The notes under the pieces: generated by a model
Databases searched by the model: none
Seen by the model: the letters and a program-made list of their open reading frames with translations, nothing else
Told to the model about the DNA's origin: nothing
Translations under genes and position numbers: made by a program
Source: a virus
IMG/VR virus record: IMGVR_UViG_3300005265_000121
Coordinates: 1-30,058 of that record
Strand: one strand, 5' to 3'
DNA: 30,058 nucleotides
Shown here: positions 1-30,058 of the stretch, one piece after another
Position numbering within the stretch: the first letter of the stretch is position 1
How the letters are laid out: every line of letters begins with the position of its first letter

Positions 1-2
1 CG

Positions 3-2801
3 CGGGCTGCTGATGCAAGTGGCACGATGAAATTGTCAGAATCGACAGATCAAATAATTGAACTGCGCAAGGCCGGTTATGACGCAGCAGAAGCTCTTGA
101 CATTATGCGCCAGAAATTTGAAATGCTTGATCAGGCAGCTGGCGACACGGCTAAACGTGGGATTGAAGATCTTAAAGGTAGCTTCCGTGAAATGATCAGG
201 CTTGTAGGCGAATCTGCCGGTCCTGCATTGAAAAAAACGGTTGATGTTATAAATGAATATATGCATCAACAGGCTGAAATTTCAAGGCTTACAGGTAAAA
301 GCCAAATCGGTGAGTCTGTTATAAGGGCAATGACACCCGCACCACTTGAAATTATCAACGATGCGAAGGTAATCGTTAAGTGGATATTTGAATCAGACGA
401 AGAAAAGGCCCGTCGTGAATACAAAAAATTCATAGAAGACAACATTAAGCATATCACTGCTCCATTGGATACTCCTATCGAGTACAAAATAGGAAAAGAA
501 ACTATAAAATATAAGCCGCAAAAAATAGATACTCATGAAATTGTCCGCATGGGCAACCGAACCGCAGCTGTTTTTGGCGAAGAATTTACAAAAGGCATCG
601 ACAAGGCCATCGTCGATGCGAATAAAATATTCGCCACCAAGCTTACCATGGCCAGGATGGTTAACAAAAGTCTTGGCGAAATTATGCATAAAGTCGAAAT
701 CTTGCAAAGTCAAGGGGTTATAAAACCCGAGCAAGTGCAAACGTTAAAAGATGCCTTGATGTTCGAACAAAAACGCAAAGCCATGGCTCCGTTGCTAAAA
801 GATTACCAGGATTTTTATTCCAAAGTCGGGATAATGACAAAAGAACAATATGAAGCCGAAGCCGAGCTTATCCGTGAAAACAAAAAATTACGTATTGGAC
901 GGCTCGGATTGGGCAAACCTGAGGCGATCTCGCTTTATAACGAGGAAATGTACCAGCTCGATCAAAAGCGGCTTAAATCGGTAATGAGGGCCTTTGAACG
1001 CTTTTATCAGATGACTGGTAAAATGGATGCTGAATATTTCAAGCAAAGGCTGATCAGAATCGAACACGAACGCCAGCAAAATGAAAAATTTTTCAGATCT
1101 CAAGGCGTCAAAAAGCCAAAACAAAAAGCCGATGAAATTGCAGCCGAACAAAAATGGCAGCTTGACCAGCAGGGCCTAAAAAAGACTGTGGAAGCCAATG
1201 CCATGGTCTATGATCGACTCGGCATAATGACCGATGAATATTACAACAACGAATTGAATAAAATCAAGCATTACAATGATCAGATGGCTGGCTATGTCGA
1301 TGAGGATATGCGTAAAAAATTGCGCAAACAAGCTGAATTTGCTCTAGAATTAAAAAAATTCTTTGCCGATCAGGTAAAAATTTCCCAAAGTGAATTGGCC
1401 ATTATGCAAAAAACATTTTCGCAAACTGGTATAATGGCGGAGCCGTTGCTAAGAGCTGAACGTGCCAAAATCGAACAGGAACAAATGCGCCTTGAACGGT
1501 TTGAATCCGGCAAGCGCAGTGCTCCGCTTGTCAAAAAGCAGGCTGAACTTGAGCTGTTCAAAAAGCAAAATAAATATCGTGTAAAACTTGATGAACAATA
1601 TTTTAAAGAATCCAAGACAATGACGGATTTTCTTTATAATTATCGTGTTGAAAAAATCCTTCAAGAAATCAATATCATAGAAACTCGTAATAAATTAATC
1701 CTGCAGGATATGGCAAAAAAAGGAGTGGCTCAGAATGAGCTGGCAAAACGTGCGGCTCAAATGGAGCAGGAAGTCGAAATCACAAAAACGCAAAGATTCA
1801 AAAAATTAAACGATGATAAAATTTTAAATACAGTTAAAGCCTGGCAGCAAATGTATTCGGTAACAAAAAAATACAGCAAAGCTCAAACAGATTACATGCT
1901 TGATCAGGTGGAATATAGACAAAAAGAAATTGAACGGCTTACAGGAGATACTGAAGGAGCTGCTGAATTTGCAAGAAGGGAAAGGACGAAAATTCAAGTC
2001 GATGTCCTGCTGCAAACCGAAGATGCTGCCAACGGAATCGAAGCACTGCGTAAAAAAACCACCCTTGAAACGACGACCATGGCTGAAAAAACGGCTGAGA
2101 ATATGCAGAAAATAATCACAGCCACCCAGGAAAGCCTGTCCGATGGGTTCTTTGATTTCATGCAGGCGGATTTTGAAACCATATGGGACTTGTTCGATGA
2201 AACCGGGAATCGTTTCGTAAAAATGATCGATCGAATGGTTGCGGATTACCTGTCGTCAAAACTCGCCCAGGGACTTTTCGGCAGCATGACGCAAGGCGGT
2301 ACCGGTGGTGGGTGGGCGGAAGGGCTTATCAAAACGATAATAGGCGGATTCAGTAGCATGGGAACAAGTACAGGGACAGGTGTGTCAAGTGGAAGTGTCG
2401 CCCATTATGATCCTTCCCGTGCGATGGCCGCAACCGGAGCTGTGATTACACAACCGACCATATTTAAAAAATTAGCATCTGGCGGTGTCATTACGGATCG
2501 TATGGATTTTTACGATAATGATACGCTCAAACTCGCTTCCGGTGGCGTAATCACATCGAATATGGTATCTCCGAGCGTCCAAATCGGAGAAGCCGGCCCT
2601 GAAGGTGTTTTGCCGTTGACTCGAATGCCGGATGGTAAGCTCGGTGTAGCCAGTACACAAAACAAAAATACCAATACGGTCAAAAATGATTTTTTCATTA
2701 CAGTTGAAGCCCCGGATGGAAAACTTCCGCCACAATCCATGAACCAACTGCAAACTCGTCTTGGCATGTCCGTGCAGCGAGCAATGAGGAGAAACGCATG
2801 A
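3..2801 (+). CDS. Tail tape measure protein, 5' end cut by window
   Basis: This is the C-terminal part of a phage tail length tape measure protein, which sets tail length and is ejected with the DNA. The frame is open to the window edge, so the Met at 27 is probably internal. Numbering from that Met, about 900 residues remain. Most of it is charged, Lys/Glu-rich helix expected to form coiled coil. Between about residues 265 and 540 a motif of an aromatic residue, Gly-Ile/Lys-Met-Thr/Asp and then Tyr/Phe recurs about every 65 residues. After residue 740 the sequence turns Gly/Ser-rich and ends with the motif GEAGPEGVLPLTR, which is typical of lambda-type tape measure C-termini. The stop overlaps the next start (ATGA), as expected in a tail operon. 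The length, composition and C-terminal motif make the call secure. Confidence 0.93.
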   Translation, partial: RAADASGTMKLSESTDQIIELRKAGYDAAEALDIMRQKFEMLDQAAGDTAKRGIEDLKGSFREMIRLVGESAGPALKKTVDVINEYMHQQAEISRLTGKSQIGESVIRAMTPAPLEIINDAKVIVKWIFESDEEKARREYKKFIEDNIKHITAPLDTPIEYKIGKETIKYKPQKIDTHEIVRMGNRTAAVFGEEFTKGIDKAIVDANKIFATKLTMARMVNKSLGEIMHKVEILQSQGVIKPEQVQTLKDALMFEQKRKAMAPLLKDYQDFYSKVGIMTKEQYEAEAELIRENKKLRIGRLGLGKPEAISLYNEEMYQLDQKRLKSVMRAFERFYQMTGKMDAEYFKQRLIRIEHERQQNEKFFRSQGVKKPKQKADEIAAEQKWQLDQQGLKKTVEANAMVYDRLGIMTDEYYNNELNKIKHYNDQMAGYVDEDMRKKLRKQAEFALELKKFFADQVKISQSELAIMQKTFSQTGIMAEPLLRAERAKIEQEQMRLERFESGKRSAPLVKKQAELELFKKQNKYRVKLDEQYFKESKTMTDFLYNYRVEKILQEINIIETRNKLILQDMAKKGVAQNELAKRAAQMEQEVEITKTQRFKKLNDDKILNTVKAWQQMYSVTKKYSKAQTDYMLDQVEYRQKEIERLTGDTEGAAEFARRERTKIQVDVLLQTEDAANGIEALRKKTTLETTTMAEKTAENMQKIITATQESLSDGFFDFMQADFETIWDLFDETGNRFVKMIDRMVADYLSSKLAQGLFGSMTQGGTGGGWAEGLIKTIIGGFSSMGTSTGTGVSSGSVAHYDPSRAMAATGAVITQPTIFKKLASGGVITDRMDFYDNDTLKLASGGVITSNMVSPSVQIGEAGPEGVLPLTRMPDGKLGVASTQNKNTNTVKNDFFITVEAPDGKLPPQSMNQLQTRLGMSVQRAMRRNA

Positions 2802-3442
2802 GCTTTTTAGAAACTCCAAGGTTTCCGGACAACATCGCTTATGGCTCTGCCGGGGGACCTGCCTATTCGACGCGTATTGTTGAATATGGTGCAGGCTATG
2901 AGCAACGGGATGTGATGTGGAGCTACGCCAGGCATGAGTACGATGTGGCTTATGGCATCAGAAAAATAGAAGATCTATACAGCCTTGTCGATTTTTTTCA
3001 TGCAGTGAAGGGTCGCGGGTATGGATTTCGGTATAAAGATTTTGCGGATTATAAAAGCTGCGCTGTAAATCAAACGTTATCTGATACCGACCAGACGATT
3101 GGTACTGGAGACGGCGCTGAAACAGACTTTCAGCTTATTAAAAAATACATAAAAGGTTCGATGACAACCACACGATACATCACCAAGCCGGTGTCCGGCA
3201 CGGTCGTTATCTCTATAGATGACGTAAGCCAACCAAGTGGTTGGACAGTTGACACGACAACCGGAATCGTAACCTTTGCATCAGCACCGGCATCCAGTGC
3301 TGTCGTAAAAGCTGGCTATGAATTCGACGTGCCAGTAAGGTTTAACGTCGACAAAATTTCAGTCGTATACTCAGATTATGAAGCTGGCGATCTTTCGGTG
3401 CCGGTCGTTGAATTAAAATATCATTCAGTCCCACAGCCATAG
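2798..3442 (+). CDS. DUF2460 / TIGR02217-type distal tail protein
   Basis: The protein has 214 residues, close to the usual length of the DUF2460 (TIGR02217) family. This family follows the tape measure gene in many proteobacterial siphophages and gene transfer agents, where it acts as a distal tail (Dit-like) component. The N-terminus (MSFLETPRFPDNIAYGSAGG) and the stretch RGRG-to-hubs near residues 65-80 (KGRGYGFRYKDFADYKS) are hallmark regions. The start overlaps the tape measure stop, and GAGGAG lies just upstream as ribosome binding site. The structural role comes from family knowledge. The recognition is from sequence memory, not a search. Confidence 0.9.
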   Translation: MSFLETPRFPDNIAYGSAGGPAYSTRIVEYGAGYEQRDVMWSYARHEYDVAYGIRKIEDLYSLVDFFHAVKGRGYGFRYKDFADYKSCAVNQTLSDTDQTIGTGDGAETDFQLIKKYIKGSMTTTRYITKPVSGTVVISIDDVSQPSGWTVDTTTGIVTFASAPASSAVVKAGYEFDVPVRFNVDKISVVYSDYEAGDLSVPVVELKYHSVPQP

Positions 3443-3451
3443 AGGTTTTAA

Positions 3452-4294
3452 ATGCCACGCAGTATTTCGACAAATCTTTTGACTCATTATGCTGGCGAAG
3501 TACGCACAATCGCCCGTTGCTGGAAAATTACCAGGACAGATAGCGTCGTGCTCGGGTTCACAGACCATGACCAGGATATTGTCTATGATGGGACGACATA
3601 TGAAGCCCTGTCGTCAGGTTCCATGACAAATATTGAAGCCAACGACAACCTGGCGGCAGACAATCTGAATTTTGAAATGGTGTTAAATTCGGAGAAAATC
3701 ACTAAAACCGATGTTATTGCAGGCAGATACGAAAAAGCAAAAATGTGGATTTTCGAGGTTAATTACGAATCTTTAGCCGACGGCCACGTAACGCTTGCCT
3801 ATGGTTATATCGGTGAGATCACGCTGCATGACACCTATATTAACGCCGAATTCAGAAGCCTCAGCCAGCTTTTGCAAAACAATATCGGCAGGGTTTATTT
3901 GCCGACTTGCGACGCGAAGTTTTGTGACAGCAGGTGCGGGCTTACCGAATCTTCGTATACCACACCAGCTACCGTAACGGCTATTACCGACAGGTCTGAA
4001 TTTTCAATAGCCGCGACCGCGGGCGGCAGCACGGATTATATAAATGGCCGTGTTGAATTCACATCCGGCGACAACGACGGCCTGTCAATGGAAATAAAGC
4101 AATGGACGTCAACGATTAAACTTGTCCTTCCGATGCCGTTTAATATAACTGTCGGCGATACATTCAACATGATAGAAGGATGCAAGAAAACAAAGGACGA
4201 ATGCAAGAATCGATTCAACAATCTGGTCAACTTCAGGGGATTCCCGGACGTGCCGGGTGTGGACAAGATGCTCCAGTATCCGTCGCTGCATTGA
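3452..4294 (+). CDS. DUF2163 / phage_BR0599 tail hub protein
   Basis: This 280-residue protein matches the two-part DUF2163 plus phage_BR0599 architecture (TIGR02218). The N-terminal part has the typical FTDHDQDI stretch near residue 37. The C-terminal half carries Cys153, Cys158, Cys162, Cys244 and Cys251 and the family signature RFNNLVNFRGFP. Proteins of this type form the tail hub in gene transfer agents, and lambda gpL, a related hub protein, binds a 4Fe-4S cluster through four cysteines. The cysteines here suggest the same, but that is inference. The gene sits 9 bases after the DUF2460 gene and its TGA overlaps the TTG proposed for the next gene. Confidence 0.9.
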   Translation: MPRSISTNLLTHYAGEVRTIARCWKITRTDSVVLGFTDHDQDIVYDGTTYEALSSGSMTNIEANDNLAADNLNFEMVLNSEKITKTDVIAGRYEKAKMWIFEVNYESLADGHVTLAYGYIGEITLHDTYINAEFRSLSQLLQNNIGRVYLPTCDAKFCDSRCGLTESSYTTPATVTAITDRSEFSIAATAGGSTDYINGRVEFTSGDNDGLSMEIKQWTSTIKLVLPMPFNITVGDTFNMIEGCKKTKDECKNRFNNLVNFRGFPDVPGVDKMLQYPSLH

Positions 4295-4752
4295 TAAATA
4301 CAACTCAGCGCAAGATTATCGATGAAGCTAGAAGATGGATCGGAGTTCCATTCCATCACCAGGGACGCTCAATGGCTGGCTGCGACTGCGCTGGCGTTGT
4401 TGTGGCTTGCGCCAAAAAACTCGACATGAAATTCGTCGATTTAAAAGGCTATGGCAGGCTGCCGAACAGCCATAAACTCGAACATCTTTTCAAATCCCAA
4501 ATGATTCAAATTGCGCTTAACAAAATCCAGCCTGCTGACGCGGTATTAATTGCCTGGCGCAATGACCCGCACCATGTCGGCATCATATCAAATTTACCTG
4601 ATGGACGGCTTGGTATCATCCACAGCTACCAGAAGGTCGGGCGCGTGGTTGAGCACGGGCTTGACCAGAAATGGCGCGATCGTATCGTACTGGCGTTTCG
4701 TTTTCCTCAAACAATTCCGATTGAACATTTCAAAACCAAGGACATCGCGTAA
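4291..4752 (+). CDS. NlpC/P60 tail-tip peptidase
   Basis: This is an NlpC/P60 cysteine peptidase that probably cuts peptidoglycan stem peptides during DNA entry. Numbered from the TTG at 4291, the motif GCDCAGVVV places the catalytic Cys at residue 33, PHHVGII gives the His at 94/95, and a third polar residue is likely His111. An ATG start at 4180 is possible, but it would add 37 residues that overlap the DUF2163 gene by 115 bases and do not look like this family. Known members begin just before the EARRWIG segment. I therefore chose TTG at 4291, which makes a TTGA junction with the upstream stop. No clear Shine-Dalgarno precedes it, so translational coupling is likely. The stop shares a base with the next ATG (TAATG). 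Confidence 0.88.
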   Translation: MINTTQRKIIDEARRWIGVPFHHQGRSMAGCDCAGVVVACAKKLDMKFVDLKGYGRLPNSHKLEHLFKSQMIQIALNKIQPADAVLIAWRNDPHHVGIISNLPDGRLGIIHSYQKVGRVVEHGLDQKWRDRIVLAFRFPQTIPIEHFKTKDIA

Positions 4753-7700
4753 TGGCAACGCTCGGCACTGCATCGGCCGGTGCGGTTGCCGGTGCTGCGA
4801 TTACATACAATTCCCCCACCTATTCGATCGGCACGGCTGTCGGCTGGGCCATCGGCTCCTATGTCGGGTCTTTAATATTTAAAGACAATGAAAAAAGCAA
4901 AGAAGGCCCGCGCCTTGATGATTTGAGCGTGCAAATGTCCACCTATGGCCTTCCGATTCCGAAAATATTCGGTTCAGGCAGGGTGGCCGGCAATGTTATC
5001 TGGTCGACAAATATTAAAGAAACGAAGCATAAAAAAGAATACGGCAACGATGGCAAGGGTGGATATTCAGGCAGCGCCTACACTACTTATACGTATTCCG
5101 TATCATTGGCGGTGGCTGTTTGTGAAGGCGAGATAGCAGGACTTGGCCGTATATGGATGGATGACATCATATACCTCGATCTTCGCAAAAATGTTTGGGA
5201 TGATGAAGATCCGAATAACACGTACATAAACCTGGCAATTACAGATGAACGCATCGAAAGTATTACTGTATATACAGGTTCGGAAACGCAAACTGCAGAT
5301 CCGGTCATTGAATCTCATCTCGGAACAGGTGAAGTCCCGGCCTATAGGGGCACGGCATATATCGTATTTGAAGATCTGCAGCTCGGGCAATTCGGGAACC
5401 GAATTCCAAATATAAATTTTGAAATATTCGTGCTCGGAACAACCAGTGAAGAAAATTTTTTTATGCCGCTGGCAGCAAAATCAATGAATTCACTCACAGT
5501 AGATATTTACGATAATCTCATAACTTATAATCGCGAACAAAATTCAGATCCGGGTACATTTACAGTATATGACAGGTTAAGCAATCGCAAAATAAAAGAA
5601 TTTGGAGTCCCGACATGTCCATTCGCATGGGTTGATCAATATGGGAAAACAAAAAATGTGTCGATATATTTTGGCAGTATGATTGGAGAAAACCAAACAA
5701 CAAATGAGTACGATCTTATAGGTATGGAAGTTCTCGAAGATCGATACAACCCACGCCGAGACAACCACCTTGTTACGATTTGGCTTGGAGCAGCACTTGA
5801 TATCAACCCAAATTATCCTGGGCGTTGTTTCATTATTCATCATGTTGGAATATCTCAGGAAGTAGATTATGGGATAAGAAGTGCATACTTCGGACAATAC
5901 TCCGATGGCTATGCAACATTGGTTGATGAAGAAATAATCTTTGCGAAATCATATTATGAAGATCGTCTAATACACATTCGCGAAAATGGCAGTTGGATAA
6001 AAACAGTTCAATTGCAAGGTCCGTCTGGCGTAAGCTGCACATCGCATTTTTCAAATTTGGCCCTTGATTTTGTACGTCCTGTCATCCATCCAGAAACAAA
6101 AAATATGTGGCTTACAAATACGCCATGTGTGCAATATGTAAGATATATTGAGTATGAAAATGTTTCATCAAAAGTACTCGATTATAAAGAATCAGATCAT
6201 ACAGCAGGAAAAGCTCCGGATTATGGAATAGCATATAGTCGCTATCGCCAAAAATGGGTTGGCTGGTACTCTGACAACGGCGGGCGAATAGGGTTGCTCG
6301 ATAAAAATGAATTTACGTTAAACAAAATAACCTATACAAAATATGATGAAACGTACTGGCCGGCGCTTGATACGGTAGTAAAATATCTGTGCAATGAATC
6401 TGGTATTGCAAATGAATATATAGATGCGACAGATCTTGAAAATATTAAGTTTGCAGGATATATCAAAGCCAATACAATGGCTGCGAAACAAGCGATAGAG
6501 CCGCTTCAAATGGCATACTTGTTTGATATTGTAGAGGTTGATAAAAAAATAAAATTTGTTTTAAGAGATAATGCGTCATCAAAAACAATATCATCTAATG
6601 ATTTGATGGCATCAAAGGAAGACAAAAACGTAGATGCCCAAAAAATTACGGTTGCCAATAAATCAGAGCTTCCATCTTGCGTAAAAATAAGGTTCATGCA
6701 TCCCGGCAGGAACTATGAAATCGGAACGCAATCGTATTCAATGGAGCACTTTGATTATACGAATGAATTTGTAATGGAAATTCCAATCGTAATGTATAAT
6801 TCAGAAGCAATAAAAATGGCTCAAAATATATTGGTGTCAGCCCATGGCAATAATAAGCGAAACATTTTTTCATTAACGAATAAACACATAGATATAATTC
6901 CGACAGATGTTGTAACTATCGACAGTGTTGATTTCAGAATAACCGAATCAAATATCTCGGCAAATTTAATAGAATTCAACAGCGCATCTCAACTGCAATT
7001 TTCATCAACAGCCACGACTTCTGAAAATAATTTTTCGCCTGAACTGCCAAAAACAACTGAACAGACATTTGGGTTTCTGCTCGATATTCCAATTTTAAAT
7101 CAAGCAAATAATACGGCAGGCATGTATGTGGTCGCAACCGGAATAAGTGATGCCTGGACCGGGGCTGTGCTTTTTAAATCATCTGATCTTGAAACTACAT
7201 GGGAGCAGTATCAAACGATCGATGAGCCGTGCGTAATCGGATATGTAGAAGAAAAGATGTCTGACCACACAACGGCTGTCTTCGATTCTGAAAACGAACT
7301 TACAGTATGGCTTAACTACGGCAGCCTGTCTTCTTCAACAAAACAAAACGTGCTAAATGGGGCAAATGCGGCTTTAATTGGCGAGCATGGTCGCTGGGAG
7401 GTAATTCAGTTTGTCAACGCAACCTTAAATGCCAATGGCTCTTATACGATAGATACACTGCTGCGTGGAAGACTCGGCACTGAAATGAATACCGGCAATC
7501 ATAAAAACGGTGATCATTTTATACTCCTGGATGAAAATTCAATCGCCAATATACAATCCCAGGCAAACGAGATCGGAATCGAATACGCCTATAAATTTGT
7601 AAGTTTTGGCGGTTTTATCGATTCGTTCGCAACGACCTATTTTACTAATACGAATATAAGAATGAAGCCACTGGCTGTCTGCCATGAACGCGCAATTCCA

Positions 7701-8498
7701 GACGGTAATGGAACGATAGATTTTTCATGGCATAAAAGAGATCGAATCTATTATGAAAATGAATGGCAGGATTACGGTCCGTCGAATTTAAGCATAGACT
7801 ACCCACAGCAATTTAAAGTCGACGTGTATTCCGCTGACAAAACTGAAGTGCTTAAAACTTATGAACAGTCAAGCAATTCATTTTCATATACGGCAACAAT
7901 GATCCGTGCTGATTTTAACGGGTCGTTAATATATAATATGAAATTCGACATATCGGAAGCAAACAGCTATTTTACGAATAGCTATATCAAAACACTTGAT
8001 AACGTAATCAATTGGATGCCAGCGAGTCAATCGACATGTTCTGTATATAGCTCAGATGTTACGAGTGTCAACAATACATTCGGAAGATTAAGCGGTAATT
8101 CGCTTAACAATTTGTCTTATTTTTCATCATCAGAAATATACAAGGCGTTCGATAACAACACTGGCACGTATTATTATGGCTTAACAAGAAGATATACTGG
8201 AAAATATTATAATGGAATTCAAATAGACTTTGACGATTTAAAATGTATCAGAAAAATATCATTAAAAATAAATTATTCAATATATGGTGTAATTGTCCAG
8301 GCAAGCTGCGATAATGATTTTTCAGGAAATCAGCTAACCCTATATACAATGGGAGAAGACTGGAATTCTTCTGGAACTAAAACAATAACTTTTGACAATT
8401 ATTATGGCTTTTTAAACTATCGCATGATATTCTTAACATCACCGTATGAATACCACTATTATCTTTACGAAGTGTGGATGAATGAATGCAATGATTAG
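4752..8498 (+). CDS. Tail-tip / host-recognition protein with C-terminal discoidin-like domain (copy 1)
   Basis: A 1248-residue tail-tip protein of the gpJ / GTA 'megatron' class, located where that gene belongs, right after NlpC/P60. The first 60 residues are Gly/Ala-rich and hydrophobic, with GTAVGWAIGSYVGSL. Then comes the conserved EGPRLDDLSVQMSTYGLPIP region. Residues about 235-570 look like a divergent beta-rich insertion. The segment from about 576 (AIEPLQMAYLFDI) matches the Phage-tail_3 region, and LLRGRLGTE near 905 is a family hallmark. The last 150 residues resemble an F5/8 type C (discoidin) sugar-binding domain, with AFDNNTGTYYYG near 1132 and IQIDF followed by IRKISL. It has a close paralogue directly downstream. 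Binding to a cell-surface glycan is inferred. Confidence 0.88.
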   Translation: MATLGTASAGAVAGAAITYNSPTYSIGTAVGWAIGSYVGSLIFKDNEKSKEGPRLDDLSVQMSTYGLPIPKIFGSGRVAGNVIWSTNIKETKHKKEYGNDGKGGYSGSAYTTYTYSVSLAVAVCEGEIAGLGRIWMDDIIYLDLRKNVWDDEDPNNTYINLAITDERIESITVYTGSETQTADPVIESHLGTGEVPAYRGTAYIVFEDLQLGQFGNRIPNINFEIFVLGTTSEENFFMPLAAKSMNSLTVDIYDNLITYNREQNSDPGTFTVYDRLSNRKIKEFGVPTCPFAWVDQYGKTKNVSIYFGSMIGENQTTNEYDLIGMEVLEDRYNPRRDNHLVTIWLGAALDINPNYPGRCFIIHHVGISQEVDYGIRSAYFGQYSDGYATLVDEEIIFAKSYYEDRLIHIRENGSWIKTVQLQGPSGVSCTSHFSNLALDFVRPVIHPETKNMWLTNTPCVQYVRYIEYENVSSKVLDYKESDHTAGKAPDYGIAYSRYRQKWVGWYSDNGGRIGLLDKNEFTLNKITYTKYDETYWPALDTVVKYLCNESGIANEYIDATDLENIKFAGYIKANTMAAKQAIEPLQMAYLFDIVEVDKKIKFVLRDNASSKTISSNDLMASKEDKNVDAQKITVANKSELPSCVKIRFMHPGRNYEIGTQSYSMEHFDYTNEFVMEIPIVMYNSEAIKMAQNILVSAHGNNKRNIFSLTNKHIDIIPTDVVTIDSVDFRITESNISANLIEFNSASQLQFSSTATTSENNFSPELPKTTEQTFGFLLDIPILNQANNTAGMYVVATGISDAWTGAVLFKSSDLETTWEQYQTIDEPCVIGYVEEKMSDHTTAVFDSENELTVWLNYGSLSSSTKQNVLNGANAALIGEHGRWEVIQFVNATLNANGSYTIDTLLRGRLGTEMNTGNHKNGDHFILLDENSIANIQSQANEIGIEYAYKFVSFGGFIDSFATTYFTNTNIRMKPLAVCHERAIPDGNGTIDFSWHKRDRIYYENEWQDYGPSNLSIDYPQQFKVDVYSADKTEVLKTYEQSSNSFSYTATMIRADFNGSLIYNMKFDISEANSYFTNSYIKTLDNVINWMPASQSTCSVYSSDVTSVNNTFGRLSGNSLNNLSYFSSSEIYKAFDNNTGTYYYGLTRRYTGKYYNGIQIDFDDLKCIRKISLKINYSIYGVIVQASCDNDFSGNQLTLYTMGEDWNSSGTKTITFDNYYGFLNYRMIFLTSPYEYHYYLYEVWMNECND

Positions 8499-8515
8499 AT
8501 ACGGAGTATAAAAAA

Positions 8516-9949
8516 ATGGCTGTCTTGGCATTTGCCGGTGCTGGTTATTTAATAGGCGCTGGTCTTACATATGGAACCGCATACATGGCAATCGGGTCTG
8601 CTATCGGATGGGCTGTTGGATCTTATGTCGGCAGCATGCTTTTTGCCACTAAAGAAAAGCATGAAGGCCCAAGAATGGAAGATTTGAAAGTTCAGACATC
8701 AACGTATGGCGCTCCGATACCTGAAGTATTTGGCGCTTTCCGAGTTTCTGGAAATCTTATTTGGGCGACAGAATTAAAGGAAAAAAGGCACAATAAAAGT
8801 AGCCGCGATGGAAAAGGTGGCGGAGGCGAAACAGAATACACTACTTATACGTATTCAGTTTCGTTCGCAGTAGGGCTGTGTGAAGGCGAAATTTTAGGTA
8901 TAGGACGAATCTGGCTCGATACAAAACTTTATATCGACAATCGTTCAGATGTCTGGAAATCAGCATCAACATCTGACCTCTCAATGAAAAATCTGCAGAT
9001 AACAATAACAAATAGAAAAGTATATACAGTATACCCTGGCAGTGAAACGCAGACAGCCGATCCAACAATGGAAGCAGAACTCGGAGTTGGTGAAGTGCCT
9101 GCATATAGGGGGCTGTGTTATATAGTATTTGATGATTTGGAATTAAAAAAATATGGGAATCGTATCCCCAATGTAAGCGTCGAAGTATTTGCACATGGAA
9201 GCAATCTTAACGAAAAATTTGAAACTTCAGTATCGACATCAAATATTTCAGGAATAAACATTACCGACACTGGAGATATGGTTTTATGCAATACGTCTAC
9301 AAAAAAATTTATAAGATATGATAAAATAACAGGAGCTGAAACCCTTTCATTCGATTACCCGATTTATAATGATGAGGATTATGCAGGCTCGGATCACTCG
9401 CTTGGCGGGTGGACAATCTATAATGGCAATTTAATAACAATCTGGAACACAAATAACTCATCAAAACCAATCGAAGTTTTATATCATACGGGGATAAGCA
9501 GCGCGGTAACATCTTCAAAAAATATACAGGAAAAATACACTCCATGGCAATCATCGCCAACGTCGATAAATATAACCGCGATAACAGTTTACGATGCCGA
9601 GTTAATCGTTGCCGAATCATCGCGAGATGAAATTGTAAAATTCACATCATTTGACACGCTCGAATACGCCTACGGGTTTACGCCTACATTCCCAACAGGT
9701 TCGACAAATCTTGCGCCGAATAGCATCGACATAAATCCAAGTACAGAAAATATGTGGCTCGATTATGCTGGCGATAAGATTTGCGAATATTCTGGAATTT
9801 CATCATCGCTTTTGACAACCGAATCAAGCTGGGGAAGTTATTCGTCAATCGGCGGATTCGGTTACTATGACAACGAATGGCTTGTTGCTTTCAAGTCGAA
9901 TGACATCGTAAAAATGTATTCATCAGACAAATACATCTCTTGTAAATGA
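8516..9949 (+). CDS. Tail-tip protein copy 2, N-terminal fragment
   Basis: This 477-residue frame repeats the N-terminal third of the preceding tail-tip protein, with the same Gly/Ala-rich opening, EGPRMEDLKVQTSTYGAPIPE, the TTYTYSVSFAVGLCEGEI block and YPGSETQTADP. It starts with ATG after a clear ACGGAG ribosome binding site. Similarity is high over about the first 230 residues, while the central insertion is quite different from copy 1. The frame ends early at 9949. The continuation of the same protein is found in the +1 frame, where NDLYLIGYARTN aligns with TDLENIKFAGYIKANT of copy 1. About 35-40 residues that copy 1 has before this point appear to be missing. It is therefore either a broken gene, a sequencing error, or a split or recoded protein. 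Confidence 0.82.
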   Translation: MAVLAFAGAGYLIGAGLTYGTAYMAIGSAIGWAVGSYVGSMLFATKEKHEGPRMEDLKVQTSTYGAPIPEVFGAFRVSGNLIWATELKEKRHNKSSRDGKGGGGETEYTTYTYSVSFAVGLCEGEILGIGRIWLDTKLYIDNRSDVWKSASTSDLSMKNLQITITNRKVYTVYPGSETQTADPTMEAELGVGEVPAYRGLCYIVFDDLELKKYGNRIPNVSVEVFAHGSNLNEKFETSVSTSNISGINITDTGDMVLCNTSTKKFIRYDKITGAETLSFDYPIYNDEDYAGSDHSLGGWTIYNGNLITIWNTNNSSKPIEVLYHTGISSAVTSSKNIQEKYTPWQSSPTSINITAITVYDAELIVAESSRDEIVKFTSFDTLEYAYGFTPTFPTGSTNLAPNSIDINPSTENMWLDYAGDKICEYSGISSSLLTTESSWGSYSSIGGFGYYDNEWLVAFKSNDIVKMYSSDKYISCK

Positions 9950-9980
9950 TTTATATTTAATAGGATATGCAAGAACAAAT

Positions 9981-12800
9981 GTGATGTCGGCCAGAAACGC
10001 GATAGAGCCACTGCAAAAAATGTTTTTGTTCGATATTGCCGAGGTCGACAAAGTTTTAAAGTTTGTGAAAAGAGATTCGATCAGCGCAGTAACCATCCCG
10101 GCAACACAATTAATGGCAAAAACATTCGGCAATGATGAAAAATTAGATATTGTTGAATCAACATTTATAAATGAAGTTGAGTTTCCGGTAGAAATTACAG
10201 TTAAATTCTTACACTTCGGAAGAAATTATACCCAAAGCGCACAGAATTATAAAATATATTTTTCTGATACAAAAAATAAGATAGATGTCAACTTGCCAAT
10301 CGTAATGGACGCCACCACCGCATTGCAAACGGCTCAAAAATTGTTGTTATCAAGAAGAAGCGCAAACGTAAGGTATGTACTTTCAAGCTATGCAAAAAAT
10401 ATTTTCCTGGCACCTGCCGATCCAATTATCGTTGATTCTAAACGAAGCCGCATTACCCAAATGAGCATCTCCGGCGGTCTGTTGAAAATACAATCTGAAT
10501 CAGAGCAAGACGCGTCTTCGTACACATCATCGCTAACCACATCTTCCGGGGACTTTGAACTTGAACTGCCATCCACCGTAAGCCCCACCAGCCTCGTTTT
10601 TCTTGACACGCCGGTTTTTTATGAGATCGACTCAAATGCAGGATTCTATGTCGCCGCATATGGGCTTGCGTCGGCCTGGCCGGGGTGTGTGGTTTATTAT
10701 TCATCAGATGGCGGCGGGACCTGGAACCAAATCCAAACGATTACATCCGATGCGTCTGCCGGTGTTACGACGACAAAATTGCAGGCAGGCGGAACCGCTG
10801 TAATCGACGGAGAAAACACGCTTACCGTCAGAATGTATTCAGGTACGCTTTCAAGCATCACCCAGGCGGCGATGTTAAATGGTTCAAATGGCGCGGCTGT
10901 CGGGGCTCATGGACGCTGGGAAATAATTCAGTTTCAAAATGCGACATTAAATGCAGACGGGACATATACGATCGACACGCTTTTACGTGGCAGAAAAGGC
11001 ACCGCCTGGGCAATCGAAACGCATCAAACCGGAGATCTGTTTGTTCTGCTTGACAGCAATATTGCAAGAATTCCGCTTGGAAGTTCAGAAATAAACCAGG
11101 AGGAAACTTATCGAGCGGTTTCATTCGGGCAATCAATCCACGATGTATCCGACATAAGTTTTACCAATACGGCAATTGGATTGAAATGCTATTCTCCTTG
11201 CCACCTAAATGGACTGCGCAACTCATCAAATGATATAAACATCACGTGGACCAGGCGCGATCGTGTCTATGGAGAATCCGAATGGGCGGATTTTTCTGTT
11301 GCTACAAAAAATGCAGAAGACTCCGAATTGTATGACATTGAATTTTTTGATCAGGATACCATCGTAAGGACTGTTTCTGATTTAACAGATCCGCAATACA
11401 CGTATACCGCAGCCATGCAAATTGCCGACTTCGGAGCAGTCGTGGAATACGTCGTAATTAAGGTCTATCAGAAATCTACTGTCGTCGGTCGTGGATATCC
11501 TGCCACAGCCACGGTAGGCGCAACGAATACGAAGCGCACAATTACTCCCGGAGACTCAAAGCTGCTGCTCACCTCTGATAGTGTGTCGACAACAACCCGG
11601 CAATCAGTAAGTCCGAATGATTCAAAAATAAGTTTGGTGGCATATAACTGCGAGCTTGGAAAATTAAGCCTACAAAATTCCAAGATAACATTGACTTCAG
11701 ACAGTGTGGCATCCTGGCTTACCGATTGGCAGTACAGGAAAAAATTTACAATCGACAGTTCAAAAATAGATTCAAGCTTGTCTGATTTTCCAGTAGCACT
11801 GCTGCTAAGTACATCGGCTGGTACAAATGATGAAGATCTCACGGCAATCTTTACAGAAATTGCTGACTCTGACAGAAAGAAAATCGCGGTTACGACTTCC
11901 GATGGGACCACGCAATGTTATGTCGAAATCGAAAAATGGGATTCAACGAATAAAAAAGCTGCGTTGCATGTAAAGGTCCCGACGATATCATCCAGTGCGA
12001 ACACAGAACTCTATCTATATTATGACTCAGGACATGCTGATAACACGACATATGTCGGCAATACTGGAGATAGCGTCGTCCAGAATGTATGGGACAATAA
12101 CTTTAAAGCCGTTTATCATATGGCTCAAGATCCGAGTAACGGTTCTGGAGCAATCAAAGATTCTACATCTAATGGCAATAATGGAACATCAGCTGGCACT
12201 ATGACATCAACAGATCTTGTTGATGGTCAATCTGGAAAGGCAATTGAATTTGATGGTATAGACGATTACATAAATTGCGGTAGTGATTCTAGTATTGATA
12301 ATATCACAACATTTTCAATAGAAGCTGTTTTCAATATGAATGGATGGGGTGAAAGTTCCTGGGGTAGAATAATACAAAAAGCAAATGTAAATAATGACGG
12401 ATTTAGTATCTTTGTTGACGGAGACTCAGGACAAGAATTATTATCCATTCTTGCACCATGGACAACAGCAAATGGTAAATGGTCTACACCTGCCAGTAGT
12501 TTTTCATTGTCTACTTGGTATCATGTCGCAATTTGTTATAATAGCTCATCTACGGCAAATGATGCAATTATTTATAAAAATGGCACATCCCTTTCTATCA
12601 CAGAAAATAGTACTCCAGCTGGTTCATTTGCAAATGACTCGGCAAATGATATGTGGATCGGTGCTCGTAATAATTCTGGATCAGATCGTGAATTTGATGG
12701 TAAAATATGTGAAATTCGTATTTCAGCTATCATCCGATCTTCATCATGGATAAAAGCAACATATTATACATTATTCGACAATTTAGGAGAGTGGGGATAA
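9981..12800 (+). CDS. Tail-tip protein copy 2, C-terminal part with DUF2341 and LamG domains
   Basis: This is the rest of the second tail-tip protein. It opens at a GTG inside the conserved Phage-tail_3 region (MSARNAIEPLQKMFLFDIAEVDK), and no ribosome binding site precedes the GTG. The homologous frame reads back without a stop to at least 9921, so this start is probably an artefact of a frameshift near 9937. Residues about 1-510 follow copy 1, including LLRGRKGTAW. A linker with repeated TSDSV segments follows. Then comes a DUF2341 domain from about 577 (WQYRKKFTIDSSKI), and from about 715 a LamG/concanavalin-like domain (GKAIEFDGIDDYINCG, WYHVAICYN). The C-terminus thus differs completely from the discoidin-like end of copy 1, which points to a different surface ligand (inference). 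Confidence 0.82.
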   Translation: MMSARNAIEPLQKMFLFDIAEVDKVLKFVKRDSISAVTIPATQLMAKTFGNDEKLDIVESTFINEVEFPVEITVKFLHFGRNYTQSAQNYKIYFSDTKNKIDVNLPIVMDATTALQTAQKLLLSRRSANVRYVLSSYAKNIFLAPADPIIVDSKRSRITQMSISGGLLKIQSESEQDASSYTSSLTTSSGDFELELPSTVSPTSLVFLDTPVFYEIDSNAGFYVAAYGLASAWPGCVVYYSSDGGGTWNQIQTITSDASAGVTTTKLQAGGTAVIDGENTLTVRMYSGTLSSITQAAMLNGSNGAAVGAHGRWEIIQFQNATLNADGTYTIDTLLRGRKGTAWAIETHQTGDLFVLLDSNIARIPLGSSEINQEETYRAVSFGQSIHDVSDISFTNTAIGLKCYSPCHLNGLRNSSNDINITWTRRDRVYGESEWADFSVATKNAEDSELYDIEFFDQDTIVRTVSDLTDPQYTYTAAMQIADFGAVVEYVVIKVYQKSTVVGRGYPATATVGATNTKRTITPGDSKLLLTSDSVSTTTRQSVSPNDSKISLVAYNCELGKLSLQNSKITLTSDSVASWLTDWQYRKKFTIDSSKIDSSLSDFPVALLLSTSAGTNDEDLTAIFTEIADSDRKKIAVTTSDGTTQCYVEIEKWDSTNKKAALHVKVPTISSSANTELYLYYDSGHADNTTYVGNTGDSVVQNVWDNNFKAVYHMAQDPSNGSGAIKDSTSNGNNGTSAGTMTSTDLVDGQSGKAIEFDGIDDYINCGSDSSIDNITTFSIEAVFNMNGWGESSWGRIIQKANVNNDGFSIFVDGDSGQELLSILAPWTTANGKWSTPASSFSLSTWYHVAICYNSSSTANDAIIYKNGTSLSITENSTPAGSFANDSANDMWIGARNNSGSDREFDGKICEIRISAIIRSSSWIKATYYTLFDNLGEWG

Positions 12801-12804
12801 GCGC

Positions 12805-12833
12805 TTGCGATAAAATCAAAAATATATTAATAT
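12805..12833 (+). promoter_or_regulatory. Weak candidate sigma-70 promoter before DUF2793 gene
   Basis: TTGCGA (12805-12810) and TAATAT (12828-12833) are separated by 17 bases in the short intergenic stretch between the tail-tip gene and the DUF2793 gene. Each box matches 4 of 6 consensus positions, in AT-rich sequence where chance matches are common. Confidence 0.25.
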
Positions 12834-12853
12834 TGGAAAAATAGGAGAAAAAA

Positions 12854-13717
12854 ATGTCAACCCCAATTTTATCCCTCGATGAGCTTGTCGAAGCCCAGGC
12901 AAGCAAATACGTAACACACAATACCGCGCTGCGTCAAATCGAAGCATTTACAATCCGCGTATTGGACCGCAACTCCAGTGGACCTCCAGGCAGTCCATCC
13001 GATGGGGATGCTTATATTGTAGATTCAGCGACAGGCAACTGGTCATCTTTTTCTGTCAATGACATTGCCGCCTATATCGGTTCGACCTGGTATGCGGTTA
13101 CTCCGAAAGAGGGGATGCGGGTGTGGGTCAATGACGAAGATTCCCTGTACGTATATTATTCTTCGGCATGGAACGTCCTTGCGTCTTCGGGTGCCTCTCA
13201 CACGCAATTGCATTCAATGACCAGCACCAGTGACCACCAGGCTGGCAACAACAAGCTTTTTTATTCCGATGGATCAGCGCATGTGCAAGAGCTCTCGCTT
13301 GCAGCGGCATACAAAATTTTAAGATCCGCAGGAACCACATCCGCGCCGGTTTTTGGCACGGCTGACATCATGCTAGCGTCTGTAACCGCGGATATGCAAA
13401 ATGGAGACAGCAAGACAGACGTATTCACAGTGCCCACCGGGTTGTCAATGGTGGTCACAAAAGTCGTCATCAGAAATCCATCCGGCAGTCTGGCCGGTGG
13501 CACCGACTATGACCTTGGCGATGGGGCCAGTGCCGACACCTGGAAGCAAACCGTTGATCTTTCATCCATGACAGCCACGACAGATTATTTTATAATCACC
13601 AATGATAACACGAAAATAACCGTCTTTGATGCTGGAGATGTGTTTGGCATCATTCCGGTTACGGGGGCAACGGCAGACACCACGGCCACTGTTGAATTAT
13701 TCGGCTACCTGTTCTAA
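12854..13717 (+). CDS. DUF2793 tail-associated protein
   Basis: A 287-residue protein with an N-terminal DUF2793 domain. It has GPPGSPSDGDAYIVDSATGN, then WYAVTPKEGMRVWVNDED and a YYSSAWNVL ending, the spaced Trp/Gly pattern of that family. DUF2793 occurs in tail fibre and tail-tip regions of proteobacterial phages, and its function is not known. The C-terminal 120 residues look like a separate beta-sandwich (GTDYDLGDGASADTWKQ onward), possibly for trimer or ligand contacts. The gene has a good ribosome binding site (AGGAGAA, 7 bases before ATG). It ends 10 bases before the hydrolase gene and seems to close the tail module. Confidence 0.85.
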   Translation: MSTPILSLDELVEAQASKYVTHNTALRQIEAFTIRVLDRNSSGPPGSPSDGDAYIVDSATGNWSSFSVNDIAAYIGSTWYAVTPKEGMRVWVNDEDSLYVYYSSAWNVLASSGASHTQLHSMTSTSDHQAGNNKLFYSDGSAHVQELSLAAAYKILRSAGTTSAPVFGTADIMLASVTADMQNGDSKTDVFTVPTGLSMVVTKVVIRNPSGSLAGGTDYDLGDGASADTWKQTVDLSSMTATTDYFIITNDNTKITVFDAGDVFGIIPVTGATADTTATVELFGYLF

Positions 13718-13727
13718 AGGGGGCAAT

Positions 13728-14342
13728 ATGTTTACAATTACAGATGTACTCGCACTGTGTGAACCAGGGGATATCGGGTTGACAAAAAATCCAAACGGAA
13801 TCGGCAAGCTGATTAATTTCGGCCAAGGTCTTGAAGACGGAACCGGAAAAAGTACGTATGGACACACCTTTGTATTTGCCATTTCAGATACGCATGAATT
13901 TAATGTCAACGGCATGATCTATGAATCCGTAATGCGGATTTCAAAAAATCACATCAGAAAATATCACCAAAAAGAAATGTGCATCATCAGGCATAAAGGT
14001 GTCGACAGTGCTGCATATTTCAATGGTGAAAAAGAATTGCTTGACAATATCGGCCAAATATATCCTGTCCATCGATTGTTGTTTCATGGATTTGATATGA
14101 TAAACGCATGGATAAAACGAAAATTTTCAGACAAACCTTTAAAATTCAGGTACATGAAATTTATGCCGTTGGACTGGCCGGTATGCTCTGAATATGCCAC
14201 CCAATTCCTACTGGCAGCGGGGCTTGAAACTGGATTTAACAAACAGGGTTGGCGTGGAATCAATCCGGATGATTTTGATGACGTTCGTAAGCGTCGTTCG
14301 GATCTTTATACGACAATCCTGGAAGGGACATTTGTTGTATGA
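13728..14342 (+). CDS. Permuted papain-like (YiiX/NlpC-type) hydrolase, candidate lysis enzyme
   Basis: A 204-residue protein with the layout of circularly permuted NlpC/P60 (papain-like) enzymes. The catalytic His comes first (YGHTFVFA, His46) and the Cys later (WPVCSEYATQ, Cys153). Near the N-terminus EPGDIGLT is the typical 'GD' strand of this fold, followed by a YESV motif near residue 68. The frame could open at 13626, but the AAGGGGG site at 13717-13723 sits just before the ATG at 13728, so that start is preferred. The position before a run of small membrane proteins suggests a cell-wall amidase or endopeptidase for lysis. A role on the virion or on lipids, which other permuted papain-fold enzymes have, is also possible. 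Confidence 0.72.
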   Translation: MFTITDVLALCEPGDIGLTKNPNGIGKLINFGQGLEDGTGKSTYGHTFVFAISDTHEFNVNGMIYESVMRISKNHIRKYHQKEMCIIRHKGVDSAAYFNGEKELLDNIGQIYPVHRLLFHGFDMINAWIKRKFSDKPLKFRYMKFMPLDWPVCSEYATQFLLAAGLETGFNKQGWRGINPDDFDDVRKRRSDLYTTILEGTFVV

Positions 14343-14560
14343 CAATTCCAATTGAAAATCCGACCGTTATTGAGCTGTTCAAGTTCGCTCCGGCTGTAAT
14401 TGCACTTATGGGAGTTGTCTATCTATTATATAGACTGCTTGTTAAAAAAGAGGAAACTTTAAAATCGCTTATAAAAGGCACTCAAAGCGATATCGAAAGG
14501 CAAGCGAAGATGATAACACTGCTTGAAATACTCGTAAACAGAAGCCGCTCCAGGGGGTAA
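14339..14560 (+). CDS. Small single-span membrane protein, lysis cassette
   Basis: A 73-residue protein with one hydrophobic segment (about residues 14-34, APAVIALMGVVYLLYRLL), then a basic and charged helical tail. The start overlaps the hydrolase stop (ATGA), so translation is probably coupled. I do not recognise a family. Size, topology and position fit a holin-like or antiholin-like protein or an inner-membrane spanin lacking the usual long coil. The assignment rests on context only. Confidence 0.7.
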   Translation: MTIPIENPTVIELFKFAPAVIALMGVVYLLYRLLVKKEETLKSLIKGTQSDIERQAKMITLLEILVNRSRSRG

Positions 14561-14569
14561 AATGAGGTT

Positions 14570-14770
14570 TTGGAAAAAACTTTCACGATTAAAGGCATTG
14601 CCGCTGAAACCGTCATCAGCCAAGCCCAACAGCAGCGAATGATGCTTGACAAAAGGCTTAATGAAGTCACCAAGGCGACACTAAACGGCGAAACAGAACT
14701 GTTTCAGGACATATTCGCAAAAGATCCAGAATGTGCTTTGCGGATGATCAAGGAATGTGACGTTAAATAA
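14570..14770 (+). CDS. Small hypothetical protein with uncertain start
   Basis: A 66-residue soluble, charged protein with no family I recognise. This frame opens with TTG at 14570. A better ribosome binding site (AGGGGG at 14552-14556) instead serves an ATG at 14562, which is in another frame and gives only 26 residues, ending at 14640. The two frames meet at a run of six A's. The 66-residue frame is kept because its stop shares a base with the next ATG (TAATG), the junction style of this operon. Confidence 0.5.
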   Translation: MEKTFTIKGIAAETVISQAQQQRMMLDKRLNEVTKATLNGETELFQDIFAKDPECALRMIKECDVK

Positions 14771-15138
14771 TGTCAATATTTCTTATTGATCATCAAACGT
14801 TTCTGATTATAATTGCGATCTGCGTGAATATCTATGGATTCGGCCTTTTCTTGTGGTGGTGGATAAAAATCGGAGCGGCCACCGAGGTTTATATTTACGT
14901 AACGCTTTTATTCCTCGCGTCTGCTTTTATGGGAGCAATTGGATTATATGCAAATGCCTTATACAACTCAGATATTGCTGCCTATTACAAATTAATGGAA
15001 TCCGAATTGTGGTCATGGAGCTTCGTTCCTGCAGTTGCCATAAAATTTTTGATAATTATCAGAATGATGGTAAAAGTATATCGAAGTCGTTTGTATGACA
15101 TAAACGCACGGCCAGATAGGAGGGATTCAAAAAAATGA
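14770..15138 (+). CDS. Three-span membrane protein, holin candidate
   Basis: 122 residues with three hydrophobic segments, at about 8-32 (FLIIIAICVNIYGFGLFLWW), 38-62 and 85-100, and a strongly basic C-terminus. It lies between two other small membrane genes downstream of a candidate cell-wall hydrolase, so a holin or pore role in timed lysis is plausible. There is no specific family match. Its end overlaps the next gene by 4 bases. Confidence 0.68.
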   Translation: MSIFLIDHQTFLIIIAICVNIYGFGLFLWWWIKIGAATEVYIYVTLLFLASAFMGAIGLYANALYNSDIAAYYKLMESELWSWSFVPAVAIKFLIIIRMMVKVYRSRLYDINARPDRRDSKK

Positions 15139-15407
15139 AAAGAGGCATGTCTATCGGACAGATTATCCTGGCAACCGTCGTAACTGTTGGATTTATTTTT
15201 TTAACGTATCTTTATTTCACGATGAAATCGCATCCAGGCACACTGCCTCCGTTGCTCAAAGAGAACATTGGCTTGATGACCGGATGCTGGATTACGAATT
15301 TTACCACGCTTATCAACTGGTCATTCGGAAGCTCCAAAGGATCAGATGACAAAACGAAAGCCCTTCTTACTGCAATGTTAATCGAAAAACGGGGAGAAGT
15401 AAAATGA
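15135..15407 (+). CDS. Two-span holin-like protein
   Basis: A 90-residue protein with two hydrophobic segments, at about 7-28 and 43-62. After the second it reads WSFGSSKGSDDKTKALL. The FGSSKGS-then-KT pattern after the last span is common in phage holins, which makes this the best holin candidate in the window. It has a good AGGAGG ribosome binding site (15119-15124) inside the upstream gene. The start overlaps the upstream stop and its own stop overlaps the lipoprotein start. Confidence 0.72.
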   Translation: MKRGMSIGQIILATVVTVGFIFLTYLYFTMKSHPGTLPPLLKENIGLMTGCWITNFTTLINWSFGSSKGSDDKTKALLTAMLIEKRGEVK

Positions 15408-15820
15408 ACAAATTTTTGATTATTATTTTTATCGCTCTTTTCTCATTTGTCGGGTGCATGAATGGCAATAATACCAAACGCACTGCCTTGACCGATTTCA
15501 CTATTGAAACGATTGCAATGCAAATCGGTTATGAAGTCGCCAAATTGCCTTCAAACGTAGATCTTGCATTACGCAATGTTTACACCCTGGCAACTGAAGG
15601 TAAGCTTACCGTTGAAGGGATCAACGAAATCTCGGCTGCATTGAAGCAATATGTAAAAACAAATCCCATTCTGATCAACCGGTTCGTAAAATTAATAGAA
15701 CTTGCAGGAGGTCAGGTTTATAACGAAAATGTGGTCAGCATTGTAAACATAGACCCGGAGATTTTAAAAATTATTGCCAATGCATATGTCGAAGGATTCA
15801 ATCTCCGAAAAAACGAATGA
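15404..15820 (+). CDS. Lipoprotein, last gene of lysis cassette
   Basis: 138 residues starting with a signal peptide (MNKFLIIIFIALFSFVGC). Cys18 follows a lipobox-like FVG, so the mature protein should be lipid-anchored, most likely in the outer membrane of a Gram-negative host. The rest is mostly helical with no family I recognise. As a small lipoprotein at the end of a lysis-type cassette it might be an outer-membrane spanin, but at about 120 mature residues it lacks the Pro-rich character of many o-spanins. Its start overlaps the holin-like gene by 4 bases. A strong terminator follows 19 bases after the stop. Confidence 0.72.
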   Translation: MNKFLIIIFIALFSFVGCMNGNNTKRTALTDFTIETIAMQIGYEVAKLPSNVDLALRNVYTLATEGKLTVEGINEISAALKQYVKTNPILINRFVKLIELAGGQVYNENVVSIVNIDPEILKIIANAYVEGFNLRKNE

Positions 15821-15838
15821 TCTTTACTTGAATCAATT

Positions 15839-15865
15839 AAAGGGGTCGAAAGACCCCTTTTTTTT
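15839..15865 (+). terminator. Strong rho-independent terminator
   Basis: A 9-bp perfect stem, AAAGGGGTC (15839-15847) with GACCCCTTT (15852-15860), is closed by a GAAA tetraloop and followed by more T's, giving a run of eight. It ends the tail and lysis transcript. Confidence 0.95.
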
Positions 15866-15882
15866 ATTTGTATTTTTTCGAT

Positions 15883-16302
15883 ATGATTAAAATAACAAAA
15901 GGATATACGAAGTTTTCGATAAATTCGTTTACTTACGTCGGAACAGAAGACGACTTTGACGAAAAAGATATTGCCGCAATGGTAAAAAATGCGTCGCCAA
16001 TTACACGCACGGTATTTCAAGAACGTGTGACAATTCCTGTTTTAAGAAAACTTTTTCCGCAATATGTATGGGGGCGCACAAAAGCAAAGGTGTCTTTTAT
16101 TTCCGACTGGAAAAATATGTGCTATTCAAGCAAGCTGCGTGGAATCAAATGCGTATTTGTCGAAAATAAAAAACGATATATATTCATGGAACCGAATACA
16201 TTCAAAAAAACCAAAGCAAATTATATTTCAAACGCAAAACGCGAAGATATGGTTAAAGCACTTCGTGAAACTGCAAATCGAATCGAAAGAAAACAACTAT
16301 AA
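15883..16302 (+). CDS. Hypothetical basic protein
   Basis: 139 residues from the ATG at 15883. A TTG at 15868 would add five residues but lies just past the terminator T-run, so it is unlikely. The protein is basic, with a central WGRTKAKVSFISDWKNMCY and an FVENKKRYIFMEPNTF stretch, and no domain I recognise. There is no clear Shine-Dalgarno. The stop shares a base with the next ATG (TAATG), so it appears co-transcribed with the genes that follow. Confidence 0.65.
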   Translation: MIKITKGYTKFSINSFTYVGTEDDFDEKDIAAMVKNASPITRTVFQERVTIPVLRKLFPQYVWGRTKAKVSFISDWKNMCYSSKLRGIKCVFVENKKRYIFMEPNTFKKTKANYISNAKREDMVKALRETANRIERKQL

Positions 16303-16469
16303 TGAAAAAATTATATCTCGTTATCGTTCTCGGAGACGTTGAGCCAATTCTGGCCGGGCCGTTTGAAACCGAACAAATGCGTGATGATCATGCTGCGTTT
16401 CATGGAACCGGAAGGAGAGTAAAAAAATGGCGAAATTGCATGAACTTTTGGCAGTCGAAGCGGATTTGA
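16302..16469 (+). CDS. Small hypothetical protein, 55 aa
   Basis: A 55-residue frame starting at the ATG that shares a base with the upstream TAA. It begins MKKLYLVIVLGDVEPILAGP, and a FETEQMRDDHAAFH segment follows. This looks like the short strand-helix proteins ('GPF...' then 'RD..A') common in phage accessory regions. It overlaps the start of the following gene by 43 bases. That gene's ribosome binding site lies inside this frame. Coding status rests on the coupled start and the residue pattern. Confidence 0.55.
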   Translation: MKKLYLVIVLGDVEPILAGPFETEQMRDDHAAFHGTGRRVKKWRNCMNFWQSKRI

Positions 16470-17170
16470 AGTCAACTTACAACGCAATCTTACTGGAAAC
16501 CGCAAAGGTTTTCAAACACAAGGGCGAGCTGTTTACCGGATTTGTCAGAACCTTGAAATGGTTCGATGACAATGCGCCTGAAGCCCCTGAAGAACGCAAG
16601 GCGCTTTCCACGACAGTCCCACGTCGGTTGGATTACCAGAACGAACACGTCGTGCGTTATCTGGATGCGGTATTTCAGAAAGAGCTGGCCAATCAACAGG
16701 CAAAAGCCGACATCATCGTGGATGGTAAAACCCTTGCCGAAAATGTACCGGCCACATATCTGCTGGGACTTGAAACCAAGCTCAAACAACTCAAAAGCGT
16801 TTACCTGGAAATCCCGACACTGCCGCCGGGCATTTCATGGAAAATTGACGACACCCAAGGCAAGGATGTCTTCATCACACAGTTTCCGGAGGAAACCTAC
16901 AAAACCGAAAAGAAGTTCAAGGTTCAAGTGCTTTATGAAGCAACCAAAGAACACCCGGCCCAGGTCGAAAAAATCCCGGAAACGGAAAACGTCGGCAAAT
17001 ACACCCGTTACACCTGGAGCGGGGCAATCACAGCTGCCGAAAAATCCAAGCTCATCGGCAGGATCGACAAGCTGCTGCGGGCCGTGAAAAAAGCCAGGCA
17101 GCGTGCCAACAATGTGGACGTCAAAAAAGACGTCATCGGCAAAAAACTCATTGACTACATCAATGGGTAA
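16427..17170 (+). CDS. Uncharacterised conserved protein, DUF7873-like
   Basis: A 247-residue soluble protein that I recognise from memory as a widespread uncharacterised family (name DUF7873), seen in phages and in actinobacterial and other genomes. Hallmarks are the opening MAKLHELLAVEADLKSTYN, the block AKADIIVDGKTLAENVPATY near residue 95, LPTLPP-like text near 125, KEHPAQVEK near 180 and a final YING. No catalytic motif is visible, and no function is established that I know of. The start is fixed by AAGGAGAG, 8 bases before ATG. The gene is visibly richer in G and C than its neighbours, which suggests a different origin. The stop abuts the permuted tRNA locus. Confidence 0.8.
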   Translation: MAKLHELLAVEADLKSTYNAILLETAKVFKHKGELFTGFVRTLKWFDDNAPEAPEERKALSTTVPRRLDYQNEHVVRYLDAVFQKELANQQAKADIIVDGKTLAENVPATYLLGLETKLKQLKSVYLEIPTLPPGISWKIDDTQGKDVFITQFPEETYKTEKKFKVQVLYEATKEHPAQVEKIPETENVGKYTRYTWSGAITAAEKSKLIGRIDKLLRAVKKARQRANNVDVKKDVIGKKLIDYING

Positions 17171-17180
17171 TCGTATAAAA
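17170..17180 (+). repeat. Direct repeat, left copy (11 bp)
   Basis: ATCGTATAAAA occurs here, starting at the last base of the upstream stop codon, and again at 17447-17457 just inside the sequence that follows the tRNA 5' half. The copies are 277 bp apart and bracket the 3' half and most of the 5' half of the permuted tRNA. Confidence 0.75.
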
Positions 17181-17285
17181 GTTTTGGGTAAAATTAAGCT
17201 TTATCATTGATGTCACATCAAAGCCGCCCGACCCGATGAAGCGCATGCGTGGAGGGAAAAACTGCGCGGCATACTCGTAAGCTTT

Positions 17286-17314
17286 TTGACCCAATAGCTT
17301 TAGGTCGTTAAAAG
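17286..17314 (+). promoter_or_regulatory. Weak candidate promoter for the permuted tRNA transcript
   Basis: TTGACC (17286-17291, 5/6 consensus) lies 17 bases before TAAAAG (17309-17314, weak). Initiation would fall near 17321, just upstream of the helix that embraces the tRNA halves. Only the -35 box is convincing. Confidence 0.3.
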
Positions 17315-17331
17315 TCAGAAAATCTGTGACA

Positions 17332-17444
17332 ATTTCATCCTTTGGTCGTCGGTTCGATTCCGATCCCGAACGCCAATCAAAGCTCATAATGAAACATTAT
17401 GATTTTTGATTTACGTTCGGGTAGCTCAGCGGTAGAGCAAAAGG
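17332..17444 (+). tRNA. Circularly permuted tRNA gene, 3' half before 5' half (possible tRNA-Glu UUC)
   Basis: The 3' half (17332-17375) comes first. It consists of anticodon loop ATTTCAT, stem CCTTT (17339-17343), variable GGTC, T arm GTCGG-TTCGATT-CCGAT, acceptor strand CCCGAAC (17365-17371), discriminator G and CCA. The 5' half (17415-17444) follows 39 bases later, with acceptor GTTCGGG (17415-17421), TA, D arm GCTC-AGCGGTA-GAGC, A26 and anticodon stem AAAGG (17440-17444). The acceptor pairs 7/7 and the anticodon stem 5/5. Joined 17444 to 17332 they give exactly 30 + 44 = 74 nt with U33 and A37 in place and anticodon UUC (17334-17336). Discriminator G suits tRNA-Glu, though the D arm is not typical for Glu. 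The true joint, and so the anticodon, is inferred. A pair of decayed tandem tRNAs is the main alternative. Confidence 0.72.
17375..17411 (+). repeat. Hairpin linking CCA end to 5' end of the permuted tRNA
   Basis: AATCAAA (17375-17381) pairs with TTTGATT (17405-17411), and CATAATG (17385-17391) with CATTATG (17395-17401) across an AAA loop. Between them are a G-U pair, one mismatch and a T-A pair. It stacks almost directly on the acceptor stem (G72-C414 also pair), so the CCA end and 5' end would have to be freed by processing enzymes such as RNase P and 3' nucleases. Confidence 0.8.
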
Positions 17445-17446
17445 GC

Positions 17447-17457
17447 ATCGTATAAAA
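17447..17457 (+). repeat. Direct repeat, right copy (11 bp)
   Basis: This is the second copy of ATCGTATAAAA, beginning two bases past the anticodon-stem strand of the tRNA 5' half (see 17170-17180). Read as a circle through the two copies, the locus becomes an ordinary tRNA interrupted by about 160 nt after its anticodon stem. Confidence 0.75.
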
Positions 17458-17494
17458 ATTGTCGCTGGAAATTTTTGATTTGTGACAAACGACA

Positions 17495-17567
17495 CTTTGC
17501 ATAGCTCAATTGGTAGAGCAATGGTATGATAAACCATAGTGTGCAGGTTCAATTCCTGCTGCAAGCA
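17495..17567 (+). tRNA. tRNA-Ile (GAU)
   Basis: This is a complete 73-nt cloverleaf in normal order. It has acceptor CTTTGCA/TGCAAGC, D arm GCTC-AATTGGTA-GAGC, anticodon arm ATGGT-ATGATAA-ACCAT with anticodon GAT at 17528-17530, variable AGTGT, T arm GCAGG-TTCAATT-CCTGC and discriminator A. U33 and A37 are present. The outermost acceptor pair is C-C and the next is U-G, so the stem top is weak. CCA is not encoded. It lies 50 bases after the tRNA 5' half and just before a terminator. Confidence 0.85.
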
Positions 17568-17576
17568 AATGAAACG

Positions 17577-17612
17577 GGGTGGCGGCAGGCAAGTCGCCAC
17601 CCTAATTTTTTT
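17577..17612 (+). terminator. Rho-independent terminator after the tRNA locus
   Basis: GGGTGGCG (17577-17584) pairs perfectly with CGCCACCC (17595-17602) across a 10-nt loop, and seven T's follow at 17606-17612. It ends the RNA transcript 10 bases after tRNA-Ile. Confidence 0.93.
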
Positions 17613-17653
17613 CGTATTTTCAATAATATTTCTTGTATAAAATGGTGGCTGTA

Positions 17654-17830
17654 ATGGAAAAAGAATATCTTGTTGAATGGGCTATAAATATTTCCGCCGA
17701 AAGTCCGGAAGAAGCCGCAAAATTTGCACTTGAAATCCAAAGGGATCCGAAATCACTGGCCACTTATTTTATCGTAACCGATGAACTTGAAAATAAAAGA
17801 ACAGAAGTTCATGTAAAAAAAGGAGAGTAA
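17654..17830 (+). CDS. Small hypothetical phage protein
   Basis: 58 residues from the ATG at 17654, which has GGTGG six bases upstream. An ATG at 17642 and a TTG at 17633 are in frame but have no ribosome site. The layout YLVEWAINISAESPEEAAKF, then ALEIQRDP, then FIVTDE is a strand-helix-strand pattern common in small phage proteins of unknown role. Translation of the next gene may be coupled, since only one base separates stop and start. Confidence 0.7.
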   Translation: MEKEYLVEWAINISAESPEEAAKFALEIQRDPKSLATYFIVTDELENKRTEVHVKKGE

Positions 17831-17831
17831 A

Positions 17832-18494
17832 ATGAAAAACGAACTTATGATCTCGTCTGATATCAAAATCGACATCAACGATCTTGTCTTAATCGCAGTC
17901 GCTGAAGCTGAAAAGCAATTGCGAACCAATCTGAAGCAACTGCAATCGCAAATCACGATTTTAAAAGATGCGATCAACAAAAAGCAGGAAAAATACATCA
18001 AAAAATATGAAAAAAAGCTTGAGGAAAAAGTAGCCGCAAAGCGCAAGAATTATCAAAATGCGCTGAAACTTATCGGCAACAGCAATATCACGATTCAAAC
18101 TGTTAAAAAAGTGATTGCAATTGACGAAATCAAATCCGCCGATGCTCGCAATACAATCCAATACACATTTGCGATAACAGCTGGCACCCCCAGCCAATCA
18201 AGACGGCCAATATCTCAAAACATAGTTACAAGCTTTGTTTTGTCCACACACTGTTTCAAGCCATTCCCGGGCCAAATAAAAGATGCTGCTGAAATTATTA
18301 AAATGGAAGAAGCAAAGCAAAATGCGGCGCAGGAATGTGTGGAAATCCAACAGAAAATGTCAAACATTCCCGCCTTTGAACGCCAGATGAGAGCAAAGGT
18401 CGCCCATCATCAGCTGTCTAAAAACAGCATCGGTCGTCAGATGATCAATTCCATGCTGAAAAATTTCAACAACGAGCTCGATATGATCGGATAA
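17832..18494 (+). CDS. Hypothetical coiled-coil protein
   Basis: 220 residues with a strong AAGGAGAG ribosome binding site. Residues about 25-75 form a Lys/Glu-rich predicted coiled coil (KKYEKKLEEKVAAKRKNY), a middle part is beta-like, and about 155-220 is helical again. It has two Cys, at about residues 138 and 169. No family is recognised and no membrane segment is visible. It heads a run of unknown genes that follow without terminators to 19635. Confidence 0.72.
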   Translation: MKNELMISSDIKIDINDLVLIAVAEAEKQLRTNLKQLQSQITILKDAINKKQEKYIKKYEKKLEEKVAAKRKNYQNALKLIGNSNITIQTVKKVIAIDEIKSADARNTIQYTFAITAGTPSQSRRPISQNIVTSFVLSTHCFKPFPGQIKDAAEIIKMEEAKQNAAQECVEIQQKMSNIPAFERQMRAKVAHHQLSKNSIGRQMINSMLKNFNNELDMIG

Positions 18495-18496
18495 AA

Positions 18497-19432
18497 ATGA
18501 TTGCATTTGAGTTAATAGATTCTGATTACGAATCAAACGGGATATCGTTTGCAATATTTAAATTGCTGAAAACGAACGAACAGATTGCGTTTGCAAATCC
18601 AGATTGCATATATTTCATAGACGATGATAATAACTATATGTATAGCGGTGAAACCAAACTGCAGCAAATCGTAAACGAAAAATTTCTCGACGACACTCAA
18701 AAAAAGTATTTGCCGATCTTTAAACCAAAATCAATACCAACATTCGCATTTATTGTTGAAGGGAGCAGCCGTATACACAAAACAATATACGGACCAAGAT
18801 CAAACAATTCAAATCAGCGTGTTGTCATGGTTTGCAAAGAGATGACAATTAAAACCTTGTATGAGATATGCGATGGTGATGAATATGAAATAGAGAAAAA
18901 CGTAAAATTGTTGTCTGAATATGTTTTTACGCAAACTGATGATAAAATTTTAAAAGTTGTTGGTCAAAATAAACCTCTTTACTACATGCCAGCAAAAAGG
19001 GCCATGTTAAACAGGTATAATCTATATATAAATTACAAGAAGAACACTATTGAATATGCACCCAAAAAATCTTTAAGCCAATTAAAAAGAGCATTGAAAA
19101 GTGGAAGTGGTCAAAATAGGGAATATGAATTTTCAAGTGGATATTTGTATGATTTGAAATGCAGCATTTTAAATTTTGATGATATACTAATGCAAAAATT
19201 AGTTGCCAAAACAGGTATTGAATTAAAACGTCTTCGTGGCAACATCTCTGCAAGAACAAGCGCTAAAAAATTAATGCAGCGCATGGATTTGTATAAAAAA
19301 TATTTCAAAAAAAGCGAGTATAAAAAATTAAAGCAATACAAACAAATCATTAAAAATTGGGATGACCTTGATTCAAGGAAAAAGCGTCCGTTTATTGGAA
19401 CTGAATTTCATAAATTTATTAAATCAAAGTGA
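18497..19432 (+). CDS. Hypothetical protein, basic C-terminus
   Basis: 311 residues, no family recognised. The N-terminal half is mixed alpha/beta with an acidic FIDDDNNYMYSGE segment near residue 40. The C-terminal 110 residues are very Lys/Arg-rich (RGNISARTSAKKLMQRM, YKKYFKKSEYKKLKQYK), which suggests nucleic-acid contact (inference). It begins three bases after the upstream stop. The codon use is AT-rich. The end makes a GTGA overlap with a possible GTG start of the next frame. Confidence 0.68.
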   Translation: MIAFELIDSDYESNGISFAIFKLLKTNEQIAFANPDCIYFIDDDNNYMYSGETKLQQIVNEKFLDDTQKKYLPIFKPKSIPTFAFIVEGSSRIHKTIYGPRSNNSNQRVVMVCKEMTIKTLYEICDGDEYEIEKNVKLLSEYVFTQTDDKILKVVGQNKPLYYMPAKRAMLNRYNLYINYKKNTIEYAPKKSLSQLKRALKSGSGQNREYEFSSGYLYDLKCSILNFDDILMQKLVAKTGIELKRLRGNISARTSAKKLMQRMDLYKKYFKKSEYKKLKQYKQIIKNWDDLDSRKKRPFIGTEFHKFIKSK

Positions 19433-19440
19433 ATTGTATC

Positions 19441-19635
19441 ATGCCTGAATACGTTTGGCTGCTTAAAATAGAAGTTTTTGAATTTACACAACAACCAATT
19501 ATGAGCGACATTGCTGTGTTTAGGCTAAGGCAGGATGCTGAAAATTATGCACGGCAATTTACGGCAAGGCAAAACAAGGAAAGCAGGGCTGTAAAATATC
19601 AAATTATGAAAAAAGAAGTCATCTTAAAGCTGTAA
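19441..19635 (+). CDS. Small hypothetical protein
   Basis: 64 residues from ATG 19441. A GTG at 19429 overlapping the upstream TGA would add four residues and is equally possible, and neither has a clear Shine-Dalgarno. The pattern YVWLLKIEVFEF, then VFRLRQDAENYARQF is strand-helix, as in other small phage accessory proteins. No function is recognised. Confidence 0.6.
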   Translation: MPEYVWLLKIEVFEFTQQPIMSDIAVFRLRQDAENYARQFTARQNKESRAVKYQIMKKEVILKL

Positions 19636-19645
19636 TAAAAACAAC

Positions 19646-19671
19646 AAGGGGAATGCATTAGCATCCCCCTT
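19646..19671 (+). terminator. Hairpin, possible terminator
   Basis: AAGGGGAATGC pairs with GCATCCCCCTT across ATTA, with one A-C mismatch. No T-run follows on the + strand, but on the - strand it is followed by a T-rich tract. It sits 10 bases after a stop, so it may end the upstream transcript weakly or mark the start of the structured stretch below. Confidence 0.5.
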
Positions 19672-19816
19672 GCTCGGTCATGCAACCTTCCGCGTATTGC
19701 AACGGATAGTTATGCCAAAAACTGAACCGTCCCCTGTGAAAAAAGGTTGCTTGGTATGCCGGGTTGGACCGCGTCAACCCCCAAAAGGAGCCACAGGGTT
19801 CTGGGAAATTCTGCCT
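19672..19816 (+). ncRNA. Structured untranslated stretch, candidate RNA element
   Basis: Perfect complementary segments are dense here. GCAACCTT (19682-19689) pairs with AAGGTTGC (19743-19750) and encloses ACGG/CCGT (19702-19705 with 19727-19730) and AGTT/AACT (19708-19711 with 19720-19723). CCCTGTG (19732-19738) pairs with CACAGGG (19792-19798) and encloses GGGTTG/CAACCC (19761-19766 with 19775-19780). The two outer helices cross each other, so they form a pseudoknot or two alternative folds. It lies directly upstream of a membrane-protein gene. I do not recognise an RNA family. Confidence 0.5.
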
Positions 19817-20122
19817 ATGAAAAAATCGTACCACAAGAAAAACAGAAAATCAATGACCAATTACATAATTGTAATTGGGGCATTGATCACATACTCCGTA
19901 ATGATTACCTGGGGCTATGTCCAATTAAGCCGTAAGGTTAACGTCAAGCCAATCAATTATTCCATCCAAATTGTTGATGAAATCAAAAATCTGCAGCAAG
20001 ATATCATCCAGTTGAAAAAAGAACAAATCGAATATGAACAGCGCATAAACATTATTTACCAAGCAATTCTCACTGACGCGCTTGTATCCATAATGAAGGA
20101 TCGACCAAATGAAACACAGTGA
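19817..20122 (+). CDS. Small membrane protein with coiled-coil tail
   Basis: 101 residues from ATG 19817. The frame is open further back, but that part is the structured stretch. A second ATG at 19853 is possible. A basic N-terminus precedes one membrane span (about residues 15-37, YIIVIGALITYSVMITWGYV). A predicted coiled coil follows (IKNLQQDIIQLKKEQIEYEQ). The topology recalls spanin-like or scaffold-like phage membrane proteins, without a family match. It overlaps the next gene by 14 bases. Confidence 0.65.
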   Translation: MKKSYHKKNRKSMTNYIIVIGALITYSVMITWGYVQLSRKVNVKPINYSIQIVDEIKNLQQDIIQLKKEQIEYEQRINIIYQAILTDALVSIMKDRPNETQ

Positions 20123-20408
20123 GTTTATTGAAGAAATAAAAGATTTTATCAATGTCTACTGTTTCGATTACTTCCATAGCATCGATTATGTGCTCAATGA
20201 AATAGAAGATGAACATCAATTAAAGGCAACTGTACGCTTATATGATAATTATGGTCATAATTGGGAAATCCCTGTTGGCCTTACAAGCGATGGCAATTTT
20301 TGTATCATTGCAAACGAAGAATTGAATTATTTTCTCGAACCAACAGATGCCGGACTCTATTGTTTCCTGTGGCACAAAGCTATGGAAAGGATTACTGATG
20401 GAAATTAA
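20109..20408 (+). CDS. Small acidic hypothetical protein
   Basis: 99 residues, acidic, with GAAGGA upstream of the ATG inside the previous gene. It contains RLYDNYGHNWEIPVGLTSDG and a C-terminal helix. No family is recognised. Last gene before the consensus promoter at 20440. Confidence 0.68.
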   Translation: MKHSEFIEEIKDFINVYCFDYFHSIDYVLNEIEDEHQLKATVRLYDNYGHNWEIPVGLTSDGNFCIIANEELNYFLEPTDAGLYCFLWHKAMERITDGN

Positions 20409-20439
20409 GGAAGCTTCAAATTTAAGTGTAAAATTTTTC

Positions 20440-20468
20440 TTGACACCCTCCCCGAGCCCTGGTATAAT
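20440..20468 (+). promoter_or_regulatory. Perfect-consensus sigma-70 promoter driving a leaderless transcript
   Basis: TTGACA (20440-20445), a 17-base spacer, then TATAAT (20463-20468): every position matches the consensus. Initiation is expected 6-9 bases past the -10 box, that is 20474-20477. A20477 is the first base of the in-frame ATG of the HTH gene, so the mRNA may have no leader. This is by far the strongest promoter in the window and opens the replication region. Confidence 0.93.
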
Positions 20469-20476
20469 CCATGTTT

Positions 20477-20794
20477 ATGGAAACCAAACTTAAAAAGGTC
20501 GTTAAAAAAAGAGGACTTACGCTTACCCAACTGGCCCGTGAATTTTGCATCACGCGGGTTCATCTTACCAATATCGCCAACGGCGAGCCTGCCGGTAAAA
20601 AGTTAATCCAAAAAAAAATTAAGGGGCATATATGGGCTACCCGCCGACAAAGATCAAGCCATGGAAACATCAAATCGAAGCATGGGAACTTGCAAGCAAA
20701 CAAAGATCATTCTACCTCGCACATCAAATGGGGTGTGGAAAAACAAAATCAGCCATCGATTATTGCAATGGCGTCTATGCCAATCGTATTTTAA
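20477..20794 (+). CDS. Small XRE-type HTH protein, probably shortened by a frame change at A9
   Basis: The first 47 residues form a Cro/CI-like helix-turn-helix (LTLTQLAREFCITRVHLTN), a DNA-binding regulator type often placed first in early operons. The start at 20477 is chosen because it coincides with the expected transcription start. An ATG at 20471 lies only two bases after the -10 box. After residue 47 the frame runs through nine A's (20610-20618) and then 163 bases into the helicase gene, where its translation looks like noise. One more A in that run would stop it at 20620-20622, directly at the helicase ribosome site, giving a sensible 48-residue protein. That suggests transcriptional slippage or a read error. 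Confidence 0.6.
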   Translation: METKLKKVVKKRGLTLTQLAREFCITRVHLTNIANGEPAGKKLIQKKIKGHIWATRRQRSSHGNIKSKHGNLQANKDHSTSHIKWGVEKQNQPSIIAMASMPIVF

Positions 20795-22065
20795 TAATTT
20801 GCCCCAAAAAAGTGATGTCGGTATGGCCAAATCAATTTAAAATCCACAGCCATAAAGACTATGATGTCATTGCACTGAACAATAACAAGCCGGTATCAAA
20901 AAAGGTCACTCAGCTTAAAGACTTCATCCGCCAAAAAGAAACGTCCGGGCAGCCGTTCGCGGTTGTATTGAATTATGAGTCTTTCTGGCGTCCACCGATG
21001 GGTCCGGTCTATAAAAAAAATCGAAGAATCGAGGCCGGTCTTTTATTGACGCTACCTTGGGACTTGATCATCGCTGATGAGGCTCACAGGTGCAAATCAC
21101 CTGGTGGCGCAGCGTCCTGGGGGTTGACCAGGCTGTGTCGGCAAATTGACCGTCGCCTGTTTTTGTCAGGCACGCCAATGCCACACAGCCCGGTCGACAT
21201 TTATGCTCAATTCAGGGCACTTGATCCGTCTGTGTTTGGAACAAGCTTTGCTATTTTCAGACAGCGCTATTGCGTAATGGGCGGATTTGAAAACAGGCAA
21301 ATCGTAAAATTCATCAACATCGATGATTTGAACAAGCGTTTTTATTCAAAGGCCCATTATGTAAAATCGGAAGATGCCCTTGATTTGCCTAAAAAGCAGG
21401 ACATTACGATCAGCTGCAATCTCGATAACAAGGCCATGAAAATTTATCGTGAACTCGACAAGGAATTTATCGCCGAAGTCGACAAAAACGAAATCACGGC
21501 CGACAACGCCCTTGTAAAATTATTGCGGCTTGCTCAAATAGCCGGTGGTTATTTAAAGCTTGACGACGGAACAACGAAGGTAATCGATGACAACAAAATC
21601 GACACCGTGATTGAAATTTTAAGGGACCTGCCGGAAACAGAACCGGTTGTAATATTCTGCAGATTCAGAAACGAACTGAGACGACTCACCGATAAGATAG
21701 AAAAGGAATTTTCGCAACGCAAAGTTGGTGAAATTTCAGGTCGCATGAGCGGCCCTTACGACTTCTATGATGGTATCTGGCATGCCACCGATACCAACAC
21801 ATTGCTTGTCCAGATATCGTCGGGTGGAGAAGGCATAGACCTCACATCGGCCAGATATTGCATCTACATGTCAATCGGCTATTCGCTTGGCCAATATCAG
21901 CAAAGCAAATCAAGGCTACATCGTCCGGGGCAAACAAGAAAAGTCATCTATTACCACATCGTCGCCAACGGCACGGTCGACACCAAGATAATTTCCGCCA
22001 TCAAATCAAAACGCAGGATTGTGGATTCGGTTTTGCATCAGTACAAATCAAATATGATTTTATAG
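20632..22065 (+). CDS. SNF2-type DEAD/DEAH-box helicase
   Basis: 477 residues, a complete superfamily 2 helicase of the SNF2 type common in phage replication regions. It has a Q-like KHQ at 12-14, Walker A MGCGKTK (33-39), DEAH (149-152), LFLSGTPM (motif III, about 180-187), GGEGIDLTSA (motif V, about 400) and motif VI QYQQSKSRLHRPGQ (421-434) followed by the usual V-Y-YH strand. All ATPase motifs are intact. It would use ATP to move on or remodel duplex DNA. There is no extra DNA-binding or nuclease domain. The ribosome site AAGGGG (20621-20626) precedes the ATG by 5 bases. The strong promoter lies 160 bases upstream. Confidence 0.93.
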   Translation: MGYPPTKIKPWKHQIEAWELASKQRSFYLAHQMGCGKTKSAIDYCNGVYANRILIICPKKVMSVWPNQFKIHSHKDYDVIALNNNKPVSKKVTQLKDFIRQKETSGQPFAVVLNYESFWRPPMGPVYKKNRRIEAGLLLTLPWDLIIADEAHRCKSPGGAASWGLTRLCRQIDRRLFLSGTPMPHSPVDIYAQFRALDPSVFGTSFAIFRQRYCVMGGFENRQIVKFINIDDLNKRFYSKAHYVKSEDALDLPKKQDITISCNLDNKAMKIYRELDKEFIAEVDKNEITADNALVKLLRLAQIAGGYLKLDDGTTKVIDDNKIDTVIEILRDLPETEPVVIFCRFRNELRRLTDKIEKEFSQRKVGEISGRMSGPYDFYDGIWHATDTNTLLVQISSGGEGIDLTSARYCIYMSIGYSLGQYQQSKSRLHRPGQTRKVIYYHIVANGTVDTKIISAIKSKRRIVDSVLHQYKSNMIL

Positions 22066-22102
22066 TTTTTCTCAAAATTTTAATTCAACAAAATCGGAGG
22101 CG

Positions 22103-22513
22103 ATGATGGGCAACAATTTAAATACCGAACTGATGCAAAAATTTGCCAGATTATCATTGGCGAAAAAAAAGATGAAAGAAAAACTATCAGAGATCGAAAA
22201 GCAGCTGGAAACAATGCAACCAATCATTATCAACAACATGACTGACGCCATGATTGAAAAATTCAGTCTCAAAGGCGGCGTTACGATTTTTACCAAAACT
22301 CAAATCTGGCCGAAAATAAAAACAGACCGTGATAAAGTTGCGGCAGCGCTAAAAGAAGCTGGACTCGGTGAACTCGTGGCTGAAAATTTCAACAGCAACA
22401 GGCTTGCAAGCTATCTGCGAGAACTTTATCGTGACGAAAAACAACTTCCGCCGGCCCTTGCGGAGCACCTTGAAATGAATGCCGTTATCAAGGTGCAGGT
22501 AAGAAAATATTAA
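22103..22513 (+). CDS. Hypothetical replication-region protein
   Basis: 136 residues with an excellent GGAGG site. The N-terminal 55 residues are a Lys/Glu coiled coil (LAKKKMKEKLSEIEKQLETM), then a small domain with IFTKTQIWPKIKTDRDKVAA, LKEAGLGELVAENFNSNRLA and a final short strand VIKVQVRK. This layout, a coil followed by 'LGELV.E.FN.N.L..Y.RE', occurs in other phage replication modules as far as I recall. I know of no function for it. An ATG three bases later is an equally good start. The position between helicase and Cys4 protein suggests a replication or recombination accessory role. Confidence 0.72.
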   Translation: MMGNNLNTELMQKFARLSLAKKKMKEKLSEIEKQLETMQPIIINNMTDAMIEKFSLKGGVTIFTKTQIWPKIKTDRDKVAAALKEAGLGELVAENFNSNRLASYLRELYRDEKQLPPALAEHLEMNAVIKVQVRKY

Positions 22514-22569
22514 TCTTTTGTCCTCACTGGAAGGAAGGTGCATCGGATTTTGCGAAATGTCGTAGACGC

Positions 22570-22610
22570 AAGGACAAGGACCAAAAAACAAAGACCAAAG
22601 ACCAAGGACC
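22570..22610 (+). repeat. Tandem heptamer repeat AARGACC, six units
   Basis: The 41 bases divide exactly into AAGGAC, AAGGACC, AAAAAAC, AAAGACC, AAAGACC, AAGGACC. It occupies much of the 124-base gap between two genes, ending 27 bases before the next ATG. The 7-base period is not codon-based. It may be a slippage-prone spacer or a binding-site array. Confidence 0.8.
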
Positions 22611-22637
22611 ATAAATCAGCTACAAGGATAAATAAAA

Positions 22638-23405
22638 ATGAGCAAAAGTAAAGAATTGGCAAAAACAGATAGTGCGCAGTTCGCGATCATGAAGCCCGAA
22701 AACCGGGATATCATCAAAACCATGCGTCAAAATCTCGGAACGGAAAAAATTTCCGCCGGGGATTTGACCATGATCACGGTTCCGACCGGCGGCAGCACAA
22801 TGTGGAGTGTCGACACAATCGAAGGTGAAATCCAGACCAAAGAACTGGTCGGCATCATCCCGTGCACGCAAGTTGTCCGTGCGTACTGGAAAGAGTCGTT
22901 CGATGATACCGGTGGTGGAACGCCTCCGGATTGTTTTTCAAACGACTCGACAATCGGCATCGGGGATCCCGGCGGCGATTGCTACCAGTGCCCGTTGAAT
23001 GAATTCGGCACCAAGCCCAAAGGCCGCGGCAAAGCATGCCAGGAATATCGGCTGGTGTTCATGACATTCCAAGATGAAATCCTGCCATATGTCATCAAGG
23101 TCCCGGCCACGTCGCTCAAGGCAGCCACGAAATACCTGTACGGCCTGCTGAGCAGAAATCTTCCGACGTATTCCGTATACACCAAGCTGACCCTGGAAAA
23201 AGACAAGAATGCGGATGGAATCCAGTATTCAAAGATCGTCTTTTCCAAAGTCGGAACCGTCGAGGATGTGGAAGCCGCTGCCAAGTATGCCGAGGGTATC
23301 CGCCCTTATCTTACGCAGGCGGCATCCGAACTGGCTCAGGGGTCCATTTCGAGCGATGAACACGATGCTTCTGGCCTCGGGTCTGCAGAGGATGCCGCTG
23401 CATGA
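22638..23405 (+). CDS. Cys4 (zinc-ribbon-like) replication-region protein, possible ssDNA-binding protein
   Basis: 255 residues. A central block carries Cys99, Cys115, Cys118 and Cys134, a C-X15-C-X2-C-X15-C arrangement that suggests one zinc ion. Around it lie DSTIGIGDPGGD and KGRGKACQEYRLVF. After it comes VPATSLKAATKYLYGL and a beta-strand pair, then an acidic low-complexity tail (SSDEHDASGLGSAEDAAA). An acidic tail after an OB-like beta domain is typical of phage ssDNA-binding proteins, so that role is plausible but inferred. The gene is clearly GC-richer than its neighbours, like the DUF7873-like gene at 16427, hinting at a shared origin. There is no strong Shine-Dalgarno (AAGGATAAA). 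Confidence 0.7.
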   Translation: MSKSKELAKTDSAQFAIMKPENRDIIKTMRQNLGTEKISAGDLTMITVPTGGSTMWSVDTIEGEIQTKELVGIIPCTQVVRAYWKESFDDTGGGTPPDCFSNDSTIGIGDPGGDCYQCPLNEFGTKPKGRGKACQEYRLVFMTFQDEILPYVIKVPATSLKAATKYLYGLLSRNLPTYSVYTKLTLEKDKNADGIQYSKIVFSKVGTVEDVEAAAKYAEGIRPYLTQAASELAQGSISSDEHDASGLGSAEDAAA

Positions 23406-23462
23406 TTATTCAATGATGCGGCGCAAGCATGCTCTTGCGAACACAAACCTTAAATAAAAAAT

Positions 23463-23540
23463 GGGGGGCGCGCATCCAATAAACGCGCACAGCCAAGGGA
23501 CCGGGGGGCGCGTATCCGGTAAAACAACACGCGCATTTTT
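23463..23540 (+). repeat. Two related GGGGGGCGCG hairpin units
   Basis: The unit at 23463-23489 and the unit at 23503-23535 both begin GGGGGGCGCG(C/T)ATCC and end with CGCGCA, so each can fold GCGCG with CGCGC. Unit 2 extends to 6 pairs and is followed by five T's (23536-23540), so it may act as a terminator. They fill the non-coding gap after the Cys4 gene. Confidence 0.65.
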
Positions 23541-23544
23541 CATT

Positions 23545-23721
23545 ATGATTAAATTAAAATGTCGCCATTGCTGGAAACTTGTAAAGCCCAAAATAGCAAC
23601 CAACGGACCTCACGTGGAAGCGCGGTGTCCGATATGTGACAACTGGATTAAGTTTTTGAATCGCAAGGAACGTAAAATCGTTATGCGGTTAATGATCAGG
23701 AAAATTAAAACCGGAAGATGA
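23545..23721 (+). CDS. Small zinc-ribbon protein
   Basis: 58 residues from ATG 23545. An upstream in-frame ATG at 23461 lies before the hairpin repeats and would add an unlikely 28 residues. Cys6, Cys9, Cys28 and Cys31 form a C-X2-C-X18-C-X2-C zinc ribbon, with a basic C-terminal helix (RKERKIVMRLMIRKIKTGR). Such Com-like or regulatory zinc ribbons are common in phages and often bind nucleic acid. Its stop overlaps the next start. Confidence 0.78.
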   Translation: MIKLKCRHCWKLVKPKIATNGPHVEARCPICDNWIKFLNRKERKIVMRLMIRKIKTGR

Positions 23722-23927
23722 TAAAAGGTATTTATATAGCAACAAATAATTTTGAAATCATTTCTGACAACGGGTTGGTAAAATTCGAAAAATTTAGAAC
23801 ATACAAAATTATGTTTCCGTATAAACATTATCAAACAAGCCGAGTAACAGATATTGATGACAATTATATGTGTTGGATAAACATAGATGAGATAGAGCAG
23901 AATTTCAAATTGTTTTTAAAATTATGA
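23718..23927 (+). CDS. Small protein, 'YIA' paralogous family member A
   Basis: 69 residues. First of six related small proteins in this region. Shared landmarks are GIYIATNNFEII at the N-terminus, TYKI in the middle, DIDDNYMCWI, and a C-terminal amphipathic FKLFLKL. The alternating pattern suggests a small beta barrel closed by a helix (inference). It is closest to member B, directly downstream, with which it overlaps by 4 bases. I do not recognise the family. Confidence 0.72.
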   Translation: MIKGIYIATNNFEIISDNGLVKFEKFRTYKIMFPYKHYQTSRVTDIDDNYMCWINIDEIEQNFKLFLKL

Positions 23928-24175
23928 TAACAGAAGGAATATATATAGCAAAAAAAACAGTAAAAGCAGGAACCGCATTTTTATACGCAGAATATTATTT
24001 TAAAAAAAATTATACAGAAAAAGAAGTAAAGATAATTAAATTAAAGCCATATAAAATTATCAAACACCCTGATGATCCCAACACCACTATGGTAATAGAT
24101 GTCAATGATAATTTTGTATGCCTTATAACGCCGTATCGGTTAAAACAATTTTTTAGATTATTCGCAAAATTATGA
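23924..24175 (+). CDS. Small protein, 'YIA' family member B
   Basis: 83 residues, with GIYIAKKTVKAG, PYKIIKH, VIDVNDNFVCLI and FRLFAKL in the same order as member A and about the same spacing. An extra Lys-rich YYFKKNYTEKEVKI loop sits between the first two blocks. It overlaps both neighbours by 4 bases (ATGA), so translation is coupled. Probably a tandem duplicate of A. Confidence 0.72.
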   Translation: MITEGIYIAKKTVKAGTAFLYAEYYFKKNYTEKEVKIIKLKPYKIIKHPDDPNTTMVIDVNDNFVCLITPYRLKQFFRLFAKL

Positions 24176-24465
24176 TCAGGCATAATTACAAAAAACTCGA
24201 CGAGTCAATTAATTTTAATTTCAGGGAAGACAGACTCAAGGATGCATGGCACCTTGGTTTTAAATATATCAGCGAAGCTCTTATAAAGACATATCGCAAA
24301 ACAAAAAGTGCAAAAAAAACAGCCAAAATTTTAAAAATATCGGATGGCTGTGTATTTTATGAGCTAATAAAATTCGGGGAACCAAGGAATGGACGTGGCG
24401 GATATAGACCAGGGGATATACGATACGGAGACACTAAGCAATATTGGGATGACAAACTGAGGTGA
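24172..24465 (+). CDS. Helix-turn-helix protein
   Basis: 97 residues. After an N-terminal helical part, residues about 41-75 read KTYRKTKSAKKTAKILKISD and then a recognition-helix-like GCVFYELIKFGEP. This is the pattern of resolvase/HTH_23-type domains in phage regulatory and terminase-small-subunit-like proteins. A Gly/Arg-rich wing follows (NGRGGYRPGD). The role may be in replication initiation or transcription. Position just before the primase favours the former, but this is inference. Confidence 0.72.
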   Translation: MIRHNYKKLDESINFNFREDRLKDAWHLGFKYISEALIKTYRKTKSAKKTAKILKISDGCVFYELIKFGEPRNGRGGYRPGDIRYGDTKQYWDDKLR

Positions 24466-24468
24466 GCC

Positions 24469-26256
24469 ATGGACGAACAAAAGTTCCTCGACGCGTTGTT
24501 TGGCAACAAACCGGATGGCACATATATAAACATCTGGACGCTGCCTCAAAAACGAAGCAACTTTTTCAGTTCATTAAAAAATGCGAAGCAGTACATTCAA
24601 AAAACAAAATCCCTGGAAATGGATCTTTATATATCGTGCGGAATTTTTGACAAAAGCCTTGGCAAATTTCAGCGCGGTGAAAAAAAGGACATTATCGGCC
24701 TGCCAGCATTATATATGGATATAGATGTCGCCGATAAAGACGCCCATGAAAAGCAGTATCTCCCGCCAACGATCGATGCCGCTGTCAGCCTTGTCCATGG
24801 ACACGGAATCGATCCTTCAATTATCGTCAACACCGGCCATGGAATTCATACTTGGTGGGTATTTAAAGAACCATTGATCACAGATGACCCCAACCAAATC
24901 TATGAGCTTGAACTCGTCAATGCAAGGTTGCAGGCCACAATCCAACAGCGGGCCGAAAAGCAGGGCTGGAAATTGGACTCGACATATGATGTTACGAGGG
25001 TCATGCGTATTCCTGGCACATATAATCGTAAAATTGCCGACAAACCAAAGCAGGTTAAAATAATATATCAAACCGATGTACGCTATGCTGACACGGAAGA
25101 TTTTGAAGGATTTATTTTATCAGAATCGGAATACTACAAGGGCTCATCGGTAACAGTCGCTGAAAAAGAAGTCATCACGGAAAATCTGGTATTAAATTCA
25201 AACGCCCAGGTTGATCAAGAAAAATTCGACGCACTCGCGGCTGTTGAGCCAAGATTTTTCAGATCGTGGTCCGCAAACCGGCCCGATCTTCGTAAACACA
25301 GCGCATCAGAGCTTGCCTTGAGCATCTCGTCGTTTGCGGCGGCGGCTGGATGGACAGACCAGGAAATCGCAAATTTAATCATCGCTTTTTATCGCAAACA
25401 TTTATCAAATAAAAAACTTGTAAGAAATGGAAAAGGGCCGACAATGAAAAAAGCATTGCGGCCTGATTTTATTGCAGCCACGATTGCGAAGGCAAGGTCA
25501 AACAGATCAAAAGAATTTATAAAAGATTATGAAGAAAACGTCCTGCCATCAATAGGAACAAAATATAATAAACAAATAGATCCAGATGGAAAAAAAATCC
25601 GTGAATTCATTCGTTCAAAAATTGGCCTCGATATTGTTACGATCATAAAGTACAAGCAAGAAGAAGGCGCAAGCTATGAAATGAAGGTAATTCATGACAA
25701 TGACATTAAAAAAATAAATTTCCCCGATACAAAGTCATATGCTACTTTTTCAAAATTCAGAGAATGTGTTTACAATGAAATAAGCAAGTGGATAATATTG
25801 CGGCCAATGAAAAACAAGGGGGTAAAGGCGCAATGGGATGAAATTTTCATGCATTTTCGATTCTTGGAAGTCGTTCGTGAAATCGGGGATTACACGGTTG
25901 TTCATCGAATGCGATCATGGATAGCCGACTATCTTGAAGGCAAGGCGCACCTTACACCGGGTGAGTCGTTAAGGATGTCAGAGCCATTCATAAAAGACGG
26001 ACACTGGCATATATACGCTCAACCATTCAGGCAATGGGCATACTCACGACGGGGCCAAGTAGAGGGAGTATCCAAAACTGAGCTTGATCTTACAAAAATT
26101 AAATGCAAAAGAGTGCGGTACAACATTCCCTACCCCGACAACCCGTCAAAAAGAAAACCAATCAGACCATGGCGAATTCCAAAAAAAGTAATAAAACCGT
26201 CAAAAACAGACCCAACACAATACGAAGAAAGAAAAGTTATCCCACTCCAAAAATAA
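24469..26256 (+). CDS. Archaeo-eukaryotic-type primase (RepB/PrimPol-like)
   Basis: 595 residues. The primase core has the metal-binding pair in LYMDIDV (Asp84, Asp86), the nucleotide-binding His motif TGHGIHTWW (His124, His127) and the third motif DVTRVMRIPGTYNRK (about 174-187), in the order of the AEP superfamily. A helical PriCT-like segment follows at about 275-340 (SASELALSISSFAAAAGWTD, then QEIANLI). The C-terminal 240 residues contain a possible winged-helix part but no Walker A, so this is a primase without a fused helicase. The unlinked SNF2 protein at 20632 could be its partner. The ribosome site GAGGTGA and an ATG three bases after the upstream stop fix the start. It should make primers for phage DNA replication. 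Confidence 0.88.
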   Translation: MDEQKFLDALFGNKPDGTYINIWTLPQKRSNFFSSLKNAKQYIQKTKSLEMDLYISCGIFDKSLGKFQRGEKKDIIGLPALYMDIDVADKDAHEKQYLPPTIDAAVSLVHGHGIDPSIIVNTGHGIHTWWVFKEPLITDDPNQIYELELVNARLQATIQQRAEKQGWKLDSTYDVTRVMRIPGTYNRKIADKPKQVKIIYQTDVRYADTEDFEGFILSESEYYKGSSVTVAEKEVITENLVLNSNAQVDQEKFDALAAVEPRFFRSWSANRPDLRKHSASELALSISSFAAAAGWTDQEIANLIIAFYRKHLSNKKLVRNGKGPTMKKALRPDFIAATIAKARSNRSKEFIKDYEENVLPSIGTKYNKQIDPDGKKIREFIRSKIGLDIVTIIKYKQEEGASYEMKVIHDNDIKKINFPDTKSYATFSKFRECVYNEISKWIILRPMKNKGVKAQWDEIFMHFRFLEVVREIGDYTVVHRMRSWIADYLEGKAHLTPGESLRMSEPFIKDGHWHIYAQPFRQWAYSRRGQVEGVSKTELDLTKIKCKRVRYNIPYPDNPSKRKPIRPWRIPKKVIKPSKTDPTQYEERKVIPLQK

Positions 26257-26558
26257 AAGAGTTTCCAAAAAAGAGTGGTGTATATATCGCAACTAAAAAT
26301 TTTTATTTACTATTTCGTTATAAAGATGGGATGGCAAAGAAAAAACTTTTCATCAAAAAAGGCAATATGTATCGATTAAGATATGTGCACAATCATGCCG
26401 TAATGTCCATGGACGCATATGAACGATTAAGAGCAGAATGGTGCGTTTACAACGAAAATAATACTTATCGCTGGTTTCAAAATGAAGTGGTGCAACAAAT
26501 TTTCAGGCCGTTTGCATATTCAGAAATGACTCATAATGAAATAATAGGTAAAAAATGA
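26169..26558 (+). CDS. 'YIA' family member C with basic N-terminal extension
   Basis: 129 residues from ATG 26169. An ATG at 26103 is also in frame. The first 35 residues are Lys/Arg-rich and overlap the primase end by 88 bases. Then the family layout begins with SGVYIATKNFYLLF, MYRLRYV and a C-terminal QQIFRPFAYSEM. The basic extension may be real or may just be translated overlap, since no later start codon is in frame before the family domain. Its stop overlaps the next start (ATGA). Confidence 0.62.
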   Translation: MANSKKSNKTVKNRPNTIRRKKSYPTPKIKEFPKKSGVYIATKNFYLLFRYKDGMAKKKLFIKKGNMYRLRYVHNHAVMSMDAYERLRAEWCVYNENNTYRWFQNEVVQQIFRPFAYSEMTHNEIIGKK

Positions 26559-26782
26559 AGTCAGGATTTTACATCGCAAGAAAAAATTACGTTATTGGCG
26601 ACAATATTATACCAGCCATAAAGCGTGGTGAAACATACTATATAGAAATATTAAGAAGCCCCTTGTTATCAATATATGCAAAAGTTTTTAACGGTGAAAA
26701 TTTTATTGTAATAAAAAAAGAACTTATTAGCCAATTATTCATATATTTTTGTGAACTCAATAATAAAAAATGCTTGGCATAA
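26555..26782 (+). CDS. Small protein, 'YIA' family member D
   Basis: 75 residues with SGFYIARKNYVIG, RGETYYIEIL, NGENFIVIKK and LFIYFCEL, matching the four landmarks of the family. It contains two Cys near the C-terminus. It overlaps the upstream stop by 4 bases and the next gene by 13. Confidence 0.7.
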   Translation: MKSGFYIARKNYVIGDNIIPAIKRGETYYIEILRSPLLSIYAKVFNGENFIVIKKELISQLFIYFCELNNKKCLA

Positions 26783-27033
26783 AAACAAAATGCTCGGTTT
26801 GTGTGGCAAAAAAATCTTATAAACCGACAGTTGTTGAACAAAGTAAAAGCCCTTTTCTAAAAACACGGGAAATTATTTTAGGCGAACCTTACATCATAGA
26901 ATTCAGTCTAATGAACAAATCACGTGATCCATGGACATGGTGTCGAGTACTTGATTGCAACTACCATTTTGTCACATTTATAAGGCTCCATAGAATAGAA
27001 AAAACTTTTTCATTTTTTTGTAATTTGAAATAA
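26770..27033 (+). CDS. Small protein, 'YIA' family member E
   Basis: 87 residues. The N-terminal landmark is changed to CSVCVAKKSYKPT, and GEPYIIEFS, VLDCNYHFVTFI and FSFFCNLK follow. This is the most divergent member at the N-terminus, where a C-X2-C appears. The start lies inside member D. Confidence 0.68.
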   Translation: MLGIKTKCSVCVAKKSYKPTVVEQSKSPFLKTREIILGEPYIIEFSLMNKSRDPWTWCRVLDCNYHFVTFIRLHRIEKTFSFFCNLK

Positions 27034-27044
27034 TTTTAACAAAA

Positions 27045-27281
27045 ATGAGAAACAAGCCTGGCATATCATGGGGATACGATGACCACATCAACCTTATGCG
27101 CTCATCCATTGGCTGGCTGGCTGTTTATTATGACGACGTGGATTCCGCAGGTGAAATCATCCGTGTTTTCAATCCGAAAAATTATGCGCAATATTTGCAC
27201 ATGATGGAAAAACTGGCGTTTTACAATTACAACACATGTGCATTGTGCCAAATCGTAAAGGCTGAAATGGATTATGGCTAA
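27045..27281 (+). CDS. Small hypothetical protein
   Basis: 78 residues, no family recognised. It has aromatic-rich ISWGYDDHIN and GWLAVYYDDVDSAGEII, then a helix with AQYLHMMEKL and a CALC near the end. It begins 11 bases after member E with no clear Shine-Dalgarno and overlaps the next gene by 8 bases. Confidence 0.62.
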   Translation: MRNKPGISWGYDDHINLMRSSIGWLAVYYDDVDSAGEIIRVFNPKNYAQYLHMMEKLAFYNYNTCALCQIVKAEMDYG

Positions 27282-27786
27282 AATAAGAATGTTTTTTACA
27301 CTCGTGCTGATTTATCTGTCGATTGCAGGCCTTGTCACCTTCAGCCTGTTCATCCATGAAGAAGCCATCCAAACGACAATGTTCGGCACCTGGCCGGCAA
27401 AAGATGCCAAACGCTGGGATGTGGTGCTTGATGGCATCGATTTGATAAAAAAGATAAATTTCAGCATGAAGGTAATCAATTATTCTGTCGGCTGGATTCA
27501 GCCATTGGCGTTTTTGTCTTATCGCGCTTATGGTAAAGCAGCCGATTATTATGTAAACGCTTTATCAACTGAAACTTTCGCCAACGCACCTGATCTTTTT
27601 ATTGATCGAATGGTGGATGTCAGTTTCAAACCCAAAAAGATAATCCATCTTGAAAATGGAAAATATCTCGCAGTGAATAACAACCTTGGATTTTTTACAA
27701 ACAGCAGGTCTGGTTTGCAGCGCAGAAGAATCATCGGCAGACTTGTTAAAGACGGCAAATATTTTATAATTCAAGAAAAACAGTAA
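27274..27786 (+). CDS. Membrane-anchored hypothetical protein
   Basis: 170 residues with an N-terminal hydrophobic segment (about residues 6-28, MFFTLVLIYLSIAGLVTFSL) that would act as signal anchor, placing the rest outside the cytoplasm. No lipobox is seen. The C-terminal third has strand-rich segments (KKIIHLENGKYLAVNNN). No family is recognised. Unlike its neighbours it is fairly long and slightly richer in G and C. Confidence 0.65.
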   Translation: MAKIRMFFTLVLIYLSIAGLVTFSLFIHEEAIQTTMFGTWPAKDAKRWDVVLDGIDLIKKINFSMKVINYSVGWIQPLAFLSYRAYGKAADYYVNALSTETFANAPDLFIDRMVDVSFKPKKIIHLENGKYLAVNNNLGFFTNSRSGLQRRRIIGRLVKDGKYFIIQEKQ

Positions 27787-27792
27787 TTACCA

Positions 27793-27951
27793 ATGGCAGA
27801 TAAACGAATTGTATTTTACGCAGACGAATCACTTCATCGTAAAATTAAAGTCATAGCAGCAAAATATGGTATAACAATGAAAGAAGTTTTAACGCAAGCG
27901 CTTGATCTCTGGCTTGCTGAAAAACAAAAACAGAACAATGATAAAATATAA
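27793..27951 (+). CDS. Ribbon-helix-helix (CopG/Arc-type) DNA-binding protein
   Basis: 52 residues: a short strand (KRIVFYADES), then two helices (LHRKIKVIAAKYG and TMKEVLTQALDLWLAEKQ), the full ribbon-helix-helix fold, with the usual Gly turn between helices. Proteins of this size bind operator DNA as dimers and often repress phage or plasmid genes. The stop overlaps the next start by 14 bases. No toxin gene is obvious next to it, so a lone repressor is favoured over an antitoxin. Confidence 0.78.
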   Translation: MADKRIVFYADESLHRKIKVIAAKYGITMKEVLTQALDLWLAEKQKQNNDKI

Positions 27952-28195
27952 TATCTATCTTGCCAGAAAAGATTTTTACAGTAACGGGCACAGAATACTA
28001 ATTAAAGGCAAGGCATATCGCGTATCAAAATCGAATGGCAAGTATGTAGTTGCAGGTGAACCAATTTTTGCAGAAAATGCTACTGTAAGGTTTTACGTGA
28101 TGTATGAAGCACAATTTCATGCAAATTTAAGATTCTTCACAAGGTATAAAAACAATGAAAAAAGTAATAATAAAAATCAAAGTAAAAGATTGTGA
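27938..28195 (+). CDS. Small protein, 'YIA' family member F
   Basis: 85 residues from ATG 27938, inside the end of the RHH gene. YNIYLARKDFYSN, KGKAYRVSKS and LRFFTRYKNN match family landmarks. The third landmark is poorly kept. The Lys/Asn-rich last 15 residues overlap the next gene by 41 bases. Confidence 0.66.
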   Translation: MIKYNIYLARKDFYSNGHRILIKGKAYRVSKSNGKYVVAGEPIFAENATVRFYVMYEAQFHANLRFFTRYKNNEKSNNKNQSKRL

Positions 28196-28358
28196 TTTAA
28201 CACTAAATGAAAAACTTGAACCTGGCGTTGTTTGCCAAACAACTTTTAGGTGTGAAAGCAATATAAGCAATATCGCACTTTTAAAACGTATAATTGCGGC
28301 TGAAAACGAGTTAACAGATGAATTTATAGAATCGCATGTAAAGGTAATCGATGAATAA
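28155..28358 (+). CDS. Small hypothetical protein
   Basis: 67 residues with a strand-rich N-terminus (KKVIIKIKVKDCDLTL), two Cys, and an acidic C-terminal helix. The start overlaps member F by 41 bases and the stop overlaps the next gene by 8. No family recognised. Confidence 0.58.
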   Translation: MKKVIIKIKVKDCDLTLNEKLEPGVVCQTTFRCESNISNIALLKRIIAAENELTDEFIESHVKVIDE

Positions 28359-28662
28359 AACATTTTCAATCATATCGGCAGTCATTATCATTGTCAGCGT
28401 AACCGGTGCGGCATTTTTCCTGGAAGACAGATATGCCAAGCAAATTGATGTCGCCCAGGTCAGCACTCGACTGAATTCCTATATCCTGCAAGACCAGATA
28501 AATTTTTTACAAAACCAAATCTGGCAAATGCAGGACAGATGCGGCAATGACATACGCAAGATGACTCCGGATCAACGCGCCCGTTATCGTGAAATGCTTA
28601 AACAAAAAGAAATGTTTGAAAAGCAATTAAACCAAATCATGTTAAAAAAGGACTCAAAATGA
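28351..28662 (+). CDS. Small signal-anchored coiled-coil protein
   Basis: 103 residues with one N-terminal membrane span (about 6-24, SIISAVIIIVSVTGAAFFL), then a Gln/Lys/Glu-rich coil (YILQDQINFLQNQIWQMQDR). The layout resembles phage i-spanin-like or other periplasm-facing proteins, and a lipoprotein gene follows with a 4-base overlap. A spanin pair is therefore conceivable, although the lysis cassette lies elsewhere in the window. Confidence 0.65.
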   Translation: MNKTFSIISAVIIIVSVTGAAFFLEDRYAKQIDVAQVSTRLNSYILQDQINFLQNQIWQMQDRCGNDIRKMTPDQRARYREMLKQKEMFEKQLNQIMLKKDSK

Positions 28663-28949
28663 AAGTTGCAATAATTTTTTTCGGTCTTCTTACAACTTTT
28701 TTATTTATTGCGTCTATTATCAATGGATGCGCTACCGGACTTGGAGCTGGAGACACAAAATTGCGTGAATACAGCGTGCCAATCAACATGTCTGCCGATT
28801 CGATAGATCTGCAGCAAATTTCAGACACTCAAACATGTAGAGATCGAATTCCAGATTACTGTTTTCAGTGTGTTTTTATATTCGTCAATGCGGACATTGC
28901 AAAGGACATTACTCCACAGATGACAGTCCCGATATCAGCGGTTCCATAA
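28659..28949 (+). CDS. Small lipoprotein
   Basis: 96 residues. A signal peptide ends in IINGC with Cys24 as likely lipidation site, followed by a Gly-rich ATGLGAGDTKL. Three more Cys (about residues 61, 69 and 72) could form disulfides. It overlaps the coiled-coil membrane protein by 4 bases. The pair could be an i-spanin/o-spanin set (inference) or a surface exclusion lipoprotein. Confidence 0.66.
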   Translation: MKVAIIFFGLLTTFLFIASIINGCATGLGAGDTKLREYSVPINMSADSIDLQQISDTQTCRDRIPDYCFQCVFIFVNADIAKDITPQMTVPISAVP

Positions 28950-28967
28950 ATAGCAGGATAATAGACA

Positions 28968-29183
28968 ATGTTAATCAAAATTACAGATATCGCAAGTTAC
29001 GATGCATATTGTTCAATATCAGAGGACATTGTTGATAAAATAATATTCAAATTAATTAGTGTTAAACCATCACCAATTACTGGATATAAAAGTGTTTCAG
29101 CAAAAAAGATAGGCTTTTTTTGCAATAAAACAACTTTAGATTACTGCTATTTTACTGCCGTGAAATATAAAATAATATCATAA
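28968..29183 (+). CDS. Small hypothetical protein, possible paralogue of 29659 gene
   Basis: 71 residues. The opening IKITDIASYDAY, then FKLISVKPSP, parallels VRIKEISPND, then FKIDQYSG in the protein at 29659, suggesting a small shared beta domain. No known family. The stop shares bases with the next ATG. Confidence 0.58.
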   Translation: MLIKITDIASYDAYCSISEDIVDKIIFKLISVKPSPITGYKSVSAKKIGFFCNKTTLDYCYFTAVKYKIIS

Positions 29184-29500
29184 TGAGTCAGTATAAAAGA
29201 AAACATCCTGAAAGAAAAAATGGCAAACGGTTCTTGCCAAGGAATCTGTGGAAAAATAATCCTAAAAAATATAAGCGCAAAACAAAACGCAAACGGACAA
29301 TACAAGTTGAGTATAAACTTGTCGACCCAAACAATCACAGCAAGTATATTGCAGAAATGTTTGGTAACGGAAATTGGATTAAATATAAAAAATACCATTC
29401 GATAAAATCTGCTCAACAAGCCGTTGATGATTTAAATAGAGGCGCAGGAATTCTTACGAATATATGCAATTTCAAATATCGCATCAAAAAAGAAAGTTAA
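29183..29500 (+). CDS. Small very basic hypothetical protein
   Basis: 105 residues. The first 45 are extremely Lys/Arg-rich (YKRKTKRKRT), which points to nucleic-acid binding. The remainder has a YHSIKSAQQAVDDLNRG segment that looks like a strand-helix unit. It starts at TAATG after the upstream stop. No family recognised. Confidence 0.6.
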   Translation: MSQYKRKHPERKNGKRFLPRNLWKNNPKKYKRKTKRKRTIQVEYKLVDPNNHSKYIAEMFGNGNWIKYKKYHSIKSAQQAVDDLNRGAGILTNICNFKYRIKKES

Positions 29501-29503
29501 AAA

Positions 29504-29662
29504 ATGCAATATCCGACATTCGAATCAAAACTCGGCCAATATGCAGCGCAAAAATATCTTGCCAATAAAAACGGACTTAATCGCCAAAAATTAAATATGC
29601 AACTCATATTCTGGTCATTTATAACCGGACTTATTATCGGAACATTTTTTATCAAAATATGA
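29504..29662 (+). CDS. Small membrane protein, 52 aa
   Basis: 52 residues with a polar N-terminal half and one C-terminal membrane span (LIFWSFITGLIIGTFFI, about residues 34-50), so it is tail-anchored. It begins 3 bases after the previous stop and ends with an ATGA overlap into the next gene, which supports real coding. Confidence 0.6.
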   Translation: MQYPTFESKLGQYAAQKYLANKNGLNRQKLNMQLIFWSFITGLIIGTFFIKI

Positions 29663-29922
29663 CAATAATTGTAAGAATAAAAGAAATAAGTCCAAACGAT
29701 CCAATGTCCAAATATAAAAACCAACTTGTAGGATCGTTATTTAAAATAGACCAATACTCAGGATGCTTCCATGAACGAATTTTAAGGCAGAGAATACACC
29801 AAGGCCATAGGCTTACGCTTGTTTTATTTCCAATAAAATTATTCTCGCCAAAAATAGAGACAGCCTGGAAATTTCCAGTCAGATATCTTTTTACAAATAT
29901 TGTTCTTGAACTTGTGGAATAA
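29659..29922 (+). CDS. Small hypothetical protein
   Basis: 87 residues, strand-rich, with VRIKEISPNDPMSKYKNQLVG, an FKID segment and LVLFPIKLFSP. The opening resembles the protein at 28968. It is coupled at both ends (ATGA and TAATG). No family recognised. Confidence 0.6.
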   Translation: MTIIVRIKEISPNDPMSKYKNQLVGSLFKIDQYSGCFHERILRQRIHQGHRLTLVLFPIKLFSPKIETAWKFPVRYLFTNIVLELVE

Positions 29923-30058
29923 TGGGAAAAGACAAAAAAATATGCAACTGTGCAACAAGGCTCGGGCATTCGGTCGTAAAAGATGTAAGGTTCAGGTGGG
30001 TAAAAAGTCAGGGTGTTTATGAAAAATATAGACGCAGGCGCTGTACCGTATGCGGTGG
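29922..30058 (+). CDS. Zinc-ribbon protein, NrdR-like pattern, cut by window end
   Basis: 45 residues are visible before the window ends. Cys8 and Cys10, then VVKDVRFRW, GVYEKYRRRR and Cys41/Cys44-Gly follow the order of the NrdR zinc ribbon (Cys pair, V-D-R, basic RRRR, Cys-X2-Cys). The first pair is C-X-C instead of C-X2-C. NrdR represses ribonucleotide reductase genes. A phage protein with only this ribbon could be a regulator. The remainder must be seen to tell. Confidence 0.6.
   Translation, partial: MGKDKKICNCATRLGHSVVKDVRFRWVKSQGVYEKYRRRRCTVCG

Follow-up and report, generated by a model that had tools for sequence, protein, structure and literature searches.

The DUF7873 gene and the adjoining RNA

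In the present study, the whole 30,058-base virus record IMGVR_UViG_3300005265_000121 (positions 1 to 30,058; hereafter the window) was scanned, and a gene encoding a 247-aa protein was observed at 16427-17170. The product matches the Pfam family DUF7873 (PF25283, E=1e-79; 268 bits versus a cut-off of 27). The AlphaFold model of this protein is confident (pLDDT 90.9, pTM 0.66), and a fold search of PDB and BFVD returned nothing at E<=0.001. No relative was found in a sequence search of PDB, and a literature search of partial coverage revealed no paper mentioning DUF7873. An RNA composed of several parts is encoded directly downstream of this gene, and the gene and all of these parts lie on the plus strand.

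First, a 5' domain of approximately 130 nt (17178-17301) separates the DUF7873 gene from the tRNA-like part. In the minimum free energy fold of 17171-17494 (z=-4.43), this domain forms a hairpin closed by AAAGTTTTGGGT (17178-17189) with 17289-17301, and similar closing stems were recognised by eye 3' of DUF7873 in relatives. Motifs such as AGCTTTATC, TTAGTGTTAG or CAAACTCAAACTCA recur in the 5' domain of the window and in the corresponding stretch after DUF7873 in relatives. Second, a basal stem is formed by a 5' strand at 17304-17335 (GTCGTT, AAGTCAGAAA, GTGACAATTT) and a 3' strand at 17456-17493 (AAATTGTCGC ... AACGAC), with a helix score of 21.5 for 17326-17335 paired with 17456-17465. These long paired flanks extend beyond 17332-17444, the region covered by the original prediction, and continue both halves of the element described there. 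Third, the two halves of a tRNA body lie between these strands. The 3' half comprises the 3' strand of an anticodon-type stem, CCTTT (17339-17343), the T arm GTCGG-TTCGATT-CCGAT (17348-17364), and the acceptor 3' strand CCCGAAC followed by an encoded GCCA (17365-17375), and the variable loop GGTC is read directly between CCTTT and the T arm. A linker (17376-17414) prolongs the acceptor stem as a hairpin, generating an inverted repeat (17365-17391/17395-17421). The 5' half comprises the acceptor 5' strand GTTCGGG, TA, and the D arm GCTCAGCGGTAGAGC (17415-17438), and a single A separates the D arm from AAAGG (17440-17444), the 5' strand of the anticodon-type stem. All pairs are formed in this copy (acceptor 7/7, T stem 5/5, D stem 4/4, anticodon-type stem 5/5). 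On folding, 17303-17493 formed a single extended hairpin tipped by the tRNA-like head (-64.2 kcal/mol, z=-5.63). The claim that a 3' half with encoded CCA precedes a 5' half, with a perfect 7-bp acceptor stem and a perfect 5-bp anticodon-type stem, was confirmed at the positions originally given, and the order is permuted because the RNA forms a hairpin with the acceptor end at its tip.

Fourth, a tRNA-like element in canonical order, called tRNA-Ile GAT, is located at 17495-17567, without CCA and with the first acceptor position unpaired, and is followed by a terminator-like hairpin and a T run (17576-17603). This element is probably on the same transcript as the permuted RNA. Neither ARAGORN nor the Rfam tRNA model reported the permuted element, each detecting the downstream tRNA-Ile alone, and the RNA is largely unannotated because the permuted order is invisible to tRNA finders. 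An ordinary intron-containing tRNA was considered and rejected, as such a gene would have its halves in the opposite order and both programs detected only the downstream gene. The loop of the terminal hairpin resembles RGGNWA (GGCAAG, GGCTAG, GGTTATA, GGATATG) by eye in the window and in the loci L052 and L057-L061.

Conservation of the permuted element across DUF7873 loci

DUF7873 is present in 73 phage records representing nine host-name groups. Fourteen of these records were fetched, followed by 102 viral and 29 bacterial loci, all containing DUF7873, and these were searched using a finder demanding the T arm, acceptor pairing, anticodon-type pairing and the D arm at a score of at least 19 of 21. 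The permuted element was detected no more than 900 nt downstream of DUF7873 in 104 of the 115 viral loci, including those of phages of Rhizobium, Vibrio, Klebsiella, Gordonia, Arthrobacter and Rhodococcus. Upstream of DUF7873, the same finder gave one match in 136. No match was observed in reverse-strand segments (0/142), in shuffled segments (0/142) or in 1.285 Mb of unrelated viral contigs with both strands counted, demonstrating that the permuted arrangement does not reflect chance. In addition, a covariance model (R1) built from 55 copies recovered the element, at 58-93 bits, in most viral loci missed by the strict finder. In another contig (L002), the DUF7873 protein is 55% identical, and the permuted element occupies the same place with unrelated stem sequences. 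Among the bacterial loci, some Bacteroidota DUF7873 genes have no adjoining RNA, and R1 matches were observed elsewhere in those MAGs; several of these distant matches were confirmed as permuted elements, and the weaker ones may be ordinary tRNA pairs. That this RNA accompanies a single uncharacterised protein gene in phages with widely differing bacterial hosts suggests an unrecognised RNA-protein system. DUF7873 is the likely protein partner of the RNA, with RNA binding suggested solely by the gene neighbourhood.

The original prediction had named compensatory changes in relatives as a way to check the element, and the result is in its favour. In 55 distinct sequences, 93.7% of cells form standard pairs, all 21 stem pairs show changes on both sides, and the covariation is 0.86, compared with 0.22 for shuffled and 0.09-0.20 for slid alignments. 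The helices supported in this manner are those of the anticodon-type stem (helix 1), the T arm (helix 2), and the acceptor and D arm (helices 3 and 4). As the copies had been selected by pairing, two further tests were designed to be free of selection bias. First, when the anticodon-type stem was left out of the selection, at least 4 of its 5 pairs were formed in 68% of 106 matches versus 16% with partners swapped. Second, the outer helix, which lies outside the selected region, scored 17.0 versus 12.7 with swapped partners. At the level of sequence comparison, these results show that compensatory changes preserve the permuted architecture and that the element goes with DUF7873. The same observations bear on the idea that the halves are debris, either left over from tandem tRNA genes or belonging to a phage attachment site that contains the 3' half of a tRNA. 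Such 3' halves are common attachment sites, and a tRNA does lie immediately downstream in the window, but the compensatory changes over more than 100 loci, the fixed position after DUF7873 and the conservation of the flanking stems make the probability of this explanation negligible. Direct repeats flanking the halves were also considered as traces of a duplicated intron, and this idea was dropped, as no such pattern was found in relatives.

Several properties of the acceptor end were determined in 104 distinct copies. NCCA follows the acceptor in 71 of these copies, and there is free variation at the discriminator base and at pair 1-72. Among the 47 copies that have both G1 and NCCA, the last linker bases are A at -2 in 38 and U at -1 in 34. 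A preference for U at -1 and pairing to RCC are established properties of bacterial RNase P. Judged from these bases, the linker end together with NCCA is compatible with an RNase P site.

The downstream element was also frequently observed. Of 108 distinct loci, 44 have a canonical-order tRNA that begins no more than 150 nt past the 5' half, mostly at 43-56 nt. The anticodons of these tRNAs fall into 23 types, among them a stop anticodon and readings of two or four bases, and CCA is lacking in 36 of the 44; examples with such features include the window (17495-17567), L213, L215 and L002 (3034-3107). The downstream tRNA may be a second, non-decoding tRNA-like domain. A tandem pair of permuted elements after DUF7873 was noted in Klebsiella jumbo phages and several actinophages (L057, L058, L059, L060, L061). 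In the Klebsiella phage vB_KpM_FBKp24, the annotated 'tRNA-Sup-TTA' (L058:3518-3597; MW394391.1 46041-46120) overlaps a permuted element, in the 3' half of the latter, and has probably been misannotated.

Splicing and decoding

The original prediction had read the halves as a 74-nt tRNA with U33 and A37. These features are readable in the window, but the length of 74 nt results from joining 17444 to 17332, an arbitrary choice on which U33, A37 and the anticodon UUC all depend. Using 47 copies with a perfect anticodon-type stem, eight ways to make a 7-nt loop from the flanking bases were compared. U33 and purine 37 were observed together in 23-26% of the copies, whichever of the eight joints was used, whereas 53 ordinary phage tRNAs read identically showed U33 in 52/53 and purine 37 in 53/53. 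The proposed UUC (Glu) anticodon of the window is therefore one among many readings, and the bases beside the anticodon-type stem show no anticodon-loop conservation in the 104 distinct copies. A spliced tRNA-Glu as the product is not supported either, since no joint yields a standard 7-nt loop across the 47 relatives.

These results decide largely against a true permuted tRNA gene, in which the transcript would be cut and ligated, whether by splicing, by a ligase of the phage or by self-splicing of the RNA, such that the 5' half is joined to the 3' half and the product decodes. The permuted tRNA genes of red and green algae and some archaea likewise have the 3' half upstream of the 5' half and a short linker between the acceptor ends, and the phage element keeps every feature of a tRNA body, the encoded NCCA, and covarying acceptor and anticodon-type stems. 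However, the algal and archaeal genes give standard anticodon loops after bulge-helix-bulge splicing, and the phage element gives none at any joint. On inspection, the folds show one asymmetric internal loop at the joint, followed by a long helix, with no bulge-helix-bulge. The free variation of the 1-72 pair and the discriminator base is also unlike that of a tRNA of fixed identity. Taken with the low frequency of U33 and purine 37, and with the lack of a group I or II intron match in Rfam, we regard a decoding product as improbable.

The self-splicing route that had been suggested for this joining found no support in Rfam, where neither a group I nor a group II intron was detected here. A related idea, a natural permuted self-splicing intron yielding a circular tRNA-containing RNA, appears very improbable. 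The order of the parts corresponds to that of an engineered permuted intron-exon construct, and structured RNA flanks both sides, but permissive Rfam scans gave no group I or II match (permuted cores may escape these models), the flanks are highly variable in length and sequence, and the splice-site bases are unconserved.

Thus, the permuted order originally described is real and conserved, and both stems are under selection, but the reading as a spliced tRNA-Glu is disfavoured. Instead, the halves are probably the tRNA-mimicking head of a structured non-coding RNA without an anticodon, encoded directly 3' of DUF7873, for which no splicing into a decoding tRNA is needed.

Relationship to known RNAs and a proposed mechanism

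The closest known kind of RNA is the bacterial Y RNA YrlA. Ro60/Rsr is anchored on the stem of this RNA; PNPase binds to its tRNA-like domain, which tRNA enzymes also modify (PMC8394870). The YrlA family (RF02553) and the phage element share the order of T arm, acceptor, linker, acceptor and D arm on a long stem with internal loops, and both occur in phages. The YrlA consensus has a shorter, capped acceptor stem without CCA, whereas the phage element has a 7-bp acceptor, an encoded NCCA and a longer linker; the phage element is also tied to DUF7873 rather than Ro60, and has an additional domain at the 5' end, often accompanied by another tRNA-like element. In a permissive Rfam scan, a sub-threshold YrlA match was obtained at 17323-17471 (37.7 bits over the full model, 1-114; gathering score 69). 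Some sub-threshold YrlA match was also given by 7 of 14 control genomes and, as adjacent ordinary tRNAs can generate weak matches of this type, the match in the window proves little alone. Elsewhere, sub-threshold matches were observed 3' of DUF7873 in L002 (42.9 bits) and in several reference-phage loci (29-38 bits).

The most direct explanation from this likeness would be a divergent but ordinary Y RNA that binds Ro60 supplied by the host or the phage, as YrlA does, with DUF7873 as a mere neighbour. The same permuted module on a long stem and the YrlA matches in the window and in relatives are in line with this explanation, as is the distance of approximately 1-7 kb between Ro60 and DUF7873 in five of the six records that bear both. 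However, the RF02553 gathering score was reached by no DUF7873-linked copy tested, and Ro60 is encoded in only 6 of 74 DUF7873 records and absent from the other 68, whereas DUF7873 is found with the RNA in approximately 90%. In the window, a 30-kb fragment, no TROVE or vWA_Ro60 domain was detected. Moreover, the Ro60-bearing phages have separate YrlA-like RNAs near Ro60, with better scores of up to 60.7 bits. An ordinary Y RNA is therefore judged unlikely; the architecture and genome proximity recall Y RNAs, yet the NCCA, the longer linker, the link to DUF7873 and the general lack of Ro60 indicate that the phage RNA is similar to Y RNAs but distinct.

Ro60-encoding jumbo phages have already been described (PMC7824862, PMC7765460). 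In a 145-kb viral contig, an operon-like order of YrlA RNA, two ORFs, Ro60, DUF7873 and permuted RNA was observed (L201:984-4532), where Ro60 (1950-3554) and the beginning of DUF7873 (3544-4305) overlap and the permuted element comes next. In two other loci (L205:5649-6535 and L206:2785-3588), three to four YrlA-like RNAs are arrayed beside a phage Ro60, some with NCCA after the acceptor stem.

The encoded NCCA also suggests comparison with two-piece tmRNAs. In this alternative, RNase P would cut out the linker, the CCA would be charged, and the stem domains would bring the head to the ribosome. The two-piece tmRNAs of alphaproteobacteria, betaproteobacteria and cyanobacteria have permuted genes of the same order (a 3' part with CCA, a spacer and a 5' part), with a long helix replacing the anticodon arm of the tRNA-like domain and the spacer probably removed through RNase P. 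Partial beta_tmRNA matches in Vibrio, Klebsiella and Rhizobium loci, and the presence of NCCA and UAU before base 1, are consistent with such a molecule. In contrast to tmRNA, the phage element retains a full D arm and does not follow the G3-U70 rule, as the alanine-type G3-U70 pair is present in just 4 of 104 copies and pair 3-70 is U-A in the window. In addition, the best tmRNA model match in the window is 9.3 bits versus an Rfam threshold of 84. We consequently give little credence to a tmRNA-like role. A separate tmRNA match above the threshold (89 bits) was noted in Gordonia phage Phendrix (L059:572-1100), within a tRNA array and unannotated in the record.

Large structured RNAs of phages were also considered. 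GOLLD and ROOL are likewise structured, phage-borne and often located beside tRNAs, and no Rfam match to either was obtained in the window. T-large is another large structured phage non-coding RNA found near tRNAs.

Herein, we propose a mechanism for the tRNA-mimic RNA. First, transcription would start from or near DUF7873 and proceed to the terminator at 17576-17603. Judged from the sequence, the T arm, D arm and acceptor stem form a tRNA elbow, and the strands of the would-be anticodon loop enter the long paired stem. Second, the head, with NCCA and, in relatives, U-A-U just before base 1, could be recognised by tRNA enzymes, and RNase P would probably trim the linker, leaving a nicked, CCA-ended tRNA-like head. 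Third, DUF7873 would bind the stem or the 5' domain. By analogy with the bacterial Y RNA-Ro60 particle, the protein might be held on the stem, with the head free to contact the tRNA- or RNA-processing machinery. Candidate roles in the phage are RNA quality control, tethering of a nuclease, and service as a decoy for defences that cut tRNA. Against this reading, most copies encode an NCCA for which a pure stem-and-head scaffold would have no need.

We tentatively suggest, as a possibility that falls short of a favoured conclusion, that the new-fold protein DUF7873 and its dedicated tRNA-mimic RNA constitute an undescribed class of phage and bacterial ribonucleoproteins, in which one permuted transcript would be trimmed through RNase P, carry a CCA end, and act independently of Ro60 on tRNA or ribosome biology during infection. 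No earlier description of a DUF7873-linked tRNA-mimic RNA was found in the literature covered; as this coverage is partial, the novelty is stated as 'no description found' and is unproven. Located next to a single protein family in phages infecting Proteobacteria, Actinobacteria and other bacteria, and in Bacteroidota genomes, a structured RNA that combines a complete tRNA elbow and CCA with the lack of an anticodon would extend the Y RNA idea past Ro60 and might bear on the ways in which phages deal with damaged tRNA and with defences directed at tRNA. Cultured phages are available in which this RNA-protein system could be tested at once.

Elsewhere in the window, two large tail genes (4752-8498 and 9981-12800) each contain Phage-tail_3 and Rcc01698_C, an apparent duplication within one phage.

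Follow-up and report, generated by a model that had tools for sequence, protein, structure and literature searches.

Introduction

Small proteins with an SH3/Tudor-like fold form the largest, the fourth largest and the fifth largest of the fold clusters that are specific to bacterial viruses (Viral AlphaFold Database, PMC12487901). Because such large clusters are reported there, the kind of fold dealt with in this study is already known. DUF7244 of Drexlerviridae is a stand-alone SH3 domain; in T1-like phages, its single gene is a neighbour of the lysis genes (PMC13164509). Nip from Bacillus phage phi3T is a protein of 279 amino acid residues, in which two SH3-like domains are combined with an HU-like dimerisation domain (PMC11984713). 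In jumbo phages, a small SH3-fold gene often adjoins the DNA polymerase gene, and a role as polymerase subunit has been proposed for its product (PMC7824862). T4 MotB, which binds DNA, possesses a KOW domain that is predicted to be SH3-like (PMC7827196).

In this study, we analyzed IMG/VR virus record IMGVR_UViG_3300005265_000121 (30,058 bases; this whole stretch is hereafter called the window), in which six small genes (p1 to p6) are located around a primase-type gene. Their products resemble the members of the above clusters in being small phage proteins with a predicted SH3/Tudor-like fold. However, they are grouped with these clusters by fold only, and five or six paralogues are present here in one 30 kb record. 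DUF7244 is likewise a single SH3 domain of similar length, and p6 matches a DUF7244 protein by fold; its gene adjoins lysis genes, in contrast to the genes in this study, which are in a replication region (PMC13164509). Nip, an early protein that works by binding a target protein, likewise possesses predicted SH3-like domains, but it is a longer protein with several domains (PMC11984713). The jumbo-phage gene likewise encodes a small SH3-fold protein near phage replication genes, but it is the upstream neighbour of a polymerase gene and has been likened to nucleic-acid-binding toxins (PMC7824862). MotB is an early phage protein as well, but possesses two domains, the KOW domain and an OB fold (PMC7827196). 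The unusual part of the locus is the paralogous set. Among the papers listed in our searches of the open-licence literature, no report of a multi-copy set of stand-alone SH3 proteins in one phage was noticed.

Six small genes around a primase-type gene

The features are as follows.

20440 to 20468, plus strand: sigma-70-like promoter match, a perfect TTGACA-17-TATAAT with TG before the second hexamer (extended -10); a consensus match only
23461 to 28949, plus strand: packed same-strand gene run with gaps of at most 11 bases, which contains all six members
23718 to 23927, plus strand: p1, 69 aa, pI 6.5; leave-one-out E 4e-7, 0/2000 shuffles
23924 to 24175, plus strand: p2, 83 aa, pI 9.5, tandem to p1; leave-one-out E 3.2e-6, 0/2000 shuffles
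24469 to 26256, plus strand: primase-type gene, 595 aa, phrog_2478 DNA polymerase/primase (E 7.3e-16); separates the two blocks of members
26169 to 26558, plus strand: p3, 129 aa, pI 10.2, domain start near 26271; leave-one-out E 2.3e-5, 0/2000 shuffles
26555 to 26782, plus strand: p4, 75 aa, pI 9.4; leave-one-out E 1.9e-7, 0/2000 shuffles; SH3-like barrel model for residues 1-70
26770 to 27033, plus strand: p5, 87 aa, pI 9.5; leave-one-out E 7e-4, 0/2000 shuffles
27938 to 28195, plus strand: p6, 85 aa, pI 10.2, probable member, marginal by sequence; SH3-like barrel model

The original prediction, which was made from the DNA letters, placed six open reading frames (ORFs) at 23718, 23924, 26169, 26555, 26770 and 27938, and all of them are present on the plus strand. 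Overlaps of 4-14 bases with each other had been ascribed to most of these genes. Five of the six overlap the preceding gene by 4 (23718), 4 (23924), 4 (26555), 13 (26770) and 14 bases (27938); the gene overlapped by 27938 is a non-member, the 27793 gene. The sixth, p3, starts inside the primase gene with an overlap of 88 bases (26169-26256). The basic N-terminal extension of p3 (approximately 34 residues) is coded mostly in this overlap and does not have a clear ribosome-binding site. A -1 frameshift from the primase into the p3 frame at the A7 run (26181-26187) was considered as well. This idea was dropped because the primase gene contains seven such heptamers and runs of A are frequent, so that the run is not distinctive. 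The small protein encoded directly before p6 (27793-27951) resembles, by eye, a ribbon-helix-helix regulator.

The motifs that had been attributed to the six proteins are approximate. The N-terminal motif, [GS]-x-Y-[IL]-A-x-[KN]-x-[FY], is exact in three proteins (23718, 26169 and 26555); 23924 possesses a final V, 26770 possesses C for Y and V for I, and 27938 possesses an initial N. The central G-x-x-Y-x-[IVL] is exact in four proteins, while 23718 and 23924 do not possess the G. The C-terminal F-x-x-F is present in five proteins and is replaced by LRFF in 27938.

Relationship among the six proteins

We performed leave-one-out tests, in which a profile from the other members was compared with the 358 ORFs of the record, and scored 2000 composition-preserving shuffles per protein. 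Each of p1 to p5 was ranked first among the window ORFs that were not in its profile (E 1.9e-7 to 7e-4), and none of the 2000 shuffles equalled the real score in any of these five cases. At the level of sequence profiles, the homology of p1 to p5 is confirmed. In pairwise comparison, the tandem pair p1 and p2 (39% identity over 49 residues) was the only clearly similar pair. Alternatively, the proteins may be unrelated and the shared residues may reflect the composition bias of short, aromatic, lysine-rich proteins. The aromatic content is indeed 14-17% in all six proteins, and shuffled sequences often match the score of p6 under some training sets. However, the composition was preserved in the shuffles that failed to reach the scores of p1 to p5, and we consider this explanation scarcely credible.

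The case of p6 is less clear. When all five other proteins were used, the E value of p6 was 0.33, which ranked below a spurious minus-strand ORF among the 358 window ORFs, and 58 of the 2000 shuffles scored equally high. Over 16 training subsets, E ranged from 0.0042 to 2.8; the best subset was p1, p2, p4 and p5, with 0/2000 shuffles, and many shuffles matched under some other subsets. In a blind iterative search at E 0.005, p6 joined p1, p2, p4 and p5 from three different seeds. It should be mentioned that p3 was not in the database for this search because the longest ORF of 26169 is above the 150-residue limit. Based on the blind search and the SH3-like model described below, p6 is a probable member. 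Thus, the proposal of six diverged copies of one domain stands for p1 to p5 and is probable for p6.

Predicted fold of p4 and p6

AlphaFold2 models were prepared for two of the six members, p4 (from alignment A2) and p6 (from alignment A5, the family alignment). For p4, the best of five models had a mean pLDDT of 71.4 and the remaining four were at 36.5-38.8. For p6, the five models were at 76.6-77.9, the best being 77.9; because this model was built on the family alignment, it depends on the assumption of homology. The p6 model contains strands at residues 5-9, 13-15, 18-21, 26-32, 35-39, 52-55 and 64-69 and a helix at 57-63. The p4 model contains strands at 3-8, 27-34, 40-46 and 49-54 and a helix at 55-61, and its last strand is unformed. 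The strands of both models follow the order of an SH3 barrel, in which a short helical turn precedes the final strand. In the family, the sequence A-x-[KN]-[NDST]-[FYV] of the first strand is similar to the ALYDY motif of eukaryotic-type SH3 domains, with the first Tyr replaced.

In a Foldseek search of the PDB with p4, the 50 matches listed were SH3 entries, with E values no better than 0.066. With a structural aligner, the best match was 3ehq_B for both p4 (Z 7.2, rmsd 3.9, 67 aligned residues) and p6 (Z 6.7, rmsd 2.5, 58 aligned residues); both Z scores are below 8, where, as the aligner cautions, similarity may reflect merely a common arrangement. SH3 domains account for nearly all PDB structural matches listed for the two proteins. 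Because these matches agree on SH3, p4 and p6 look like SH3-like beta-barrels, with moderate similarity. The SH3 barrel is a common shape that serves in the binding of other molecules. The original prediction regarded different folds among the members as an argument against a common domain; no such difference was observed between the two models. No SH3 chain was found in profile searches of PDB sequences, and no Pfam SH3 match was obtained for the six proteins. Among the BFVD matches listed, those from Pseudomonas phage Henu5, virus ctHG14, Bacillus phage Kirov and Brevibacillus phage SecTim467 are common to both models. All four are uncharacterised small proteins, and the viral fold matches overall are mostly uncharacterised.

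Search for relatives

There was no match of note for the six proteins in Pfam, NCBIfam or PADLOC, and no PHROGs match was better than E 0.013. PADLOC returned no family for any of the six members; its models cover defence and are silent on counter-defence. A tblastn search with p2 and p3 against 50,697 phage records found no relatives, and neither did pattern scans of viral_contigs with the primase and p3. In genome_contigs, the p4 pattern matched 88 stretches, none of which was confirmed. When G[IFV]YIAx[KN]N[FY] was searched as a degenerate DNA motif, 14 viral stretches matched; no relative was recognized by eye, and the best profile score among them, 14.1 bits (E 0.0044), belonged to a frame of 40 residues. 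A narrower motif matched 38 stretches in genome_contigs, among which the best candidate, a 43-residue frame in an archaeal contig (E 0.0041-0.0047), was judged to be a chance match. The family profile matched none of 50 viral records. Its best E value was 0.21 among 10,021 ORFs of 50 loci and 0.79 among 965 ORFs from the T1, SP-15, THSA-485A and FP_Epona stretches. Thus, sequence relatives of the family were not detected at the sensitivity used, where the single-protein searches were those with p2, p3 and p4 (p4 in genome_contigs only).

Frequency of short-paralogue sets in other loci

To give a base rate, we used 86 loci of at least 10 kb including the window, after L054 and L055 were dropped as duplicates. 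In a blind search at E 0.05, the window alone possessed a set of at least four, but this set had drifted into unrelated genes. At E 0.005, the 80 loci with ORF files gave 69 without a set, 10 with a pair and one, the window, with a set of five; the control loci are mostly shorter than the window (mostly 10-21 kb) and many are related to each other. Because none of the 79 other loci contains a set of at least three short paralogues, the five-member set is uncommon among these loci.

Gene neighbourhood and predicted expression

The replication genes nearby encode an SNF2 helicase (20632), the 22638 protein and the primase. Upstream of them is the promoter match at 20440-20468, which is the sole 12/12 match within 20000-30058. 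No plus-strand terminator-like site was found between 20960 and 29609 among the sites listed. Because the gene run is packed, this promoter match is present and no terminator-like site was listed in that stretch, the arrangement is consistent with early expression of the small proteins by the host polymerase, together with the SNF2 helicase, the 22638 protein and the primase.

This location suggests another possible role. The small proteins may belong to the phage replisome as accessory subunits or regulatory factors; made from the same operon, they would be SH3-fold partners that act with the primase, the SNF2 helicase or the 22638 protein. The members flank the primase gene, the start of p3 lies within it, and a polymerase subunit has been suggested for the small SH3-fold gene adjoining jumbo-phage polymerases (PMC7824862). 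The replication modules of THSA-485A and FP_Epona contain a homologue of the SNF2 helicase and a 22638-type protein, but no family member was found among the ORFs of the stretches compared. This absence suggests that the set is accessory and is not a core part of replication, although the primases in these modules are of another type. Furthermore, six diverged copies seemingly exceed the need for a subunit. We regard the replisome role as doubtful, though as a serious rival of the reading preferred below.

Possible function of the small proteins

The invariant alignment columns are hydrophobic or aromatic (A8 and F63 in alignment A1; Y28 and F65 in alignment A2). Because such columns would be expected in a barrel framework and nothing resembles an active site, a binding role is most likely for the proteins, as judged from their sequences. 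Our preferred reading, which we hold tentatively, is that they are duplicated and diverged SH3-fold binding modules. In this proposal, six stand-alone SH3-fold (small beta-barrel) proteins would have arisen by duplication within this phage lineage, followed by divergence. They would be expressed early with the replication genes, largely via coupled overlapping start and stop codons, and would remain in the cytoplasm. The conserved part would be the hydrophobic framework of the barrel, namely the first strand (YIA..K.F), the G..Y.I strand and the final F..F, whereas loops and surfaces differ, so that each copy would most likely act as a small module that binds a partner of its own. From the divergence alone, we infer that the partners are distinct. 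The commonest use may be the binding of a host or defence protein to block or redirect it. Early timing, cytoplasmic location, binding function and this host-directed role are all features that we infer.

Host-takeover or anti-defence effectors and subunits of a hetero-oligomer had been suggested before. All three are compatible with a predicted binding fold and a putatively early, packed gene run, and host takeover or counter-defence would be plausible. A more specific form of the idea is a kit of six diverged SH3-fold adaptors in the replication run, each of which acts against a different host or defence protein or which assemble in combinations. This form is rather unlikely; if it is true, the phage derives a full range of counter-measures from a single barrel scaffold.

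The charge of the proteins may point in a different direction. The pI is 9.4 to 10.2 in five of the six members, and five possess a lysine at one same position of the first-strand motif. These features would suit small basic proteins of the SH3/KOW type that bind the DNA or RNA of the host or the phage, as proposed for T4 MotB, or that serve as RNA chaperones. However, p1 (pI 6.5) contains equal numbers of acidic and basic residues, and a basic pI is frequent among small phage proteins. DNA binding by the predicted SH3-like KOW domain protein MotB of T4 (PMC7827196) agrees with such a role, which we nevertheless consider unlikely. Among these readings, we give most weight to binding modules with separate partners, followed by replisome partners and then by nucleic-acid binders, both of which are serious rivals.

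A role as cell-wall-binding lysis auxiliaries, like DUF7244, was also considered. Among the BFVD matches of p6, a DUF7244 model ranked 13th (E 0.17, probability 0.82), and a stand-alone SH3 protein is encoded next to the lysis genes in T1-like phages (PMC13164509). However, the genes in the window occupy the replication region, and no hydrophobic N-terminal export segment was visible by eye in any of the six proteins. Pfam DUF7244 did not match the six proteins at E values up to 1. In T1, DUF7244 was absent from all six genes tested. A lysis role is very improbable.

The five or six diverged copies in one gene run provide a natural experiment on the use of the SH3/Tudor-like fold. Comparison of the partners among the copies in one host would reveal how the fold is used, and any split of targets.

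Other features of the record

Tail genes (tape measure, DUF2460, Gp84 and tail proteins) are located at the start of the record and small genes at the far end. Because no head gene was found among the proteins scanned, the record may be incomplete, so that the phage may carry more than six copies. The tail genes resemble GTA-like tails (DUF2460, Gp84) and the helicase of the record is widespread; the region around the small-protein family was found in none of the records compared for kinship. A DUF7873 protein is encoded at 16427-17170 (Pfam E 1e-79). One viral contig (L053) encodes a relative of it with 55% identity; no member of the small-protein family was found in that contig. The two large tail proteins encoded at 4752-8498 and 9981-12800 share a region of 491 residues with 40.5% identity (E 1.3e-105), a putative duplicated tail or receptor-binding part.
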